Assembly (NCBI GenBank): GCA_025060615.1
Contig: JANXBS010000008.1
Span: 1 to 64,000, forward strand
Direction: 5' to 3'
Length of the DNA: 64,000 nt
Source of the DNA: Anaerolineae bacterium
Lineage (GTDB): Bacteria; Chloroflexota; Anaerolineae; DUEN01
Shown here: positions 1-64,000 of the stretch, one piece after another
How the letters are laid out: each line of letters opens with the position of its first letter
How positions within the stretch are numbered: position 1 is the stretch's first letter
The notes under the pieces: model-generated
Database searches by the model: none
What the model saw: only the letters and a program-made list of their open reading frames with translations
Told to the model about the DNA's origin: nothing
Translations under genes and position numbers: made by a program

Positions 1-915
1 CGGCTCAAGCATTACTCCTATCGCACCGAACAATCCTACGTGGACTGGGTGCGCCGCTTCATCCTCTTCCACGGCAAACGCCACCCCGCCGAGATGGGCG
101 CCCCCGAAATCCAGGCCTTCCTGGCCCACCTTGCCGTGGAAGGAAACGTCTCCGCCTCCACCCAGAACCAGGCCCTCAGCGCCCTCCTTTTCCTCTACCG
201 GGAGGTCCTCCGCAAGGAGATTGACCCCGTGCTTCTCCCCTCGGCCAAACGGCCCCAACGCCTTCCCACCGTCCTCACCCGGGACGAGGTCCTCCGCCTT
301 CTGCATCACCTGGACGGCGTCCATAAACTGATGGCCCAACTCCTCTACGGCTCCGGCCTGCGCCTGATGGAGTGCGTCCGCCTGCGGGTCCAGGACGTGG
401 ACTTTGAGTACCGCACCATCACCGTCAGGGACGGCAAAGGCGAGAAAGACCGCATCGTCCCTCTGCCGGAGACGGTCATCCCCGAACTGTGCCGCCAGAT
501 CGAACGGGTGCGCCTACTGCACGAAGAGGACCTAGCCGCCGGTTTCGGAGAGGTCTACCTGCCTGATGCGCTGGAGAGAAAGTATCCCAACGCAGCCCAG
601 GAGTTCATCTGGCAATACCTCTTTCCGGCCCCTCGGCGCTCTGTTGACCCCCGCAGCGGGAAGGAACGGCGTCATCATATAGACCCTTCTGGTCTCCAGC
701 GAGCAGTCAAACAGGCAGCGCAGAAAGCAGGCATCCCAAAGCGGGTGACCCCCCACACCCTGCGGCACTCCTTCGCCACCCACCTCCTCCAGAATGGTTA
801 CGACATTCGTACTGTGCAAGAACTGCTGGGACACAAAGACGTGCGGACGACGATGATCTATACCCACGTTCTCCAGCGCGGGGGCTTGGCCGTGCGCAGC
901 CCACTCGACATGTGA
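1..915 (+). CDS. intI: Integron-type tyrosine recombinase (IntI-like integrase), 5' end outside window
   Basis: Site-specific recombinase that in integrons moves gene cassettes between attC and attI sites. The reading frame is open from base 1, so the N-terminus lies outside; 304 residues are visible, ending at a TGA at 913-915. The start resembles the N-terminal SAM-like domain of IntI ([11 protein letters not shown], then a FHGKRHP motif). The catalytic domain has the Arg in GSGLRLME, the HTLRHSF box, LGHKDVRTT and the nucleophile Tyr in MIYTHV. What separates it from XerC/D is the extra patch [10 protein letters not shown] followed by [11 protein letters not shown], which is diagnostic of integron integrases. 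It ends in VRSPLDM, as IntI proteins do. No cassette-like array follows it in the window. In the usual integron layout attI and cassettes lie upstream of intI, which here means beyond the left edge. Confidence 0.93.
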
Positions 916-1426
916 CAGCCCAGTAGCATGAGGACTCTACACGAAATGACGCCGAGGCAATTGTCTATCTTGATCCTCTACCCCAGCGCCATCTTTCAGC
1001 TTATCTCCTGCGGGGCAAACACCAATCACAGCTTTTCAGCGCAGGCGCGCTATAAGACATTATAGGATCTGAAAAGAGGCTTGTCAAGAGGTCTATCTGA
1101 TGTTTAAGAACGATTTCTTTTCTGCCCGCTTTCTCTCGTTCCGCCAACAGGGACAGCCAGATTGCCGGAGACACTGTGCACCAGTCGCGCTCATGCACGC
1201 CTCAACGATGCCCCTACCTCGAAATCGGCTTCGGACAGGCGCGATATGCTGGAGTAGTTAAAGACCATAGCTCCAAAACCCGGATCTACACCGGATAAGA
1301 ACCTAAAGCCCAGCCCCAGAGTGGAATTGAAACGGCGGTTTAGGGACGGCCCGAGCCGAGCTGTGCGCGCATCTGCCTTCATCTCCTATCCCATAGGGGA
1401 GGATAGCCGGGGTGGGAAGCCAGAGA
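916..1426. other. Gene-poor stretch after the integrase
   Basis: About 510 bases with no convincing gene. Two minus-strand open frames of about 65 codons (1001-1198 and 1191-1382) lack a good ribosome site and recognisable domains. A 13-base match to the 3' end of many CRISPR repeats (GTGGAATTGAAAC) lies at 1321-1333 but is single-copy. A weak inverted repeat (CTATCC/GGATAG) lies near 1386-1406. No attC-like pair of inverted core sites was recognised. Confidence 0.5.
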
Positions 1427-1597
1427 CTATCGTCCACCCGCGCGCGCCTTAGATCGCCTGCCCGGTGAGGCCATCCTATCTGAGCGCAGGAGCCGGTGAG
1501 GCAGCTCCCACAGAGTGCTTTCCTCTAACCCGACGATCATCAGGAATAACAAGAGGTCTACAATAATAAGGGCAAGGATATCCAGTGCCAGATCCAT
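1427..1597 (-). CDS. Candidate small single-span membrane protein (56 aa)
   Basis: Unrecognised. An ATG at 1595-1597 has an AGGAG ribosome site about 7 bases upstream. It opens a 56-codon frame ending in TAG at 1427-1429. Residues about 3-24 form one hydrophobic segment (LALDILALIIVDLLLFLMIV), followed by a basic tail rich in Arg. This fits a small inner-membrane protein with a positive cytoplasmic C-terminus. It lies 170 bases downstream of cofE on the same strand and could share its transcript. The good ribosome site and hydrophobic pattern support it, but the short length means a chance frame is possible. Confidence 0.4.
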   Translation of the reverse strand: MDLALDILALIIVDLLLFLMIVGLEESTLWELPHRLLRSDRMASPGRRSKARAGGR

Positions 1598-1767
1598 CTG
1601 CGTCTCCTCAGTTCACTTTCTCATCACACACCTGATCTCAAGGGCGCCCTCCGCACCATAGTCAACAGCCAAGATGCAGGGAACCTGGCTCGCAACCTGA
1701 TCCAAGCCGGCTTCGGAGCCACATAAGTCCCCATGTTCTCTAAAGCCCTCCCCATCAACTTCTCCAT

Positions 1768-2547
1768 CTACCGAAACATGTCCAACTCCCGCGGGCGCAA
1801 AAGCTCGGATAGACACCCGCTGCCGGCTTGATAAGGCGCCCCGCGTACAATGATAACTGGCGTGCCCTCCGCTGCCTGTCCCATCAGCAGTGACGCTGCC
1901 GCAGCGATCTCATCCGCGGTGCCGACCTGGGTCACGCGTAACGCTCGGCCATACCGATCCGGCCAGCCTCGCAGATCGCTCAAAGGGCGCATCCCCGCCA
2001 CGCCGATGGCAACCCCCACGGTCCCCAACCGCCATGCCCGGCCATGCGAGTCGATGATCAGCACAGCTACTTCAACTCCCAGCCGTTGGCACAGCCCCTC
2101 TCGCAGCCGCCGCGCCGAGGTATCCGGATCCTCCGGCAATAACAATGCCCAAGCGTCTGCCTCATTGCCCACGCAGACGTTGGAATGGTCCACGCCTGCG
2201 TTGGCGCATACGAACCCTAGACGGTGTTCCACGATGATCAGATCCCGCCGCGCCCGAAGGATCTCTCTTGACTCGCGCAGGATCAGCTCGACCAGACGCG
2301 GGTCTTTCCCTGTTTTCTCAGCCCATGCCATCGCCTCCGCTGACGGGGCCACGTCCTTCAGGGCGACCATGCGCCCTTCGGCCTTGGAGACGATCTTCTG
2401 AGCGACCGCGACCACATCGCCATCCTGTAAGGGGTAGCCAGCCCGCTCCAACGCCTGCGCGATGATCTCGGCGAGATCGTCCCCAGGCCTGATATCAGGG
2501 ATGCCAGGCACCGCAGTAAGAGTCACCTGCCTTAACGTCATAGCCAT
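1768..2547 (-). CDS. cofE: Coenzyme F420-0:L-glutamate ligase
   Basis: Adds L-glutamate to F420-0 using GTP, making the gamma-linked glutamyl tail of coenzyme F420. The 259-residue length matches archaeal CofE and the stand-alone bacterial form. Family features include DGDVVAVAQKIVSKAEGR near residue 42, the RRDLIIVEHRLGFVCANAGVDHSN block (about 98-121), LPEDPDTSARRLR, and LIIDSHGRAWRLGTVGVAIG near 163-181. The ATG is followed by a typical N-terminal beta strand. It lies 56 bases downstream of npdG on the same strand, so an F420 biosynthesis/use pair is likely co-transcribed. There is no FbiB-type C-terminal nitroreductase fusion, but a separate nitroreductase-family gene lies at 15.7 kb. Confidence 0.92.
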   Translation of the reverse strand: MAMTLRQVTLTAVPGIPDIRPGDDLAEIIAQALERAGYPLQDGDVVAVAQKIVSKAEGRMVALKDVAPSAEAMAWAEKTGKDPRLVELILRESREILRARRDLIIVEHRLGFVCANAGVDHSNVCVGNEADAWALLLPEDPDTSARRLREGLCQRLGVEVAVLIIDSHGRAWRLGTVGVAIGVAGMRPLSDLRGWPDRYGRALRVTQVGTADEIAAAASLLMGQAAEGTPVIIVRGAPYQAGSGCLSELLRPRELDMFR

Positions 2548-2603
2548 CTCGCCTTTGATCGCAGACCGGATGAAGGTCGAGCGATGTTCGACCCAATCCG
2601 TCG

Positions 2604-3278
2604 CTATCGCTCCCGATCGAGTCCGGTAATCCGAATCCCTGCGCCTCGGATCTTGTATCGCCGGCTGAGCCCGATGAGGATCGGCGTCAGCCCTTCGACC
2701 ACTACCGCGTTTTGCAGCGGGCCGGCGTCCAGGCCCCGCATCCCGGCCTTCTCCGCCAGCGCAATGGCCACCGCTTTGGCCCCAACATCATCGCCGCAGA
2801 CCAGCACATCACAGTCCACGGGATGGGTGGGGTCCTGGAGATGCTCAGCCGAAACGTTTTGGAACGCGCATACCACGCGCACACCTGGCCCCAGAAGTGC
2901 CTGCGCTTCCTCGGTAGCCGATCTCCCCTCTGGCAGCCAGACCTGGCCAACCTTGGACGGCCGCAGGGGAACGGTAACGTCCACCAATACCTTGCCCTGG
3001 ATCACGTCTTTAATGTGTTCCAACGTCGCCGCGTGGGCGCTATACGGCACCGTCAACACGATCGTGTCAGCCGTCATCGCCGCTACACGATTCTCCATGC
3101 CACGTACCACCGTTTGTCCCAATCGCCGATTCAACTCCGCTGCTTTTTGCTCCGCTTTCTCCTGCTGACGGGAGCCTAGAATGACATCCAAGCCCGCTGC
3201 CGCCCAGCGCAAGGCCAGGCCAGATCCCTCTCGACCAGTGCCGCCCAAAATCGCAATGATGCCAATCTCGATGTTCAA
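2604..3278 (-). CDS. npdG: F420-dependent NADP oxidoreductase (Fno/NpdG family)
   Basis: Transfers hydride between reduced F420 and NADP. The 224-residue protein starts with a Rossmann strand and the nucleotide loop AILGGTGREGSGLALRWAAAG (residues about 9-29), followed by LGSRQQEKA, where the Ser-Arg pair is the usual NADP-phosphate contact. Further family features are VLTVPYSAH, GKVLVDVTVPL and VVCAFQNVSAEHL. It is first in a two-gene minus-strand unit with cofE. The neighbour supports the F420 assignment over a generic NADP-binding protein. Confidence 0.88.
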   Translation of the reverse strand: MNIEIGIIAILGGTGREGSGLALRWAAAGLDVILGSRQQEKAEQKAAELNRRLGQTVVRGMENRVAAMTADTIVLTVPYSAHAATLEHIKDVIQGKVLVDVTVPLRPSKVGQVWLPEGRSATEEAQALLGPGVRVVCAFQNVSAEHLQDPTHPVDCDVLVCGDDVGAKAVAIALAEKAGMRGLDAGPLQNAVVVEGLTPILIGLSRRYKIRGAGIRITGLDRER

Positions 3279-3413
3279 CCTCTCCTCCGTTTGATGGAAT
3301 CATCGCAGACATTCTAACATGGGCGAGAGGCCTCGTCTACTTGGAGGTGAAGGGTCACCATAGTCCATGGAAAAGCTGCCGGTTTGCGGAGCCACTAGAA
3401 CATGTATAGAATA

Positions 3414-3429
3414 GACTGACCAGTCAGTC
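3414..3429. promoter_or_regulatory. Palindromic operator for the adjacent TetR regulator
   Basis: A perfect 7-bp inverted repeat, GACTGAC-CA-GTCAGTC, lies 26 bases before the regulator's GTG start. Its size and position fit a self-repression site of a TetR-family protein. A GGAGGAG ribosome site follows at 3440-3446. Confidence 0.75.
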
Positions 3430-3455
3430 AATGACGCCAGGAGGAGAAGGAGCTG

Positions 3456-4085
3456 GTGACACCTAGAGCAGATATCTCCGAGGAAAGACGGACGCAGATT
3501 ATCCAGGCAGCTAGGGCCTGTTTCGCCCGTCAGGGCTACCACCGAACCACCATGGATGATATTGTCCGCGAGAGTGGGCTGAGCAAGGGCACGCTGTACT
3601 GGTACTTCTCGAGCAAAGAGGAGCTCTTCTTGGCCATTCTGGACGCCTGGTGGCGTGATCTGGCCCAGGCGATCCAAAAGCCCGCCTCTGATGCAGCTTC
3701 CACGGTGGAACGGCTGACCGCCTGGGTCGACGCGTTGACCCGCTTCATCCAAGCTGGCCTGGATCGGGTGCGGCTGATCATGGAGTTTTGGGCGGAGGTG
3801 CATCGCTCGCACGAGATCGAGCGAAAGTTGGGGCAGATCTACCGGGAACGCGCTCGCTTGCTCGCCGACATTATCCAGCAAGGCGTGGATCGAGGGGAGT
3901 TTCGGACGGTGGATCCTTACACGACGGCTCAGACGTTCCTGGCCGCGTACGACGGTTTGTTGCTCCAGCAAGTGCTGCTGCCTGATCGCTTCTCGTGGGA
4001 CGAGGTGAACCGGCTGGTCATAGATACGCTGCTGCACGGCTTACTGGCGTATCGGCCAGGAGGTCGGGATGCCGTCGTATTTTGA
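3456..4085 (+). CDS. TetR/AcrR-family transcriptional repressor
   Basis: 209 residues. The N-terminal helix-turn-helix is classical: RRTQIIQAARACFARQGYHRTTMDDI, then SGLSKGTLYWYFSSKEELF (residues about 28-57). The C-terminal ligand and dimer domain is generic. The GTG start is chosen because GGAGGAGAAGG lies 6-16 bases upstream and the helix-turn-helix begins shortly after. The gene overlaps the following ABC ATPase gene by 17 bases, so it is translationally linked to the exporter it probably controls. The inducer is unknown. The palindrome at 3414-3429 is the likely binding site. Confidence 0.92.
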   Translation: MTPRADISEERRTQIIQAARACFARQGYHRTTMDDIVRESGLSKGTLYWYFSSKEELFLAILDAWWRDLAQAIQKPASDAASTVERLTAWVDALTRFIQAGLDRVRLIMEFWAEVHRSHEIERKLGQIYRERARLLADIIQQGVDRGEFRTVDPYTTAQTFLAAYDGLLLQQVLLPDRFSWDEVNRLVIDTLLHGLLAYRPGGRDAVVF

Positions 4086-5037
4086 CGCATCCATCCGGGC
4101 AGAGGGCCTGGAGAAACGGTTCAAGGACAAGGTAGCGGTCGCCCAGCTCGACTTGGAGATCCGGCGCGGCGAGATCTTCGGCCTGATCGGACCGGACGGC
4201 GCGGGCAAGACCACTACGATCCGTCTCCTAGCGGCAGTCATGCATCCCTCTGCCGGCCGGGCCTGGGTCGAAGGGCTGGACATTGTCACGCAGGCCGAGG
4301 CGCTGCGCCATATCATCGGCTATATGCCCCAGCGCTTCAGCCTCTACGGCGATCTCTCGGTGCGCGAGAACCTGGATTTCTTCGCTGATGTCTTTCACGT
4401 GCGCGGCCGGGAGCGCCAGGAGCGGATCGAGCGGCTCCTCGCATTTGCGCGCCTAGGTGAATTTCAGAGCCGTCGCGCCGCGCATCTCTCCGGCGGCATG
4501 CAAAAAAAGCTAGCCCTGGCTTGCGCCTTGATTCATCGGCCACGCGTGCTCTTCCTGGACGAGCCCACCACTGGCGTGGACCCCATCTCACGCCGAGAGT
4601 TTTGGGACCTTCTGTCCGAGCTGCATCTGCAGGGCGTGACGCTGTTCGTAAGCACGCCCTACATGGATGAGGCCGAGCGGTGCACCCGCATCGGGCTGAT
4701 GCATCAGGGACGACTCATCGAGTTGGGCGATCCTACGCAGATCCGCCAGCTAGTGCCCGGTGAGTTGCTGGCTATCTGGACCGCCGATGCCCGGCGGGCT
4801 AGGCGGGCAGTCGAGCTGTTGGAGGGGGTGTTGGAAACGCAGATGTATGGGGACCTCCTTCATGTATTCGTGGACAACTGCGCTCGGCGGCGGCCGGCCA
4901 TCGAGGCAGCTTTGCATCAGGCCGGGGTGGCGGTTTTCGATCTGCGTCCCAGCCAACCCCGCATTGAGGAGGCGTTCATCTGGCTGATCCGACATCGGCG
5001 GGAGGAGCCGGAGGCGAGCAAAGCCTCACATGACTAA
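4069..5037 (+). CDS. ABC-2 type exporter ATPase, first of a pair, H-loop His replaced
   Basis: ATP-binding subunit (322 aa) of a drug/lipid exporter resembling the first half of YbhF. Walker A is GPDGAGKTT (41-49), signature LSGGMQ (140-145), Walker B LFLDEP (161-166). The H-loop His is replaced by Pro: VSTPYMDEAE, Pro197. The second ATPase has the reverse defect (intact His, altered signature), so the two probably form a heterodimer with one full and one weak ATP site. A C-terminal domain of about 85 residues follows, ending IEEAFIWLIR as in this family. The start overlaps the TetR gene end. Confidence 0.9.
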   Translation: MPSYFDASIRAEGLEKRFKDKVAVAQLDLEIRRGEIFGLIGPDGAGKTTTIRLLAAVMHPSAGRAWVEGLDIVTQAEALRHIIGYMPQRFSLYGDLSVRENLDFFADVFHVRGRERQERIERLLAFARLGEFQSRRAAHLSGGMQKKLALACALIHRPRVLFLDEPTTGVDPISRREFWDLLSELHLQGVTLFVSTPYMDEAERCTRIGLMHQGRLIELGDPTQIRQLVPGELLAIWTADARRARRAVELLEGVLETQMYGDLLHVFVDNCARRRPAIEAALHQAGVAVFDLRPSQPRIEEAFIWLIRHRREEPEASKASHD

Positions 5038-5075
5038 CTGGCAAGTGCACAGAACTGCCGAGCCAGCTTGAAACC

Positions 5076-5119
5076 CGTATCTGAGTCACATCGTATTCGT
5101 ATCTGAAGCACATCGTATT
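5076..5119. repeat. 22-bp tandem direct repeat between the two ATPase genes
   Basis: Two adjacent 22-base units at 5076-5097 and 5098-5119 differ at 2 positions. Each starts CGTATCTGA and ends CACATCGTATT. The spacer between the two ATPase genes (5038-5160) holds no gene. The repeats could be a protein-binding pair or replication slippage; no role can be shown. Confidence 0.7.
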
Positions 5120-5160
5120 GCCTATGCGCGTAAAGCTTACTTGGCGGTTAGAGATCCAGG

Positions 5161-6075
5161 ATGCAGGCAATTGTGGTGGAACGGCTGACGAAGCGATTCG
5201 GCTCGTTCGTCGCAGTGAACGGGATCAGCTTCGTCGTGCGTGAGGGGGAGATCTTCGGCTTCCTAGGTCCCAACGGCTCGGGCAAGACGACGACCATCCG
5301 CATGTTGCTGGGGCTGCTACGGCCTTCGTCCGGCCGCGCCCTGGTCCTGAGCTACGATGTCGCCCGGGAGGCGAGCAAGATCCGCCGACAGGCAGGATAC
5401 ATGTCCCAGCGTTTCAGCCTGTACGACGATCTCACCGTGGAGGAGAACCTCAATTTCTACGGCGGAACCTATGGCCTTCAGGGGCGCCAGCTTAAGGAGC
5501 GTAAGCGTTTCGTGCTAGAGATGGCAGGTCTGGTGGGACGCGAGCGTGAGCTGACGCGTCATCTGGCTGGCGGCTGGAAGCAACGCCTAGCGCTGGGGGC
5601 AGCCATCTTGCACCAGCCACGCATCCTGTTCCTAGATGAGCCAACGGCCGGCGTGGATCCGCTTTCCCGCCGTCAGTTCTGGGAGCTGCTCTACCAGTTG
5701 GCCGAAGGGGGCACCACCATTTTCGTCACCACCCATTACATGGATGAGGCAGAACACTGCCATCGCCTGGCCTTCATGCATCGTGGCAATCTGGTCGCCC
5801 AGGGCACACCAGCCGAGATCAAAACCCAGCAGATGCGAGCCCAGGTGATGGAGATCGAGTGTATGCCCTCGGATGCAGCGCTCTCCGTCCTGCGCAGCCT
5901 GAACAGCTTCGACGAGGTCGCGCTGTACGGCACACGCATTCACGTGATCGCGCCAGAGGTGGCCCAGATGGAGGCCGTGATCCGACAAGCTTTATCCCAG
6001 GCGGGCGTGCATATCGCCGAGATGATGTTGATCCCACCTTCGTTGGAGGATGTCTTCATCTCGCGCATTCGCTGA
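5161..6075 (+). CDS. ABC-2 type exporter ATPase, second of a pair, altered signature motif
   Basis: 304-residue ATP-binding subunit. Walker A is GPNGSGKTT (37-45), Walker B ILFLDEP (155-161), and the H-loop is intact in VTTHYMDEAE (His192). The signature reads LAGGWK (135-140) in place of LSGGQ. It is preceded by GMSQRFSL-type Q-loop sequence (GYMSQRFSLYDD). It pairs naturally with the upstream ATPase. The C-terminal domain ends PPSLEDVFISRIR, typical of exporters of the YbhF/YhiH type. It starts at an ATG following a GAGATCCAGG stretch and ends 26 bases before the first adaptor gene. Confidence 0.9.
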   Translation: MQAIVVERLTKRFGSFVAVNGISFVVREGEIFGFLGPNGSGKTTTIRMLLGLLRPSSGRALVLSYDVAREASKIRRQAGYMSQRFSLYDDLTVEENLNFYGGTYGLQGRQLKERKRFVLEMAGLVGRERELTRHLAGGWKQRLALGAAILHQPRILFLDEPTAGVDPLSRRQFWELLYQLAEGGTTIFVTTHYMDEAEHCHRLAFMHRGNLVAQGTPAEIKTQQMRAQVMEIECMPSDAALSVLRSLNSFDEVALYGTRIHVIAPEVAQMEAVIRQALSQAGVHIAEMMLIPPSLEDVFISRIR

Positions 6076-6101
6076 ACAAAGGCGCCATCGGTGGAGGAAC
6101 T

Positions 6102-7493
6102 ATGGTTAAACGAATCGCGATCGCAGTGGCCTTGGCAGTGATCGTCGGGATAGCCATCTGGCAGGGATATGTCCTTGCCCAGCGTCAGCCTCAGACAGTC
6201 CAACAGATCGCGGCTGATCTTGAGCTCATGGCGAGTCAGGACGTGGGACGTCTGATCGTGTCAGGGATCATCGAGGCACACCAAGTGGACGTTGCGCCGG
6301 AAGTGGGGGGTACCATCGTTGAACTGACCGTGCGCGAGGGCGATGCCGTCGAGGAAGGGCAGCTTTTGGCGCGGCTTGACACAGCCCTCATTGATGCGCA
6401 ACTGGCACAGGCGGAGGCTGCCGTCGCCGTGGCCCAGGCTCACCTCGACCTGGCGATGGCCGGCGCCCGCGAGGTGGATGTGCACCAGGCGGAAGCGGCA
6501 GTACGCGTGGCAGAAGCCGCGCGCGACGCAGCGTATCAAGCATGGCAGGATGCCCAAGCCCTCCTCGATAACCCACAGGATCTGGAAGTACAATTACTCG
6601 CCGCGCAAACGGAAGTGGCCATTGCTGAGAAACAGGTGTTGGCAGCCGCGGCGCAGGCCCGTGCCCTGGATGAGGAACACGCGATGTGGGGACGCACAGT
6701 CGAGTACCTGGCGAGCGGGTTCGATGTCTCAGTACAGACGCCGCTCGGCCCAAAGAGCTTCCACGTCGAGCCGGGCACCGATAAGATCCAGGCTGCAAAT
6801 CTGCAGTGGAACCTCTCTGGGCAGCAGGCATGGGAGGCGTGGCAGGCAGTGGAGCAGGCGAAGGCAGACCTGATGGCTGCTCAGGCTCGCCTGCGCCACC
6901 TGGAAGCCAAGCGAGCTGACCTAACGGAGTTGAAGATCCGAGTGGATGCCGCGAAGGCCGCCTTTCATGAGGCCGAGGCCCAACTCGAACAGGCCAAAGC
7001 CGCGCTGGAGCACGTGCGCGAGGGCGCCACGCCAGAACAGGTCGAGCTCGCCCGGGCGCGCGTCCGCCAGGCGGAATCGGCTCGCGATCGCCTGATCAGC
7101 CAGCGCGCCAAGTTCACCCTGCACGCGCCTCGTTCAGGTATCGTGGTGACACGGCCGGTCCATCGCGGTGAGGTGGTAACGCCCGGCACCTTACTGCTTA
7201 AAATCGCCGATCTCGACCAGGTCACGCTGACCGTTTACGTGCCTGAGGACAAGATCGGCCATGTCCGGCTGGGCGATGCGGTGGCCGTTTCGGTGGATTC
7301 CTTCCCAGGCCGCACGTTTTCTGGCCGGGTGACATACATCGCTGATCGAGCGGAGTTCACGCCGAATAACGTGCAGACGCCGGAGGAGCGCATCAATATG
7401 GTCTTCGCCGTGAAGATCACGCTGCCGAATCCTAGCCATGACCTGAAGCCGGGCATGCCGGCCGATGCTGATTTCGGACCCATCGGAGGGTGA
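6102..7493 (+). CDS. HlyD-family membrane fusion protein (adaptor 1)
   Basis: 463 residues. It has a single N-terminal membrane anchor (IAIAVALAVIVGIAIW), then a biotinyl-lipoyl half (GGTIVELTVREGDAVEEGQLLARLD, about 63-87), a long Ala/Glu-rich coiled-coil hairpin (about 90-330), the second lipoyl half (LHAPRSGIVVTRPVHRGEVV) and a beta-barrel domain ending LKPGMPADADF. It would link an inner-membrane ABC exporter to the outside. An ATG at 6102 with GGAGG at 6093-6097 is preferred; the frame is open far upstream but there overlaps the ATPase gene. It is paralogous to the next gene. Confidence 0.9.
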   Translation: MVKRIAIAVALAVIVGIAIWQGYVLAQRQPQTVQQIAADLELMASQDVGRLIVSGIIEAHQVDVAPEVGGTIVELTVREGDAVEEGQLLARLDTALIDAQLAQAEAAVAVAQAHLDLAMAGAREVDVHQAEAAVRVAEAARDAAYQAWQDAQALLDNPQDLEVQLLAAQTEVAIAEKQVLAAAAQARALDEEHAMWGRTVEYLASGFDVSVQTPLGPKSFHVEPGTDKIQAANLQWNLSGQQAWEAWQAVEQAKADLMAAQARLRHLEAKRADLTELKIRVDAAKAAFHEAEAQLEQAKAALEHVREGATPEQVELARARVRQAESARDRLISQRAKFTLHAPRSGIVVTRPVHRGEVVTPGTLLLKIADLDQVTLTVYVPEDKIGHVRLGDAVAVSVDSFPGRTFSGRVTYIADRAEFTPNNVQTPEERINMVFAVKITLPNPSHDLKPGMPADADFGPIGG

Positions 7494-7496
7494 GAG

Positions 7497-8765
7497 ATGA
7501 GCTTCAGGAAGCTTCGACATCGCCATTGGGCATGGGTGGTGATCGGCATATTCGTCATAAGTGGTGTGGGAGTATTGGGGCCTTGGCGTACCCTGGCCGC
7601 CCCCCGACCGCGCGAGGTCATCACGGCATCAGGCACTATCGAAGCCGAGGAGATTAGGATCAGCTCGGAGACGGGTGGGCGTATCGTCCAGGTCGCCGTA
7701 GACGAGGGTGACGCGGTGAAGGCAGGGCAGTTGCTGGTTCAACTGGACGACTCGCTCTGGATCGCGCAGGTGAGCGAGGCGGAGGCGGCTCTGGCGGCGG
7801 CCCGCGCGGCGCTGGCTGAGGTCAAAGCAGGGCCTCGGCCCTCGGAGATCGCTGCGGCAAGGGCTGAGGTTGCCCGCGCCGAAGCCGAACTGGCAGGAGC
7901 GCGAGCGGCCTATCAACACGCTCAGGCGTTGCTGAAAACCCCGCATGATCTCAATGCGCAGATAGACGATGCTCAGGCACGCATCGCCCAAGCGCAGGCG
8001 CAGATCGGGCAGGCGCAGGCACGTTATGGGGCCGCTCAAGCCCTCCGTGACGCCACCACTGGCGGGACGGATTACGATAAAACCAAACGAAAGGTCTACG
8101 AGCTGCAGATGGCAGCGGCGCAGGCCGCCATCGAGGCTGCGCAGGAAGCCCAAAAGGGTGCAGAGGCCATCCTGGCAGCTTTGCAGGAGGTCCGCCAAAA
8201 CCCACTTTCGCTGATCGCTGAGGTACATCGGGCAGAAGGACAGGTCAAAGTGGCGGAAGCAAACCTGGCGCTGGCCCAGGCAAAGCTAGAAGCGCTGTTA
8301 GCTGGCCCGCAGCCGGAGAAGGTGAGGGCGGCAGAAGCGGAGGTACAGCAGGCGGAGGCCACGCTTCGTCTGGTGCAGGTTCAGCGAGAGCGACTAGCTT
8401 TACGCAGTCCCATCACAGGACTGGTGACCAGCCGGCTGGTGGACCCGGGCGAGCTGGCCGCGCCGGGGGCCGTGTTGATGACCGTGGCAGACCTAGATCA
8501 GGTCACCCTGCGGATCTTTGTCCCCACTGATCGCATCGGCTACGTGCATCTGGGGCAGAAGGCGATTGTGACGGTGAACTCCTTTCGCGACCGTAAGTTC
8601 GAGGGCCGAGTGGTCTACATCGCTGACCGCGCCGAGTTCACCCCCAGAAACGTGCAAACACAAGAAGAACGTGTGCAGACGGTGTTCGCCGTTAAGCTGC
8701 AACTGGACAACCCGGAGCATCTGCTAAAGCCGGGGATGCCCGCGGACGCCACTTTGGTGGACTAG
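7497..8765 (+). CDS. HlyD-family membrane fusion protein (adaptor 2)
   Basis: 422 residues with one N-terminal membrane helix (WAWVVIGIFVISGVGVLG), lipoyl half GGRIVQVAVDEGDAVKAGQLL, an Ala/Gln-rich coiled-coil hairpin with AEVKAGPRPSEI-type repeats, second lipoyl half LRSPITGLVTSRLVDPGEL, and a barrel whose IADRAEFTP and LKPGMPADA motifs match adaptor 1. It starts 3 bases after adaptor 1 with GGAGGG at 7485-7490. It is the last gene of the TetR-ATPase-ATPase-adaptor-adaptor unit. The expected ABC-2 permeases do not follow; the thiamine operon begins instead. Confidence 0.9.
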   Translation: MSFRKLRHRHWAWVVIGIFVISGVGVLGPWRTLAAPRPREVITASGTIEAEEIRISSETGGRIVQVAVDEGDAVKAGQLLVQLDDSLWIAQVSEAEAALAAARAALAEVKAGPRPSEIAAARAEVARAEAELAGARAAYQHAQALLKTPHDLNAQIDDAQARIAQAQAQIGQAQARYGAAQALRDATTGGTDYDKTKRKVYELQMAAAQAAIEAAQEAQKGAEAILAALQEVRQNPLSLIAEVHRAEGQVKVAEANLALAQAKLEALLAGPQPEKVRAAEAEVQQAEATLRLVQVQRERLALRSPITGLVTSRLVDPGELAAPGAVLMTVADLDQVTLRIFVPTDRIGYVHLGQKAIVTVNSFRDRKFEGRVVYIADRAEFTPRNVQTQEERVQTVFAVKLQLDNPEHLLKPGMPADATLVD

Positions 8766-8840
8766 CGCGCTTGGCTGATCCCTTCAGCGTCTGGCTCATC
8801 ATTAGCGGACTCGCGCCAAGCCAAGGTCGGGCTTTCAAAG

Positions 8841-8869
8841 TTGACATGCCCACAAAGCTGTGTTATATT
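8841..8869 (+). promoter_or_regulatory. Housekeeping (sigma-70 type) promoter of the thiamine operon
   Basis: TTGACA at 8841-8846, a 17-base spacer, then TATATT at 8864-8869. Transcription would start near 8876, just before the TPP riboswitch. Confidence 0.85.
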
Positions 8870-8894
8870 CTCCCCTGAGACAATCGTATATCGC

Positions 8895-8998
8895 ATCTGC
8901 TTGGGGGAGCTCGGGGAAGCCGGGCTGAGAGGGCGGCCGGATTCGCTGCCGACCCCAGGAACCTGATCTGGGTAATGCCAGCGAAGGGAAGGGCAGAT
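8895..8998 (+). ncRNA. TPP riboswitch (THI element)
   Basis: Senses thiamin diphosphate and controls the operon downstream. It shows the conserved GGGCTGAGAGG pyrimidine-sensing core near 8932-8942, then GACCC, GAACCTGATCTGGGTAATGCC and AGCGAAGGGAA near the 3' side. P1 closes by ATCTGC (8895-8900) with GCAGAT (8993-8998). A terminator follows within 20 bases, so control is probably by transcription termination. The downstream genes are all thiamine salvage or synthesis, which fits. Confidence 0.96.
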
Positions 8999-9016
8999 AA
9001 GCGTTGGTTTATGGTA

Positions 9017-9044
9017 AGCGCCACCCTTCGGGGTGGCGCTTTTT
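9017..9044 (+). terminator. Rho-independent terminator, riboswitch expression platform
   Basis: A perfect 10-bp stem AGCGCCACCC / GGGTGGCGCT with a TTCG loop, followed by TTTT. It lies 18 bases after the TPP aptamer and would be favoured when TPP is bound. Confidence 0.92.
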
Positions 9045-9066
9045 ATGTCTGGAAGGGAGGTGGCTT

Positions 9067-10461
9067 ACGACGGAGCAAGCTCAGGCGCGGCGCTCGTCCT
9101 GGCCGCGTATCCAGGCGCCCCCTGAGTGGGGGATTCAACCTGTACCGCAGGATGCGCGCACGCTGCGGTTCATTGACTTGTTCGTCCTCTGGTCCAGCCT
9201 AGGGGTTGGGCTGCTGGTACTGGAGGCCGGCGCGCTGTTGGTGCCTGGCCTGAGCCTGGGCCAGGCTTTGCTGGCGATCGGCATCGGCACGTTGGTTGGG
9301 AACCTGCTGCTGGCCTTAACAGGGGTAGCGGGCAGCGATCATGCCATCCCCACCATGGTGCTGCTGCGCCCCGTCCTGGGCCGGCGTGGCTCGTATCTGC
9401 CCAGCGTGCTCAATCTGGCTCAGCTCATCGGCTGGACAGCCTTCGAGCTATGGGTGATCGCTCTGGCCGCGAATCGGGTCAGCCAGGCACTGTTCGGCTT
9501 CTCCGGCTACGGGTTCTGGCTGGTGGTCTTCGCCATCTGGTGCGTGCTGCTGGCAATGGGTGGGCCGCTGGTGGTGGTGCGTCAATGGCTGGAGAAGTTC
9601 GGCGTCTGGCTAGTGTATGGCGTCACTGCCTGGATGACCTTCTACTTGTTCACCCGTTACGATGTGCTGGGCTTGCTCCAGCGCCCTGGCACGGGGGAGA
9701 TGCCTTTCTGGTTGGCTGTGGACCTGGTAGTCGCCATGCCCATCTCTTGGATGCCGTTGGTGGCCGACTATACCCGTTTTGCCCGTCGCTCAGGGCCGGC
9801 CTTCTGGGGCACTTATCTGGGCTATTTTCTGGCCAATGTCTGGTTTTACGGGTTAGGGGCGCTGTTCGTCCTGACGGTCGAGATGGCCGAGCTCACACCC
9901 GAGCACTTGATCACAGCCATCATGGCGATCACAGGCGGGGTGGTCGCCCTGTTGGTGATCCTGGTGGACGAGACGGACAACGCCTTCGCCGACATCTATT
10001 CGGCTGCCGTGACCATCCAGAACGTCTTTCCACAGGTGAGCCAGCGGCTGTTGGTGGCGCTGATCGGCGCTATCGGCCTGATCCTAGCCGCTTTTCTCAC
10101 CATGAGCCGCTACTTCGAGTTCCTGTTGCTCATCGGCTCGGTATTCGTGCCGCTGTTCGGCATCTTCGCCGCGGATTACTTCGTACTGCGACAACGCCGG
10201 CTAGCGGTGGAGGAGCTATACCAAGGAGCGGAGGCGCCGGCGGCCCCAACGGGACAGCTCTATGGGCATCGGGGCGGGGTGAACTGGGTGGCGGTATTGG
10301 CTTGGGCGGTGGGGATCGCCGTATACCACATCGTGGCGCGATCGCTGCCATGGCTGGGCGCATCCATTCCCGGCTTCGTCGCCGCTTTCCTGATCTACCT
10401 GGCCCTGGTCCGACTAGGCGTGCCCGCATGGAGGGCAATGGCCTCGCGCGCGGGAGGGTGA
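9067..10461 (+). CDS. cytX: NCS1-family transporter, probable thiamine-pyrimidine (HMP) uptake
   Basis: Polytopic membrane permease of the nucleobase-cation-symport-1 family, about 464 aa and about 12 hydrophobic segments. The N-terminal EWGIQPVPQDARTLRF and DLFVLWSSLGVGLLVLEAGALL are family-like. Position behind a TPP riboswitch and ahead of thiE/thiM points to hydroxymethylpyrimidine or a related precursor (CytX). The start is uncertain. After the terminator there is a strong GGAAGGGAGG at 9051-9060 but no in-frame ATG, GTG or TTG before codon 9178; an ACG at 9067 or 9070 is best placed. The only upstream in-frame option is TTG at 9004, which would translate through the terminator hairpin. 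Confidence 0.85.
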   Translation, partial: TTEQAQARRSSWPRIQAPPEWGIQPVPQDARTLRFIDLFVLWSSLGVGLLVLEAGALLVPGLSLGQALLAIGIGTLVGNLLLALTGVAGSDHAIPTMVLLRPVLGRRGSYLPSVLNLAQLIGWTAFELWVIALAANRVSQALFGFSGYGFWLVVFAIWCVLLAMGGPLVVVRQWLEKFGVWLVYGVTAWMTFYLFTRYDVLGLLQRPGTGEMPFWLAVDLVVAMPISWMPLVADYTRFARRSGPAFWGTYLGYFLANVWFYGLGALFVLTVEMAELTPEHLITAIMAITGGVVALLVILVDETDNAFADIYSAAVTIQNVFPQVSQRLLVALIGAIGLILAAFLTMSRYFEFLLLIGSVFVPLFGIFAADYFVLRQRRLAVEELYQGAEAPAAPTGQLYGHRGGVNWVAVLAWAVGIAVYHIVARSLPWLGASIPGFVAAFLIYLALVRLGVPAWRAMASRAGG

Positions 10462-10475
10462 GAGGAGCACAGACA

Positions 10476-11126
10476 ATGACGAGGATGGATTGGTCGGTTT
10501 ATGTGATCACGGATCGGCGGACGGCAGGAGGCCGATCCGTGCTGGACATCGTGCGGGCGGCAATTCGAGGCGGGGCGACGGTGGTACAACTTCGGGAGAA
10601 GGAGGCCTCCACACGAGCGATCATCGAGCTGGGCCAGGCCCTGTTGGAGATCACCCGCGCCGCTGGCATTCCACTCATCGTCAACGACCGCGTGGATGTG
10701 GCGCTGGCCATCGGGGCAGAGGGAGTGCATGTCGGACAGGACGATATGCCGGCCGCAATGGCACGCCAGCTGATCGGCCCCGATCGCATTCTGGGGGTGT
10801 CGGCCAGGACGGTGGAAGAGGCGATCCGGGCTGAGCAAGATGGCGCCGACTATCTGGGCGCGGGGGACGTCTTCGGCACGCCAACCAAGCCGGATGCTGG
10901 TCCGCCCATCGGAGTAGAGGGGCTGCGGCAGATCGTTCGTGCCGTCTCGATCCCTGTGGTCGCCATCGGCGGAGTCACCCCTCAGAACGCCTCGGCCGCA
11001 ATCGAGGCCGGCGCAGTGGGCGTGGCGGTCATCTCGGCCGTCATGGGCGCCCCAGACCCGGAGGCAGCGGCGAGGCGGCTGCGCGAGGTGGTGGAAGCCC
11101 ATCGGGGCGCATCGCGCGCAATGTAG
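10476..11126 (+). CDS. thiE: Thiamin-phosphate synthase
   Basis: Joins HMP diphosphate and thiazole phosphate to give thiamin phosphate. The 216-residue TIM barrel has the hallmarks YVITDRR, VVQLREKEA (diphosphate-binding), PLIVNDRVDVALAIGAEGVHVGQDDMP, GVSARTVEEA, DYLGAGDVFGTPTK and VVAIGGVTPQNA. The ATG at 10476, 14 bases after cytX stops, has AGAGGAG upstream; a second ATG at 10485 is possible. It is second in the riboswitch-controlled operon. Confidence 0.95.
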   Translation: MTRMDWSVYVITDRRTAGGRSVLDIVRAAIRGGATVVQLREKEASTRAIIELGQALLEITRAAGIPLIVNDRVDVALAIGAEGVHVGQDDMPAAMARQLIGPDRILGVSARTVEEAIRAEQDGADYLGAGDVFGTPTKPDAGPPIGVEGLRQIVRAVSIPVVAIGGVTPQNASAAIEAGAVGVAVISAVMGAPDPEAAARRLREVVEAHRGASRAM

Positions 11127-11254
11127 GACGTTCGTATGAGACGGACGACACGGAGGGTCAAACGGTGTTTCGGGCATCCGTGTTGGAATCTGTGTGATGC
11201 TTGTTACGAGCCGGATCTCGCATTGTCAAAGTAGGCAGATAGGAGCGAAAGAGC

Positions 11255-12076
11255 ATGACTGCGTTAAACGTTCAGATCGCTGAGGCGCTTTCTCGGATCC
11301 GCCAGGAGAAGCCGTTGATCCATCATATCACCAACCTGGTGGTAATGAACGACACGGCGAACGTGACTTTGCACGTAGGGGCATTGCCGGTGATGGCTCA
11401 TGCTATTGAAGAAGTGGCCGAGATGGTAGGATTGGCCGGCGCGCTGGTCCTCAACCCGGGCACGTTGACCCTGGATTGGGTGGAGTCCATGTTAGCCGCC
11501 GGACGACGGGCCAATGAGCGAGGGGTGCCCATCGTGCTTGATCCGGTGGGAGCCGGCGCAACCACGCTGCGCACGCAAACCAACCTGCGCCTGCTCAGCG
11601 AGCTTCGCATCGCTGTGGTGCGGGGGAACTCTGGGGAGATCGGCGCGCTGAGCGGCGCAGGTGGGGTCGTAAAGGGAGTAGAGAGCGTGGAGGGGGTCCG
11701 TGACCCTATCGCCGTAGCACAGGCTCTGGCTCGGGAACGGAGGACGGTGGTAGCGATCACAGGCAAGCGAGACGTGATCTCTGATGGCCAGCGCGTCCTG
11801 GGGGTGGACAATGGCCACATCTGGTTGACGACGATCACCGGGACGGGATGTATGGCGACGACGATGATCGCCGCCTTCGCCGCAGTGGAGCGAGATTACC
11901 TATTGGCGACGGCTGGGGGGCTGGCTTGTTTTGGCCTAGCGGCGGAGCTGGCCGCAGCCCAAGCTCATGGCCCTGCCAGCTTCAAACTAGCCCTTTTCGA
12001 CCAGATTTACAACCTGACACCTGAGCAGTTGGCCGAAGGGGCTCACGTCGTCGAGCTAGAGCCGGCGCAAGTTTGA
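11255..12076 (+). CDS. thiM: Hydroxyethylthiazole kinase
   Basis: Phosphorylates the thiazole alcohol for salvage into thiamin. 273 residues of ribokinase-like fold: PLIHHITNLVVMNDTANVTL at the start, LNPGTLTLDWVESM, VLDPVGAGAT, VRGNSGEIGAL and the anion hole/catalytic Cys in ITGTGCMATT. ATG at 11255 with AGGAG at 11242-11246. The 128 bases before it hold no other feature, so it may be transcribed from the riboswitch promoter or from an unseen internal one. Confidence 0.95.
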   Translation: MTALNVQIAEALSRIRQEKPLIHHITNLVVMNDTANVTLHVGALPVMAHAIEEVAEMVGLAGALVLNPGTLTLDWVESMLAAGRRANERGVPIVLDPVGAGATTLRTQTNLRLLSELRIAVVRGNSGEIGALSGAGGVVKGVESVEGVRDPIAVAQALARERRTVVAITGKRDVISDGQRVLGVDNGHIWLTTITGTGCMATTMIAAFAAVERDYLLATAGGLACFGLAAELAAAQAHGPASFKLALFDQIYNLTPEQLAEGAHVVELEPAQV

Positions 12077-12087
12077 GCGGTTCCAAA

Positions 12088-12158
12088 CCATCTCTGCATC
12101 TGGTGAAACCGCCCTGCAGCGGTTTCTAGGGTCGGTGAGGCCGAGCTTGCAGAGATGG
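12088..12158. repeat. Nested inverted repeats that can fold as a three-way junction
   Basis: A perfect 11-bp outer inverted repeat (CCATCTCTGCA at 12088-12098 with TGCAGAGATGG at 12148-12158) encloses a perfect 8-bp hairpin (GAAACCGC 12105-12112, GCGGTTTC 12119-12126, 6-base loop) and a short TCGG/CCGA hairpin (12132-12135 / 12141-12144). It sits between thiM and thiL and has no T-run, so it is not a standard terminator. It could be a cis-regulatory RNA or a small mobile repeat with 11-bp ends. Confidence 0.75.
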
Positions 12159-12205
12159 CCCGTGACTGCACTCTCGGGCTTCTACGGATGGAAAAGGAAA
12201 CCGCT

Positions 12206-13216
12206 ATGAAAGTGCGCGATATCGGGGAGTTCAATCTTATTAACCGCATCGCCCGGTCGCTCCCGGCGCCGAGGACTGGGGTCATCGTCGGCATCGGGGA
12301 CGACGTGGCTGTCCTGCAAAACCGTGATCGCTACATTCTGGCAACCTGCGACGTCCAGGTGGAAGGAGTCCATTTCCTGCGAGAAAAAATTCTCCCCTAT
12401 CAGTTAGGCCGGAGGGCCGTCGCTATCAACGTCAGCGACATTGCGGCGATGGGCGGAGTCCCCTGCTACCTGCTGGTCTCCTTGATGCTCCCCAGAGAGA
12501 CAGAGGTGGAGTTCGTGGACGGTCTTTACGAGGGGATGCGGGAGGAGTGCAGCCGCTGGGGGTCCGAGATCGTCGGTGGCAATATGGCCCACTCGCCAGA
12601 CAGGATCATTGTGGACCTCTTCTTGCTAGGAGAGGTGGAGCCAGAGCGGCTACTGCGACGTTCCGGCGCGCGCGTGGGCGACCAGGTGCTGGTGACCGGG
12701 ACACTAGGGGATTCCGCCGCGGGGTTGGCGCTGTTGCTTCACCCAGAGGCAACCTGTCCAGATCTCCATCGAGAGTTCGCCTTGCGCCGTCACCTCACAC
12801 CGACGCCGCGCCTTTGGGAGGGGAGGGTCATTTCCCGCTCCGGCCTAGCGACTGCGGCGATAGACGTCAGCGACGGCCTTGCAAGCGACGTTGGCCACAT
12901 CTGCGAGCGGAGTGGTGTCAGCGTCCGCCTCCGGGCCGATGCGATCCCTATCTCGGACGCCGCGCGGGCCATCGCGCAGGCCCTTAGCGCTGATCCGCTG
13001 GAGTGGGCCCTCTTTGGCGGGGAGGACTATGAATTACTCTTCACCGCCCCCGCCGACCGGGCGAAGGACCTCGCCCGGTGGGTACAGCAGGAAACGGGGA
13101 CGCCCGTCTCCATTATCGGTGAGGTCGTTCCGGCGGACCAAGGGATTGCCCTGGTTCATGCGGATGGGTCCGCCGTTCCGCTCTGGAAGGGAGGGTGGGA
13201 CCATTTCCGGAAATAA
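12206..13216 (+). CDS. thiL: Thiamin-monophosphate kinase
   Basis: Phosphorylates thiamin phosphate to thiamin diphosphate, the active cofactor. 336 residues with GEFNLINRIARSL, VGIGDDVAVL (Mg/ATP site), TCDVQVEGVHFLRE, GRRAVAINVSDIAAMGG, AIDVSDGLASDVGHI and FGGEDYELLFTA. ATG at 12206 with AAGGA 7 bases upstream is preferred. In-frame ATGs at 12155 and 12188 would add residues absent from the family, and 12155 lies in the inverted repeat described above. Confidence 0.94.
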   Translation: MKVRDIGEFNLINRIARSLPAPRTGVIVGIGDDVAVLQNRDRYILATCDVQVEGVHFLREKILPYQLGRRAVAINVSDIAAMGGVPCYLLVSLMLPRETEVEFVDGLYEGMREECSRWGSEIVGGNMAHSPDRIIVDLFLLGEVEPERLLRRSGARVGDQVLVTGTLGDSAAGLALLLHPEATCPDLHREFALRRHLTPTPRLWEGRVISRSGLATAAIDVSDGLASDVGHICERSGVSVRLRADAIPISDAARAIAQALSADPLEWALFGGEDYELLFTAPADRAKDLARWVQQETGTPVSIIGEVVPADQGIALVHADGSAVPLWKGGWDHFRK

Positions 13217-13274
13217 TTTTTCCAAATGAAGTGCCTGACATCATGTCTGAAATACATTTGTTTAGGAGGAAACC

Positions 13275-14054
13275 ATGCCCATAGACGACATCCAGATTAC
13301 CGAGCACATCTTCCGCTCTTACTTTGACGACCTGCTGGCAGCGGTCCGGAGCGATGTCCTGATTATCGGGGCCGGCCCTGCCGGCCTGACGGCGGCCCGG
13401 TATCTGGCCCGAGACGGCCACCGGGTCGTGGTTCTGGAAAGGAGCCTCGCCGTCGGCGGGGGGATGTGGGGCGGCGGAACGATGTTCAGTCGCGTCGTCG
13501 TTCACGGGGAGGCCGCGCGGGACATCCTGACGGAGGCCGGGATACGGGTGGTCCCGCAAGGAGACGGCTACTACGTGGCTGACGCGGTGGAAAGCGTGTC
13601 TGGCCTGACCCTCGCGGCGGCCCACGCGGGCGCCAAAATCTTCAACTGCATCGCCGTGGAGGACCTGCTGGTTCGACACAACCGTGTGGAGGGTGTGGTG
13701 ATCCAGTGGAATCCCGTCCTGCGGGCCGGCCTGCATATGGATCCGGTCACCTTCCAAGCAAGGGCAGTAGTGGACGCCACTGGTCATGGCGCAGAGCTGG
13801 TCCGGCTGCTAGAGAAGCGCCGCGTCCCCCTGCCCACGCCCGGAGGCGAGCCTCAGATAGAGGGCCCCATGTGGGCCGAAGAAGGGGAAAAGAAGGTCGT
13901 CGAACTGACCGGAGAAATCTTTCCGGGGCTTTTCGTCGCGGGGATGGCCGCCGCGGCCGTCTTCGGATCGCCTCGGATGGGCCCCATCTTCGGGGGGATG
14001 CTCCTCTCTGGAAAGAAAGTCGCCCAGCAGATTCGGGAGGTACTGTCCCAGTGA
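13275..14054 (+). CDS. thi4: Thi4-type thiazole synthase, sulfide-dependent (archaeal-like)
   Basis: Makes the ADP-thiazole precursor from NAD and glycine. 259-residue FAD/NAD-fold protein with VLIIGAGPAGLTAARYLA (Rossmann), ERSLAVGGGMWGGG and a C-terminal FVAGMAAAAVFGSPRMGPIFGGML. In yeast the active Cys donates sulfur; here the matching region reads GLHMDP, with His as in methanogen enzymes that use free sulfide catalytically. AGGAGG precedes the ATG. It is inside the thi operon and may replace the ThiG/ThiF/ThiS route, none of which is seen in the window. Confidence 0.93.
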   Translation: MPIDDIQITEHIFRSYFDDLLAAVRSDVLIIGAGPAGLTAARYLARDGHRVVVLERSLAVGGGMWGGGTMFSRVVVHGEAARDILTEAGIRVVPQGDGYYVADAVESVSGLTLAAAHAGAKIFNCIAVEDLLVRHNRVEGVVIQWNPVLRAGLHMDPVTFQARAVVDATGHGAELVRLLEKRRVPLPTPGGEPQIEGPMWAEEGEKKVVELTGEIFPGLFVAGMAAAAVFGSPRMGPIFGGMLLSGKKVAQQIREVLSQ

Positions 14055-14905
14055 AACTGCCACGATGTCTGACTATCGCTGGCTCGGATTCTGGCGGTGG
14101 AGCCGGGATTCAGGCAGATCTGAAGACCTTTGCTGCCCGCGGCGTATACGGCATGAGCGCGTTGACCGCCATCACCGCCCAGAACACCGTGGGCGTACAA
14201 GGGGTGTTCGAGCTGCCGGCCGAATTCGTGGGCCAACAGATTGACTCCATCATGGACGATATCGGCGCCGACGCCTGGAAGACGGGCATGCTAGCCAACG
14301 CCGAAATTATCCACGTCGTGTCTGATCGGGCGCGGCGCTATGGGATCGAGCGGCTAATAGTGGACCCGGTGATGGTGGCTAAAGGCGGCGATCCATTACT
14401 GCGCCCAGAGGCGCAGACAGCCCTGGTCCAGGAGCTGATCCCGCTAGCCTATGTCGTCACGCCGAATCACCACGAGGCTCAGGCGCTGACAGGATTGGCT
14501 ATCCACACGATCGAGGACATGCGCCAAGCAGCTGTGGCCATTCACGCCCTAGGAGCGCGCCATGTGGTAGTAAAAGGCGGCCATCTTCTTAAGGCGAGCG
14601 ATGCAGTGGACGTGCTGTATGACGGTCGGCAATTCATCGAATTCCGCGCTGCGCGCGTGGATACTAAGAACACACATGGCACAGGCTGTACCTTCGCCTC
14701 GGCCATCGCCGCTGAGCTGGCTAAGGGGCGCGACATTGTCGACGCAATACGGATCGCCAAGGCCTACCTGACGGCCACATTGCAGGCTGCAGCCGCGCTG
14801 CAGATCGGCCGGGGGCATGGGCCACTTAACCACTGGCTGGGCCAAGAAGTTGAAGGAAAGGCGACGGTTCACGTCACCGTATTAGCCCACTCGATCCGCA
14901 GTTGA
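14051..14905 (+). CDS. thiD: Hydroxymethylpyrimidine / phosphomethylpyrimidine kinase
   Basis: Phosphorylates HMP and HMP-P to the diphosphate used by ThiE. 284 residues: TIAGSDSGGGAGIQADLKTF, ALTAITAQNT, DAWKTGMLAN, VDPVMVAKGG, VTPNHHEAQALTG, VVKGGH and the catalytic THGTGCTFASAIAAELA. The GTG start at 14051 overlaps the thi4 stop (GTGA), showing translational coupling. The last 37 bases overlap the end of the convergent Nudix gene, so the final dozen or so residues are an extension beyond the usual length. Confidence 0.94.
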   Translation: MKLPRCLTIAGSDSGGGAGIQADLKTFAARGVYGMSALTAITAQNTVGVQGVFELPAEFVGQQIDSIMDDIGADAWKTGMLANAEIIHVVSDRARRYGIERLIVDPVMVAKGGDPLLRPEAQTALVQELIPLAYVVTPNHHEAQALTGLAIHTIEDMRQAAVAIHALGARHVVVKGGHLLKASDAVDVLYDGRQFIEFRAARVDTKNTHGTGCTFASAIAAELAKGRDIVDAIRIAKAYLTATLQAAAALQIGRGHGPLNHWLGQEVEGKATVHVTVLAHSIRS

Positions 14906-15396
14906 TCGTCTTCGTCGTAGCAGTATCGCCCGAACAGCGGTGAATCGTGCGGCCCCATCGCCAGGACCCTAGGGAGCAAATCCACCAGATCCTCGACCAG
15001 CTCATAGTCCAAAAGGCGCGCCTGCGGCACCCACTCCAGCGTCCCCTCCGATGAGGGACGAAAATTCCGGCCGCAGGCGCGAGCCGTGAACACAAAGAGC
15101 AAGATGCCGACCTGCGGATCATCCACATCTATGTGGATCACCGCACGGAGCCGCACATCGTCCACCGCTAGCCCGGTCTCCTCAGTCATCTCGCGAAGGG
15201 CTGCAGTGAATATATCCTCATTGCGCTCGACGTGACCGCCAACGCCATTGTACCGGTTAGGCCAGAGGCGTTTGGTAGGGGCACCCTTGAGCAAGAGCAC
15301 ATCTGTCCCATGTGTGATGAAGCACAGGGTACGAGGGACGACGTGATAACGTCCCCGGCTCTGGTCCACGCCTTGATCCCGTCTTCCCATCGTCAT
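14869..15396 (-). CDS. Nudix hydrolase (MutT-like)
   Basis: 175 residues with a full Nudix box, GGHVERNEDIFTAALREMTEETGL (consensus G-x5-E-x7-REUxEExGU). The segment before it, VLLLKGAPTKRLWPNRYNGVGGH, is typical of 8-oxo-dGTP-type or general nucleotide clean-up enzymes; the substrate cannot be set. The start overlaps the acylphosphatase stop by ATGA, so the two are one transcript. It converges with thiD. Confidence 0.88.
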   Translation of the reverse strand: MTMGRRDQGVDQSRGRYHVVPRTLCFITHGTDVLLLKGAPTKRLWPNRYNGVGGHVERNEDIFTAALREMTEETGLAVDDVRLRAVIHIDVDDPQVGILLFVFTARACGRNFRPSSEGTLEWVPQARLLDYELVEDLVDLLPRVLAMGPHDSPLFGRYCYDEDDQLRIEWANTVT

Positions 15397-15671
15397 CCCA
15401 CGATTCGGAACCCGCTGAATTCGCCGGTGGCCGGCTCATAGCGGACCTCGACGTTCTCCACCGCCGCGCCTTCGGGGCCGCGCCAACACCACTGGACCAT
15501 CCGCTCGACTGCCTGTGCTTCTCCTTCGAACACGGCCTCGACCCGCCCATCCCACAGATTGCGCACCCATCCGGTCACACCTAGCCGACGCGCCAGGTTA
15601 CGCGTCTCGGCGCGGAAATAGACCCCCTGGACGTGGCCAGAAATGTACACGTGGGCTCGTATGGTGGGCAT
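15393..15671 (-). CDS. acyP: Acylphosphatase
   Basis: Hydrolyses acyl phosphates. The 92-residue protein has the signature GHVQGVYFRAET with the catalytic Arg, and GVTGWVRNLWDGRVE with the catalytic Asn. ATG at 15671 is chosen because AGGAGGG lies 5 bases upstream; a start at 15701 would add 10 residues without homology. The 3' end overlaps the Nudix gene start (ATGA). Confidence 0.93.
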   Translation of the reverse strand: MPTIRAHVYISGHVQGVYFRAETRNLARRLGVTGWVRNLWDGRVEAVFEGEAQAVERMVQWCWRGPEGAAVENVEVRYEPATGEFSGFRIVG

Positions 15672-15697
15672 GGATTCCCTCCTAGCCCCATTGACGA

Positions 15698-16213
15698 TCA
15701 CACCGTTTGAACCAAATCACTCAGCGCTCGACGAGGGGTGGGGGCAGGCGACTCGGCCGGATAGCCGATCGGCAGGATGGCGATAGGATGCAGCCCGTGC
15801 GGCAGATTCAACACTCGGATCACCGCCTCGTCTTGAAAGGCACCTACCCAGACAGTGCCCAGGCCCAGCGCCACTGCAGCCAGTTGTGCGTAAGCACAGG
15901 CGATGGTGGCGTCTTGTAGCGCGTAAAGCCGTTCGCCGCGCTGGCCATAGCGCCAGGCTGAGCGGGCGGCATCGGTGCAGAAGACCAGCACCACAGGCGC
16001 CTGAGCGATAAACTCCTGATCACCGCTTGCCTGAGCTAACGCCCGTCGCTTCGCTGTATCGCGCACAAGGAAGATCTGATACGCCTGCAGATTGCCGGCT
16101 GAAGGGGCGGCGTTGATTGTCTCCAAGATCTGTCGTAAGGCGTCCTCCGGCACTGGCCGATCCTGATACGCCCGAATCGACCGTCGCTGCCGAATGCACT
16201 CGAAGACGTCCAC
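15698..16213 (-). CDS. Nitroreductase-family FMN oxidoreductase
   Basis: 171 residues: FECIRQRRSIRAYQDRPVPEDAL (FMN-binding start), APSAGNLQAYQIFLV, FIAQAPVVLVFCTD, then ACAYAQLAAVALGLGTVWVGAF and ILPIGYPAE. The length and the GLGTVWVGAF motif are those of small nitroreductases, which reduce quinones, nitro groups or related compounds. The GTG at 16213 is preferred because AGGAGGAGGAAGAG directly precedes it; the longer frame to 16246 would translate this ribosome site. A link to F420 metabolism (FbiB-like C-terminal domain) is possible but unproven. Confidence 0.88.
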   Translation of the reverse strand: MDVFECIRQRRSIRAYQDRPVPEDALRQILETINAAPSAGNLQAYQIFLVRDTAKRRALAQASGDQEFIAQAPVVLVFCTDAARSAWRYGQRGERLYALQDATIACAYAQLAAVALGLGTVWVGAFQDEAVIRVLNLPHGLHPIAILPIGYPAESPAPTPRRALSDLVQTV

Positions 16214-16262
16214 CTCTTCCTCCTCCTGACTCAAGCTGCCGACCACCCATCACCGACAGTCC

Positions 16263-16745
16263 TCACATTTTGTACCCGATCTTGCGCAGGAACTGCTTGC
16301 GCCAGGTGATATCCTCGTCGGTTTCGATCCCCTTGGACTTGACGCCATCAATCACGCCCAGGATGCCGCGTCCCTGCTCGCTTTCGGCGATGATCACCTC
16401 CACTGGATTAGCCGTGGCGCAGAAGATGCGGCACACCTCGGGCACCATCTTGATGGCATTGAGGACGTTGATTGGGTAGAGGTTGCGCAGGAAGATGATG
16501 AAGCTATGGCCGGCCGAGAGCGCCAGCGCGTTTTTCTTGGCTAGCTCGATCATCTCCTCATCGGTGCCGGCGAAGCGCACCAACGCCGGCCCAGACGATT
16601 CACAGAAGGCCAGGCCGAATTTAGCGCCAGGCGACGCGCCGACGATGGCCTCATAGAGGTCTTCCACCGTCTTGATGAAATGGCTTTGCCCCAGGATGAG
16701 GTTGACCTCATCTGGTTTCTCGATGCGAACGGTCTTCAGCTCCAT
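16263..16745 (-). CDS. Adenosine-specific kinase (DUF355 family)
   Basis: 160-residue protein of the family first described from hyperthermophilic archaea, proposed to phosphorylate adenosine. Conserved blocks are NLILGQSHFIKTVEDLYEA, KFGLAFCESSGPALVR, ALSAGHSFIIFLRN, YPINVLNAIKMVPEVCRI, FCATANPVEVI and EQGRGILGVIDG. The match covers the whole length. It is most common in thermophiles. It is 49 bases upstream of the nitroreductase start, on the same strand. Confidence 0.9.
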   Translation of the reverse strand: MELKTVRIEKPDEVNLILGQSHFIKTVEDLYEAIVGASPGAKFGLAFCESSGPALVRFAGTDEEMIELAKKNALALSAGHSFIIFLRNLYPINVLNAIKMVPEVCRIFCATANPVEVIIAESEQGRGILGVIDGVKSKGIETDEDITWRKQFLRKIGYKM

Positions 16746-17102
16746 AGCGACCTCCCAACAGGATATTAGCGAAGCGATCTATAGCTTAGGCGGCAAAGAG
16801 GTCAGGGTCATTCCCAGCCCCAGTACGATTAGGCTGGCAAAGGCAATGACTCATACACTGCGCAGGCGAGGTCTGTCAGAGGTATCTACAATCATGGCTT
16901 TCCCAAGCTTGATGAAGTCAGACGGCTCAAATCCATCCTACCATAACCACAGGAGGGCGGCAAGAAAAGAGAGCCCAGCAGCGAAAGTTGCGAACTACGT
17001 TGGTGCACCTCTCTGCGGAGCCCTCTGTCAATCGCCTGAAAAGGCGACGCGGCAACCCATACCCTACTGTCTTTTGGCTATATATCTATCCCGCACATCT
17101 GC
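16746..17102. other. Intergenic stretch between the kinase and cbiO
   Basis: About 357 bases without a supported gene. It holds a perfect 6-bp hairpin with GAAA loop (TCGCCT 17032-17037, AGGCGA 17042-17047), with no T-run on either side. It probably contains the promoter of the kinase gene (minus strand) and the 3' untranslated region of the cbi operon. Confidence 0.5.
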
Positions 17103-17939
17103 TCATGGCGCCTCCAGGCCATGTGCTTCTAACAACGCGGTATCTTTCAGCAGTTCAATAGTGGGACCATCGGCCACCACGCGGCCCTCATCCAAGATGA
17201 TGGTGCGTGGAAATAGCTCCTGCACCATCCGCATATCGTGGGTGGATACGAGCATGGTGATCGGCAGCGCGCGGAGCAGATGGATTAGGTTCCGCCGCGC
17301 CCGCGGGTCCAGGCCCGCCGATGGCTCGTCCAACACCAAGATGCTGGGATCCATAGCGAGCACAGTGGCGATAGCGATCCGCTTGCGCTCTCCCATGCTT
17401 AGATGGTGGGTAATGCGCTCTTCAAACCCCGTCATGCCCACCATCGCCAAAGCGCGCTGCACGCGCGCTCGCACCTCCGCTTCAGAATAGCCTATGTGCA
17501 GCGGCCCAAAGGCGACATCCTCGAACACGGTAGGGGAAAAGAGTTGATCGTCCGGGTTCTGGAACACCAGCCCCACGCGAGCGCGGATGCGCCCTAGGTG
17601 CTCATCTGTGACATCCAACCCTTCCACCCTTACCCGGCCTCGGCGGCCACGCAGGATGCCGTTAAGGTGCAGCATCAGGGTAGACTTGCCCGCGCCATTC
17701 GGGCCAACGAGCGCCACCTTCTCACCCGGATAGATGGCGAACGAGACCCCTCGTAATGCCTCTCGCCCGTCCGGATAGGCGAACTCCAGGTCCTCCACGT
17801 ACAAGATTGGCTCACGGCCGTTGGAGGGATGGGTGAAGGGCGAGGAAGAAGGAGCAACGGACGAAGGGGGATCTGCACCTGTCGCCGGTCGTCCATCATC
17901 AATCATCTGACAGCGCACCGCCCATAAGAGCCTTCGCAT
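17103..17939 (-). CDS. cbiO: Cobalt/nickel ECF transporter ATPase
   Basis: 278 residues. Walker A is GPNGAGKST, Q-loop VFQNPDDQLFSPTVFEDVAFGP (typical of CbiO), signature LSMGERKR in place of LSGGQ, Walker B ILVLDEPSAGLD, H-loop VSTHDM. The LSMGERKR form is common in CbiO. The ATG at 17939 shares its A with the cbiQ stop (TGATG), indicating coupled translation; upstream frame to 17978 lies in cbiQ. An unusual 40-residue low-complexity leader precedes the ATPase domain, so the later ATG at 17906 is also possible. Confidence 0.92.
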   Translation of the reverse strand: MRRLLWAVRCQMIDDGRPATGADPPSSVAPSSSPFTHPSNGREPILYVEDLEFAYPDGREALRGVSFAIYPGEKVALVGPNGAGKSTLMLHLNGILRGRRGRVRVEGLDVTDEHLGRIRARVGLVFQNPDDQLFSPTVFEDVAFGPLHIGYSEAEVRARVQRALAMVGMTGFEERITHHLSMGERKRIAIATVLAMDPSILVLDEPSAGLDPRARRNLIHLLRALPITMLVSTHDMRMVQELFPRTIILDEGRVVADGPTIELLKDTALLEAHGLEAP

Positions 17940-18730
17940 CAGAGGTGTGCCAACCCTTCTATGACGCCCAACAAGCATACGAAGCCTAGGAAAACCGCCA
18001 CATCTTTAAGCCTAAGGCAGCTGGCCTCCAGCGTACGCAGCTCACCAGCATAGCCACGGCTGACCATCGCCTGATAGATGCGCTCGCTGCGCTCATAGCT
18101 TCGCAAGAACAGGCTGCCCACCATGCCGCCAGCCACGCGAGCGCGCCAAAGGATCGAACCGCCGGCGGGGTATCCATCCCGACGGGCGCTGCGCGCCTCG
18201 CGAGCTTGCAGCAGACGTTGCGCCTCGTCCGCCAGCACGAATAGGTAGCGATACATGAAGGCGATGATCGCCACAACCAGCCTGGGCACTCCAATCCCGC
18301 GTAGCGCCTGCACGAGCGCCGGGTACGAGGTCGTTGCCGTCAACCATAGCGCCATCAGCGCCGACAGCCACGATTTCAGCATCACGGAGAGAAAGGCGAT
18401 AAATCCCTGATCGGTGACATGGACTTGCCAGCCTCCCAAGGTCATGGCTATCCACACCTCGCCCGGCCGGGTGAACAGTAAGGTCAGCGCGGCCAGCGCA
18501 AAGGGCAGAGCCACCAGGCCGCGGCGCAATAGCAGGCGATGAGGCACGCGCGCCAGAGCGGTAGCGCCCACCCATACAGCCCCCAATGCCGCAAACGCTC
18601 CCCAGCGGCCGGGAGGTGTCAGCGAGCACGCCAGGACGAAAGCCAGCACGGCGATCAGCTTGATGCGCCCATCCAGGCGATGGATAGGGCTTTCAAGGTT
18701 GAGATGTTGATCGAGATGGCTGATGTGCAT
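17939..18730 (-). CDS. cbiQ: Cobalt/nickel ECF transporter, coupling membrane subunit
   Basis: 263-residue membrane protein with about five to six hydrophobic spans. The family pattern is seen at SPIHRLDGRIKLIAVL near the start and in the coupling helices REARSARRDG and RSYERSERIYQAMVSRGYAGE, which carry the A-R-G type motifs that touch the ATPase. It lies 4 bases after cbiM and 1-base overlap with cbiO. Confidence 0.94.
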   Translation of the reverse strand: MHISHLDQHLNLESPIHRLDGRIKLIAVLAFVLACSLTPPGRWGAFAALGAVWVGATALARVPHRLLLRRGLVALPFALAALTLLFTRPGEVWIAMTLGGWQVHVTDQGFIAFLSVMLKSWLSALMALWLTATTSYPALVQALRGIGVPRLVVAIIAFMYRYLFVLADEAQRLLQAREARSARRDGYPAGGSILWRARVAGGMVGSLFLRSYERSERIYQAMVSRGYAGELRTLEASCLRLKDVAVFLGFVCLLGVIEGLAHL

Positions 18731-18734
18731 GGGC

Positions 18735-19697
18735 TTAGTTAACCGTTCGTCTTCGCAGCCGGTGGGCCAGGAACAGCGTCAGGCCGAACATCAACAGCGT
18801 GCCGACAATCCCGGCCAGAATGGTGGCTAGCACGGGATGGGAGACGCCAGGGAACATGTAGTCAGGGATTACTTGATACAGCGGCTCCATCGCCCGATGG
18901 ATAAAGCCCAAATCCTCGGCCACCCGTTCCAGGCCATCCGGTGATGTAGAAGCGAGCGGCGAGAGCAACGCCACCGCCAGCGCGATAGCTAACCCGATTA
19001 GAGGCCAGCGGCCACTTCCAGCGGCGGTCGGCTGCGATGTCATCAGATCGGCTCGGGTGGCTGCAATGAAGGCTAGCGCGCCCACGGTGATTAGTGCCTC
19101 GCCGATGCCGATGAGGGCATGCACACCGGCCATCGCTGGCAGCACAACCCCCATCGCTACCGTCCCGGACAGAGCTAGGGCAACGGCTACGCCCACCGCT
19201 GCGATCACCACGGACGCCCATGCAGCTAAGCCGGCCGCAACCCATTGATGCAGCTTTCGCAAGGCCTGATATACCCCATAGCTAATCAGCGGCGTAAGCA
19301 CGGCCATAAATAGGAGGTTTGCGCCCAGGGCGATCAAGCCGCCATCCTGAAAGAAGAGGGCCTGTACGGACAGCACTGCAGTCATGATCAGCATCGCTGC
19401 CCACGGCCCTAACAAGATCGTGGCTAACGCGCCGCCAAGCAGGTGCCCAGAGGTGCCACCGGCCACCTGAAAGTTGATCATCTGGCCAGCGAAGATGAAA
19501 GCAGCCAACACGCCCATCAGCGGCACCTGGCGCTCCTGCAACTGCGCGTTGGTCTGCCGCACCGCGTATCCAATGACGATTGCGCTCAGCAGCCAACAGG
19601 CTAGCACCACTGGCAGGCTAAGAAAACCGTCCGGGATGTGCATCGCCGTCGGCTTCCACATGGGAGCCAACACACTTGACCACAGAATCGCTGCCAT
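18735..19697 (-). CDS. cbiM: Cobalt/nickel ECF transporter substrate subunit, fused CbiMN type
   Basis: 320-residue membrane protein. The metal-binding N-terminus MHIPDGFLS is present but starts at residue 19. The ATG at 19697 has a strong AGGAGG 5 bases upstream, whereas the internal ATG at 19643 has none. The 18-residue leader may be removed, as in CbiM proteins with a signal peptide, to expose MHIPDG. After the seven-span core (GQMINFQVAGGTSGHLLGG is the second metal-site region), a C-terminal PDGLERVAEDLGF segment plus one span is the CbiN-like/PDGLE part. First gene of cbiMQO. Confidence 0.93.
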   Translation of the reverse strand: MAAILWSSVLAPMWKPTAMHIPDGFLSLPVVLACWLLSAIVIGYAVRQTNAQLQERQVPLMGVLAAFIFAGQMINFQVAGGTSGHLLGGALATILLGPWAAMLIMTAVLSVQALFFQDGGLIALGANLLFMAVLTPLISYGVYQALRKLHQWVAAGLAAWASVVIAAVGVAVALALSGTVAMGVVLPAMAGVHALIGIGEALITVGALAFIAATRADLMTSQPTAAGSGRWPLIGLAIALAVALLSPLASTSPDGLERVAEDLGFIHRAMEPLYQVIPDYMFPGVSHPVLATILAGIVGTLLMFGLTLFLAHRLRRRTVN

Positions 19698-19732
19698 TTC
19701 CGCCTCCTAAAACTTGCTTAGGGAGGTGCGAA

Positions 19733-19915
19733 GAGAGCCCCCTCCGCAAAAAGCCTTCTCTCTTAGCCCTTATCTGCCCTTCTGGCTCAGCTGGCCTCCC
19801 CAGTGGGCTAGGGAAGGCAGGTAAAAAGCGGTGAAAAACCTTTTCAGAGGGACAGACCCCTCCAAATCTTCTCGTTTGTTCAATCACACTCAAGTGCAGT
19901 GGTATCCAACAGCTC
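19733..19915. repeat. Copy A of a repeated structured element, upstream of cbiM
   Basis: About 180 bp clearly related to copy B at 42119-42304. Shared blocks on the plus strand include AGCCCTTATCTG (19765-19776), CCTTCTGGCTC, GGCCTCCCC, GGGAAGGCAGGTA and TTCAATCACACTCAAG. A stem TTATCTGCC (19770-19778) with GGCAGGTAA (19816-19824) encloses a second stem-loop. It ends about 33 bases before the cbiM start, on the 5' side of that gene. It does not match the cobalamin riboswitch core. Confidence 0.8.
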
Positions 19916-19919
19916 GCCC

Positions 19920-20357
19920 CTAGCTGGTATGCTCCTGATCGGCACAATGAGCACACAGCCCAGGGATGTCTAAATGCTCCACATCGGCCTGAAAGCCGTG
20001 TTCCCTCACCAGCTCGCTCACTAGCCCAGCCAGCCAGGTGATAGGGACTTCGAGCACATTCCCGCACGCACGGCAAACGGCATGGGCATGAGGTCGCCGA
20101 TGCACGGCCTCATATTGGGCCGGCTCACCAGCCAGACGCAGCTCCCCCACCAATCCCCGTTCTTTCAGAAACTGTAAGGCCCGATAGACGGTGGAAAGGT
20201 CAACATATGGATGTCGCGCTCGCACGCGCGCCCAGACCTCGTCGGCAGTAGCATGTCCAGGGTGATGATATAACGCCTCCAGCACCATAAGACGCTGAGG
20301 GGTCAGACGGTACCCAGATGCGCGCAGGGCCTCTGCATCTTGTTGGTAACAACTCAT
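19920..20357 (-). CDS. Fur-family metal-responsive regulator
   Basis: 145 residues. Winged helix: GYRLTPQRLMVLEALYHHPGHATADEVWARVR and VDLSTVYRALQFLKERGLV. Metal-binding and structural zinc residues appear in HRRPHAHAVCRACGNVLEV and CAHCADQ (two CxxC pairs). Its place directly upstream of the Co/Ni transporter suggests it may sense nickel, cobalt or zinc in place of iron; the sequence alone does not decide. An AT-rich palindrome in its promoter (20396-20416) is a likely self-operator. Confidence 0.9.
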   Translation of the reverse strand: MSCYQQDAEALRASGYRLTPQRLMVLEALYHHPGHATADEVWARVRARHPYVDLSTVYRALQFLKERGLVGELRLAGEPAQYEAVHRRPHAHAVCRACGNVLEVPITWLAGLVSELVREHGFQADVEHLDIPGLCAHCADQEHTS

Positions 20358-20386
20358 AGGATTCCTCTAGCTATCAGTAGATGACA

Positions 20387-20416
20387 TTATATGCATTTGC
20401 AAAGACTTGCAAAATA
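20387..20416 (-). promoter_or_regulatory. Promoter and palindromic operator of the Fur-family gene
   Basis: Minus-strand -10 TATAAT at 20387-20392. Just upstream, at 20396-20416, lies the near-perfect palindrome ATTTGCAA-AGAC-TTGCAAAAT, which covers the -35 region. This arrangement fits self-repression by the Fur-family protein. Confidence 0.65.
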
Positions 20417-20537
20417 CATGGACTTAGCAGGATCACGGAAAAGCGCTTACAGACGAACTGTTCCTCGTGGGGGATGATCATCTGCGAAGTGATCGCTTTA
20501 TGTCAGCCTAAGGTCGTGGTGGACTGTGGATTTGCAG

Positions 20538-20543
20538 TATAAT
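20538..20543 (+). promoter_or_regulatory. Probable -10 element for the zinc metallopeptidase gene
   Basis: TATAAT preceded by TTGCAG, 69 bases before the ATG at 20612. No good -35 hexamer is seen at 17 bases. The 254-base gap before this gene holds the Fur-family promoter on the other strand and nothing else clear. Confidence 0.5.
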
Positions 20544-20611
20544 TCAGAACACCCAGGCAAGGTAGGTAAAGTAAGATCATACAACGAGCAAGATCTGGAT
20601 GGAGGGTAGAG

Positions 20612-21316
20612 ATGATCTTCAATCCATACTTTGATCCAATGTATCTCGTGTTTGCACTGCCGGCCCTGCTCCTGGCACTCTATGCTCAAATGAAAGTGCG
20701 GAGCGCCTACGCCCGGTATACGCAAGTTCCCAACCATCGCGGCATCACTGGCCTGGACGCAGCCCGTCGAATCCTAGGGCCGATAGGGCTGAGTCATGTA
20801 CAGATCGAGGAGACGCCAGGCGAGCTGACCGACCACTACGATCCGCGCACCAAGACGCTGCGCTTATCACAGGAGGTAGCCTATGGGCGATCAGTAGCGG
20901 CGCTGGCGATTGTGATGCATGAGGTCGGCCACGCCTTACAGGACGCGCAGGGCTATGCCCCGTTGAAGCTGCGCGGCGCTCTGGTCCCGACCATCATCGT
21001 CAGCTCATGGGTGGCTCCCCTGCTGTTCATGGCTGGCTGGCTGATGGGAAGCACCGGCTTAGCCTGGCTAGGGGTGGGCGGGTTCGCAGCGGCTGCTGTC
21101 TTTTCGCTGGTGACGTTGCCAGTGGAGTTCAACGCCAGCTACCGGGGCCTGCAGTTGCTGCAATCGTTCGGTCTGGCTTATGGTGAAGAGCTGCAGCAAG
21201 CTAAGGCCGTCCTCGACGCGGCCGCGCTGACGTATGTGGCGGCGCTGGTGCAGGCGCTGTCCACGCTGCTATATTACATGTCCCTGCTCATTGGCTTCAA
21301 CCGACAAGAAGAGTGA
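20612..21316 (+). CDS. Membrane zinc metallopeptidase (YugP/DUF neutral zinc peptidase family)
   Basis: 234 residues. N-terminal hydrophobic anchor (MYLVFALPALLLALYAQMKV), then LSHVQIEETPGELTDHYDPRTKTLRLS and the zinc site MHEVGHALQDAQGY (HEVGH). Two or three further spans follow, with the third ligand probably in VEFNASYRGLQLL. This matches the 225-235 aa membrane peptidase family PF04298. GGAGGGTAG lies just before the ATG. It is followed by an HtrA gene 3 bases after its stop, giving an envelope proteolysis cluster. Confidence 0.92.
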   Translation: MIFNPYFDPMYLVFALPALLLALYAQMKVRSAYARYTQVPNHRGITGLDAARRILGPIGLSHVQIEETPGELTDHYDPRTKTLRLSQEVAYGRSVAALAIVMHEVGHALQDAQGYAPLKLRGALVPTIIVSSWVAPLLFMAGWLMGSTGLAWLGVGGFAAAAVFSLVTLPVEFNASYRGLQLLQSFGLAYGEELQQAKAVLDAAALTYVAALVQALSTLLYYMSLLIGFNRQEE

Positions 21317-21319
21317 TTC

Positions 21320-22546
21320 ATGAAGACATCCCATCGGGGCGCGATCTTTCTGACGGCGATGCTAGGGGGAGGGCTCCTGCTCTTTCTGTGTGCCTCCCTT
21401 GCCTTAGTATTGATCGCGTGGGATCGGCTTCAGAATCGCGAGGTCACCCTGTCAGCTACGCCAAGGCCGGCCACAGAGCCTGTCAGGCCGGCCACTTCCA
21501 CGCCTTTGCCCATTGCGACCTTTGCGGTGAACCTGACAGGGGATGAGCGTGTGAACCCTCTTACCGTTGTCTACCAACGGGTCAATCCATCTGTAGTCAA
21601 CATCACTGTGCGGCGGTCAGGACCTTTTAGTGAAGAGCACGATTTCTTCGCCGAGGGGCAGGGCTCAGGCTTCGTGTGGGACAAAGCTGGGCACATCGTC
21701 ACCAACCACCATGTGGTCGCCGATGCCAGCGAGGTAGATGTTACGTTTTGGAACGATGTCACCGTGTCAGCTAGGGTGATCGGCGCTGATCCGGACAGCG
21801 ATTTGGCTGTAGTGAAAGTGGATATGAGCCCCGATGAGCTCTTCCCAGCCGAGTTGGGCGACTCAGATACGGTGCAGGTTGGCGAGCAGGCCATCGCCAT
21901 CGGCAATCCGTTCGGCTATGAGGGCACTATGACCGTCGGGATCATCAGCGCTGTCGGCCGTTCCATCCCGGCGACCACAGGGTTTCAGATCCCGGAGGCC
22001 ATCCAGACGGACGCGGCTATCAACCCGGGCAACTCTGGAGGCCCATTACTCGATGCGCAGGGGCGGGTGATCGGGATCAATGCCCAGATCCGCTCAGAGG
22101 TGCGCGCCAATTCCGGCGTGGGCTTTGCCATCCCGGTGAACCTGGCTAAGCGCGTGGTGCCGGCCCTTATCGAGCGTGGGCAATATGAGCACCCATGGTT
22201 AGGCATCTCGGGAATCCCGGTCACGCCTTCGATGGCAAGCGACCTGGGCCTCTCAGCAGAGCGAGGGGTCTTAATCGCCGAGGTGATCCGCAACAGCCCC
22301 GCAGAGCGGGCTGGCCTGCGCCCTGGTCGCCGCACAGTGAGCTACAAGGGCCGTCAGATCCCGGTAGATGGGGATATCCTCGTCCGGATTGACGATCAGA
22401 CGCTGAACAATTTTGATGATCTGTTGATCTACCTGTCGCGCTACACCTCGCCTGGACAGGAGGTGCGGCTCACTGTGATGCGAGGGGACCGGCAGGTCGA
22501 AATATCTGTAACCTTGGGGATGCGGCCCTCGCGAGTATTGCCCTGA
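21320..22546 (+). CDS. HtrA/DegP-type serine protease, membrane-anchored
   Basis: 408 residues. One N-terminal membrane span (about 8-34), a Thr/Pro-rich linker, then a trypsin-like domain with the triad His in VTNHHVVADA, Asp in DPDSDLAVVKV and Ser in NPGNSGGPLL, and one C-terminal PDZ domain (GLSAERGVLIAEV through LTVMRGDRQV). It acts outside the membrane in protein quality control. A terminator follows directly at 22588. Confidence 0.95.
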   Translation: MKTSHRGAIFLTAMLGGGLLLFLCASLALVLIAWDRLQNREVTLSATPRPATEPVRPATSTPLPIATFAVNLTGDERVNPLTVVYQRVNPSVVNITVRRSGPFSEEHDFFAEGQGSGFVWDKAGHIVTNHHVVADASEVDVTFWNDVTVSARVIGADPDSDLAVVKVDMSPDELFPAELGDSDTVQVGEQAIAIGNPFGYEGTMTVGIISAVGRSIPATTGFQIPEAIQTDAAINPGNSGGPLLDAQGRVIGINAQIRSEVRANSGVGFAIPVNLAKRVVPALIERGQYEHPWLGISGIPVTPSMASDLGLSAERGVLIAEVIRNSPAERAGLRPGRRTVSYKGRQIPVDGDILVRIDDQTLNNFDDLLIYLSRYTSPGQEVRLTVMRGDRQVEISVTLGMRPSRVLP

Positions 22547-22587
22547 TCATCATAACTTTTCAACATCATCGGAGCTTAACAGGAAAG

Positions 22588-22617
22588 CGGGGCGTGCCGG
22601 TGGGCCGCCCCGTTTTT
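22588..22617 (+). terminator. Rho-independent terminator
   Basis: CGGGGCG (22588-22594) pairs with CGCCCCG (22606-22612), with an inner GCC/GGC pair in the loop, followed by TTTTT. It ends transcription after the first HtrA gene, 14 bases before the second. Confidence 0.88.
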
Positions 22618-22630
22618 CGTGGAGGGAGCG

Positions 22631-23812
22631 ATGAGGGAGGGACGTGCGCTGGCATACTGGGGATTGACCCTGGTTCTGGCTACCTTGGCTGGCTGCGCTG
22701 GCTTCGCTCCTTCAGGAAGCTCGACGACGCCCACCCCCGTGCCCACGCCAACGCCGCAGATTGTGATCATCGTAGCTACGCCTACGCCGGGCTTGCCCCT
22801 GGAAGCGGTGGACGTCGGTGAGGAACGCGTCATCGCAGTTTATGAGCGCGTAAGCCCAGCCGTGGTCAACGTCACCACGCGAGTATTGCGCGAGAGCTTT
22901 TTCTTCGGCGTATACCCCGAGGAGGGGGTCGGATCGGGATTCCTATGGGATCGGGATGGGCACATCGTCACCAACTACCATGTGGTTAGAGGAGCTCAAT
23001 CAGTAGAGGTTGCGTTTGGTGACGACGTCGTGCGCCCAGCCACTATCGTCGGCGTGGATCCCATGAACGATCTGGCCGTGTTGCGTGTGAACGATGTGCC
23101 GCCTGGCGTGCAGCCGATCGAGCTAGGCGATGCCTCTAAGCTGCGCGTGGGACAGCGGGCTATTGCCATCGGAAACCCGTTTGGGCAGTTTGAGCGAACG
23201 CTTACCACCGGTGTGATCAGCGCCCTCAACCGCACGATCACAATTGATGAGAACACGGTGCTGCGCCGTGTGATCCAAACGGATGCGGCGATCAACCGAG
23301 GCAACTCCGGGGGCCCGTTGCTCGACTCGTTCGGCCGGCTGATTGGTGTCAACAGCGCGATCTATTCGCCTACGGGCACGTCGGCCGGGATAGGGCTGGC
23401 GATCTCAGTGGACACGGTGAAGCGAGTGGTGCCGGAGCTGATCGCCCGCGGCCGCTATCCGCACCCCTGGCTGGGGGTTCTGGGGTATACCATTACGCCC
23501 GCGCTGGCCAGGGCCTTGGACCTGCCGGTGGAACAGGGGCTGCTGGTGGCTCGTATCTATCGGGATAGCCCGGCCGCGCGAGCCGGGCTGCGCGGCGCAC
23601 GCCGCGAGGTAGTGATCGGCAACCGCATCATCCTGGCCGGTGGTGACATCCTCACAGCCGTGGATGGTCAGCCCATCCGGAGCATGGATGATCTGGATGC
23701 TTACTTGGAAGAACATACCCGCGTGGGGCAGACCGTCATCCTGGACGTGATACGCGATGGCCAACACTTGCAGCTCTCGGCTGAGCTGGAAGAGATGCCA
23801 AGTGGCTTCTAA
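22631..23812 (+). CDS. HtrA/DegP-type serine protease, lipoprotein form
   Basis: 393 residues. The signal peptide ends in a lipobox (LATLAGC), then a Thr/Pro linker (PTPVPTPTP). The protease domain has His in VTNYHVVRGA, Asp in DPMNDLAVLRV and Ser in NRGNSGGPLL, followed by a PDZ domain. It is a paralogue of the upstream gene but anchored by lipid. ATG at 22631 with GGAGGG close upstream is preferred to GTG 22619, which would overlap the terminator's end. Confidence 0.94.
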   Translation: MREGRALAYWGLTLVLATLAGCAGFAPSGSSTTPTPVPTPTPQIVIIVATPTPGLPLEAVDVGEERVIAVYERVSPAVVNVTTRVLRESFFFGVYPEEGVGSGFLWDRDGHIVTNYHVVRGAQSVEVAFGDDVVRPATIVGVDPMNDLAVLRVNDVPPGVQPIELGDASKLRVGQRAIAIGNPFGQFERTLTTGVISALNRTITIDENTVLRRVIQTDAAINRGNSGGPLLDSFGRLIGVNSAIYSPTGTSAGIGLAISVDTVKRVVPELIARGRYPHPWLGVLGYTITPALARALDLPVEQGLLVARIYRDSPAARAGLRGARREVVIGNRIILAGGDILTAVDGQPIRSMDDLDAYLEEHTRVGQTVILDVIRDGQHLQLSAELEEMPSGF

Positions 23813-23840
23813 CAAAAGCCCCGCCCTGTGAGCAGACACG

Positions 23841-23869
23841 TTGCGTGCGTGATCAGGTTGCAGTATAAT
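23841..23869 (+). promoter_or_regulatory. Promoter of the solute-binding protein/exporter operon
   Basis: TTGCGT at 23841-23846, 17-base spacer, TATAAT at 23864-23869. It lies about 70 bases before the start of the solute-binding lipoprotein. Confidence 0.75.
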
Positions 23870-23937
23870 GTGCTTGGCGCGACAATGTAGTCCGACCTGA
23901 AATCGCAATGGCTTCCTAACTATGGGAGAAAATTTTG

Positions 23938-25182
23938 GTGAAGTGGCCTAGGCGTATCCTCCAGCTCGCTGTGATCATACTTCTCCTTGGGAACCTCGCT
24001 ACCGGCTGCGGCGGCCGAGCGACGCCCACGCCAGAGCCGCGTACGGTCCAGTTTATCGTTTACAACCTGCCTGCAGGGTTATTAGCCCCGTACCAACGGC
24101 TGGCTAAGGAGTTCCATGCTGCGCATCCGGAGCTGACCGTCGAGGTCAAAGCCGCGTCTGGCTCCGCAGCTCTGCGATCCGCCTTGGATGGCGGCGCCGA
24201 CGCGGTGCTAGCCTGGAGCTGGGCATTCAATGACATAGGCGAGCTGCGGCCATTGGATCCATTCCTCGAGACGGAGCCCTCCACCTTCTTGCCAGATTAC
24301 CTGCCGTCGGCCTTGGATGCCGTGCGTCGCCAGGGTCAGATCATCGCTCTGCCAGCCGATCTAGACGTCTTGGTGCTCTACTTCAACAAAGACCTGTTTG
24401 ATCAAACCTCGACGCCCTATCCGGCCCCGGGCTGGACGTGGAACGACTTCGTTACATTGGCCCAATCAGTGACGCAGCCGCTAGCCGACGGGGCGATACA
24501 GTACGGCTTTTATCCTAGCGATGCGCTGCCGGCTTATCTGCCCTTCGTCGCGCAGGAGATGGCGGCATTATGGGGAGATGATCTGCTCAGCCCGCAAGCT
24601 TTACGCCTGGATGGCGAACCAGTCATACGTGCGATTCAGTGGTATGCAGACCTAGCGCTGGCGCATCGAGTAATGCCCACGCCCGCTGAAGCGCGCCGCC
24701 AGACGGCGGATCCGATCGCGCTGGGCCGCGCGCCCATGTGGCTAGGCTGGATGTCCGAGCGAGGAGGGCGGCTCGATGGTATAGAGTGGAAATTTCGCTG
24801 GGGGGTAGCTCCGCTGCCCAGAGGCAGCACCGACCGTACGATCCTGATCATGACCGTGTATGCTATCCCCACTTCTTCTCCCCGGCCGGAGGATGCCTGG
24901 CGCTGGATTCGATTTCTGGCCGATCACTTCGAACAGAACAGCGCTCTACCCGCGCGTCAGTCGCTCCTAAGGGATGCCGAGCTTCGTCAAAGCTTAGGGG
25001 ATGAGCACGCTGACGTATTTGTGCAGGCTGCGATGGCGGGGATCCTGGCCTCGCCGAGCCCCCAATTTGAGGTCTATGCGGCTGCTCTGGATCAGGCAGT
25101 GAGGGATGTCTTCGAACGAGACTTGCCGGTGGAAGAAGCGCTGCGCCGCGCGCAACAGCGCGCTGAAGCCACCGGCGGATGA
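23938..25182 (+). CDS. Extracellular solute-binding lipoprotein (sugar-type, family 1)
   Basis: 414 residues. The signal peptide ends with a lipobox-like LATGCGG, then a short Thr/Pro linker. It has the two-lobe fold pattern of MalE-like proteins: YQRLAKEFHAAHPELTVEVKAASG, ALPADLDVLVLYFNKDLFD, PGWTWNDFVTLAQ, GRAPMWLGWMSERGG and YAIPTSSPRPEDAWRWIRFLAD. The GTG at 23938 has GGGAG 9 bases upstream; the TTG at 23935 is an alternative. Unusually, no importer permease follows; the next genes encode an exporter-type system just 30 bases downstream. Confidence 0.88.
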   Translation: MKWPRRILQLAVIILLLGNLATGCGGRATPTPEPRTVQFIVYNLPAGLLAPYQRLAKEFHAAHPELTVEVKAASGSAALRSALDGGADAVLAWSWAFNDIGELRPLDPFLETEPSTFLPDYLPSALDAVRRQGQIIALPADLDVLVLYFNKDLFDQTSTPYPAPGWTWNDFVTLAQSVTQPLADGAIQYGFYPSDALPAYLPFVAQEMAALWGDDLLSPQALRLDGEPVIRAIQWYADLALAHRVMPTPAEARRQTADPIALGRAPMWLGWMSERGGRLDGIEWKFRWGVAPLPRGSTDRTILIMTVYAIPTSSPRPEDAWRWIRFLADHFEQNSALPARQSLLRDAELRQSLGDEHADVFVQAAMAGILASPSPQFEVYAAALDQAVRDVFERDLPVEEALRRAQQRAEATGG

Positions 25183-25212
25183 GCGCGATATACACCAGGA
25201 GGGATGAACTTC

Positions 25213-26592
25213 ATGTTGCGACGAGCTATACGTTTGGTCGCGCTGTGGATGACCCTGATAATGGTCACAGCCTGCGCGCTGTTGCCGACCGGACGCTCCC
25301 GTGCGCCGGCGCGGGAGGAGCCTACCCCAACGCCGATCCCAACCCCCATCGTGCCGACCAAGCCTACTTATCGGGTGGAGCGCGGCGAGGTGGTCAAGAA
25401 ACTTTTGTTCACCGGGCGCATTGCCCCAGTCGTCGAGCGAGAGCTCTTTTTCCGCACAAGCGGCCGGGTGCGACACGTCTACGTTAAGCGCGGTGACTTC
25501 GTCAAGGCTGGTCAAGTGCTAGCAGACTTGGAGATTGACGATCTAGAGCGCGAGCTGGCCTCCGCACAGTTGGAATTGGAGCGGGCCCAGGTCCGCCTGC
25601 AAGAGGCAGAGAATGAGTTGGCGAACGCGATCAAGCGCGCTCAGGTGAACTTGGAGATCGCCCGGCTACAACTGGAGGCCATCAAAGCGCGCGATCCCTC
25701 GCCGCGCAAAATGCAGGTGGAAGCCGATTTGCAGCGAGCCGAGTTGGAACTGAAGCAAGCACAAGAGGCGTATAACGCGATCGCCTCGCGCGCGGATGCA
25801 GGGATGCTTCCACAGGCAATTGCACTGCAGAACGCCACATTGAATTACCAACAGGCGAAGGCAGCATACGATCTGGCCATGCAAGACATCGCGAGTTATC
25901 AGTATGAGGTGGCGATCCAGGAACGTCAGGTGCAATTAGCCCGACTTGCCCTAGAGGAGCTAAATCGTGGTGTAGATCCCCTGCTGAAGAACGACGTGCA
26001 GCGGGCCCAATTGGCCGTTCAGAAGCTGGAGGCTGCCATCGCCGACGCGCAGATCATCGCCCCTTTTGACGGGCAGGTGCTCTCCATCAGCCTGTCCGAG
26101 GGCCGACCAGTGGAGGCGTTCAGGCCTGTAGCCACCGTGGCCGATCCCACCCAGCTCGAGGTGAGCGCCGATCTGGTGAGCACGCAGTTGCAGGAGTTGG
26201 CAGAGGGCATGCCGGTCACCGTCGTGTTGGTGAGCCGGCCGGGCAAGGAAATCAAGGGCGCCATCCGTCGGCTCCCGTATCCGTATGGCACTGGCGGCGG
26301 CACCAAAGTGGAAGAAGAGGACAAGTCAACACGAATCTCTTTGGAGGCCAGCGCCGCTGAAACTGGATTTGAGATGGGAGACCTGGCCCGCGTGACAGTC
26401 CTCCTCGAACGCAAGGAGAACGTGCTCTGGCTGCCCCCACAGGCCATTCGCACTTTTGAGGGCCGCAAGTTTGTGGTCGTCCAGGATGGCGAGGCACAGC
26501 GGCGTGTGGACGTCAAGGTGGGCATCGAGGGCGAGGACCGCGTTGAGATCCAAGAGGGTCTGACCGAAGGGCAGATTGTCATAGGGCAATAG
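25213..26592 (+). CDS. HlyD/RND-type periplasmic adaptor lipoprotein
   Basis: 459 residues. Signal peptide with lipobox MVTAC, Pro/Thr linker, lipoyl half (GRVRHVYVKRGDFVKAGQVLADLE), coiled-coil hairpin (about 115-270), second lipoyl half (IIAPFDGQVLSISLSEGRPV), beta-barrel, and a membrane-proximal domain (VLWLPPQAIRTFEGRKFVVV ... VGIEGEDRVEI). ATG 25213 has AGGAGGG at 25197-25203 with a proper 9-base gap; ATG 25204 directly abuts that site. It is MacA-like and lies 11 bases before the large permease gene. Confidence 0.9.
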   Translation: MLRRAIRLVALWMTLIMVTACALLPTGRSRAPAREEPTPTPIPTPIVPTKPTYRVERGEVVKKLLFTGRIAPVVERELFFRTSGRVRHVYVKRGDFVKAGQVLADLEIDDLERELASAQLELERAQVRLQEAENELANAIKRAQVNLEIARLQLEAIKARDPSPRKMQVEADLQRAELELKQAQEAYNAIASRADAGMLPQAIALQNATLNYQQAKAAYDLAMQDIASYQYEVAIQERQVQLARLALEELNRGVDPLLKNDVQRAQLAVQKLEAAIADAQIIAPFDGQVLSISLSEGRPVEAFRPVATVADPTQLEVSADLVSTQLQELAEGMPVTVVLVSRPGKEIKGAIRRLPYPYGTGGGTKVEEEDKSTRISLEASAAETGFEMGDLARVTVLLERKENVLWLPPQAIRTFEGRKFVVVQDGEAQRRVDVKVGIEGEDRVEIQEGLTEGQIVIGQ

Positions 26593-26603
26593 GGGCCGAT
26601 CCC

Positions 26604-29528
26604 ATGGGTGTATTCCTTCGGATATGGGCGATCTTTGTGGTCGCCGCCAAACGCCTTTTCTCCCAGCGTGGGCTGGCGCTCGCAACCACGCTAGGGTTGA
26701 TCGCGGCCGTCGCGCTCACCATGAGTGTCCCTCTCTACGCAGACGCAGTCTATTACCGCATCCTGCGTGAGGAGCTGTCCAGGGGAACTGAGACACAAAG
26801 CGGGCTGGTCACTCGTCCGCCGTTTGCCTTCATGTTCCGCTACCTGGGTGCGTGGCATGGCGCCGTCCAATGGGAGGACGTTCAGCCGCTGGACACGTAC
26901 ATGACCCAGCAGGCCGGATCAGCGCTGGGCCTGCCGCAGAAGTTGTTGGTGCGGCACTTCAAGACCAACAACTTCCGCCTGTTCCCACAGGAGGACATCG
27001 CCTACGCGGACACCAAACAGCCGCTAGCCTGGGTGAGTTTCGCCTTCGTCAGTGGCTTGGAAGATCACATCACTATCCTAGAGGGCAGCTTCCCAGCGGT
27101 CACAGAGCCATCGCAAGACAGCACGGTGGATGTGCTTATCAGCGAAGCGCGCGCGCTGGAACTGGGCCTACAGGTTGGCGAGACGTATATCGCCTTCGAC
27201 CGTCGTAGTGCCCAGCAAGGGCGGACCATTCAGATCCCGGTGCGGATCGCCGGCATCTGGAAAGCCACAGATCCCCGGGAGGAGTTCTGGTTTTACAACC
27301 CGGCGGCGCTAGATGATCTGCTGCTGGTGCCAGAAGCGACTTTCCTGGGGCGGATCAGCCCATATCTGGACGACGAGGTGTATTTGGGGCTATGGTACCT
27401 GGTAATGGATGGCTCGGACGTGCACGCCAGCGATGCGGCGCCCCTCCTGGCCCGGATCACTGCGACCCGCCAGCGCGTCTCCTCGCTGCTTCCCAACACC
27501 AGCCTCGATGTGTCGCCAGTGGATGCCCTGCAGAAGTATGAGCGCTCAGCCGGGATCTTGACTATCCTGCTCTACGCGTTCAGCGTCCCCATTATCGGCC
27601 TGATCCTGGCCTTCATCGGCCTGGTGGTGGGGTTAGCAGTCGGGCGGCAGCGCAACGAGATCGCCGTATTGCGCAGCCGTGGCGCTACGGCGACGCAGGT
27701 GGTCGGGATTGCAGCTTTGGAGGGATTGTTGCTAGGCGCAGCAGCGTTAGCCATCGGCTCCCCCACTGGCGAGATGATCGCCCACGTGATCGGAAAGGCG
27801 CGTAGCTTCTTGAATTTCACCCTCGAATCGGACTTACGGGTGGGCATGACGATGGCGACGTTGCGCTTTGGCGTGATGGCGGTGGGACTGGCGCTAGTGG
27901 CCCAGGTAGTGCCCACCATCGGCGCGGCGCGGCACACCATCGTCACCTACAAACAGGAACGGGCGCGCGCCCTGCGGCCGCCGTGGTGGCAACGGGCCTG
28001 GCTAGACGGGCTGCTGCTCATCCCGGCCGGCTACGGCGCCTATTTGCTGCGCCAGCAGGGGAGCATCGCGCTACCGGTGGGCGGCACCATTGTCAACGAC
28101 CCGTTCCAGAACCCGCTGCTGTTCTTGGTGCCGGCGCTGGGCATCTTCGCGCTCACGCTCTTCCTGTTGCGTATCCTCCCGATGCTCATGGAGGGGATCG
28201 CCTGGGTAGCGGCTCATCTCGGAGGGGTGGGGACCTTGCTGGCGGCCCGCCATCTCTCCCGCACACCAGGTTTCTACTCGGCACCGCTGGTGCTGTTGGT
28301 GCTAACGCTCAGCCTCTCTGCGTTCACCGCTTCGCTGGCGCAGACGCTTGATAACCATCTGTACGACCAAATGTACTACCGAGTCGGCGCGGACATGAGC
28401 CTGGTAGAGCTGGGCGAGAGCACCGAGCAGGAGGGCGGCATGTTTGCAGCCTTCGGCGGGGGACAGGGCGGGGAAGGCCAGGCACAGGGCACTACGCCTC
28501 CTGAGGAGGAGCAAGGCCCGCGCTGGCTGTTCTTGCCGGTGTCAGAGCATCTGAAGGTGCCAGGCGTATTGGCGGCCGCCCGGGTGGGAAGGTATGCTGC
28601 CTCGACGCGGCTGAGCGGCGGGACCCAAACCGGCACATTTATCGGCGTGGACCGGGTGGATTTCACTCAGGTCGCCTTTTGGCGGCACGACTTCGCGCCG
28701 GCTTCTTTGGGCGCGCTGATGAACGCGCTGGCCGTCGCCCCTGAGGGTGTGCTGGTCCCGCGCGCCTTTATGGCCCAGCACGCGCTCAACGTGGGGGATA
28801 CCATCCGAGTCACGGTGGACACGTATGGGCAGCGCAACGAATTGGATATGAAGGTCGTGGGGGGAATAGACCTCTTCCCCACTTGGTATCCAGAGGAAGG
28901 GCCGCTCTTCGTGGGAAACCTGGACTATCTGTTTGAGCGAGCTGGCGGGCAGTTCCCCTATGACGTGTGGCTGAAGGTAGACCCGGAAGCGGACTTTAAC
29001 CAGGTCGTCGAAGGGGTACGGGCTCTCAACTTGCGGGTGTTGGATTGGGACGCAGCCTTGCTCGAGGTAGCTAAGGAACAACGACGTCCAGAACGTCAGG
29101 GATTGTTCGGTCTGCTCTCGGTGGGGTTCGGAGCTGCTGCGTTACTGACGGTGCTCGGCTTTCTGCTCTACGCCCTCTTCTCGTTCCGTCGTCGCTTCAT
29201 CGAGCTGGGCATCCTGCGGGCGATCGGCCTATCATCGGGGCAGATGACAGCTTTTCTGGCCTGGGAGCTGGCCTTTCTCATCCTGATCGGGCTGATCGCT
29301 GGCACTGGCTTGGGCGCGTGGGTCAGCGAGCTGTTCATTCCTTATCTCCAGGTAGGGACTGGGCCGTCGGCGCGCGTGCCGCCCTTCCTGGTGGAGATCG
29401 CCTGGCCGGCCATCTTCCGCATCTATGCCCTGTTTGGGCTACTGTTTTTGGTAGCGCTGATCGCGTTAGTGGCCCTGCTCCTGCGAATGAAGATCTTCCA
29501 GGCCGTGAAATTGGGTGAGACAGCGTAA
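26604..29528 (+). CDS. Very large FtsX/MacB-type ABC permease
   Basis: 974 residues. One membrane span near the N-terminus (about 24-46), a large extracellular domain (about 50-310), a first FtsX core of three spans (about 317-435, containing LRSRGATATQVVGIAALEGLLLG), further spans around 465-560, a second extracellular region (about 580-830, with a Gly/Gln-rich loop near 615-650), and a final FtsX core (about 840-965, with LGILRAIGLSSGQMTAFLAWELAFL). Both FtsX cores carry the family's coupling motif. It is followed without a gap by two ATPase genes. It probably exports a lipid, peptide or drug, or moves lipoproteins. Confidence 0.9.
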   Translation: MGVFLRIWAIFVVAAKRLFSQRGLALATTLGLIAAVALTMSVPLYADAVYYRILREELSRGTETQSGLVTRPPFAFMFRYLGAWHGAVQWEDVQPLDTYMTQQAGSALGLPQKLLVRHFKTNNFRLFPQEDIAYADTKQPLAWVSFAFVSGLEDHITILEGSFPAVTEPSQDSTVDVLISEARALELGLQVGETYIAFDRRSAQQGRTIQIPVRIAGIWKATDPREEFWFYNPAALDDLLLVPEATFLGRISPYLDDEVYLGLWYLVMDGSDVHASDAAPLLARITATRQRVSSLLPNTSLDVSPVDALQKYERSAGILTILLYAFSVPIIGLILAFIGLVVGLAVGRQRNEIAVLRSRGATATQVVGIAALEGLLLGAAALAIGSPTGEMIAHVIGKARSFLNFTLESDLRVGMTMATLRFGVMAVGLALVAQVVPTIGAARHTIVTYKQERARALRPPWWQRAWLDGLLLIPAGYGAYLLRQQGSIALPVGGTIVNDPFQNPLLFLVPALGIFALTLFLLRILPMLMEGIAWVAAHLGGVGTLLAARHLSRTPGFYSAPLVLLVLTLSLSAFTASLAQTLDNHLYDQMYYRVGADMSLVELGESTEQEGGMFAAFGGGQGGEGQAQGTTPPEEEQGPRWLFLPVSEHLKVPGVLAAARVGRYAASTRLSGGTQTGTFIGVDRVDFTQVAFWRHDFAPASLGALMNALAVAPEGVLVPRAFMAQHALNVGDTIRVTVDTYGQRNELDMKVVGGIDLFPTWYPEEGPLFVGNLDYLFERAGGQFPYDVWLKVDPEADFNQVVEGVRALNLRVLDWDAALLEVAKEQRRPERQGLFGLLSVGFGAAALLTVLGFLLYALFSFRRRFIELGILRAIGLSSGQMTAFLAWELAFLILIGLIAGTGLGAWVSELFIPYLQVGTGPSARVPPFLVEIAWPAIFRIYALFGLLFLVALIALVALLLRMKIFQAVKLGETA

Positions 29529-30557
29529 ATGGCACAGGAACCTTTCATTATCTGTGATAACCTAGTCAAGATCTACAAGGTCGCCAACCTAGAGGTGGTG
29601 GCCTTACAAGGTCTAGACCTGGTCGTGGCTCGCGGTGAATTGCTAGGCATCGTGGGCGCCAGCGGCAGCGGCAAGTCCACGCTCATGAACATCCTGGGAG
29701 GCCTCGATCGCCCCTCGGCTGGCCGCGTTTGGGTGGACGGGTATGACCTGCTCAAGATGTCAGATGCGGCCTTGAACCACTACCGCCGTTCAAAGGTGGG
29801 CTTCGTCTGGCAACAAGGGGCACGTAACCTGATCCCCTATCTGAATGCCCTGGAGAACGTGGAGCTACCGATGACGCTCGCCGGCCTGACGGGGCGCAAG
29901 AAGCGTAGGCGTGCGGAAGAGCTGCTAGAAGCGGTAGGGCTATCCGAGCGTCGGCATCACTACCTCCAGCAGATGTCAGGCGGCGAGCAACAACGCGTGG
30001 CCATCGCAGTCGCGCTGGCGAACAACCCATCGCTGCTCCTTGCTGATGAGCCCACTGGCGAGGTGGACTCGGCGACGGCGCTGACCATCTACAAGACGTT
30101 CCAGGATCTCAACCGCGAGTTCGGAGTGACGACGCTCATCGTCAGCCACGATCCGGGGCTCGCTCGTCATGTGGATCGGGTCGTCGCCATCCGCGACGGC
30201 AAGCTCGCCAGTGAAACAGTACGTCAGTCGGCAGCCGTATTCTCACCTGACGGCGAATTGTTGGCCGAAAACGGCGCTCCGGCGGAGGAGATCTTCGAGG
30301 AGCTAGTGGTGTTGGACTCGGCTGGCCGACTGCAGGTGCCCAAGGAGTATCTGGAAAGATTTGGCATCAAGGGACGCGCTCGCCTAGAGTTAACTGAGGA
30401 GGGCATCCTGATTCGGCCAGCCCCTCCATCAGCCCAGGCCCGGGCAACGGAGACGGAGGTCGCCGAGTTGATACCGACTGCCAGGCATAGGCGGTGGGGA
30501 CTGGCCAGCCTTTTGAGCCGTTGGCGGCATGATGGTGAGGCGGGGAGGAAGCTCTAA
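29529..30557 (+). CDS. ABC ATPase with a C-terminal AbrB/SpoVT-like domain
   Basis: 342 residues. The first 230 are a LolD/MacB-type ATPase: Walker [10 protein letters not shown] (43-51), signature MSGGEQQR (149-156), Walker [14 protein letters not shown]-loop VSHDPG. The tail is unusual: residues about 258-298 ([20 protein letters not shown], then [19 protein letters not shown]) show the swapped-hairpin AbrB/SpoVT pattern of D-x-x-GR-x-x-(V/I)P and E-x-G-I-x-(I/L)-RP. In AbrB proteins this domain dimerises and binds DNA; here it may hold a dimer together or link the transporter to gene control. It abuts the permease gene and its stop overlaps the next start (TAATG). Confidence 0.88.
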
Positions 30558-31264
30558 TGGCGCAAGAGGCGGACGCGTTCTACAACGGTTACGTGGTCGA
30601 GACGCAGAATCTGTGGCGCATATACAAAGTGGGCTCGCGTGAGGTCCAGGCGCTGCGTGGCGTAAATCTCACCATTGAGCCCGGCTATTTCGTGGCCCTC
30701 AAAGGGCGATCGGGCAGCGGCAAGACCACGTTGCTCAACTGTATCGGAGGGCTTGACCGTCCTACCTCCGGCGTGGTGCGCGTGTTTGGGCAGGAGATTG
30801 CCCAGATGAACGACGGCCAGCTCACCCAGTGGCGACGGGAGCGAGTGGGCTTCATCTTTCAGTCGTTTGGCTTGCTCCCCACTCTCTCCGCCTATGAGAA
30901 CGTCGAGCTAATGCTGCGAATCGCTGGGGTGCGCGGCAAGGAGCGCCACGAACGCACGCTCTATTGCTTGAATCTGGTGGGCTTGGGCAAGTGGATCCAT
31001 CACCGTCCGTATGAGATGTCGGGCGGACAGCAACAGCGCGTCGCCATCGCCCGTGCCCTGGCCAACAGCCCTCAACTGATCCTAGCTGATGAACCTACCG
31101 GAGAGCTGGACAGTGTCACCGCGCGCGAGATCCTTGCCCTTTTCCGCCGGATTGTGGAGGAAGAGCATGTGACCATGCTGATGGCCTCGCACGATCCGCT
31201 CGTGGACGAGTATGTGGATTATATCTTACAACTGAGGGACGGCCAGATCGTTGAGCAGAACTAG
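30557..31264 (+). CDS. LolD/MacB-type ABC ATPase
   Basis: 235 residues, standard length. Walker A GRSGSGKTT, Q-loop FIFQSFGLLPTLSAYENVEL, signature MSGGQQQR, Walker [14 protein letters not shown]-loop MASHDPL. It starts within the previous stop codon (TAATG), so the two ATPases are translated together. They are probably the two halves of a heterodimer serving the 974-residue permease. No gene follows closely; a 92-base gap separates it from the aldolase-like gene. Confidence 0.93.
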   Translation: MAQEADAFYNGYVVETQNLWRIYKVGSREVQALRGVNLTIEPGYFVALKGRSGSGKTTLLNCIGGLDRPTSGVVRVFGQEIAQMNDGQLTQWRRERVGFIFQSFGLLPTLSAYENVELMLRIAGVRGKERHERTLYCLNLVGLGKWIHHRPYEMSGGQQQRVAIARALANSPQLILADEPTGELDSVTAREILALFRRIVEEEHVTMLMASHDPLVDEYVDYILQLRDGQIVEQN

Positions 31265-31356
31265 AGTTTCAACTTCATCCAACCCCTTTCTGCGAATTAC
31301 GCGCAAGTGGATCTCCCTCGTTATGTTTCCCCTAAATTCTAACTTCATCGAGGCTT

Positions 31357-32592
31357 ATGTTGACGCTTAACGAGCTCGTTCGCAAGATCATTCGGCTGCG
31401 AGAGAAAGGCCAAGCGCAGATCACCCTGTTGGCTGTCTGCCCTAACTCGGCTGCGGTGCTGGAGGCGGCTGTCCAGGTGGCTGCCCACAATCATATGCCT
31501 ATGTTATTCGCTGCCACGTTGAACCAGGTGGACCGCGATGGCGGCTATACTGGTTGGACGCCGGCCCAATTCGTCCAGCAGATCCAAGCGATGGCCCGCA
31601 AGTATGGCTGGACTGGGCCGCTCTATCCATGCTTGGACCACGGCGGCCCATGGCTTAAGGATCACCATACGCTTCAGCGGCTTTCGTTAGAGGAGACGAT
31701 GGCTGAGGTCAAGCGCAGCCTGACAGCCTGTCTAGAGGCCGGCTACCAATTGCTGCACATTGACCCCACGGTGGATCGCACGCTGCCCCCTGGACAGACG
31801 ATCGCCATCGAGACCGTGGTGGCGCGCACGCTGGAGCTGATCGCGTACGCCGAGGCTGAGCGACAGCGGCTAGGGTTGCCCCCTGTGGCCTACGAGGTGG
31901 GAACCGAAGAGGTACACGGTGGATTGGTGGACTTTGCCAACTTTGAGGCGTTTCTAAGCGGCCTGCGCGCTGGCCTAGAGACACGTGGCTTGTTGCACGC
32001 CTGGCCCTGCTTCATTGTGGGCAAGGTAGGAACCGACCTGCACACCACGGACTTCGATCCTCTCGTAGCCAGCCGGCTGTATGAGCTCGTGGCGCCGCTG
32101 GGATCGCTTATCAAGGGGCATTACACTGACTGGGTAGCCAATCCGGAGGCCTATCCGGCCACCGGGATGGGAGGGGCTAACGTCGGACCGGAGTTCACAG
32201 CGGCCGAGTACCTGGCGCTAGCTGAACTGTCAGCTAAAGAAGCTGATTTATGTCGCGCCCGTCCTGGCATCGAGCCGTCTAATTTCATGGCTGTGCTGGA
32301 ACAGGCCGTCATAGATTCCGGCCGCTGGCGGAAGTGGCTACTACCCGAGGAACAGGGCTGTGCCTTTGCGGAGCTCTCGGCGGAGCGGCGCGCATGGCTG
32401 GTGCAGACTGGCAGCCGCTACATCTGGACTCAGCCGTCCGTGCTCACGGCCCGAGAGATGCTTTATCGTAACCTGAGCCTCGTCTTGCCCGATCCCCATC
32501 GAGTGGTGGTGGACCGCATCGCTCAGGTCATGGAGAAGTACGTGGTTGCCTTCCACCTGTTCGACAGCCTGACACTGTTTGAGCAGGCATAG
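31357..32592 (+). CDS. GatZ/KbaZ-like protein (tagatose-bisphosphate aldolase accessory subunit)
   Basis: 411 residues of the GatZ/KbaZ family, which in enterobacteria stabilises the class II aldolase GatY/KbaY in galactitol or N-acetylgalactosamine use. Conserved blocks: [81 protein letters not shown] and [12 protein letters not shown]. No GatY-type catalytic aldolase or sugar kinase is seen nearby, so the local role is unclear. It converges on the GNAT-like gene with only 4 bases between stops. Confidence 0.9.
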
Positions 32593-32596
32593 CGCT

Positions 32597-33760
32597 CTAC
32601 GGAAGCGTTTTCTCGTAGATACGGTATGTCTTGTAATGGCGGCCTCCCAGGGCCTTAATGGTGTTGTTGGTTACCGTATTGCTTTCGAGAATCCAGGACA
32701 TCTCGACTTCTTTGTAGCCGCGTTCCAGGGCGGCCTTTCCCATCTCGTAGTACATGACCGCATCGACCCCGCGGGTGCGATATGGCTCGATCACACCCAT
32801 TGCTATGACCCGAATGAGGGTGACCCGGCGTCGCATCTTCCAGTGCCAGAAGAACTTGAGCAGGGTCCACCATTCAGGGACGTCCGGCCGAGGGTAAGCC
32901 AGGCGCAACGGCTGGTTGAGATCGGGCAGGGGCAAGATCACGCCGATGGGACGGCCCTCGGCTTCGGCGATGAAGACGATGGCAGGATCAATGATCTGTT
33001 TTAGATTTTTCGCCATATGATCAATCTCGGCGTCGGTGAGGGGGACGAAGCCCCAGTTCTTCTCCCAGGCCGAGTTGTAAACCGCCTTAAACCGCTCGAC
33101 CTCCTCAGGCAGCCGTCTGAAATCGACGCGACGGACTGTGAAATCACCCCGTTGTCGGATCTTCTCGACCACGCGCAGCAACTTGGCCGGCGCTTGCTCG
33201 GGATGCTCTCGAAAGATCTCGATGTCAATATGATAAGCCAACAGATCCTGGGCTTTGCGGAAGCCAAAGCGCTCCACAAATTCCGGGTAGTAGCAGGGAT
33301 TATAGGTCATGAGGATAACAGGCGGGGAGTCGAAGCCGTCTACCAACATGCCGACCTCATCGTTCGTGCTAAAGTTGGCCGGCCCCCGAATGGCGGTCAT
33401 GCCATGCGCGCGAACCCAGTCACAAGCGGTAGAGAGCAATGCCTCGGCAACCGTATAATCCGGGATCGTCTCAAAAAAGCCGAAGAAGCCAATCCGTTCA
33501 TTGTGGAACTCATTGTGGCGATAGTTAATAAATGCAGCGATTGTCCCTACTATGCGCCCGTTCCGCTCGGCTACGAACAACTGACAGTCCATATGCTGAA
33601 ACGAGGGATTGCGCGCGGGGTCGAGAAAGGCTCGACGCTCGCTGATCAGGGGCGGTACCCAGTTCGGATCGCCTCGGTACACCTCCCACGGAAAGGTGAT
33701 GAAAGCCAGACGCTCTTTAGGCGTGTGGATAGGACGGACGTGGACAGCCTGAGCAGACAT
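32597..33760 (-). CDS. GNAT-like acyltransferase family protein
   Basis: 387 residues with two GNAT-like halves. The first contains QLFVAERNGRIVGTIAAFINYRHNEFH and IGFFGFFETIPDYTVAEALL; the second VFIAEAEGRPIGVILPLPDLN and VIAMGVIEPYRTRGVDAVMYYEMGKAALERGYKEVEMSWIL. The pattern is that of a widely distributed uncharacterised GNAT family with an N-terminal FITFPWEVYRGDPNWVPPL motif. Substrate unknown. It diverges from the nitrilase-fold gene, with overlapping promoter signals between them. Confidence 0.82.
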   Translation of the reverse strand: MSAQAVHVRPIHTPKERLAFITFPWEVYRGDPNWVPPLISERRAFLDPARNPSFQHMDCQLFVAERNGRIVGTIAAFINYRHNEFHNERIGFFGFFETIPDYTVAEALLSTACDWVRAHGMTAIRGPANFSTNDEVGMLVDGFDSPPVILMTYNPCYYPEFVERFGFRKAQDLLAYHIDIEIFREHPEQAPAKLLRVVEKIRQRGDFTVRRVDFRRLPEEVERFKAVYNSAWEKNWGFVPLTDAEIDHMAKNLKQIIDPAIVFIAEAEGRPIGVILPLPDLNQPLRLAYPRPDVPEWWTLLKFFWHWKMRRRVTLIRVIAMGVIEPYRTRGVDAVMYYEMGKAALERGYKEVEMSWILESNTVTNNTIKALGGRHYKTYRIYEKTLP

Positions 33761-33789
33761 CGGGCAACCTCCAGCCAGAGGATGTCCCG

Positions 33790-33841
33790 ATTATACCACT
33801 GTGCTCCGGCGGTTGGAAAGCGGTGGCGAATGTGGTACAAT
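33790..33841. promoter_or_regulatory. Back-to-back divergent promoters sharing one -35 region
   Basis: Plus strand: TTGGAA (33813-33818), 17 bases, TACAAT (33836-33841), for the nitrilase-fold gene. Minus strand: the same six bases read TTCCAA, 17 bases, TATAAT (33790-33795), for the GNAT-like gene. The -35 matches are weak, the -10 boxes good. Confidence 0.55.
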
Positions 33842-33882
33842 GCTTTTTACCCCAGCCGCAAATCCGGTTCAGGGAGGCTTGA

Positions 33883-35175
33883 ATGGATACGGTGATCGTC
33901 GCCTGCGCTCAGCAGCGGCTACGCCTGTATGGATCGTTAGACGAATACCGACATGATTGTATGCGCTTTCTGCGAATGGCACAGAGCAAAGGTGCATCCC
34001 TCATTGTCTTCCCGGAGCTCTCCGGCCTGATGGCCGTTGCGTCCCGCCTGCCGGGAGTGCGCGCCAGCCTGCTACGCCAGGCTGACCAAGGCCGCCAGCG
34101 CGGCGCCTCGCTCTGGAAGCGGGCGAAAGCGCGCGTGGCCGAGTCTACGGCGGAGTTGCTGGGGGCCGACTTTCGCGCCGCTCTGGCGCGCTACCTGGCT
34201 GAACGGGGCAGCGAGCTACGTCGTGAAGTGGAGCGGCTCTTCGCTGAGCTCGCTCGCGGGTACGGCATGTATCTCATCATCGGAGCAGGATATCTCCCAG
34301 GCGACGGCCCGGGGCAGCGAGCGTTGGCCCTGGCCTTTAGCCCCCAAGGGGAATTGATCGGCGAGGCCGCGCGCGTCGGTCTGCTTCCCGAGGATGGGGG
34401 GATGATTGCGCCGGGTGAGACGTGGACTGTGGTGCAGACATCTATAGGTCGGCTTGGCATCCTGCTAGGAGGCGATGTGCTGTATCCAGAGGCAGCGCGG
34501 CTGCTAGCCTATCGCGGCGCTGATGTGCTGGTGGTGATGGCCGCAACTAGCGATCCTGCTCTGGCCGCTCGCATTCGTATGGCGGCGTTAGCCCGCGCTC
34601 AGGAAAACCAAGTCTTTGTGTTGGCTAGCTTCCTGATTGGCAACAACCCGCTGCGGGGCGATAACGCCCAGTTCACCGGCCGTTCAGCCATCCTGGCGCC
34701 GGCGGAGATGACCGAACGTTACACGGGCATCCTGGTCGAGATGGGCACAGCCGCCGCTGAGGGGTTAGTCGCAGCCGAGTTGAACCTTAAGGCGTTGCGG
34801 AAGCTATGGCAAGGTGGGGAGTTCTCCGCGCGTCAGGGCACACCACTGATGTTAGCTGGGCAAGCCCTGGTGGCCGAATATACCCTGGGCCGCTCCGTTG
34901 ATGAGGCTTGGGCGGATGTGGAGGCATCTCGCCGGCAAACGCTGCTACTGCCCGGCCCGGCGCGCCCATCGGTGGTCCCGGTAACCGAGCTGCCGATTGT
35001 GGCGGTGAGCGAAGGCCCTGTCGCATTGGCGGACGAAGAGTCGCCCCAGGCCCTGGCCGAGCTGGAAGCCCAACGGATGAAGGAACAGCCAGAAACAGGC
35101 CAATCCCAGCCGCCTGATGGGCTTTCCAATAGCCCACAGCCTGAAAGGCCGAGCAATGAAAGCTCAGAGCTTTAA
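33883..35175 (+). CDS. Nitrilase-superfamily fold protein lacking catalytic Lys and Cys
   Basis: 430 residues. The carbon-nitrogen hydrolase fold is clear: Glu45 in IVFPELSG, LIIGAGYLPG, FSPQGELIGEAARVGLLPED (145-171), RLGILLGGDVLYPEAARLLAYRGADVL (190-216). In active enzymes the Lys lies in the R-K-x-x-L-P segment and the Cys in ICYD. Here these read RVGLLPED (Val165) and LGGD (Gly196), so both are missing and ordinary amidase chemistry is unlikely. An insertion of about 80 residues (50-125) and a Pro/Gln/Ser-rich tail (about 385-430) are extra. It may be a binding or regulatory protein. Confidence 0.8.
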   Translation: MDTVIVACAQQRLRLYGSLDEYRHDCMRFLRMAQSKGASLIVFPELSGLMAVASRLPGVRASLLRQADQGRQRGASLWKRAKARVAESTAELLGADFRAALARYLAERGSELRREVERLFAELARGYGMYLIIGAGYLPGDGPGQRALALAFSPQGELIGEAARVGLLPEDGGMIAPGETWTVVQTSIGRLGILLGGDVLYPEAARLLAYRGADVLVVMAATSDPALAARIRMAALARAQENQVFVLASFLIGNNPLRGDNAQFTGRSAILAPAEMTERYTGILVEMGTAAAEGLVAAELNLKALRKLWQGGEFSARQGTPLMLAGQALVAEYTLGRSVDEAWADVEASRRQTLLLPGPARPSVVPVTELPIVAVSEGPVALADEESPQALAELEAQRMKEQPETGQSQPPDGLSNSPQPERPSNESSEL

Positions 35176-35261
35176 AAAAGCCTCCTGAGCGCGCATCAAC
35201 GGGAAGGACGCGACCCAGGCACTGGTTGGATCGCGCCTGGCCTGCCAGCTCAGCGACATTA

Positions 35262-35471
35262 TTACACCCGCTTGACCACCTCACCGATTTGGCGGGCGGC
35301 TCCCAGGATAACGAGGCCTAAGCGCACCCAATCCATGGGGCCAAGCCTAGGTATTGCGTGCGCTCCTCCCCTCTCTTCCTCCTGTGCGCCTGCATAGATC
35401 CAAGCGATGAGCGCGCCCAACAGCGCCCCAGACACGATACCGAGGAGGATGCTTCGCTGACGTCTGCTCAT
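35262..35471 (-). CDS. Small membrane protein (69 aa)
   Basis: Unrecognised. A short basic start (MSRRQRS), one strong membrane span (ILLGIVSGALLGALIAWIYAG), an acidic patch (EEERGG), then a second amphipathic stretch (WVRLGLVILGAARQIGEVV). It resembles YtxH-like gas-vesicle/stress membrane proteins in layout only. It overlaps the preceding gene by 4 bases (ATGA), so the pair is real and co-translated. Confidence 0.65.
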   Translation of the reverse strand: MSRRQRSILLGIVSGALLGALIAWIYAGAQEEERGGAHAIPRLGPMDWVRLGLVILGAARQIGEVVKRV

Positions 35472-35791
35472 GGGTTCACCTCATTGGGATCCTTGGTTGG
35501 CAGAGATGAGCTAACGGGGCGCCCCCTAAGCGCGCGCGCAATGGCTAGCACGCAAGTTGCCCAGACATGCGCCCGGATTATAAGCTGGGCGGCTTTACGG
35601 CTTCCACCCTCCACTAGGCTCGTGGCCTGATGGGCGCGCGCCTGGGCACGAGGCATGAGGCCGTACAGCTGCTGACGAGCCTTGCGCATCCCTCTGAGGC
35701 CGAAGAGCAGCAACACCAGGGGGATAGCCCACGCGATCAGGGATAGAAAGGCGAGGAAGACCAAGGCGATGTTCGCCCATGTATGGATCAT
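35468..35791 (-). CDS. Small membrane protein (107 aa)
   Basis: Unrecognised. Residues about 7-33 form one or two membrane spans (ANIALVFLAFLSLIAWAIPLVLLLFGLRG), followed by a basic helical region (ARQQLYGLMPRAQARAHQATSLVEGGSRKAAQLI). It is coupled by ATGA to the 69-residue membrane protein, suggesting a two-protein membrane unit. Confidence 0.65.
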   Translation of the reverse strand: MIHTWANIALVFLAFLSLIAWAIPLVLLLFGLRGMRKARQQLYGLMPRAQARAHQATSLVEGGSRKAAQLIIRAHVWATCVLAIARALRGRPVSSSLPTKDPNEVNP

Positions 35792-35830
35792 ACGTGTTCC
35801 CCGGCCATGAAGGTACTGGACAGCATCCTC

Positions 35831-36232
35831 TTAGAGCTTTCCATCGCCGGTGGCATTGGGATCAGAAGCTTGTTCGTGGTTTGCTCGCCCGCGCAAATCC
35901 ACTCGGAAGTCCCCGGCGAGAGATACGTTCACTACGCCAGGCGCCTGAAGCAGCCGCTCCGCGACCTGAGGTGTACAGACGAGGAACAGCACATTGAACG
36001 CCGTCGCATCCCCGATCTCCGCCACCTCGTGCGATAGACCTTGCTCTTTAATCCAGTGAATCAGGCCTTCCTTGAATTCAACGCTGTTGTTGCGAAGGAC
36101 CTGATATCTCATGTCTCGATTGTATCCGGCTAGCTCCTGAGAGGATGGCCGCTCTAGAGTGACCATCACCTTGACCATACCTGGGAAACGATCAGGCTGT
36201 ACAGGCTCTACCGGCGTTTCCGCGTTCCTCAT
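35831..36232 (-). CDS. Small partner of the S8 protease, propeptide/inhibitor-like (133 aa)
   Basis: Unrecognised by name. Its beta-alpha-beta pattern, VKVMVTLERPSS ... VEFKEGLIHWIKEQG ... EIGDATAFNVLFLVCTP, then VAERLLQAPGVVNVSLAGDFRVDL, resembles the I9 propeptide fold that inhibits and helps fold subtilisins. It overlaps the protease gene stop by 4 bases (ATGA), so it is made together with the protease. A stand-alone inhibitor or chaperone role is inferred, not shown. Confidence 0.65.
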   Translation of the reverse strand: MRNAETPVEPVQPDRFPGMVKVMVTLERPSSQELAGYNRDMRYQVLRNNSVEFKEGLIHWIKEQGLSHEVAEIGDATAFNVLFLVCTPQVAERLLQAPGVVNVSLAGDFRVDLRGRANHEQASDPNATGDGKL

Positions 36233-37485
36233 ACGAACCTCGCTAATCCGACACCAACCCGATTCGGCGGCGCGGTCAGGGGCATTGCCTGCTCGATGAG
36301 GTGTTGTCGAAGCGCATGGCCTTGCAACCCGGGGTTGGCTGAAGCAAGCAACGCTGCGATCCCCGCGACGTAGGGAGCGGCCATGCTGGTGCCGCTCATA
36401 CGAGCATACAGGCTGCGCCGCTCGATGTCCCGCTCGAAGCTGGAGACGATGTTGACCCCATATCCTACGATTTTCGGCTCTGGCTCTCCTGTCAAAGGGG
36501 ACAGACCACCACCGCTGAAGGAGGCCGGCCTCAGGTGAAAATCCACAGCTCCCACTGAGAGCGCTTCAGGGAAGTAGCCTGGCGCCCGCACGACGCCAGG
36601 TCCATCATTCCCAATGGCCACCACAGGAAGCACATCGAAATCCTCCACCAGGGTTGAGAGGATAAGCCTCATCCCCTGAATGACGGCCTGGTATTCAGCC
36701 CCGCTGATCCACTCTGGCCGGAATCCCAAGGACATGTTGATGATGATGGGCTTGCTCAGGTTCTCCTCTCGTCGGAACTGCGATAGCATCCAATCGAGCG
36801 CCACGATGATGCGCTCTAGGCTGGTTTTGAGCATCTCACTCTCGATCACCGAGGCCACCATTAGCTCCGCCGCTGGAGCGATCCCAACGTTTTGGCCGGC
36901 GATGATGCCACACACGTGCGTGCCATGTCCATCTGTGTCGAACCCGCGGCAGGCGCGCACGGCCTCACTAGAGGGGTCGAGTGGCACATAACGGAATTCG
37001 ATCCGCTTATCGCGCAGTTCAAGATGATCGGCGTCACAGCCGGTATCCAGCACCCCGACCAGCACTCCTTGACCAGTCGCGCCGTTCCGGTGGGCGATGG
37101 AAACGCCGCTTTCAGCCGGCCAGTGAGGACGCCGGCGTGGGCGTCCAAGATGACTTCGAGCGCGGACAGGCTGCGGCAAGGCCAGCTGAATGTCAGGCAC
37201 GATCTGGTAAGCGGGCTCAAGGATTTCCCTGGCCTGCTCGGCCATCTGAGGATTAGGGGTGTCCACGATATAAGCGCCCACGAATCCTAGCCGTTGAAAG
37301 CTCTGTATAGCCACCAGGCTTCGTTCCTCCGGCCTGATCTGGTGAAGGCCCAGCGCGCGCAGCGCTTTAGCCCGCTCAGAGAACTGGGAATCTTTGATTA
37401 GAAAAGAGCGTCTTTCCTCGACCGACGCCGTTGTCCTCATCATCTGGGCACGTGGCACTTTACGCAAAGCGATGAACTTGGGCAC
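36229..37485 (-). CDS. Subtilisin-like serine protease (S8), no signal peptide
   Basis: 418 residues. Catalytic Asp in VGVLDTGCDADH, His in DTDGHGTHVCGIIAG, oxyanion Asn in VAIGNDGPG, Ser in SGTSMAAPYVAGIAALL. The region before the catalytic domain (about 60-105, with FVGAYIVDTPNPQMAEQAREI) looks like an I9-type propeptide. No signal peptide or membrane span is seen, so it is probably intracellular. GTG at 37485 with GGAGGG upstream. A good promoter precedes it. It is coupled to a small propeptide-like gene. Confidence 0.9.
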   Translation of the reverse strand: MPKFIALRKVPRAQMMRTTASVEERRSFLIKDSQFSERAKALRALGLHQIRPEERSLVAIQSFQRLGFVGAYIVDTPNPQMAEQAREILEPAYQIVPDIQLALPQPVRARSHLGRPRRRPHWPAESGVSIAHRNGATGQGVLVGVLDTGCDADHLELRDKRIEFRYVPLDPSSEAVRACRGFDTDGHGTHVCGIIAGQNVGIAPAAELMVASVIESEMLKTSLERIIVALDWMLSQFRREENLSKPIIINMSLGFRPEWISGAEYQAVIQGMRLILSTLVEDFDVLPVVAIGNDGPGVVRAPGYFPEALSVGAVDFHLRPASFSGGGLSPLTGEPEPKIVGYGVNIVSSFERDIERRSLYARMSGTSMAAPYVAGIAALLASANPGLQGHALRQHLIEQAMPLTAPPNRVGVGLARFV

Positions 37486-37505
37486 GACATTCCCTCCTCA
37501 CCTCG

Positions 37506-37534
37506 ATTATACGTTTTTTGCCAAACGGGGTCAA
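37506..37534 (-). promoter_or_regulatory. Promoter of the S8 protease gene
   Basis: Minus strand TTGACC (37529-37534), 17-base spacer, TATAAT (37506-37511), about 20 bases before the GTG start. Confidence 0.8.
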
Positions 37535-37575
37535 CCGGACCAGGTTCACGCGAACCTTTTTCCGAACCTCCGTGT

Positions 37576-37581
37576 TATAAT
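37576..37581 (+). promoter_or_regulatory. Probable -10 element for fabF
   Basis: TATAAT within GTTATAATGG, 82 bases before the fabF start. No good -35 hexamer is seen at 16-18 bases. Confidence 0.5.
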
Positions 37582-37663
37582 GGCGTAGCACCTGCCTTCG
37601 ACAAAGGCGACTAATTAAAGTTGATCTGCCGAGCTCGCTTTACGAGCAATAGGGAGGTTGTCG

Positions 37664-38920
37664 GTGACGGCAAAGCGTCGACGCGTCGTTGTGACAGGCT
37701 TAGGGGCGGTCACACCTCTAGGGCTAGATGTACCTACCACCTGGTCGAACGTACTGGCTGGACGGTCAGGCGTAGATCGGATCACGGCCTTTGATCCGAC
37801 GCCTTATAAAACCCAGATCGCAGCTGAGGTGAAGGATTTCGACCCCACTCGTTACCTGGAAGCGCGGGAGGCGCGTCGGCTGGATCGTTTTACCCATTTC
37901 GCAGTGGCGGCCAGCCAGGAAGCAGTAGCCGATGCGTGCCTGGATCTCTCGGCAGAGGACCCGCGTCGGGTGGGCATCATGATTGGTTCGGCGTTGGGCG
38001 GCATTCAGACGTTGCTACGTGAGTACGAGGTATTGCAAACCCGAGGCCCTCGCCGGGTGAACCCCTTCTTCATCCCAGCGATGCTGATTGACACGGCGGC
38101 TGGACAGGTGGCGATTCAGTTTGGTGTGCGCGGCCCCAACATGGCGATCGTGTCCGCGTGCGCTACCGGAAATGGCGTCATTGGCGAAGCGGCCGAGATT
38201 ATCCGCCGCGGCGACGCCGACGTGATCCTGGCAGGCGGGAGTGAAGCCGCCGTCCACCCCATTGCGCTGGCCGGTTTGAACGTGATGGGCGCGCTCTCCA
38301 CTCGCAATGACGAACCGCAGCGGGCCTCGCGCCCTTTCGATGCTCAACGCGATGGATTCGTCATCGGCGAGGGGGCAGCGATCCTGGTCCTTGAGTCGCT
38401 GGAGCACGCGCAACAGCGTGGCGCTCGCATTTACGCCGAGGTGCTCTCCTACTCCGCCACCGCCGACGCGTTTCATCTGGCCCAACCGGCCGAAGACAAC
38501 GCCGGAGCCATTGAGGCGATGCAGAACGCCCTATGTCGGGCAGGCTTACCTCCTGAAGCAGTGCAATACATCAACGCACACGGCACATCTACCTTGCTGA
38601 ACGATCGCAGTGAAACGGCCGCGATCAAGCGTGTCTTCGGCGAGCATGCCTATCGTCTGGCCGTATCATCTACCAAATCTATGACTGGCCATTTGCTCGG
38701 TGCAGCAGGGGCCTTGGAAGCGGTCCTGTGCGTCAAAGCGCTGCAGGATCGCGTGCTCCCTCCCACCATCAACTATGAATTCCCAGATCCTGAGTGTGAT
38801 CTGGATTATGTGCCCAACCAGGCTCGCCCAGCGTTTGATTTAGAGATCGTAGCCTCTAACGCGTTTGGGCTGGGGGGACACAATGCCTGTCTGCTCTTAC
38901 GTCGCTGGGATGGGACTTGA
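37664..38920 (+). CDS. fabF: 3-oxoacyl-ACP synthase II (KAS II)
   Basis: Elongating condensing enzyme of fatty acid synthesis. 418 residues with the Cys-His-His triad: SACATGNG, NAHGTSTLLND, SMTGHLLGAAG, plus FGLGGHNACLLL at the end. The GTG at 37664 is chosen because AGGGAGG lies at 37651-37657, 6 bases upstream; the TTG at 37658 abuts that site. fabH follows 37 bases downstream. No acyl carrier protein or FabD/FabG gene is in the window. Confidence 0.94.
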   Translation: MTAKRRRVVVTGLGAVTPLGLDVPTTWSNVLAGRSGVDRITAFDPTPYKTQIAAEVKDFDPTRYLEAREARRLDRFTHFAVAASQEAVADACLDLSAEDPRRVGIMIGSALGGIQTLLREYEVLQTRGPRRVNPFFIPAMLIDTAAGQVAIQFGVRGPNMAIVSACATGNGVIGEAAEIIRRGDADVILAGGSEAAVHPIALAGLNVMGALSTRNDEPQRASRPFDAQRDGFVIGEGAAILVLESLEHAQQRGARIYAEVLSYSATADAFHLAQPAEDNAGAIEAMQNALCRAGLPPEAVQYINAHGTSTLLNDRSETAAIKRVFGEHAYRLAVSSTKSMTGHLLGAAGALEAVLCVKALQDRVLPPTINYEFPDPECDLDYVPNQARPAFDLEIVASNAFGLGGHNACLLLRRWDGT

Positions 38921-38957
38921 CTCGAGACCCAGATAGCCATAAATCAGGGGGAAAACG

Positions 38958-40199
38958 GTGGGACGATATGCACAGATCATCGGCTGGGGAAAGAGCGTTC
39001 CGAATCATGTCCTGACCAATGAAGACCTGGCTCGTATCGTGGACACCAGCGATGAGTGGATCCGCACGCACACAGGGATCCGTCAGCGGTATATCGCGAC
39101 AGATCCGCGGGAAACCACAGCCACGCTAGCTATTAAGGCCGCACAGGAGGCTTTGCGCGTGGCCGATGTGCCGGCCAGCCGGTTGGACATGATCATCGTT
39201 GCTACGGCTTCACCGGAACATATCTTCCCCTCTACAGCCTCCCTGGTCCAGGACGGGATCGGAGCCACCCGCGCGGGGGCTTTCGACCTAAGCGCTGCCT
39301 GTTCCGGCTTTGTCTACGCGCTCAGCGTCGCCCGCGGGCTGATCGTCAGCGGGTCCGCCGAGTACGTGCTGGTGATCGGCTCGGAGACCCTCTCGCGCTT
39401 GGTGGATTGGTCAGACCGAAACACCTGTGTGCTATTCGGGGATGGGGCCGGCGCTGTCCTGCTCGCTGCCAGCGAGGTGCCGGGCGGCATCCTCTCCACC
39501 GTGCTAGGCTCTGATGGATCGGGGGGAAACCTGTTGATCGTGCCCGCCGGCGGCAGCCGGATGCCAACCTGCTTGGAAACGGTGGCCTCCGGGATGCATT
39601 ACCTGAAGATGAACGGCCGTGAGGTCTTTCGCTTTGCGACCCGCGTGATGGCACGAGCCGCACAGGAAGCGGCCGAACAGGCCGGGCTGACCATGGACGA
39701 TATCGATCTGCTGATCCCTCACCAGGCGAATCGGCGCATCATCGAATCAGCTATGAAGCAGCTCAAATTGGACGAAAGCCGGGTTTTCATCAACATAGAT
39801 CGCTATGGCAATACCTCTGCAGCTTCGATCCCCATCGCCCTGTGCGAGGCCATCGAAGAGGGGCGCATCAAACAGAATGATCACCTCATCTTGGTGGGGT
39901 TTGGCGGTGGCCTTACTTGGGGGGCTGCGGCCGTACAATGGAGCGTGCCCTTGCCGTTGCCGGAAACCCCGTGGTGGCGAGCAGCACAGCGCTCCGGCTC
40001 GTTTCATATGGCGCAGGTACGCTCGTTGGGACGGCGGGCGCTGCGGCGCTTGCACAGCATCGCCGCGGGGTCCGAAGAGGAGAACGGACGCCAGCGGCAG
40101 AGCTCCCTTGGTGAGGGCCTTCAGAAATGGCGCGCTCGCTTATGGAAGGCTAAAACAGCCGAGGATGAACCTGCCTCCTCTGAGGAAAAGCCCTCTTAG
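38958..40199 (+). CDS. fabH: 3-oxoacyl-ACP synthase III (KAS III) with C-terminal extension
   Basis: Starts fatty-acid chains from acetyl-CoA or branched acyl-CoA. Catalytic Cys in LSAACSGFVYAL, His in LLIPHQANRRII, Asn in RYGNTSAASIP; the CoA-binding DEWIRTHTGIRQR is present. KAS III normally ends near the FGGGLTWGAAAVQW motif (about residue 330). Here about 85 further residues follow, basic and Glu-rich, without a recognised domain. GTG start with a GGGGGA site. It overlaps the next gene by one base at the stop. Confidence 0.93.
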   Translation: MGRYAQIIGWGKSVPNHVLTNEDLARIVDTSDEWIRTHTGIRQRYIATDPRETTATLAIKAAQEALRVADVPASRLDMIIVATASPEHIFPSTASLVQDGIGATRAGAFDLSAACSGFVYALSVARGLIVSGSAEYVLVIGSETLSRLVDWSDRNTCVLFGDGAGAVLLAASEVPGGILSTVLGSDGSGGNLLIVPAGGSRMPTCLETVASGMHYLKMNGREVFRFATRVMARAAQEAAEQAGLTMDDIDLLIPHQANRRIIESAMKQLKLDESRVFINIDRYGNTSAASIPIALCEAIEEGRIKQNDHLILVGFGGGLTWGAAAVQWSVPLPLPETPWWRAAQRSGSFHMAQVRSLGRRALRRLHSIAAGSEEENGRQRQSSLGEGLQKWRARLWKAKTAEDEPASSEEKPS

Positions 40200-40891
40200 T
40201 GGGGCATCTCTTCCAAGGTGCAGCCGTGCTTCGGGTTGATCCTCTCTTGCCGACAGAGAGATATCCTCGCCCTTCGATGACCGTGGACGTGGTCGTGTGG
40301 GCCGCACGGCAGAGACAGCCTTATGTGCTGCTAATCCGGCGACGCCATTGGCCTTATGAGGGACACTGGGCGCTGCCGGGCGGTTTCATCGAAATCACAG
40401 AAACGCTGGAACAAGCCGCTCGCCGTGAACTGGCCGAAGAGACCGGGCTTGTTGAGATTCCCCTTGAGCCGATACAACCGTTTGATGCGCCAAACCGCGA
40501 TCCCCGCCAACGGGTGATCACTATGGCTTTTCTGGCCGTGCTATGTGAGCAGGAGGCCAACGCTGCGCTGCGAGCCGGCGATGACGCCAGCGATATCCGC
40601 TGGTGGCCAATGGCGGAACTCCCGCCGCTAGCCTTTGATCACGACCGAATCATTGCGGCGGCACGCGGGCATTTACGACGTCGGCTGTTGGGCGAGGACC
40701 TGGGACGTCGCCTATTGCCCGAGACCTTCACGGCTGCTGAGCTGCGCCAGGCTTTCACAGCCCTCTTGGGGGAGCCGATCACAGCGCAGCCTGTGTTGCG
40801 CCTGTTGCGCGCCGCCGGTGTGATTGAGCCGGTAGCGGCTGGGAGCTATCGCTACCGGCAGCCTCCTAACGCGCCCTGGCCGTACTTTTAG
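40199..40891 (+). CDS. Nudix protein with C-terminal winged-helix-like region
   Basis: 230 residues. Start PRPSMTVDVVVWAARQRQPYVLLIRR, Nudix box GGFIEITETLEQAARRELAEETGL, and a C-terminal region (about 150-230) with LPETFTAAELRQAFTALLGEPITAQPVLRLLRAAGVIEP, like NrtR-type regulators or ADP-ribose pyrophosphatase relatives. Intact E residues suggest it can hydrolyse its nucleotide. A GTG at 40199 overlapping the fabH stop is used; the first domain residues lie near codon 27, so a later start (GTG 40226) is possible. A hairpin terminator follows. Confidence 0.82.
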   Translation: MGHLFQGAAVLRVDPLLPTERYPRPSMTVDVVVWAARQRQPYVLLIRRRHWPYEGHWALPGGFIEITETLEQAARRELAEETGLVEIPLEPIQPFDAPNRDPRQRVITMAFLAVLCEQEANAALRAGDDASDIRWWPMAELPPLAFDHDRIIAAARGHLRRRLLGEDLGRRLLPETFTAAELRQAFTALLGEPITAQPVLRLLRAAGVIEPVAAGSYRYRQPPNAPWPYF

Positions 40892-40908
40892 AGCCTATTC
40901 GGGAACTG

Positions 40909-40936
40909 GAAGGGGCGTGATGAATCACGCCCCTTC
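40909..40936. terminator. Long hairpin between convergent genes
   Basis: A perfect 12-bp stem, GAAGGGGCGTGA / TCACGCCCCTTC, with a TGAA loop. It sits between convergent gene ends and probably acts as a two-way terminator, though the T-tracts are weak. Its core differs by one base from the palindrome inside the CHAT gene at 43887-43906. Confidence 0.75.
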
Positions 40937-40969
40937 TTCCTCCTTCCATCGGGATTTTTGGCTGGGTTC

Positions 40970-41626
40970 CTAACCTGCTACAGCCTGTAACAACCGCTCC
41001 AGCAGCATGTGTTCCGGCACAGCCCCTTCGATGTGATACTTCTCGTTGATCACCGTGCGTGGCACCCCCATGACGTCGTACTTGTTAGCTAGATGAGGGA
41101 ACTCGATAGCCTCTACCATATCGGCCGTGATCCAATCGCTTTCCAACGCCAATTGATGGGCGAGCCGCACGGCCCTAGGACAATATGGACAGGTAGGCGT
41201 TACGAACACCTGGATATGCACCGGCACCCGGATGCCAGCCACTGCTTCCTTGGTCTCCTGGGACAGTCCCGATTCTCCTGAAGATACCATTAGGATGTCC
41301 TCTACCAAGGAGCTGAACTCATACCCGGAGGGGATGCCATAATAGCGGATGCCGTAGTCCTTCGGTCGCTCACCCCCGCGCACGATGGCAATGGCCGGGA
41401 TCTTGTCAATCCGATAGGCCTGCACCGGCTCCCGATCTGCCATGAAATCGTACACCTCGACGGAGAGTTTGTCAGACAGCTCGGCCAGCTCCTCGGCAAT
41501 CTGCCGCGTTTCCCGGCAATATTGGCACTCAATCTCCTGTGTGAAAACGACCAGCTTGACCGGCTCGGTCAGATGCTGGAATTCCTGTCGTAGGATTTTG
41601 CGATCGCGCTCACCGAGCAATGGCAT
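40970..41626 (-). CDS. Protein disulfide oxidoreductase (two glutaredoxin-like domains)
   Basis: 218 residues with two thioredoxin folds, each with a Cxx[10 protein letters not shown] (about residue 36) and [10 protein letters not shown] (about 141). A cis-Pro is visible in DKIPAIAIV and in MGVPRTVIN. This is the PDO type found mainly in thermophiles, which forms or shuffles disulfides in cytoplasmic proteins. Minus-strand, 27 bases after OsmC, in a redox-stress cluster with an ECF sigma factor. Confidence 0.93.
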
Positions 41627-41653
41627 GGGATTAACCTCCCTCCTCTGTCATAT

Positions 41654-42079
41654 CTATGCAGTCGGCTCGATCCGATAGCTGCTGGTGATCTCAGCCACCT
41701 CTCCTAGCATAGCAGAGGCCGAGCAGTACTTTTCTTCGGAGAGCTGGATAGCTCGTTCAACGGCCTCCGGAGGGATATCAGGCCCGCGCACCACGTACTC
41801 CACGTGGATCTGCGTGTAGACACGCGGGTGCGTCTCAGCTCGCTCTCCCCGAACGTTGACCTCAAACCCGGTCACGTTCACGCGCTTCTTGTTCAGGATC
41901 GAGATCACGTCCATCGCTGTGCAGCCGGCCAATCCGATCAGCAACAGCTCCATAGGGCGGAAGCCGGCATTTTGGCCGCCATGCTCTGGCGCGCTATCCA
42001 GAGTTAGGATATGACCAGAGGAAGCGGTGCCCTCAAAGCGCATAGCCCCTTGCCAGGTCACTTTCGCCTCTGTAGTCAT
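41654..42079 (-). CDS. OsmC/Ohr-family peroxide-detoxifying protein
   Basis: 141 residues. Family pattern: MRFEGTASSGHILTLDSAPEHGGQNAGFRPMELLLIGLAGCTAMDVISIL, and SEEKYCSASAML with the second reactive Cys; thus both Cys (LAGC and KYC) are present. It probably reduces organic peroxides. The ATG at 42079 has AGGTGA upstream; the longer frame starts at TTG in that site. Copy B of the repeated element begins about 36 bases upstream. The PDO gene follows. Confidence 0.9.
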   Translation of the reverse strand: MTTEAKVTWQGAMRFEGTASSGHILTLDSAPEHGGQNAGFRPMELLLIGLAGCTAMDVISILNKKRVNVTGFEVNVRGERAETHPRVYTQIHVEYVVRGPDIPPEAVERAIQLSEEKYCSASAMLGEVAEITSSYRIEPTA

Positions 42080-42118
42080 CGCTTCACCTTTCAATGTTTG
42101 TGGATTAGTGTGTCTCAG

Positions 42119-42304
42119 GAGAGGTATGGAGGGGTCCCTTCCATGAAAGGCCTTTTTTAGCCCTTACCTGACCCTTCTTGGCTCGGCCGGCCTTCCCAAA
42201 TAGCCAAGGAGGGCAAGTAGAAGGCTGAGTAAAAGCTCCTCCGGAAGAGCAAGTCCCCTCGGACCTCCCCACCTTTTCAACCACGCTCAAGACAGTGATG
42301 CCTC
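42119..42304. repeat. Copy B of the repeated structured element, upstream of the OsmC gene
   Basis: About 185 bp related to copy A. A 12-bp stem (42172-42183 with 42202-42213; one T-G pair on the plus strand) encloses CGGCCGGCCTTCCCAAAT. Flanking blocks AGCCCTTACCTG, GTAGAAGGCTGAGTAAAAGC and TTTTCAACCACGCTCAAG align with copy A. It fills the gap between the anti-sigma gene and OsmC. Confidence 0.8.
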
Positions 42305-42320
42305 AGCGTCTACCAGTCCC

Positions 42321-42569
42321 TTAGATCCAACATTTTAAAATTTTAAACAAGCGCTCTTCGACCTCAGCCGGCAGCATAGGTGGATAAGCCGAGCGGTACA
42401 GCAACACCGTCTTGCGCAAAGTGTCTACCACGATTCGGCAATTCTCGCAAACGGCCAAGTGCGCCTCGACCTCGCGACATAGAGCCGCCTCCAACTCATC
42501 GTCAATGTAATCAGAGAGCAGCCTCAGCAACTGACGGCAAATCTCATGTTCCAGAGCGTGCCGTGTCAT
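42321..42569 (-). CDS. Zinc-finger anti-sigma factor (zf-HC2 type)
   Basis: 82 residues, without a membrane span. It has the ZAS zinc motif H-x3-C-x2-C in AHLAVCENC, preceded by CRQLLRLLSDYIDDELEAALCREVE. Its start at 42569 lies inside the end of the ECF sigma gene (26-base overlap), showing translational coupling. It should bind and hold the sigma factor until a redox signal releases it. The longer frame to 42746 only reads back through the sigma gene. Confidence 0.88.
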   Translation of the reverse strand: MTRHALEHEICRQLLRLLSDYIDDELEAALCREVEAHLAVCENCRIVVDTLRKTVLLYRSAYPPMLPAEVEERLFKILKCWI

Positions 42570-43191
42570 CTGTCCTCTGCCCTTCGGCCTTTTCCTGGCT
42601 GGGCTGCCGAATTGCAAAATACTCGGCCAGCTCCTCTCGCAGTTGAAGCCGGGCCCGATGCAGTCGCACCTTCGCAGCCGATTCGCTGATCCCGAGCGCC
42701 TCAGCCGTCTCGGCTGTGGAAAGGCCTTCGATGTCCCGTAAGACAAAGGCGGCTCGCAGTGTCTCCGGCAACCGGGCGATGGCCGTGTCCATAACCTGCC
42801 GCAGCTCCTCGTTCAAGACATGAGCCTCTGGGTCCCATCCCCACCCGACAAGCTGGCGTGGCGTCACCTCACCGCTCTCCAACTCGATGGGATCCTCTAT
42901 TGAGATGACTTCCAGCCGGCGGCGACGAAGCCGCATCAAGCTGGCGTTAGTAGCGATCCGATACAGCCAGGTTGCCAGGTTTGACCTGCCCTCAAACCGT
43001 TGTACGTGCTGGCAAGCGCTGATGAACGTCTCTTGAAGCACCTCTTCCGCCTCAACCGGATCACCCACCAGCTTTAAAGCAAGACGATAAATGCGCGGTG
43101 AAAAGAGCTTGACCATGGTGGCACATGCCGACCGGTCACCAGCTTTGAGCGCAGCTATCAATGTCTGCTCATCCAGCTCGGGTGAGCTCAC
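42544..43191 (-). CDS. ECF-type RNA polymerase sigma factor (RpoE/SigW-like)
   Basis: 215 residues. Region 2 is seen in YRLALKLVGDPVEAEEVLQETFISACQHVQRFEGRSNLATWLYRIATNASLMRLRRRR, and region 4 in LPETLRAAFVLRDIEGLSTAETAEALGISESAAKVRLHRARLQLREEL. The anti-sigma gene overlaps its 3' end. Downstream on the same strand are OsmC and PDO, so the regulon is probably thiol/peroxide stress. Confidence 0.94.
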   Translation of the reverse strand: MSSPELDEQTLIAALKAGDRSACATMVKLFSPRIYRLALKLVGDPVEAEEVLQETFISACQHVQRFEGRSNLATWLYRIATNASLMRLRRRRLEVISIEDPIELESGEVTPRQLVGWGWDPEAHVLNEELRQVMDTAIARLPETLRAAFVLRDIEGLSTAETAEALGISESAAKVRLHRARLQLREELAEYFAIRQPSQEKAEGQRTDDTARSGT

Positions 43192-43275
43192 CGCTTCTCT
43201 CTTTCTGATGCAGCGAAGGAGACTTAGGTTACAAGCATCCAGCTGGATCGAAGAAGCGCGCTAGATCATGCTTCC

Positions 43276-45093
43276 TCAATAGTGAGCGCGCTTGAATCGG
43301 CTGCCATGACGGATGAGAAACCATGGTCGGCTGGCAGGGGTGTTTCCAGGCTCTGCCATCGCCGCCAATTGATGGAAGACCGCCTGCTCGGCCTCCGATT
43401 GGCCACCAGCATGCTGGATCACACGCTCCCAGTATGCCGGATAAGCCGTCGCAATCCAGCGCGCCACATCGGCTGCGTAAAAGGCCTGCTCATAAGGCTG
43501 CTCAGCCACGGCTGTCTCTAAGACCGCCGCAGTTAACTCGCCCGCTTCGAACTCCTGTATCGTCAGCTCCTCTGGAACCCCGGCCTCCTCTAAAACGCGC
43601 ACCGCCCGCCGAAGCACTTCTAATTCCCGCATATCCTCAGCGATCTGGCTCTCCAGAGAGGAGCGTCTCGCTGAAGCCTCCCTGTCGATGCGCAAGAGGT
43701 CCAGATGGGCTTGAAGGTTTTGTACACGCTCCGTTAACACCCGAATCTCCCTTCGCAGCTCACGCAATGTCCGATAGGCAAAGCGAGACGACGCCTCTTC
43801 CCAGGAAAGGGGTGGTACACGTGGGGCAAGCGTCCCAGTTGGGTGCGCGGACGGCGCACGGGGGGACTCGCCAGCGGTGAGCGAAAGGGCGTGATTAATC
43901 ACGCCCGCGCTTTTGAAGAGCTGACCATGCGGGGCGTTTAGAAACAGAACCGGCGCGGCATAAGCTGGTTGATCCGGCCATTGCGCCTTTAGCTCGGCTC
44001 GCGCCTCGGCTACAGCAGCATCTATCTGCCCGAGCCGGCGCGGCTCCAACAAGCCACGGTACAAGGCGTGAGTAAACAGAAGGGCTGCCTCCTCGCGGAT
44101 TTCGAACTGCATGCCGATCACCGCCGGCACCCCCGCCTGGATGAGCGCCGGCCCCAGCCCGTAGAGCGGCTCCCGGGGGGTATCGCTAAAGCGCTGGACA
44201 TCCCTGTCCAGCTCCCAGAGAAAAACCCGCGCACTTTGGCACACCCCCAGGATCACCAGGCGCACGCTCTCGCCGCGAGCATCCAGGAGCGTTCTGAGCT
44301 GGTCTGACCTCGTCCAGCCCGCGCCGGAATCGCCCTCTGACGGGCTGAACATCAGCCAGCCGTAGAGCCCATCGAAATCGCCGTGGGTGACGAAGTGGAC
44401 CACATGTGGCCGCCATTCGCCCAAGACATCGCTGAAGCGGGCAAGGGTCACCTCTCCGGTAAGTGGGCGCAGCTCAGCTTGACCGTCTAGGCGCGCTAGA
44501 GCGTTTTGTACCATGCTTAGCTCTCGCGTCCAGTCTAAGTTGGCTTCCTGCGGAGCCACAAAGAGCGCGCGTAATGGGAGTGTGAGGGAGATATCTCGCC
44601 AGGGCGGGGTCTGCCCTACGCGCCCTATAGCCCGTATCAGCGGATGCTGGGGATGACAAGCAATGGAACGCTGACGTTGCTCATCGTACAGCAGTTCCCA
44701 AGGTAAGGCCGCAATGGCAGGGGGATCTACGGCTAGGCGAATTCGCACCCCTGGGACACGGCCAGCCTCCAGCTCAGCCTGAGCGATGGTCCACAGATGA
44801 GCGATCTCGTCTCGAAACAGCGCACGGTAAAGGGCCGATCCCACCTGGTGTAAAAACGCTGTGCCCGGCGCCTCCAGCGCGTCTGCTAGGCGAGTCTGCC
44901 ATTCGGGCCAGGGCGGGGCAGCAGGGTCCAGGGTCAGCAACGATGCAGCGCGCTGCCCGGCGTAGGAAGCGCTTACAGGATAAGTTGTCCCTCCGATCGG
45001 AAGAGCAGAGAAGTCAGGGGGCAGGGATGCTTCCCGACCCCTCTCAACCGGCATATCCTGGATCACGATATCCAGATCGGCGTAGTCGTCCAC
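43276..45093 (-). CDS. CHAT-domain (caspase-like) protease with coiled-coil C-terminal region
   Basis: 605 residues. The CHAT core (about 115-395) includes ALPWELLYDEQ, the catalytic His237 in VVHFVTHGDF and Cys285 in LVILGVCQSA, then GLGPALIQAGVPAVIGMQFEI. A Pro/Ser-rich linker follows (about 396-435), then a coiled coil (about 440-505) and a helical C-terminal part. No signal peptide. Related proteins are effectors in bacterial immunity or cell-death systems. A perfect 20-bp palindrome lies in the linker coding region. Neighbours are an ECF sigma factor downstream and a prepilin peptidase upstream. Confidence 0.88.
   Translation of the reverse strand: MDDYADLDIVIQDMPVERGREASLPPDFSALPIGGTTYPVSASYAGQRAASLLTLDPAAPPWPEWQTRLADALEAPGTAFLHQVGSALYRALFRDEIAHLWTIAQAELEAGRVPGVRIRLAVDPPAIAALPWELLYDEQRQRSIACHPQHPLIRAIGRVGQTPPWRDISLTLPLRALFVAPQEANLDWTRELSMVQNALARLDGQAELRPLTGEVTLARFSDVLGEWRPHVVHFVTHGDFDGLYGWLMFSPSEGDSGAGWTRSDQLRTLLDARGESVRLVILGVCQSARVFLWELDRDVQRFSDTPREPLYGLGPALIQAGVPAVIGMQFEIREEAALLFTHALYRGLLEPRRLGQIDAAVAEARAELKAQWPDQPAYAAPVLFLNAPHGQLFKSAGVINHALSLTAGESPRAPSAHPTGTLAPRVPPLSWEEASSRFAYRTLRELRREIRVLTERVQNLQAHLDLLRIDREASARRSSLESQIAEDMRELEVLRRAVRVLEEAGVPEELTIQEFEAGELTAAVLETAVAEQPYEQAFYAADVARWIATAYPAYWERVIQHAGGQSEAEQAVFHQLAAMAEPGNTPASRPWFLIRHGSRFKRAHY
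43887..43906. repeat. 20-bp perfect palindrome inside the CHAT gene
   Basis: GGGCGTGATTAATCACGCCC, a perfect palindrome. It matches the intergenic hairpin core at 40913-40932 in 19 of 20 bases. It encodes residues about 396-402 (AGVINHA), right at the end of the CHAT domain. Confidence 0.85.
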
Positions 45094-45114
45094 AGAATCC
45101 CTCGCTGGTAACGT

Positions 45115-45867
45115 TTATCCCCACAGCAATGCGACGGCCGCGCCCAAAGCCAGATATGGCCCGTATGCCATCGCTGTGAAAGGTTGATAACGCCTCCGTC
45201 GGATGAAGGTCCAAACGATCTGCCCCAGCGCAGCGATCGCGCCGGCCAGCGTGCCCACGAGAAGAGCTATCATCACGTTCGGATAGCCGGTGACCAACCC
45301 GATGAACATCGCCAGCTTGACATCGCCCAGCCCCAGCGCTGGCCCCCCCCCGGCAGCCCGTGGCCCCATGGCGCGCAGGAACAGGCCGCCCAGCAGATAG
45401 GCCAGAAAGAACACGCCAAAAGCTAGCGCCCCACCGCTCAGCGACCGCCACAACCCTGGGGGGACTCCAGCTGCGGCCGAGAGTACAGCTGCGGCCGATG
45501 CCGGCAGCACCACGACATTGGGGATGCGCCGCGTTGCCCAATCCACCGCCGAGATGAGCAGCAACACGCTCAGATAGCCGGCGATCACGACCGCCTGCGC
45601 CGTCACCTCAAAGCGGAAGGCTGTCCATGCGAACAACAGTGGCATGCCCAGCTCGATCAGCCATGGGCGGAGTTCCCACCGGACATCATGCTTACGATGC
45701 TGCCAGCAGGCGAGGATTACCGGTCTGGCCGACCGGCCCATCCCGATGAGCTCGTCCGCCAGGCGGTTGACTACGTAAGCCATTCCCCATCCTAGTAGGG
45801 CGGCGATCAAAAGCACAGACGTAGCGAGTTGCGCTCCTCCCTGAGCGTGGATTGACAAACCTTCCAC
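45115..45867 (-). CDS. Prepilin leader peptidase (A24 aspartic membrane protease)
   Basis: 250 residues with about seven spans. The two catalytic Asp are in LLISAVDWATRRIPN and in the GxGD motif ALGLGDVKLAMFIG. The N-terminal part lacks the CxxC pairs of the methylase domain, so methylation is unlikely. It processes type IV pilin-like signal peptides. The GTG at 45867 abuts GGAGG; a TTG at 45858 has a better 8-base gap. The region also carries the -35 of the divergent gene. Confidence 0.88.
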   Translation of the reverse strand: MEGLSIHAQGGAQLATSVLLIAALLGWGMAYVVNRLADELIGMGRSARPVILACWQHRKHDVRWELRPWLIELGMPLLFAWTAFRFEVTAQAVVIAGYLSVLLLISAVDWATRRIPNVVVLPASAAAVLSAAAGVPPGLWRSLSGGALAFGVFFLAYLLGGLFLRAMGPRAAGGGPALGLGDVKLAMFIGLVTGYPNVMIALLVGTLAGAIAALGQIVWTFIRRRRYQPFTAMAYGPYLALGAAVALLWG

Positions 45868-45880
45868 CTCCGTTTAGAAT
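45852..45880 (+). promoter_or_regulatory. Consensus promoter for the divergent membrane protein gene
   Basis: TTGACA (45852-45857), 17-base spacer, TAGAAT (45875-45880). Transcription would begin near 45887, only a few bases before the ATG at 45891, so the mRNA may be almost leaderless. Confidence 0.8.
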
Positions 45881-45890
45881 CGCACCACCG

Positions 45891-46703
45891 ATGGTGGACT
45901 ATCGAGATCGCATCAGCGTGATGAGTTGGGCCGCGCTATTTGTCTTAGCTGCCGGCTCGCTTCTGACCTGGCCAGCGAAGGCGTTCACTTGGCAGGTGCT
46001 GGGATCGCCTATTACCCTGCGTATAGATCAGACGGTAATCCTTTCAGCGCTGCTGGCCGTGATCGCCTGCAGCGGCACGGAAGCGGTGATGCGCAGTCAT
46101 CCCCTGGCCCTACAGGGGCAATTGTCCCACACCTGGGTGCATTGGGGATTGCCAGGTTCGGTGTTGGTGCTGGCCGAGTTGCTGGTCTCCGTTGCGCCAT
46201 CCCGGCTTTACATGGTAGGAGTAATCCTTGCCGCTGGTCTCCTGTTGGCCATCGCTGAGATCGGCGCATATCATACGGCCGATCGCTCGGATCCTCGCTA
46301 CCACCTAGCCCGCGTAGCCCTGAATGCTGTGGTATATGCGGTCACGCTGGTGCTTTTCCTCCTAGTATACCGCACGCGAGCACGCAGCCTGATCTCCGCC
46401 ACCCTGGTGACCGTCGTCAGCGCTTTGCTGGCCTTGGAGCTCCTACGCGGCTCGCAACGCCAACTGCGAGACGTCGTCCTATACGCCCTTATCACCGGCG
46501 CGATCCTGGGCGAAGCGACATGGGCGCTAAATTACTGGCGCACCACCGGGTACAAGGCTAGCTTGGTCCTGCTGCTGATCTTCTACTTGGTGGTCAGCCT
46601 GGGCCAACAAAGCCTGTTGGGACGTCTCACCTGGCGCATCCTCCTCGAGTACGGAGCCGTGGCCTTTGCAGTCATCGCATTTATCGTACTGTTCGCCCCC
46701 TGA
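45891..46703 (+). CDS. Polytopic membrane protein of unknown function
   Basis: 270 residues with about seven to eight hydrophobic spans (MSWAALFVLAAGSLLTW, IDQTVILSALLAVIACSG, GSVLVLAELLVSVAP and others). A short loop DRSDPRYHLARVALNAVVYAVTLVLF and a C-terminal VAFAVIAFIVLFAP. Function not recognised; the pattern resembles a DUF of Chloroflexota membrane proteins. ATG at 45891 is set by the promoter at 45852-45880, since the longer frame starts within the -35 box. It overlaps the end of the convergent EamA gene by 23 bases. Confidence 0.75.
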   Translation: MVDYRDRISVMSWAALFVLAAGSLLTWPAKAFTWQVLGSPITLRIDQTVILSALLAVIACSGTEAVMRSHPLALQGQLSHTWVHWGLPGSVLVLAELLVSVAPSRLYMVGVILAAGLLLAIAEIGAYHTADRSDPRYHLARVALNAVVYAVTLVLFLLVYRTRARSLISATLVTVVSALLALELLRGSQRQLRDVVLYALITGAILGEATWALNYWRTTGYKASLVLLLIFYLVVSLGQQSLLGRLTWRILLEYGAVAFAVIAFIVLFAP

Positions 46704-47643
46704 CCGCTGTCCCTGTGGGCGTTGATGGGCGCAGCAAAATCGCGGCCGCTAAGATCAGGCACGCCCCAATCCACTGCCCCGGCCGCAACACCTCCCCGAA
46801 AAGCAGATAGCCGAACAGGGTCGCCAGCGCGGGCTCCAATGTCGCCACCAGGCTAGCGACGCTCACAGGAAGCCGCCGCACACCGGCCGCGTAGGCCAGT
46901 CCTCCCCCGAGCGTCGGCCCAATGGCCATCAAGACGAGCCCGCCGAGCAGCCACGGGGAGCGCAGCGGCATCAGCAGGCTCGCTGGCGATTGCGAGAGGG
47001 CCAGGAACCCTGTGCCAATGGCGAACCCGTAAAACTGCACCGTTGTCGGCACATAGCGGCGCAACGCCAGCTTATTGAAGACGCTGTAGAGGCCGTAGCC
47101 CAGCCCAGAGCCCAACCCGCACAGCACCCCCATTGCATTCAATCGAAGCGCTGTCGGATCATATGCCTGAGCCACCAGCACACATCCTGCCAAGGCGCAG
47201 AGCAGCGCCAACGCTCGCGGCCCATCCATCCCCTCGCCCAATCGCCACCAGGCGATGAGCGCCACCCAAGCCGGTGCCGTGTACATCAGCACGACGGCCA
47301 CCGCTACGCCGGTGAGCTGGACGGCGTAGATGTAAGCCGCATAGAAACAGGCGATGCCGATCGCGCCGTAGGATAGCATGAGCGGCCAATCCTCGCGCGC
47401 GATCCGCAGTCCTCCCAATGAGCGCTGCCGTGCTAAAGTCCAACCTGCGAGGATAAGCGCGGCTAGCGCAGCACGGAAAGTCACCACCGTCAGTGGAGGG
47501 ATGCCGAAGCCCATCAACAGCTTGTAGATCGGCCCCAACCCGGCCCACAGGGCAGCGGCCAGCCAGACCAGAAGATATCCCGCCACCGTATCAGAGTAGG
47601 GGGTGACCGCCTGTGTTGCCCCTCGGTTCTTCAGGCTAGCCAT
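46681..47643 (-). CDS. EamA/DMT-family transporter
   Basis: 320 residues with ten predicted spans, two EamA repeats: ALWAGLGPIYKLLMGFGIPPLTVVTFRAALAALIL and GLGSGLGYGLYSVFNKLALRRY. It is likely a metabolite exporter or uptake carrier. ATG at 47643 lies 4 bases after the glpC stop; the longer frame runs back through glpC and is not used. Transcriptional linkage with glpABC suggests, weakly, a substrate related to glycerol metabolism. Confidence 0.88.
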   Translation of the reverse strand: MASLKNRGATQAVTPYSDTVAGYLLVWLAAALWAGLGPIYKLLMGFGIPPLTVVTFRAALAALILAGWTLARQRSLGGLRIAREDWPLMLSYGAIGIACFYAAYIYAVQLTGVAVAVVLMYTAPAWVALIAWWRLGEGMDGPRALALLCALAGCVLVAQAYDPTALRLNAMGVLCGLGSGLGYGLYSVFNKLALRRYVPTTVQFYGFAIGTGFLALSQSPASLLMPLRSPWLLGGLVLMAIGPTLGGGLAYAAGVRRLPVSVASLVATLEPALATLFGYLLFGEVLRPGQWIGACLILAAAILLRPSTPTGTAVRGRTVR

Positions 47644-47647
47644 CGGA

Positions 47648-48928
47648 TCAGAGATCAGGAACAGCAGAATAGGCCTGAGCCAGGAGCTCGATGGGATGAA
47701 CAGCCGGCCGACCTGTGCCATGAGTGATCTGCCAGCGACAGGTCTCGCTATCGCATACGGCGATCTCGCTTGGGACATCGCGGATCTGCCGGAAAAGCCG
47801 GCTTCCGACCGCCATCGCGATGTCGTATTTCTCGCGCTTGAAGCCGTAGGTCCCGGCGATCCCGCAGCAGTCCGCATCCATCTCGACTACAGTGAGCCCC
47901 GGGATCAGGCTCATCAGCTCCAGCGCAGGCCGCCCGATCCCGTGCGCTTTCAACTGGCAGGGGGCGTGGTAAGGAACGGTGCCCTCAATCGGGCGGAAGC
48001 CAGTGTCTAGCTCGCCCCGCTCCCACAACAGCCGCAGGAACTCGCAGATGTCGTAGGTGTGCTCAGCCACCAGGCGGGCTTCCTCGTCGTCCATGTCCAG
48101 GATCGCTCGATAATCATGTTTCAGGGTTAACGTACAGCTGGTAGAGGTGCCCACGATCAGATATCCCTGCCGTACCCAGGGGGCCAGCTTGCGAAGGTTA
48201 CTGTGCCCATAGCGCCGAGCGCCATCGAAGTCGCCCTGGGATAGGATAGGCAGCCCACAGCAGTTCTGATCAGGCAGGACGACCTCGAACCCATTGCGCT
48301 CAAGGACAGCTACAGCCGCTTTGCCGACGCGCGGCTCGTAGTATTGGGTGGAGCAGCCATGAAAATAGAGGATCTGCCCGCGCTCGCCTGGGCGCACAGG
48401 ACCGGAGATCGGGGGCTGGCTGAAGGAAAACGGACGGCCGGGGAGCACACGCCGATGTCTGCGGTACCAGCTGCGGAAGGTCTCCCGCGAAAAAGCCGGG
48501 AACGGCGCCCGATGATCTATGCCGAGCACGAGCTCGGCCATCTGGCGCGCCGGCTTCAGATGCATCGCCCAGTTGGCCAGTGGCGCTATCGGATGCGCAA
48601 ACCTGCCCAACAGCTCTGAGCGGCTGAGCAGGCGATTGCGCAGCGGGATGCGCTCCGTGCTGTACAGCTTGGCTCTGGCCTTGGCGTTGATCTCCATGAT
48701 CTTCACGCCATGTGGGCAGACCATATCACATACGCCGCAGCCAGAACAGTAGTCTACAGACCGGTCCACAGTGGGCGCGTGGGGATCTCGGAAGCGCTGG
48801 GCCTGGGGGCCGACGTACTTCGGGCCGGGGAACCGATCCGGAGCCACCATCGCCACCGGACAGGCTGTGGTGCAGATATTGCATTTCACGCAGTGATCCA
48901 GCGTCAGCCGGACATCTTCCATGACCAT
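47648..48928 (-). CDS. glpC: Anaerobic glycerol-3-phosphate dehydrogenase, iron-sulfur subunit C
   Basis: 426 residues. Two [4Fe-4S] clusters near the start (CVKCNICTTACP and CSGCGVCDMVCP), then two CCG domains (YFHGCSTQYYEP ... NCCGLPILSQGD, and VPYHAPCQLKAHG ... DADCCGIAGTYGF) and a final CDSETCRW. It passes electrons from GlpA to the quinone pool at the membrane. It lies 9 bases after glpB. Confidence 0.94.
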   Translation of the reverse strand: MVMEDVRLTLDHCVKCNICTTACPVAMVAPDRFPGPKYVGPQAQRFRDPHAPTVDRSVDYCSGCGVCDMVCPHGVKIMEINAKARAKLYSTERIPLRNRLLSRSELLGRFAHPIAPLANWAMHLKPARQMAELVLGIDHRAPFPAFSRETFRSWYRRHRRVLPGRPFSFSQPPISGPVRPGERGQILYFHGCSTQYYEPRVGKAAVAVLERNGFEVVLPDQNCCGLPILSQGDFDGARRYGHSNLRKLAPWVRQGYLIVGTSTSCTLTLKHDYRAILDMDDEEARLVAEHTYDICEFLRLLWERGELDTGFRPIEGTVPYHAPCQLKAHGIGRPALELMSLIPGLTVVEMDADCCGIAGTYGFKREKYDIAMAVGSRLFRQIRDVPSEIAVCDSETCRWQITHGTGRPAVHPIELLAQAYSAVPDL

Positions 48929-48937
48929 CGTACATCC

Positions 48938-50197
48938 TCAAGACCGCTTTATCAACTCATAGACAAGGCTTGCTGCCATGTATCCCGTGGCGATCGCCAC
49001 ACCATCGCCGATGCCGCGGTGGGGTTCAACTCCGTCGGCCAGCAGCGCGCCGGCGATGTGAAGGTTTTCGAAAACCGGACGGCCTTGCTCGTCTATAGGG
49101 CGCAACAGCTCGTCTACCGCTACGCCCACTGAGAGGATAGGATGTGGTCCTCGGGGGATAGGCGCGGTCCATTCGCCGCGCGCCGGCAGGTTGCGCAGGG
49201 GAAGATGGAAGATGGGCTCGCAGATGTAGCCTGTGTGATCCATCTCCAGGCCATGGCCATAGAGCCCACCGGTGGCTAGCACAAACCGTTTAGCCGCAAA
49301 GCGCACAGGCCGCGCTGCGGACTCCGTAAGCACTGCTCGCACTCGCTTGTCCTCGATTTCCGCGTCGACCACGGGAAAGCCGAGTTGCAAGCGGCCACCT
49401 GCCTGCCGGAACAGGCCACGCCAAGCCTCGAACAGGCGCATACCCGGCACTGAAGGGGGCAATGTGGGCACCTCGAAGACGGGCCGGCCGATCTCCGCGC
49501 TCAACTCACGCCAGGCATTGGGGTCTGACAACCCCAAAACCGCCGGAAAGCCCACTCGCCCAGCGTCTCCCAGCATGGGCTTGAGCGCACGCGCCACCTG
49601 GGAGCGAAAGCTGGGCTCGTCGAAAGCACGCGCCAATTCCGCCGGCGTGATGTCATCTCGCTCACGCAACGCCGGCACATCCAGGTAAACGCCGCGCGCG
49701 TCCAGGCCACAAGAACGTTGCAGATTAGCCGCAGCGTATTGCGGGTAGAAGTCGCGCAACGGACGGAATCCCACCAACAGCATAGGATCAGAGCGACGTA
49801 CATCGCCAGCGATCATGGATTCCGGGATCAGACAGGTGGGACGGGGAACACCAGCGGCCGTCGGCAACCACCAGTTCGCATCTAAACTGCCCGAATATGG
49901 CCAGCCGGTCTGTTCGCATTGATGCTGAAAGTAAGAGAGAGCCTCATCCAGGAGGGCTATTCCAACGCGGGCATACACATGTTCGGGGTGCTCAGCCAAG
50001 AAGGCAGAAAGGGCACTGCGCGGGCAGCTCGCATCTTCATCGCCCAGCCGCCCTAACACATCCACGCAGCCTGAGGCCAGGTGAGTGCACCCGATCCCTT
50101 TGGCCAGGAGTAAAACTCGCACTCCCTTCTGTGCTGAGACCGTCGCAGCAACTAGGCCAGCCAGACCGGCGCCGATCACGATGACATCGTAATGCAT
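48938..50197 (-). CDS. glpB: Anaerobic glycerol-3-phosphate dehydrogenase, subunit B
   Basis: 419-residue flavoprotein: VIVIGAGLAGLVAATVSAQKG at the start, LLLAKGIGCTHLASGCVDVLG, FVLATGGLYGHGLEMDHTGYICEPIF and NLHIAGALLADGVEPHRGIGDGVAIATGY near the C-terminus. Part of the GlpABC complex. It is separated from glpA by a small membrane-protein gene with only 1 base gap to it. Confidence 0.93.
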   Translation of the reverse strand: MHYDVIVIGAGLAGLVAATVSAQKGVRVLLLAKGIGCTHLASGCVDVLGRLGDEDASCPRSALSAFLAEHPEHVYARVGIALLDEALSYFQHQCEQTGWPYSGSLDANWWLPTAAGVPRPTCLIPESMIAGDVRRSDPMLLVGFRPLRDFYPQYAAANLQRSCGLDARGVYLDVPALRERDDITPAELARAFDEPSFRSQVARALKPMLGDAGRVGFPAVLGLSDPNAWRELSAEIGRPVFEVPTLPPSVPGMRLFEAWRGLFRQAGGRLQLGFPVVDAEIEDKRVRAVLTESAARPVRFAAKRFVLATGGLYGHGLEMDHTGYICEPIFHLPLRNLPARGEWTAPIPRGPHPILSVGVAVDELLRPIDEQGRPVFENLHIAGALLADGVEPHRGIGDGVAIATGYMAASLVYELIKRS

Positions 50198-50198
50198 T

Positions 50199-50600
50199 TC
50201 ACACCCCTGCGGTTAGAGGCGGCAGGCGGTTCCACCCTATAACGGCCAGGACCAAAGCTGCCAGCAGCGGCAGGCTCATCATCACATGATCCATCGCCAG
50301 GCGCTGTTCAGAGGCGCGCAGGTGCGGCACTACGCGCACGGCCGACTCCAGCACGCAACCAGCCGCCGCCAGGGGCACCGTCAGCCCATAGCCCCACCGC
50401 GCCTGCAAGACCAGGCCAATAGCCAACACCATCGCAAGCGTAGCCAGGATCGCGACGGCGCGCGGCCGATCGTCCCAGGAGATGCGCGGCCGCGAGCGGG
50501 TCTTCGCCCACCTTGCCACAGCTCGTAGATGCCGCACGTTTAGGACGATCCAGATCAGCAGGCTCAACGCAGATCCGATACCAGCGAGCTGTGCTGTCAC
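50199..50600 (-). CDS. Small membrane protein inside the glp operon
   Basis: Unrecognised. 133 residues with about four hydrophobic spans: LAGIGSALSLLIWIVLNVRHL, AVAILATLAMVLAIGLVLQA, YGLTVPLAAAGCVLESAV and SLPLLAALVLAVIGW. It starts within the glpA stop (ATGA overlap) and ends 1 base before glpB, so it is made with the complex. E. coli GlpABC has no such subunit. It may be a membrane anchor or quinone-site protein; two internal His (HLRAVARW, PHLRASEQ, DHVMM) are candidates for cofactor contact. Confidence 0.75.
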   Translation of the reverse strand: MTAQLAGIGSALSLLIWIVLNVRHLRAVARWAKTRSRPRISWDDRPRAVAILATLAMVLAIGLVLQARWGYGLTVPLAAAGCVLESAVRVVPHLRASEQRLAMDHVMMSLPLLAALVLAVIGWNRLPPLTAGV

Positions 50601-52222
50601 CCTGACCCCTTGTCGCGAATGGGCAGCCTATCAACGGCCAACAAGCCATCGAAGATCCAATGATCCAGCAAGGCCTGCCGCAGCTGATCACCCCACAGGA
50701 CAGGGCGCACCCCCTTCCATCGTTCGACCAGGAAAGAACGCAAGGCGTGATTGGCTGCCTCGACAGGGGTATCGGCTACCTCATGCAGCAGCGCAGCAGC
50801 CCGGTAAATACAGAAGCCACCCTGACACGGTCCCATCCCCAATCGCAGGCCGCGTCGGATGTCGTCTAAATCGCGCGTGCCCGTCTCTCGCACAAACGCC
50901 TCGATTTGATCGCGATGAACAAGCTCACACTCGCAAACGAGCTGTCCTCGCCGCCCCTTACGCTCGCGCTCCTCTAGGCGCCGGCCTAGGACATGATAAC
51001 GCCTGTCCTCTGAACCAGGCACGGGCTCCTCGGCTGTACGGCACGGCCGGCGCGTGCCCAATTGCGCGCACACAGCGTCCACCGTGTGCTCGGCCATCAA
51101 CCGATAAGTGGTGAACTTGCCACCGACGATGGAGATAAACCCAGACACGCCATCACGCTGCCGATGATCCATCACCGTGTAGCCGCGAGTGACCGCACGC
51201 AAATCCGCTGGATCAGACAAAGATGCTCCATTAGAACCTTTCTCCCGAGAGGCCGCCTGCCGATTGTGAGCGGGGCGATCTTCATAGAGGGGACGGACAC
51301 CCGCCCAGACGCGCAGAGCTCGCATGCGGGCAAACCCAGGCACTAGCTTTTCGCCCTCCCCCAGCAGCCGCTCGATCTCCCATTGCTCGATAGGATAGCA
51401 ATCGGGGTCATCCACCGGCACCGAAGTAGTGCCAATGATGGAAACAGTATGCACTGGCACTAGGATGTCACCGTCGCCAGGTGGGTGACAGCGGTTAAGG
51501 ATGGTGTTGACAAAGCGATGGTTCATCGCGACCATCGTCCCCTTTGCTGGACGCATGATGATCTCCACGCCGGCCATCGCCGCGATCTGCCCTGCCCATG
51601 CGCCGGCTGCGTTGACGACGCAATCCGCGTACACGACGACCTCCTCATCACGCCGTTCGTCACGGAGCCGGGCGCCTATCACGCGATCCCCTGTGCGCAG
51701 GATCTCCACTACGCGATGGTAATTCCAGATCTTCGCCCCATACGCCCTGGCCGAGGCCGCGTTGGCCGCCACCGCTTCAAACGAATCACAGGCGGCATCG
51801 GGCACCCGAAACGCCCGGCGGATTTGAGGATTGAGCATGGGTTCTTGGCGTAAAGCTTGATTGAGGGTGATCTCCTCAACCGGGATGCCGCAAGCCTGAC
51901 AGGCGACCACCCATTGGTCAGCATAGGAAGGGTCATCCCATGGGGTCACGACGAAGAGGCCGCCGAGGTCCTCGATACAATGCGGGATGATACGACGCAG
52001 GATCCAGTTCTCAGCGATGCACTCGCGAGCTGAGACGGGATCCTTGACGGCGTAGCGGCCACCGGAATGCAGAAGGCCGTGATAGCGCCCGGTAGTGCCG
52101 TTGGCCAGGTCGGCTTTCTCGACCAGCACTGCGCGAAAGCCTCGCATAGCCAGGTCGCGGATTACACCCGTGCCAGTAGCACCGCCACCGATGACTAAGA
52201 TCTCAGTATCTTCACGCCGCAC
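50597..52222 (-). CDS. glpA: Anaerobic glycerol-3-phosphate dehydrogenase, catalytic subunit A
   Basis: 541 residues. FAD-binding start ILVIGGGATGTGVIRDLAMRGF, substrate region DLANGTTGRYHGLLHSGGRYAVKD, and YTVMDHRQRDGVSGFISIVGGKFTTYRLMAEH. The C-terminal BFD-like [2Fe-2S] domain CECELVHRDQI ... GMGPCQGGFCIYRA (about 440-500) marks it as GlpA and not GlpD. It oxidises glycerol-3-phosphate to DHAP. A promoter lies at 52283-52311. Confidence 0.95.
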   Translation of the reverse strand: MRREDTEILVIGGGATGTGVIRDLAMRGFRAVLVEKADLANGTTGRYHGLLHSGGRYAVKDPVSARECIAENWILRRIIPHCIEDLGGLFVVTPWDDPSYADQWVVACQACGIPVEEITLNQALRQEPMLNPQIRRAFRVPDAACDSFEAVAANAASARAYGAKIWNYHRVVEILRTGDRVIGARLRDERRDEEVVVYADCVVNAAGAWAGQIAAMAGVEIIMRPAKGTMVAMNHRFVNTILNRCHPPGDGDILVPVHTVSIIGTTSVPVDDPDCYPIEQWEIERLLGEGEKLVPGFARMRALRVWAGVRPLYEDRPAHNRQAASREKGSNGASLSDPADLRAVTRGYTVMDHRQRDGVSGFISIVGGKFTTYRLMAEHTVDAVCAQLGTRRPCRTAEEPVPGSEDRRYHVLGRRLEERERKGRRGQLVCECELVHRDQIEAFVRETGTRDLDDIRRGLRLGMGPCQGGFCIYRAAALLHEVADTPVEAANHALRSFLVERWKGVRPVLWGDQLRQALLDHWIFDGLLAVDRLPIRDKGSG

Positions 52223-52282
52223 AGGTGACTTCCCCCCGCCCTCTACGCAAACTGTAGCACGCGGAAAAAGGAATGTGTTGTG

Positions 52283-52311
52283 ATTATACCACGCTGATGG
52301 CTATTGCTCAA
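52283..52311 (-). promoter_or_regulatory. Promoter of the glpA operon
   Basis: Minus strand TTGAGC (52306-52311), 17-base spacer, TATAAT (52283-52288), about 60 bases before glpA. Confidence 0.75.
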
Positions 52312-52352
52312 CCGTCATGACCAGGAAGCCGTGGAAAAAAAGAGGGAGTTTA

Positions 52353-52988
52353 TCAGTTAGCTAGCTTTGGCTCAGAAGGAGGGGTGAAGGAGAAAGAACA
52401 GGTTGGGGCACCATTGACCCACAATTGAATCGGCTTGACCTCGTCAGACAAAATCTCGCTGAGCATGACCTGATCTAGCATACACACCTCAGCATGAACC
52501 TGGACGACACAGGCATAGGGACAGTTGCCCAGCTCCAATGTCCATTGGTCGCCTTCTTGGGTGAATTGGGCTAGGTATCCCCGGCTCGTCAAGAAGTCGG
52601 CCACCTCCTGGAAGTGCTCTGCCACAGACTGCCCCGGCCGGCGTTGGGGAGCTTCAGCGGCCAGCTCCTTACCAATGCGTTCACACAGTCGGATTACCTG
52701 TGCTGGCATCAGCAACGTCTTGATCTCCCGTAGCAGCCCGTTGACCAGCCGGTCATAGCCTTGGGGGAACACGCTCAGGGCCTGAGAAGTTAAGCCATAG
52801 AGCAACCCTGGGCGTCCTACTCCAGTTGGCGTGGCAGTACCCAGCGCTGCGACTAATCCATTGCGCTCTAAGACGCGCAGGTGATGGCGCGTGGCGCTAC
52901 GGGACAACTCCAGAGCATTGGCCAAATCGCTAACCGTGCTGGGACCGTTGCGTTTTAGGATCTGCAAGATCAACTCCTTGTTATCCAC
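52353..52988 (-). CDS. Winged-helix regulator with C-terminal cysteine cluster (SufR/ArsR-like)
   Basis: 211 residues. N-terminal helix-turn-helix ILQILKRNGPSTVSDLANALELSRSATRHHLRVLERNGLV. The C-terminal part carries NCPYACVVQVHAEVCMLDQ and APTCSFSF, i.e. several Cys in the spacing used by SufR-type iron-sulfur sensors. It might sense Fe-S status or redox and control glpABC just downstream or the Fe-S genes elsewhere. A GTG at 52988 (start of VDNKELI) is preferred over TTG at 53003. Confidence 0.82.
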   Translation of the reverse strand: MDNKELILQILKRNGPSTVSDLANALELSRSATRHHLRVLERNGLVAALGTATPTGVGRPGLLYGLTSQALSVFPQGYDRLVNGLLREIKTLLMPAQVIRLCERIGKELAAEAPQRRPGQSVAEHFQEVADFLTSRGYLAQFTQEGDQWTLELGNCPYACVVQVHAEVCMLDQVMLSEILSDEVKPIQLWVNGAPTCSFSFTPPSEPKLAN

Positions 52989-53017
52989 CTTCCCACCCCA
53001 CAATTTTCTGTCAAGCT

Positions 53018-53046
53018 ATTATATCATTTTTTCCTCTGGCTGGCTA
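53018..53046 (-). promoter_or_regulatory. Promoter of the SufR/ArsR-like regulator gene
   Basis: Minus strand TAGCCA (53041-53046), 17-base spacer, TATAAT (53018-53023), 30 bases before the start. Confidence 0.6.
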
Positions 53047-53132
53047 GTAGCGGGATAACGTTTCTACAAAACCGATGAGATAGCCCTCTAGGCGAAATTT
53101 GACAAGGTTCAACTCTTGGCATAAGCTACAGC

Positions 53133-53152
53133 GTAGTTAGATACATAACTAC
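53133..53152. promoter_or_regulatory. Palindromic operator upstream of the TrmB-type regulator
   Basis: A perfect 7-bp inverted repeat GTAGTTA-N6-TAACTAC. It lies 46 bases before the ATG and downstream of a TTGACA at 53099-53104, which may be the -35 box. It is a likely self-regulation site. Confidence 0.7.
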
Positions 53153-53198
53153 TATTAACCCTTCCCTAGTGCAATCCATTGGAAGAGTTGCACCATTT

Positions 53199-53993
53199 AT
53201 GGACGTGATCAAGGGGTTACAAGAGCTGGGGTTTTCCGAATACGAAGCCAAGGCATATGTAGGCTTGCTACGCAAGAGCCCGGTTACTGGCTATGAGTTA
53301 AGCAAGTTGTCTGGTGTTCCTCGCTCAATGATTTACGAGGTGCTAAGCCGGCTGGCCGCTCGTGGGGCTGTACTCAGCGCCATTTCCGAGGGCGTCACCC
53401 AGTACATGCCTGTGCCCGCCGATGAGCTGTTGGATCGACTACACGAAGCATATCACGCCCGGGTGGAAGCAGTACGGCGTGAGCTGGACGGGCTGACACC
53501 CGGTGGCCAGGTGGATTACGTCTGGAACCTCGAAGGGTATGACAACATCATCGCTCGAGCGCGTGAGATGATTGAATCGGCGCGGGATCGCATCCACGTG
53601 GCCCTGCTCCCGGAAACCTTCCCAGATCTAGCAAATGCGTTGACGGAAGCCGCCCAGCGCGGGGTGTGTATCATCATCAACACGACCGAGCCGCTCGACT
53701 TCCCGGTTGGACGTGTGGCCGTCACACCATTGGTGGCCGATGACGCCGGCCAGATGGGCACACTAGGGCTGATGCTGGTGGTGGACGGCCAAGAGGCACT
53801 CATCAGCGAGTGCCTAGAGGCCGTGGGGGCGCGAGCCTCTTGGACCCGTAACCCGTTGCTGACCTTTGTGGTTGAACACCACATGCGGATTGACATGCAC
53901 ATGCCACACATCGTTCATCTGCTGGGAGACCGCCTCCTGGACATCGTGGATGAGATGGATCGAAATCTGTTTGCGCCATTGTTCAGGCAGTAG
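53199..53993 (+). CDS. TrmB-family transcriptional regulator
   Basis: 264 residues. N-terminal winged helix: LQELGFSEYEAKAYVGLLRKSPVTGYELSKLSGVPRSMIYEVLSRLAARGAV. The effector domain (about 105-260) has the TrmB pattern VWNLEGYDNIIARAREMIESARDRIHVAL and ends in a helical region. The ATG at 53199 is preferred to GTG 53169, since the domain begins at MDVIKGLQELG. It is followed by an ABC export operon 5 bases after its stop and probably controls it. Confidence 0.9.
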   Translation: MDVIKGLQELGFSEYEAKAYVGLLRKSPVTGYELSKLSGVPRSMIYEVLSRLAARGAVLSAISEGVTQYMPVPADELLDRLHEAYHARVEAVRRELDGLTPGGQVDYVWNLEGYDNIIARAREMIESARDRIHVALLPETFPDLANALTEAAQRGVCIIINTTEPLDFPVGRVAVTPLVADDAGQMGTLGLMLVVDGQEALISECLEAVGARASWTRNPLLTFVVEHHMRIDMHMPHIVHLLGDRLLDIVDEMDRNLFAPLFRQ

Positions 53994-53998
53994 GTAAG

Positions 53999-56251
53999 AT
54001 GATCATCCGTAACCTGATCCGTCGGCGCGTGCGCTCGTTTCTGACCTCGGTCGGCATCGCCATCGGCGTGGCTGCGGTGGTGTCGCTGGGCGCGATGGCC
54101 GAGGCCATAATCCAGAACTATGGCGATCTCTTCAGCGGCAGTGAGGCCGACTTGCTGGTCATGCAGAAGGGAGCCATCGAGGCCAGCTTGAGCTCGCTAG
54201 ACGAAGTATTGGGCGAGCGTCTGGCAGCGCTGCCAGATGTCGAAAGCGTGGACCCTGGGGTAATGGCCTATGTCTCCACGGAGGGGCTGCCGTTCCTGAT
54301 GGTCCTGGGCTATGAACCCCAATCACCGGCAATGGAACACTTTCGCATCGTCGAAGGTGAGCCGGTGCGCAGCCCGCGGCAGATCGCCCTAGGTCGGCGT
54401 GCTATGGAGAGCCTAAACAAACGGATCGGTGATACAGTGCGCATTTATGGCATCCCTTTTCGTGTTGTTGGCGTCTACGAGACTGGGCAAGCGTTGGAAG
54501 AGTCGGGCGGGGTAGTTGTCCTAGCCGATGCCCAGGAGATCGCCCAAAAGCCACGCAAGGTGAGCCTGTTCCAGGTTCGACTGCGTCCCCAGGCACTCAA
54601 GCGCATGGACACTGTGATCGAGCGTATCGAGCGCATGATGCCGGACGTCTCAGTGTCGCGGGCAGCCTCATACACCGAGGAGATGGAATGGGCGAACGCG
54701 ATCTATGGCTTCGCCTGGGGTGTGTCCTTCCTCGCCATCATTGTGGGGGGCCTGGGCATGATGAACACCATGGTTATGAGCGTCTATGAGCGTACGCGCG
54801 AGATCGGGGTGTTACGAGCGTTAGGGTGGCATCGCCGACGCGTGTTAGGCTTGATCCTGGGCGAAGCATTGGCGCTGAGCACCATTGGCGGGGTGGCCGG
54901 CCTCGCCTTGGGCGTTCTGTTGTCTCGACTGGTGACGATGATCCCTGGCTTTGGAGCCTGGCTCGAGGGAGTGGTTACCCCTCGCCTATTCCTGCAGGGG
55001 ATGATCACAGCTTGGGTGCTAGGGCTGGTAGGAGGGCTCTATCCCGCCTGGCGAGGGGCGAACTTGCAGCCGATAGAAGCGCTGCGCTATGAGGGCGGCC
55101 TGGGCAGCGGCGACCTGGGTGATGGCCGGTGGGCTCGGCTCATGCGTCACGCGCCCATGGCTTTGCGCAACCTGGCTCGACGTAAGACCCGCACGATCCT
55201 AACTGCTCTCGGCATCGGCGTGGGCGTGGCAGCGTTGGTGGCGCTGGGAGCCATCACCGAGGGCCTGATCCAGCAATTGAATCAGTTCGTCAGCTCAGGC
55301 GGCACCGGTGACATCACGGTGATGCAGGCGGATGTGCCCGACATGTCCCTTTCCACAATTGACGAACGGGTGGGCCGCGCCATCGCCGCCATGCCGGAGG
55401 TCGAGTCGGTCTCAGAGATGCTGCTCGGCTTCGTCATAAGCGAGCAACTGCCGCTGTTCATCGTGACCGGACTGGACCTCAACTCGTCGGCCATCCGCCA
55501 CTACAAGATCGTCGAAGGGCGAGGCATCCATCGTCCCAACGAGATCATCGTCGGACGCCTGGCTGCCGAGAACTACAAACTGCGTGTGGGAGATAGCCTT
55601 CAGCTTTACCAAAACCGCTATCGCATCGTCGGCATCTATGAAACCGGTGTAGCCTGGGAGGAGAGCGGGGGGATCCTCGGCCTGCGGGAGGCGCAGGCGC
55701 TGCTGAACCGGCCGCGCCAGGTCAGCTTCTTGCTGGTAGACGTGCGCGACCCCCAACGGGCCAGGCTGGTACAGGAGGCGATCAACCGGCGCTTCCCCGA
55801 TTTGAAGGCCTCACTCTCCAGCGAGTTCGCTCAGAACACGCAAGACATGCAGCAGACCGAGGCCATTGCCCAGGCCATCATCGCGCTAGCAGTGGTGATC
55901 GGCAGCGTTGTCGTCACTAACACGATGATCATGACGGTCATGGAGCGAACGCGGGAGATCGGCACGCTGCGCGCGCTGGGATGGCGTCAGCGGCGGGTAA
56001 TGGGCGTGATCCTCCATGAGTCGGCGGTGTTGGGCCTGGTGAGCGCAGTAGTAGGGCTCGTGCTGGGCATCGGGCTGGCACAACTGTTGTCGCTCATCCC
56101 AGGCGCGCAGATGTACACAGTCACCGCGTATCACCCCCGCTTGTTCGCTCAGGCACTGGGGCTAGCTTTGATTTTAGGAGTGATCGGGGGCGCCTACCCA
56201 GCCTGGCGGGCGGCACGTCTGAGCCCGGTGGAAGCATTAAGGTACGAGTAA
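53999..56251 (+). CDS. Tandem-fused MacB/FtsX-type ABC permease
   Basis: 750 residues made of two complete permease units in one chain. Unit 1 (1-365): LIRRRVRSFLTSVGIAIGVAAVVSLGAMAEAI, a MacB periplasmic core, a three-span FtsX domain with TREIGVLRALGWHRRRVLGLILGEALALS and the end YPAWRGANLQPIEALRYEGG. Unit 2 (about 382-750) repeats the same order, ending YPAWRAARLSPVEALRYE. Most organisms pair two single units; here they are joined. It works with the following adaptor and ATPase. Confidence 0.93.
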   Translation: MIIRNLIRRRVRSFLTSVGIAIGVAAVVSLGAMAEAIIQNYGDLFSGSEADLLVMQKGAIEASLSSLDEVLGERLAALPDVESVDPGVMAYVSTEGLPFLMVLGYEPQSPAMEHFRIVEGEPVRSPRQIALGRRAMESLNKRIGDTVRIYGIPFRVVGVYETGQALEESGGVVVLADAQEIAQKPRKVSLFQVRLRPQALKRMDTVIERIERMMPDVSVSRAASYTEEMEWANAIYGFAWGVSFLAIIVGGLGMMNTMVMSVYERTREIGVLRALGWHRRRVLGLILGEALALSTIGGVAGLALGVLLSRLVTMIPGFGAWLEGVVTPRLFLQGMITAWVLGLVGGLYPAWRGANLQPIEALRYEGGLGSGDLGDGRWARLMRHAPMALRNLARRKTRTILTALGIGVGVAALVALGAITEGLIQQLNQFVSSGGTGDITVMQADVPDMSLSTIDERVGRAIAAMPEVESVSEMLLGFVISEQLPLFIVTGLDLNSSAIRHYKIVEGRGIHRPNEIIVGRLAAENYKLRVGDSLQLYQNRYRIVGIYETGVAWEESGGILGLREAQALLNRPRQVSFLLVDVRDPQRARLVQEAINRRFPDLKASLSSEFAQNTQDMQQTEAIAQAIIALAVVIGSVVVTNTMIMTVMERTREIGTLRALGWRQRRVMGVILHESAVLGLVSAVVGLVLGIGLAQLLSLIPGAQMYTVTAYHPRLFAQALGLALILGVIGGAYPAWRAARLSPVEALRYE

Positions 56252-56337
56252 GCATGGGGAACGTCGGACATAGAACATAGAGCGATTCGCTATTCGCTTT
56301 AGGCCCTACACCTTACGAAGCACGAAGAGGATTCACT

Positions 56338-57561
56338 ATGACACGCTCAACACGACTTCACCTCTTTATCGTTTTGGCTGCGAGCGTTCTGTTGGTTAGC
56401 TGCGCTGCGCCGGCCAAAGGCCAGGCCCCGGCGACGCCCACCGTACAGGACGAGGCTACTGAGCTGGAGGGAGTGATCTGGGCCTCAGGCGATGTCGTCC
56501 CAGTTCGGTGGGCCCACCTCAGCTTTGAGACGGGCGGGCGCGTGGCAGAGGTCTCAGTCGAGGAGGGCGACCAGGTTCAGGCAGGGCAAGTGTTAGCTCG
56601 GCTGCACGCGCCCGATCTAGAGCAGGCAGTGCGTGGGGCGGAGGCGTCGCTGGCCTCGGCGCAAGCTGAACTGGCTCGCGTGCAGGCCGGCCCCCGGCCG
56701 CAAGAGCTCGCTGCAGCCGAAGCGGCCGCCCACATGGCCGATGCAGGGGTCGCCCGCGCGCAGGCAGCCTTGGAGCGAGCGCAGGCGGAGCTCCGCCGCT
56801 TGAAGGCAGGGGCAAAGCCTGAAGAGCTGACGGCTGCACAGGCGCGCATGGAGCAGGCGGCTGCGGCGGTGCGCCAGGCGCAGGCGGCGTATGATCGCGT
56901 AGCGGGCCAGCCAGATGTGGCGGCGCGGCCGGAGGCTCTGGCGTTGGAGCAGGCGACGCAGGAATACGTGATCGCCAGAGCCCAGTATGAGGCACTGGCC
57001 CGCGGCGCTACTGCGGAGGAGATCGCCATCGCCGAGGCCCAAGTGAAAGCCGCGCAGGCGGATCTCAAGGCGGCCCAGGCTGCGGCAGCGGAAGCTTATG
57101 CTCGTTTAGAGCTGCTGCGCGCCGGCGCTCGCCCGGAGGATGTGGCCGTAGCGCAGGCAGCGGTGGCGCAGGCTGAGGCTGCGCTGGAGCGAGCGCGCGT
57201 CGCCCTTCACCAGGCGCTGTTAATCGCCCCGTATGATGGCACCATCGGCACGGTTTGGGTACGAGAAGGGGAGACGGTCATCCCCGGCCAGCCGGCGATG
57301 ACCATCGGCGACCTGTCCACCCTGCGTGTGGAGGTCACGGACCTGCGGGAGACGGACGTGGCGCGCGTCCGAGAAGGGCAGGAGGTAGAAGTGACCTTCG
57401 ACGCGTTGCCCAACGAGACATTCCGAGGCATCATCACCCGTATCTCGCCCATGGCCCGTGAAGAGAAGGGCAGTTCCAACTATACGGCTGTTGTCACGCT
57501 GGATCGAGTGGATCCCAGATTGCGATGGGGGATGACCGCGTTTGTGAACATCAAGCCATAG
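56338..57561 (+). CDS. HlyD/MacA-type adaptor lipoprotein
   Basis: 407 residues. Lipobox LLVSC after an N-terminal signal, lipoyl half GGRVAEVSVEEGDQVQAGQVLARL, an extremely Ala/Glu/Gln-rich coiled-coil hairpin (about 95-285), lipoyl half LIAPYDGTIGTVWVREGETV, beta-barrel ending LRWGMTAFVNIKP. The coiled coil contains repeats of the form L-x-A-G-x-x-P-E-E-L. It has an ATG start. It is middle gene of the permease-adaptor-ATPase unit. Confidence 0.91.
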   Translation: MTRSTRLHLFIVLAASVLLVSCAAPAKGQAPATPTVQDEATELEGVIWASGDVVPVRWAHLSFETGGRVAEVSVEEGDQVQAGQVLARLHAPDLEQAVRGAEASLASAQAELARVQAGPRPQELAAAEAAAHMADAGVARAQAALERAQAELRRLKAGAKPEELTAAQARMEQAAAAVRQAQAAYDRVAGQPDVAARPEALALEQATQEYVIARAQYEALARGATAEEIAIAEAQVKAAQADLKAAQAAAAEAYARLELLRAGARPEDVAVAQAAVAQAEAALERARVALHQALLIAPYDGTIGTVWVREGETVIPGQPAMTIGDLSTLRVEVTDLRETDVARVREGQEVEVTFDALPNETFRGIITRISPMAREEKGSSNYTAVVTLDRVDPRLRWGMTAFVNIKP

Positions 57562-57572
57562 GGAATCAGCTC

Positions 57573-58418
57573 ATGAGCGCTGAGGCATTGATCGAGACGA
57601 TTCACCTCACCAAAATCTACGGTGACGGGGCTGGCGTGCGCGCGCTGGACGACGTGACGTTGACGGTGAATCGCGGCGAGATGGTAGCCGTGATGGGACC
57701 ATCAGGCTCGGGCAAATCCACACTGCTGAATCTGATCGGCGCGCTGGATCGGCCTACGGAGGGGCAGGTGCTAGTCAATGGCCAAGATTTGGCGCAGGTG
57801 CGAGACCTAGACGCGTTTCGGGCCCGCACTGTGGGGTTTGTGTTTCAGCTTCATAATCTATTGCCGACGTTGACGGCTTTGGAGAACGTGGAAGTGCCCA
57901 TGCTTGGCCAGCCGATTCCGGCGCGAGAGCGTAGACAACGCGCGCGGGAGCTGTTGGAGCGGGTAGGGTTGGGACATCGGTTGCACCACTTGCCCAGCCA
58001 ATTGAGCGGCGGCGAGCGGCAGCGCGTTGCTGTCGCCCGCGCCCTGGCCAATCATCCGCCGCTGATCCTAGCTGATGAGCCTACGGGCAGCTTGGATTCG
58101 CAATCAGGGGCTGAGATTATGACGTTACTACAGCACCTGAACCGCGAGCAGGGAGTGACGATCGTAGTGGTTACCCACGATCCACGGGTCGCCCGCAGCA
58201 CCCAACGCATCCTGACCATGCGCGATGGCCGTATCGTAGACGATCATCGCGTGCGCGACCCGCTGGTGGAGGATTTGCGTGATCTGGCACGCTCACAGCT
58301 TGGGCAGTTATTGTTGAGAGGTCAGGCGGAGCAACTCTCCCGCTTGGGGGTGGATGTGGATGGGCATTGGGAGGAATCGGCGCGCGCCTTACGTGAGCTT
58401 CTCCGCCGCGCCATGTAG
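57573..58418 (+). CDS. MacB/LolD-type ABC ATPase
   Basis: 281 residues. Walker A GPSGSGKST, Q-loop FVFQLHNLLPTLTALENVEV, signature LSGGERQR, Walker B LILADEPTGSLD, H-loop VTHDPR. About 50 residues beyond the usual end (DLRDLARSQLGQLLLRGQAEQLSRL and onward) form a helical tail. ATG at 57573, 11 bases after the adaptor stop; the longer frame starts within the adaptor gene. It ends the TrmB-controlled operon. Confidence 0.92.
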   Translation: MSAEALIETIHLTKIYGDGAGVRALDDVTLTVNRGEMVAVMGPSGSGKSTLLNLIGALDRPTEGQVLVNGQDLAQVRDLDAFRARTVGFVFQLHNLLPTLTALENVEVPMLGQPIPARERRQRARELLERVGLGHRLHHLPSQLSGGERQRVAVARALANHPPLILADEPTGSLDSQSGAEIMTLLQHLNREQGVTIVVVTHDPRVARSTQRILTMRDGRIVDDHRVRDPLVEDLRDLARSQLGQLLLRGQAEQLSRLGVDVDGHWEESARALRELLRRAM

Positions 58419-58725
58419 GGTCCACTCGCGTTGGCGGTGCAGGCCGACGTTTCCAATGTGCACCGATTGGCCATCTACGAGGGCCTCCATTGCGTAAGGA
58501 ACTCATCTCGCTTGTCCAATTAGCCCTCGACTCTCCTATGTTGAAACCACAGTCAAGGCAGCCTTTTCTGCTTGCTATCTCTACCCGAGGGATAGAGGTA
58601 CTCCGGTAACTTCCTGGCCACTTGGGCATCTTGGCGTCCGCTGTTATAATTTCTAGGTGTCAAGCGGCGCTCAACTAAGGGATGGGCTCCTTAGAGCTAG
58701 GCAGCGAGGCCTGACGGTGATCTCA
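58419..58725. other. Intergenic stretch with hairpins and a promoter
   Basis: About 307 bases without a gene. A 7-bp inverted repeat (CGGTGCA 58435-58441 / TGCACCG 58459-58465) may mark the operon end. A second hairpin lies at 58579-58597 (CTCTACCC / GGG-A-TAGAG). A -10 TATAAT lies at 58645-58650 with a weak TTGGGC at 58622-58627. Confidence 0.55.
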
Positions 58726-59382
58726 ATGCGTATCCTGACGATCAGCGACCAGATCGAGCTGTCACTTTACCATCCATCCATCCGCGCGCGCTTGGGACGG
58801 ATTGATCTGGTGCTGAGCTGCGGGGATTTGCCATTTTATTACATAGACTTCGTTTGCAGCCTGCTCGGCGCGCCGTGCTACTATGTGTTTGGCAATCATG
58901 CGCAAGGGCTGGAACACAGCCTGTACCCGCCGGCTCCGCCCTCGGCAGGTGTGAACCTCGATGGCCGGCTGGTTTGCGAGCGAGGACTATTAATCGCCGG
59001 CCTAGAAGGAGCTCGCCGATACAACAATAACCCACGCTTTCAATACACGGATAACGAGATGTGGCTGAAAGTGATTTCCCTAATACCTCAACTCCTACGA
59101 GCCCGCGCCCGTTATGGGCGGTTCCTAGACATCCTGATCACCCATGCACCTCCACTGGGCATCCACGACGGGCCCGATCGAGCGCACCAGGGGTTCTCCT
59201 CCTTCTTGGCGTTCATGCGCTGGTTCCGGCCGCGCTACCTCATCCACGGCCATAAACACGTTTACGGCCGCGGAGAGGTCACCGAGACTCGATATCATGA
59301 TACCATCGTCATCAACACGTTTGGGTTCCGTCTCATCGAAATCGAACAGGGCGCCTGTGAACGAGCCCTTCACGTTCGTTAA
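58726..59382 (+). CDS. Calcineurin-like metallophosphoesterase
   Basis: 218 residues: MRILTISDQIELSLY, LVLSCGDLPFYYIDF, CYYVFGNHAQGL, ILITHAPPLGIHD and IHGHKHVYGR, the five metal-site motifs. The first motif reads SDQ where most members have DxH, so the first metal site may be changed. Substrate unknown. ATG at 58726 is preferred because it begins the first beta strand; the longer frame to 58657 reads the promoter region. Confidence 0.85.
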   Translation: MRILTISDQIELSLYHPSIRARLGRIDLVLSCGDLPFYYIDFVCSLLGAPCYYVFGNHAQGLEHSLYPPAPPSAGVNLDGRLVCERGLLIAGLEGARRYNNNPRFQYTDNEMWLKVISLIPQLLRARARYGRFLDILITHAPPLGIHDGPDRAHQGFSSFLAFMRWFRPRYLIHGHKHVYGRGEVTETRYHDTIVINTFGFRLIEIEQGACERALHVR

Positions 59383-59422
59383 ATATCCGGGAGGCTCTCC
59401 CTTGACGTGAGGGATAAACATC

Positions 59423-61425
<2,003 letters not shown>

Positions 61426-61453
61426 CGACGCCGAGGGTTAAGGTTCAGAGACG

Positions 61454-63670
61454 ATGAATCAAGGGCGATGGAGTGATGAACTCGTCTTCTCCTGTGACGT
61501 GGAGACGCTACCTACGGGCGGCTGTTACGGCAACCTGGAGGCATTCGCCCGCGCCGACGCCGTTTCGGATCTGGACGGCCTTTACTGCCCGCTGGACGAC
61601 CAATGGTACTGCGGACAGGTGCGCTTTCGCTTCTTTGCAGCCGGCGAACGGCTGATGCCCCTGGCCACCCGTTTCTTCCCAAGCTATCAAGAGACGATCT
61701 ACGGAACTGAGGGGATCGTGCTCTCCAAACGGATCTTCGTCCCTTACCGGGTGGGATACCAGCAATCCGTCTGTTGGCAGATGGACCTGGAGACCGAGGG
61801 ACATCAGTACATCCAGATCGAGGTGGATATCCGCTGGCCAGCTATCCGTTCGTATGGACATACCCGACAGCCGCCATCCTCAGAGCAAGAGAAGCGCGTA
61901 CGCCAAGAGATGGAAAGCGGCCTGCTCGTCGCCCGCACCGTTGGCCGGGAGCGCGAGGTGCGCGTCTTCGGCTCGAACGGACCCCCTTCGCAGGTGCAAT
62001 TCATAGAGCCAGGCCGAGCGCGCCTCAGCTACTTCGTCTTGGCCGAAGGGTATGTGGATGTGCCGTTCATCCTTACCTTCTCACCCGCTGGTGAACAGCT
62101 CGCCTGGAACGGCTTTCTGGCCAATGGCGAGGCAGGGCTCTTGTTGCAGGAGTCGAGCCAGCGCATGGAGGAGGCGATCGGCCAGAGCCGTCTGATCACG
62201 CCCGATCCCGTCATCAACCGCGGCTTGGCCTGGGCGGCGATCAACACCCTGCGCGTTCAGCAGCGCTACCGGCTCGGCGCCGGCTTCACCAACGACCCGC
62301 CTGGGGATGTGGTGGTCGTGCGGGACGCGGCCTGGTATGGGATGGGAGCCGATTATCTGACGCCCGACTTCGTGGCCGATCTGTACAGACTGATCCAGCG
62401 GTACGGCATCTACGAGGGCGGTAAACTCGCCGAGTATATTCGCGCAGTCGCGGGCACGCATGAGGATTATGGCCTCAGTCTGAACGACGACACGCCCCTG
62501 TTCATCATCGCTGTCCATCACCACTACGCGCTCCATCGGGATAGGAATCTTTTGCATGATCTCTATCCGGCGGTGCGGGATGCCGCTCACTGGATCATCC
62601 AGCAGATCGAAGGCGGACTGGTATGGGCGCGCGCGGAGGGGACCAACGTCTACGGCATCACGAGCTGGCGCAACATCATCCCTGGCTATCGGCTGGACGG
62701 CGCGGTGACCGAGATCAACGCCGAGTGCGCGTGGGCGCTGCGCTGCGCTGCCGATCTGGCTGCCGCCATTGGCGATGCCGCCAGCCAGGCCCGCTTCGCG
62801 TCAGAGGCACAAGCCTTGACGGAGGCGATCCGCGAACGGCTGCTCTCGCCGGAGACCGGCCTATATCTGCTAGCCCTAGACGACGAGGGCTTGCCGAGGC
62901 CCGAGCTCACCGTGGATCAGGTGTTTCCATTACTGGCCGGCATCGCCCCAGCCGATGTGCGCTCTCGAATTATCGAGCGGCTGTGGAGCCCAGCCTGGAT
63001 GTCGCCTTACGGGCTGCGCACGGTAGGCGAGGATGAGCCGACTTACGATCCCCGTTTTGGCTTCGGGCTGCTAGGAGGCATCTGGCCTAACGCGTGGGCA
63101 TGGGCCGCGCTGGCCCATCGTGCTGATCCCGATCGCCTGGTGGATGCGCTGCATCGCCTGTGCCTGCTCTGCGCTCCACCGGCCGAGGGGAAAAGCGATC
63201 GGGTGCCCGGCCAGTTCCCGGAATGGTTGGACGGCGAGACGGGCGAGAACCGGGGGATGATGCTTAGCCCCTGGTTCCCGCCAACGCTTCTCTGGCTGGC
63301 GATGGAGGGGTTGGCCGGCCTGCAGCCGCAGCCGGACGAGCTATGTGTGACCCCTTCGGTGCCGCGCGGGTGGCGCTGGTTCGTGTGTCAGCGCGTGCCG
63401 CGGGGCCCTCGGTTCCTCACGTTCTTTTACCTGGACGGCGTGCTGCACAGCAATCGCCCTATCGCTAGCCCTTTGCCGGTCCAGGTGTACGATCGCATCG
63501 AGCGAGCTCATCAAGAGGAGCGCGCCCTCGTCCTCCAGCGCGGCGAGCAACGTTGGGTGTTCGCCTTCGCCCCAGGCGAAGGATGGGAGGGCCGGGTGCG
63601 CGTGGAAAATCGGTGGGTATCGGTCAGCCTGGCTGCTGGCGAGGCGAGGCTGATCCCGGTGAAAGGGTGA
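61454..63670 (+). CDS. Alpha/alpha-barrel glycoside hydrolase-like protein (amylo-glucosidase/GH-like)
   Basis: 738 residues. N-terminal beta-rich region (about 1-260: GGCYGNLEAFARADAVSDLDGLY, LSKRIFVPYRV), then a six-hairpin barrel (about 265-640: RDAAWYGMGADYLTPDFVADLYRLIQRYG, SLNDDTPLFIIAVHHHYALHRD, AEINAE-like VTEINAECAWALRCAADLAA). Likely acids are in the RDAAWYG and EINAECAW motifs. It resembles GH15/GH63/amylo-alpha-1,6-glucosidase-type proteins. No signal peptide. Exact family not certain. Confidence 0.78.
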   Translation: MNQGRWSDELVFSCDVETLPTGGCYGNLEAFARADAVSDLDGLYCPLDDQWYCGQVRFRFFAAGERLMPLATRFFPSYQETIYGTEGIVLSKRIFVPYRVGYQQSVCWQMDLETEGHQYIQIEVDIRWPAIRSYGHTRQPPSSEQEKRVRQEMESGLLVARTVGREREVRVFGSNGPPSQVQFIEPGRARLSYFVLAEGYVDVPFILTFSPAGEQLAWNGFLANGEAGLLLQESSQRMEEAIGQSRLITPDPVINRGLAWAAINTLRVQQRYRLGAGFTNDPPGDVVVVRDAAWYGMGADYLTPDFVADLYRLIQRYGIYEGGKLAEYIRAVAGTHEDYGLSLNDDTPLFIIAVHHHYALHRDRNLLHDLYPAVRDAAHWIIQQIEGGLVWARAEGTNVYGITSWRNIIPGYRLDGAVTEINAECAWALRCAADLAAAIGDAASQARFASEAQALTEAIRERLLSPETGLYLLALDDEGLPRPELTVDQVFPLLAGIAPADVRSRIIERLWSPAWMSPYGLRTVGEDEPTYDPRFGFGLLGGIWPNAWAWAALAHRADPDRLVDALHRLCLLCAPPAEGKSDRVPGQFPEWLDGETGENRGMMLSPWFPPTLLWLAMEGLAGLQPQPDELCVTPSVPRGWRWFVCQRVPRGPRFLTFFYLDGVLHSNRPIASPLPVQVYDRIERAHQEERALVLQRGEQRWVFAFAPGEGWEGRVRVENRWVSVSLAAGEARLIPVKG

Positions 63671-63704
63671 GCAGTCTGACGAGCCGATTGAGGGAGACGA
63701 CCAC

Positions 63705-64000
63705 ATGCGGGCGGCTCTGAGCGTGTTCTGGCGCTCACTCCAATACTGGGGCGACGAGATCGCCCTATTGGTGCCGTTGAACGCGGCCTGGCTGCTGGCA
63801 GTCCTGTTGATCATCCCCGGTCCACCGGCCACAGCCGCCCTGTTGACGGTGACCAACCGCATGGCCCACGGCGAGCTGGTGAGCTGGCGCATCGCCCGAG
63901 ACGCGTTCCGCCGCTACTTCTGGAAGTCATGGGCATGGGCAGCCATCAACCTGGCCTTTGTCGGCCTGCTCGTGTTCAACCACCTGTACTACTCTGCCCA
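63705..64000 (+). CDS. DUF624-like membrane protein, 3' end outside window
   Basis: 98 codons visible, open at the right edge. MRAALSVFWRSLQYWGDEIALLVPLNAAWLLAVLLIIPGPPATAALL fits the start of the YesL/DUF624 family of membrane proteins often found near carbohydrate genes; a second span (WAAINLAFVGLLVFNHLYY) begins at the edge. AGGGAG lies upstream of the ATG. It follows the glycosidase by 34 bases and may be in one operon with it. Confidence 0.72.
   Translation, partial: MRAALSVFWRSLQYWGDEIALLVPLNAAWLLAVLLIIPGPPATAALLTVTNRMAHGELVSWRIARDAFRRYFWKSWAWAAINLAFVGLLVFNHLYYSA

What the first reader, a model, noticed from the sequence alone, without database searches (positions are those of the whole stretch)
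12088..12158. Compact three-way-junction element between thiM and thiL
Seen: perfect 11-bp outer and 8-bp inner inverted repeats plus a 4-bp hairpin, in 71 bases, with no T-run. The chance of nested perfect repeats of this size is low. It lies inside a thiamine operon, 48 bases before the thiL start, yet it does not match the TPP aptamer. Inference: an internal regulatory RNA, an RNA-processing site, or a tiny mobile repeat with 11-bp ends.
Basis: partly seen in the sequence, partly recalled or inferred. Interest (0 to 1): 0.62.

Follow-up and report, generated by a model that had tools for sequence, protein, structure and literature searches.

The report
Decayed hairpin repeat inside thiamine operon
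The folded 71-base element between two thiamine genes is the core of an old, single remaining copy of a scattered multi-hairpin DNA repeat found in many Chloroflexota genomes, and in some of them beside a transposase gene, so it is most likely a mobile-repeat relic rather than a dedicated thiamine switch.

Summary
In detail: 12088-12158 holds a perfect 11-bp outer stem, a perfect 8-bp inner hairpin and a second small hairpin (fold z -4.5, no T-run). It is not a thiamine-specific RNA. It is the inner part of a ~114-nt element (12073-12186) that belongs to a dispersed family of four-hairpin palindromes. A covariance model seeded with the window finds the family in 96 of 396 genomes of the same class (E <= 0.1), often at nine or more places per genome, in unrelated gene contexts. 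A model built without the window still scores the window at 40 bits (E 2.4e-8); the best hit in 206 kb of other loci is 13 bits. At nine of 26 loci with an IS200-type Y1 transposase domain, family copies lie next to the gene, on both sides at five. The window's genome has one convincing copy and no detectable Y1 transposase, and none of the relatives' thi loci carries the element. Best reading: an immobile relic of a REP/BIME-like repeat, now a folded spacer in the thi mRNA. A later role in shielding the thiL ribosome site is possible but unsupported by conservation.

The parts
12073..12186 (+). Whole repeat element, the single convincing copy in this genome; diverged member of a four-hairpin palindromic family
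   Evidence: R1 80.9 bits (window is in the training set); leave-one-out model R2 40.0 bits, E 2.4e-8, placed at 12070-12185; next best in own genome 19.8 bits, E 0.36
12077..12087 (+). Remnant of hairpin 1 (5' arm GCGGTTCC; canonical GGCGGTTGAAACCGC)
   Evidence: alignment to family, several pairs broken
12088..12098 (+). 5' arm of the junction stem (family CTACnnnnGC, here CCATCTCTGCA)
12105..12126 (+). Hairpin 2, GAAACCGC-CCTGCA-GCGGTTTC, perfect 8 bp
   Evidence: covariation in family
12129..12147 (+). Hairpin 3 (TCGGT-GAG-GCCGA core)
12148..12158 (+). 3' arm of the junction stem (family GCnnnnGTAG, here TGCAGAGATGG; GTAG foot replaced by ATGG)
12158..12179 (+). Hairpin 4, partly kept (GCCCG/CGGGC; canonical CCCGCGACTTCAGTCGCCGGGC)
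12194..12208 (+). Probable thiL ribosome-binding site and start (AAGGAAACCGCTATG); GGAAACCGC can pair with GCGGTTCC 12077-12084
   Evidence: fold of 12070-12230; accessibility model; start codon by homology to relatives' thiL
11255..12076 (+). thiM (hydroxyethylthiazole kinase), upstream gene
   Evidence: PF02110, E 1.8e-82
12206..13216 (+). thiL-like AIRS-family kinase, downstream gene; the longer ORF from 12155 starts inside the repeat and is probably not the real start
   Evidence: PF00586/PF02769
8893..9041 (+). TPP riboswitch (8893-9007) and intrinsic terminator (9016-9041) heading the operon
   Evidence: RF00059 67.5 bits; terminator scan

Best explanation
The element is an immobile, partly decayed copy of a dispersed multi-hairpin palindromic repeat of REP/BIME-like kind. 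The family unit is about 115 nt: hairpin 1, a linker CTACnnnnGC, hairpins 2 and 3, a linker GCnnnnGTAG, and hairpin 4. The two linkers are complementary in each copy, so the strand can fold into a long arm ending in a three-way junction. In genomes rich in it, copies sit mostly between genes, and some flank an IS200-type Y1 transposase gene, which probably moves or moved them as single strands (inferred). The window's copy lies just after thiM. It has lost hairpin 1 and the GTAG foot but keeps the junction stem and hairpin 2 perfectly. This genome has one convincing copy and no detectable Y1 transposase, so the copy should no longer move. In the thi transcript it most likely acts only as a stable folded spacer that may protect the thiM 3' end and lower access to the thiL start (inferred). 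Shown by computation: membership, conserved structure in the family, dispersal, transposase linkage at some loci, single copy here. Inferred: mobility mechanism and effect on mRNA.
For: BLAST of 12077-12206 over 396 class genomes finds relatives in two other families: 77% over 70 nt (E 1.2e-6) and 86% over 43 nt (E 6.4e-6), per-genome E-values. Model R1 finds matches in 96 of 396 genomes at E <= 0.1, many reaching the cap of nine scored candidates, and in 26 of 340 phylum genomes at E <= 0.001, including families outside the class. Leave-one-out model R2 gives the window 40.0 bits, E 2.4e-8 in 114 kb, against a best of 13.4 bits in 206 kb of other loci. In 80 aligned hits 94.3% of pair cells are standard pairs, and 30 of 31 pairs show two-sided changes, far above shuffles and slid controls. 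Junction linkers pair better with their own partner than with others' (30-32 copies, z -3.2 to -4.4). Copies border 9 of 26 Y1 transposase loci, both sides at 5; density 1.16 per kb within 350 nt against 0.12 per kb further away. Own genome: next match 19.8 bits, E 0.36; no PF01797 hit. 26 of 33 copies lie outside ORFs of 200 aa or more.
Against: The window copy is far from canonical: hairpin 1 and the GTAG foot are missing, so an older common ancestor or an RNA with its own function is not strictly excluded. Relatives lack the element at this place, but no genome of the same genus was available, so no clean empty site was seen. R2 was trained on copies found with R1, which contained the window. 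The 80 aligned hits include both strands of the same palindromic copies and tandem copies, and were aligned to the model's structure. Transposase linkage holds for a minority of loci, two of the five both-side loci are the same neighbourhood in one genus, and the control is within-locus only. The tested transposases score as IS200-type and not as RAYT. Mobility itself was not shown.
Confidence: 0.85

Rival explanations
1. The relic has been co-opted as a translation control leader: the orphaned 5' arm of hairpin 1 (12077-12084) pairs with GGAAACCGC at the thiL ribosome site, with the stable junction in between, lowering thiL translation unless thiM ribosomes open it.
For: MFE fold of 12070-12230 forms this pairing. 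Modelled unpaired probability of 12193-12208 is 0.32 with the element, 0.69 with it deleted, 0.58 +/- 0.07 with nine bases of the arm shuffled and 0.56 +/- 0.11 with the whole element shuffled. The 71-nt core is 2.5-5 SD more stable than randomly mutated relatives at the same divergence.
Against: The pairing was noticed after the fact and is about 2 SD from the shuffled elements; the longer fold is only z -2.2. No relative has it. Stability of the core may date from the time the repeat was mobile.
Confidence: 0.12
2. A thiamine-pathway regulatory RNA (riboswitch-like) specific to thiM-thiL.
For: Position in a thi operon headed by a TPP riboswitch; strong fold.
Against: No Rfam match at the element. 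Not found at thi loci of relatives; the thiM-thiL gap of the G015 relative is about 13 nt with no element. Homologous copies lie beside unrelated genes: kinase and response regulator, glycosyltransferase, toxin-like and nucleotidyltransferase ORFs (annotation by eye).
Confidence: 0.03
3. Chance nested palindromes or an intrinsic terminator.
For: A nested arrangement of this size appears in 1 of 40 shuffled windows.
Against: Leave-one-out match to a family with strong covariation; no T-run and no terminator call.
Confidence: 0.02

Closest known systems
GTAG-tagged REP dimers (tail-tail type) and BIMEs, Di Nocera et al. 2013 (PMC3733652)
   Same: Intergenic palindromes in inverted pairs with GTAG at the inner feet in part of the copies; spacers with complementary ends or small stem-loops are described; often close downstream of genes; reported in Chloroflexi and Cyanobacteria
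   Different: Here the unit is about 115 nt with four hairpins and a covarying junction stem; GTTG is as common as GTAG (13 against 11 of 43 right feet). The window copy has neither tag and is alone in its genome. The published consensus sequences are in figures not held here, so identity with one of their 24 families could not be checked
REPtron: REP sequences flanking a tnpA-REP (RAYT) gene (PMC6006769, PMC3733652)
   Same: Family copies border a single-domain Y1 transposase gene, on both sides at five loci
   Different: The three transposases tested match the IS200/IS605 model above its cut-off and the RAYT model far below its cut-off or not at all
MITEs and palindrome-associated elements of IS200/IS605 (from general knowledge)
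   Same: Non-coding structured repeats likely moved in trans by an IS200-type transposase
   Different: Ends and target sites of the present family were not mapped

Membership tests
Four-hairpin Chloroflexota repeat family defined here | Order and sequence of hairpins 1-4 with linkers | tested here: met
   R2 built without the window: 40.0 bits, E 2.4e-8
Four-hairpin Chloroflexota repeat family defined here | Complementary variable linkers forming the junction stem | tested here: met
   Family-wide test z -3.2 to -4.4; window pairs at -12.7 kcal/mol, rank 2 of 32 with extended linkers
Four-hairpin Chloroflexota repeat family defined here | Intact hairpin 1 | tested here: not met
   Several broken or missing pairs in the window copy; one training member, L073, also has it truncated
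GTAG REP | GTAG tetranucleotide at the hairpin foot | tested here: not met
   Window has ATGG/CCAT; in the family 11 of 43 right feet are GTAG and 13 GTTG
GTAG REP | High copy number in the host genome | tested here: not met
   One convincing copy in own genome; other genomes reach the cap of nine or ten scored matches
GTAG REP | Host encodes or encoded a RAYT | tested here: not met
   No PF01797 match in G000
REPtron | Copies flank a RAYT gene | tested here: inconclusive
   Copies flank Y1 transposase genes in other genomes, but the three tested score as IS200-type; the window copy flanks none
TPP riboswitch | TPP aptamer consensus | tested here: not met
   No RF00059 match at 12000-12300; only hit is 8893-9007
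Intrinsic terminator | GC-rich stem followed by T-run | tested here: not met
MITE | Target-site duplication or mapped ends | not tested
   No empty site available in the same genus; none evident by eye in the flanks

The most novel reading that the evidence does not exclude
A family of ~115-nt four-hairpin palindromes shared by Chloroflexota and at least two Cyanobacteria, apparently linked to a subgroup of IS200-type transposases rather than to RAYTs, whose variable linkers coevolve within each copy. Relics such as the one between thiM and thiL may later be recruited as translation-control structures.
Probability: 0.3. Interest if true: 0.55.

Novelty: new variant of a known kind. Interest (0 to 1): 0.36.

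Why it matters
It turns an apparent operon-specific RNA into a member of a widespread repeat family, and so prevents a false riboswitch call. If the link to IS200-type transposases holds, it would extend the REP-transposase partnership beyond the RAYT group and give a structure-rich repeat family, present in many genomes of two phyla, in which mobility of single-strand hairpins can be studied.

Tried and rejected
TPP or other Rfam family: none at the element, nor at nine loci with canonical copies. Terminator: no T-run. tRNA-like: none in the window. The exact hairpin pattern AAACCGCCNTGCRGCGGTTT hit mostly terminator-like or unrelated sites, so it is not diagnostic. Phage collection: no match to L074. 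Further copies in the own genome: the hit at 28461-28571 (18.2 bits) lies inside a 974-aa permease-like gene and is taken as chance. RNAalifold on the four seed sequences gave a different fold and was not used. RNAalifold on 25 copies found the hairpins but not the junction stem, which was therefore tested separately. Text search for a core sequence of the family found no paper.

Full report
Observation. CCATCTCTGCA (12088-12098) pairs perfectly with TGCAGAGATGG (12148-12158), GAAACCGC (12105-12112) with GCGGTTTC (12119-12126), and a small hairpin sits at 12132-12144. The 71-nt strand folds at -37.5 kcal/mol, z -4.5. A nested perfect pair of this size occurs once in 40 shuffled windows. The element lies between thiM (PF02110) and a thiL-like gene (PF00586/PF02769) in an operon with a cytosine/purine/thiamine-type permease, thiE, Thi4 and thiD, headed by a TPP riboswitch and terminator.

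Not a known RNA. No Rfam family matches the element, there is no T-run, and ARAGORN reports no tRNA or tmRNA in the window. The element itself occurs once in its 3.86-Mb genome.

A dispersed family. A DNA search of 396 genomes of the same class found related sequence in genomes G034 (two places) and G015, from other families. A covariance model of four sequences (R1) then found matches in 96 of 396 class genomes at E <= 0.1, many at the cap of nine scored candidates, so copy numbers are lower bounds, and in 26 of 340 genomes sampled across the phylum at E <= 0.001. Two Cyanobacteria also carry family members (L167 and L168 score 68-69 bits with R2).

Membership without circularity. R1 contains the window, so a second model (R2) was built from 25 copies without it. 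R2 places the window copy at 12070-12185 with 40.0 bits, E 2.4e-8 in 114 kb. In 206 kb of other loci, including the relatives' thi loci, the best hit was 13.4 bits. R2's copies were collected with R1, so some circularity remains.

Anatomy. The canonical unit is: hairpin 1 (e.g. GCCCGGCGACTGAAGTCGCGGGC), CTACnnnnGC, hairpin 2 (e.g. AAGCCGCCCTGCGGCGGCT), hairpin 3 (e.g. AGTCGGCGCAGGCCGACTT), GCnnnnGTAG, hairpin 4 (e.g. CCCGCGACTTCAGTCGCCGGGC). It is nearly palindromic and most copies match on both strands. On 80 aligned hits, 94.3% of cells pair against 74.2% in shuffles, and 30 of 31 pairs show two-sided changes. These hits include both strands of the same copies and tandem copies, and the alignment was fitted to the structure, so the counts are inflated; RNAalifold on 25 separate copies also shows two-sided changes in 19 of 26 pairs. 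The linkers differ between copies but pair with their own partner better than with others' (30-32 copies, z -3.2 to -4.4). The window copy has lost hairpin 1 and the GTAG foot, keeps hairpin 4 in part, and keeps the junction stem and hairpin 2 perfectly.

Link to a transposase. At nine of 26 Y1 transposase loci from 17 genomes, family copies lie within 350 nt of the domain, on both sides at five; density is 1.16 per kb there against 0.12 per kb further out. R2 confirms the strongest of these. Two of the five both-side loci (L142, L146) are the same neighbourhood in one genus, and some hits at L131 and L137 are weak. The three proteins tested match NCBIfam's IS200/IS605 transposase above its cut-off and the RAYT model far below its cut-off or not at all. 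The window's genome has no detectable Y1 transposase, and its next best family match is 19.8 bits, E 0.36. The copy should therefore be immobile.

Position and context. 26 of 33 copies examined lie outside ORFs of 200 aa or more, and neighbours differ in orientation and kind. No thiM or thiL locus fetched from relatives carries the element. The gap there is filled differently: about 13 nt in L013, a tandem array upstream of thiL in L030, another palindrome in L028, and a 157-nt unrelated sequence in L012. This fits a variable spacer that collects repeats, and does not fit a thi regulator.

Possible effect on thiL. The orphaned arm GCGGTTCC (12077-12084) can pair with GGAAACCGC at the thiL ribosome site. 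In the model the site is 32% open with the element and 69% without it; shuffling nine bases of the arm gives 58%. The 71-nt core is more stable than randomly mutated relatives (2.5-5 SD), but this may reflect the time when the repeat was mobile. I regard recruitment as possible, not shown.

Comparison with what is known. The closest kind is the GTAG-tagged REP, in particular tail-tail dimers with structured spacers, reported in Chloroflexi and Cyanobacteria (PMC3733652), and the REPtron, where such repeats flank a RAYT gene (PMC6006769). The window copy fails three defining features of a GTAG REP: the tag, high copy number and a transposase in the host. It is therefore filed as a relic of the family described here, which works like REP dimers. 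I found no paper in the library with the family's core sequence, but the published consensus sequences are in figures not held, so identity with a named family is open.

Noticed in passing
L028 2885-2935: A different palindrome (GTAGCACAGGC...GCCTGTGCTAC) lies between the thiE-like gene and thiL of an Anaerolineae genome, so this spacer also holds another repeat type in a relative.
   Followed up: partly
L030 1-290: About ten tandem copies of a ~30-nt unit (gggcaacccttgcggttgccctggattgt) directly upstream of thiL.
   Followed up: no
L167 1501-1641; L168 1501-1627: Members of the same four-hairpin family in two Cyanobacteria (Cyanosarcina, Hassallia), R2 68-69 bits, suggesting the family spans phyla.
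   Followed up: partly
L146 887-2284: Five strong tandem family copies around a Y1 transposase domain in G227; the transposase match covers only part of the domain.
   Followed up: partly
L136 1364-1801 (-); L149 1429-1854 (-); L142 1489-1902 (+): Related IS200-type transposases starting MRAPYTQL are flanked on both sides by family copies, which looks like a distinct subgroup.
   Followed up: partly
window 12155-12205: The longest thiL ORF starts inside the repeat; homology to relatives puts the real start at 12206, so automatic annotation may overextend thiL.
   Followed up: yes

Follow-up and report, generated by a model that had tools for sequence, protein, structure and literature searches.

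A leaderless S8 protease and a stand-alone prodomain-like protein form a candidate PopC/PopD-like pair in Chloroflexota and Poribacteria

A gene for a subtilisin-like (S8) protease without a signal peptide may be followed directly by a small gene, and the question is what the small protein does to the protease. S8 prodomains are known to act both as intramolecular chaperones and as inhibitors (PMC6993865). We studied such a gene pair in a 64,000-nucleotide stretch of an Anaerolineae (Chloroflexota) contig, referred to below as the window. The original prediction, made from the letters of the window, was that the small protein may be a propeptide-like, trans-acting inhibitor or chaperone of the protease, and that the two could work in stress or defense.

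Both genes lie on the minus strand. The protease gene (36229-37485) starts with GTG and encodes 418 amino acids. A ribosome-binding site, AGGAGGG, is located 6 nt before the GTG (37492-37498, minus strand). The protease had been predicted to have its own promoter, and a sigma-70-like TTGACC-17-TATAAT is indeed present at 37506-37534 (minus strand); it agrees with 11 of 12 consensus bases, which is a consensus match only, and two promoter-like sites were found in the searched stretch against 0.8 expected in shuffled sequences. The small gene (35831-36232, minus strand) starts with ATG and encodes 133 amino acids. Its start overlaps the protease stop in an ATGA (36229-36232, minus strand), as had been noticed originally, and the same overlap is present in the related loci L024-L030. 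From this overlap we infer that the genes form one operon, and their translation is probably coupled. Two further small ORFs, of 107 and 69 amino acids (35468-35791 and 35262-35471, minus strand), are located about 40 nt downstream of the small gene. They overlap each other by ATGA, and each has, by reading, a hydrophobic stretch. These ORFs, which could be part of the same operon, gave no confident family match and are absent from the recurrent neighbors among 17 loci.

The first protein belongs to the S8 family, as it matches Peptidase_S8 (PF00082) with an E-value of 2.5e-40. The predicted triad is complete: D147, H187 and S367, together with the oxyanion residue N293, are identical in all 15 aligned orthologues. 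The catalytic region comprises residues 126-418 (36232-37110, minus strand) according to Pfam, the structure alignment and the orthologue alignment. A hydropathy check, as distinct from a signal-peptide predictor, found no hydrophobic N-terminus: within residues 1-60 the highest average of any 15-residue stretch is 0.10 on the Kyte-Doolittle scale, in line with the predicted lack of a signal peptide. Two cysteines stand beside the catalytic motifs, C150 near the Asp and C192 near the His, and are conserved in 15/15 and 14/15 orthologues, respectively; they could act as a redox or metal switch.

A propeptide-like N-terminal part had also been proposed for the protease itself. The predicted structure of the protease has a mean pLDDT of 71.3, with the catalytic domain modeled partly poorly. 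Its residues 1-418 align with unprocessed pro-subtilisin E (3whi_A; Z 25.3, 312 aligned residues, rmsd 4.0), and the model also aligns with pro-Tk-subtilisin (Z about 24). Mature subtilisin chains align only from residue 126, over approximately 236 residues. Because the full-length alignment is obtained with the unprocessed forms, the model supports a prodomain-like, I9-like N-domain in residues 1-102 (37180-37485, minus strand). Pfam I9 does not match this domain. Its profile also fails to match the profile of S8 prodomains described below, and the likeness of the N-domain to I9 thus rests on structure.

The second gene is a real gene, since six informative pairs of relatives have Ka/Ks ratios of 0.11-0.23 (a seventh, near-identical pair gives 0). 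We predicted the structure of its product with 17 sequences in the alignment. The model has strands at residues 20-26, 70-73, 81-86 and 100-105 and helices at 39-63 and 88-94; the folded core extends approximately from residue 18 to 110, its blocks have mean pLDDT of 92-97, and a low-confidence tail follows from about residue 110. In the alignment a conserved tail stands just past the last strand; 16/17 rows have an acidic residue at position 108, and 16/17 have Leu or Ile at position 113. Foldseek returned no match at E ≤ 0.001 for this model. Its second-ranked match was chain J of an Aspergillus alkaline-protease entry (8gkp; 91 residues, E = 0.021), which we regard as the prodomain; at rank 50, amid other ferredoxin-like folds, came the prosegment of subtilisin BPN'. 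A second structure comparison placed NusG-type proteins on top (Z about 8); chain P of PCSK9, the prodomain judging by its range 70-152, had Z 6.6. The predicted fold is therefore consistent with I9 and not specific to it, as NusG-type and other ferredoxin-like folds rank equal or higher.

For profile comparison we started from another S8 protease of the window genome and built a profile of prodomains located within S8 protease chains (cis prodomains) from 26 N-terminal regions akin to its prodomain; these were recovered from 30 loci returned, and an S8 domain follows in frame in 24 of the 26. A profile of the window-type small proteins, A7, matches the cis profile over 99 columns (hhalign probability 80.3, E = 1.4e-5). 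None of 200 column shuffles reached this score, nor did the reversed profile. When A7 was used in a whole-genome search, it also matched a giant S8 protease of one poribacterial genome, G736, in the N-terminal region directly before the catalytic domain (E = 4.0e-6). Taken singly, 6 of 17 small proteins are matched by the cis profile at E ≤ 0.001; the window protein alone is not matched at 0.05. The small protein is, judging by these profiles, homologous to S8 prodomains, which bears out its predicted propeptide (I9-like) character. We do not claim membership in the Pfam I9 family, which matched neither the window protein nor any of seven members.

The nearest named relative of the small protein, by sequence, is PopD of Myxococcus xanthus. 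The NCBIfam model of PopD (NF048005) matches the window protein with E = 1.6e-4 (21.8 bits) and 16 of the 17 small proteins with the best E of 1.3e-9; the member at L038 is not matched. All the scores given by the scans, 19-34 bits, are below the family cut-off of 200 bits. The same model matches a cis prodomain (P0001; E = 9.1e-4, 19.4 bits). We read these matches as a sign that PopD, the window family and S8 prodomains are related domains, which is not proof of orthology to PopD. Within the window's own genome A7 found nothing but the window gene at E ≤ 10.

The original prediction expected the pair to be conserved across genomes. No relative turned up in a genome scan that used the small protein as a single sequence; the scan of named genome contigs with the central region of the protease did recover loci, 28 in number. 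We left out two of them with frames of about 1200 amino acids and no small gene (L050, L051) and set L040-L049 apart as a separate family. The remaining 16 (L024-L039), which come from Roseiflexus, other Chloroflexota and Poribacteria, are closely related, and a small gene lies downstream of the protease in all 16. The small genes of L035 and L038 were too distant for BLAST clustering and were found by position and profile. Fourteen of the proteases are full length, one is cut by the contig start (L025) and one is broken (L039). In L032 and L038 the two genes lie farther apart (161 and 203 nt, respectively). At L038, an Anaerolineae contig, a clpX gene (1769-3091) stands directly upstream of the protease, by reading.

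Counting full-length proteases, the expectation holds: they are paired in 14/14 cases in the named Chloroflexota and Poribacteria contigs, in 9/9 cases in Poribacteria and in 6/6 cases in the phylum of the window. In the phylum sample the protease was found at E ≤ 1e-80 in 6 of 400 genomes, and the same six have strong matches to the small gene; the small genes of L013-L017 from this sample are identical to those in the named Chloroflexota contigs. One further pair, L009, was found in a sample of the class, where 2 of 298 genomes gave a match. The distribution of the pair is sporadic, as the numbers of matching genomes are small in both samples. No full-length protease without the small gene was seen in the two genome samples (78 poribacterial genomes and 400 genomes of the window phylum). 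Only the protease and the small gene recur throughout among 17 loci. The trees of the two proteins are correlated (r = 0.85, reached in 0 of 2000 permutations), a value confounded by common descent. Weak matches at L018-L023 (E 0.001-0.01) were dropped, as their ORFs had no S8 motif and two regions (L107, L108) had no A7 or A9 match; in the 400-genome sample, three weak matches beyond the six strong ones were left out. Plasmid searches with the small proteins of L030 and L041 gave no match.

A similar arrangement exists in the family set apart. L040-L049 encode distant S8 proteases, found in cyanobacterial, planctomycete, Methylomirabilota, Solibacteraceae, proteobacterial and Chloroflexi records. 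A small gene of approximately 117-133 codons directly follows the protease in 8 of 10 loci (about positions 4650-5080 of L040, L041 and L044-L049) and is not found in the cyanobacterial L042 and L043. The profile of these small proteins, A8, matches the cis prodomain profile (E = 1.7e-7) and A7 (E = 7.3e-5), each score being reached by 0 of 200 shuffles. When compared with the S8 protease N-domains of L040-L049, A8 gives nearly full-length matches in 8 of 10 cases (E ≤ 6.5e-4) and partial ones in the other two. NF048005 matches none of the eight A8 members. Sequence searches of solved structures with A7, A8 or the window small protein yielded nothing or chance matches. Prodomain-like partners encoded apart from their S8 protease thus recur in further phyla.

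In Poribacteria the two genes are retained unequally. A7 matches 17 of 78 poribacterial genomes; the match in G736 is the cis domain mentioned above, and 16 genomes are left with a stand-alone gene. A full-length protease is encoded in nine of these (G660, G662, G688, G689, G697, G720, G734, G738 and G744). An intact protease is missing from the other seven: three retain fragments (G692, G695, G696), and four have no match at E ≤ 1e-25 (G714, G715, G721, G728), with small protease remnants in G721. The small gene is open at seven loci with a decayed or absent protease (L089, L093, L094, L095, L097, L099 and L103; L099 is a second copy in G688). Its Ka/Ks at these loci is 0.08-0.26 over 21 pairs, a ratio that includes the time before the protease was lost; six small genes paired with a protease give 0.10-0.31 over 15 pairs, with one near-identical pair at 0 (L096 was left out of the Ka/Ks set). 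If the losses are independent, the protease is lost first in seven of seven cases with a probability of about 0.19 from gene length alone, and the asymmetry is therefore suggestive only. A small gene that outlasts its protease fits an inhibitor or an antidote; the losses may be non-independent and the genomes are partly draft. At L094 the protease remnant (1956-2420) runs in frame from profile positions 1-19 into 309-419, so the catalytic Asp and His are gone and the small gene is intact. An apparent tandem small gene in G744 (L105) was set aside, as it extends across a stretch of N and could have arisen in assembly.

With a probability of roughly two in three, in our estimate, the pair is a two-gene module of the PopC/PopD kind, in which a stand-alone prodomain homologue would hold the protease inactive in trans. 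The first gene would supply the leaderless protease with its I9-like N-domain, and the second, probably translationally coupled, the prodomain homologue. A second domain of this kind would thus be provided in trans to a protease that already has one, a point that counts against the reading. The small protein may dock in trans on the catalytic domain and keep it inactive; I9 inhibitors are described as inserting their C-terminal tail into the cleft of the active site (PMC6993865). By analogy with PopD, the small protein may also keep the protease inside the cell, and its removal by degradation, for instance through a regulatory protease, would release the active enzyme and may permit its export. 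The computed results on which this reading builds are both genes with their overlap, the prodomain homology, the conservation of the pair and the lack of intact proteases without the partner. Prodomain homology and pairing also support the original idea of a trans-acting inhibitor or chaperone, which appears largely right; inhibition or chaperoning itself would be the functional consequence.

Other explanations differ in how they treat the partner. It might be an unrelated ferredoxin-like protein that shares the operon by chance, as the ranking of folds would allow. We find this highly improbable given the shuffle-controlled homology of A7 to cis prodomains, its match in prodomain position in G736 and the constant pairing with S8. 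Alternatively, the partner could be a dedicated foldase acting in trans rather than a lasting inhibitor. The chaperone role of S8 prodomains (PMC6993865) and the constant pairing of full-length proteases would suit such a role, which is still unlikely: the protease already has a prodomain-like N-domain, and in 7 of the 16 poribacterial genomes the intact small gene would leave a foldase without a client.

It is also conceivable that the pair is a toxin-antitoxin or abortive-infection module serving in defense, whose protease harms the cell once the antidote is lost. The sporadic distribution and the asymmetric loss speak for this, and so do the neighbors in Poribacteria. A Type ISP restriction enzyme gene is convergent with and adjoins the small gene in 12 of 17 distinct poribacterial loci with informative downstream sequence (G660, G721, two each of G728 and G738, G688-C51, G696, G734, G689, G695 and G692; at L031 it occupies 5133-8192). 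No such gene occurs in the fetched stretches of G688-C44, G720, G714, G744 and G662, and G697 and G715 were left out as non-informative because of contig ends. FRG, OLD/AriA-like and PDC-S54 neighbors are single cases each. However, Type ISP genes are present in 62 of 78 poribacterial genomes, in up to 21 copies, so the adjacency may be one inherited arrangement, and gene length goes some way to explain the loss asymmetry. By reading of ORFs, the neighborhoods in the window and in Roseiflexus have no restriction-type genes and are ordinary. PADLOC gave only generic, weak subtilase/IetS matches for the window protease and no match for the small gene. We regard a defense module as improbable. 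The IetAS anti-phage system consists of a subtilase and a partner AAA ATPase. We rejected membership in it, as the IetS matches are weak and no AAA partner accompanies the pair among the ORFs of 30000-43000; only two ATPases of ABC transporters occur, on the opposite strand and at a distance of about 5 kb. A rather doubtful extension would join the PopC/PopD-like reading with the antidote idea. Under it, stand-alone prodomains are antidotes of cytoplasmic S8 effectors in a bacterial "locked protease" module that arose more than once (in two S8 families), PopC/PopD being the one studied case, and in Poribacteria the module was drawn into restriction and defense loci, where the antidote outlives the protease.

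The closest known system is PopC/PopD of M. xanthus. PopC is described as a leaderless S8 protease with an N-terminal part and a C-terminal subtilisin domain (PMC6434023, PMC4320627), and the small inhibitor gene follows directly in the same operon, in the gene order found here (PMC4320627). PopD forms a complex with PopC and keeps it from being secreted; when the cells starve, PopD is degraded (PMC6434023, PMC4320627). The window likewise combines a leaderless S8 protease and a small partner gene in one operon, as judged from the ATGA; it differs in that the small protein scores far below the NF048005 cut-off. An outer-membrane export step of the Oar type would not be expected in Chloroflexota.

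Stand-alone I9-like subtilase inhibitors include Pleurotus POIA1, yeast Pbi2, Arabidopsis SPI-1, Toxoplasma MIC5 and Plasmodium SUB1-ProM, whose gene adjoins subtilase genes (PMC6993865). They resemble the window protein in being separately encoded prodomain-fold proteins paired with a subtilase (PMC6993865). Unlike it, they are eukaryotic, with no sequence kinship shown to the window family, and A7 shows no evident counterpart of the Glu-x-Asp helix cap that they conserve. The consulted passages of PMC6993865 name no bacterial inhibitor of this kind. Bacterial intracellular subtilisins (ISP) are leaderless S8 proteases as well, and their structures are among the sequence matches of the window protease. 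ISPs have a short N-terminal extension, whereas the window protease has a full prodomain-like domain and a partner gene. Large S8 proteases of the same class carry a homologous prodomain, but inside the protease chain and not in a separate gene.

Searches of open-access literature listed no title or abstract that presents PopD as prodomain-like or reports the pair in Chloroflexota or Poribacteria. What appears new is a PopC/PopD-like protease whose partner is a stand-alone relative of prodomains; the kinship is clear from sequence, and the function is predicted. On the basis of sequence, PopD-like proteins may thus work as stand-alone S8 prodomain relatives. The PopC/PopD-type arrangement, described in Myxococcus, is extended here to the filamentous phototroph Roseiflexus as well as to other Chloroflexota and to Poribacteria.
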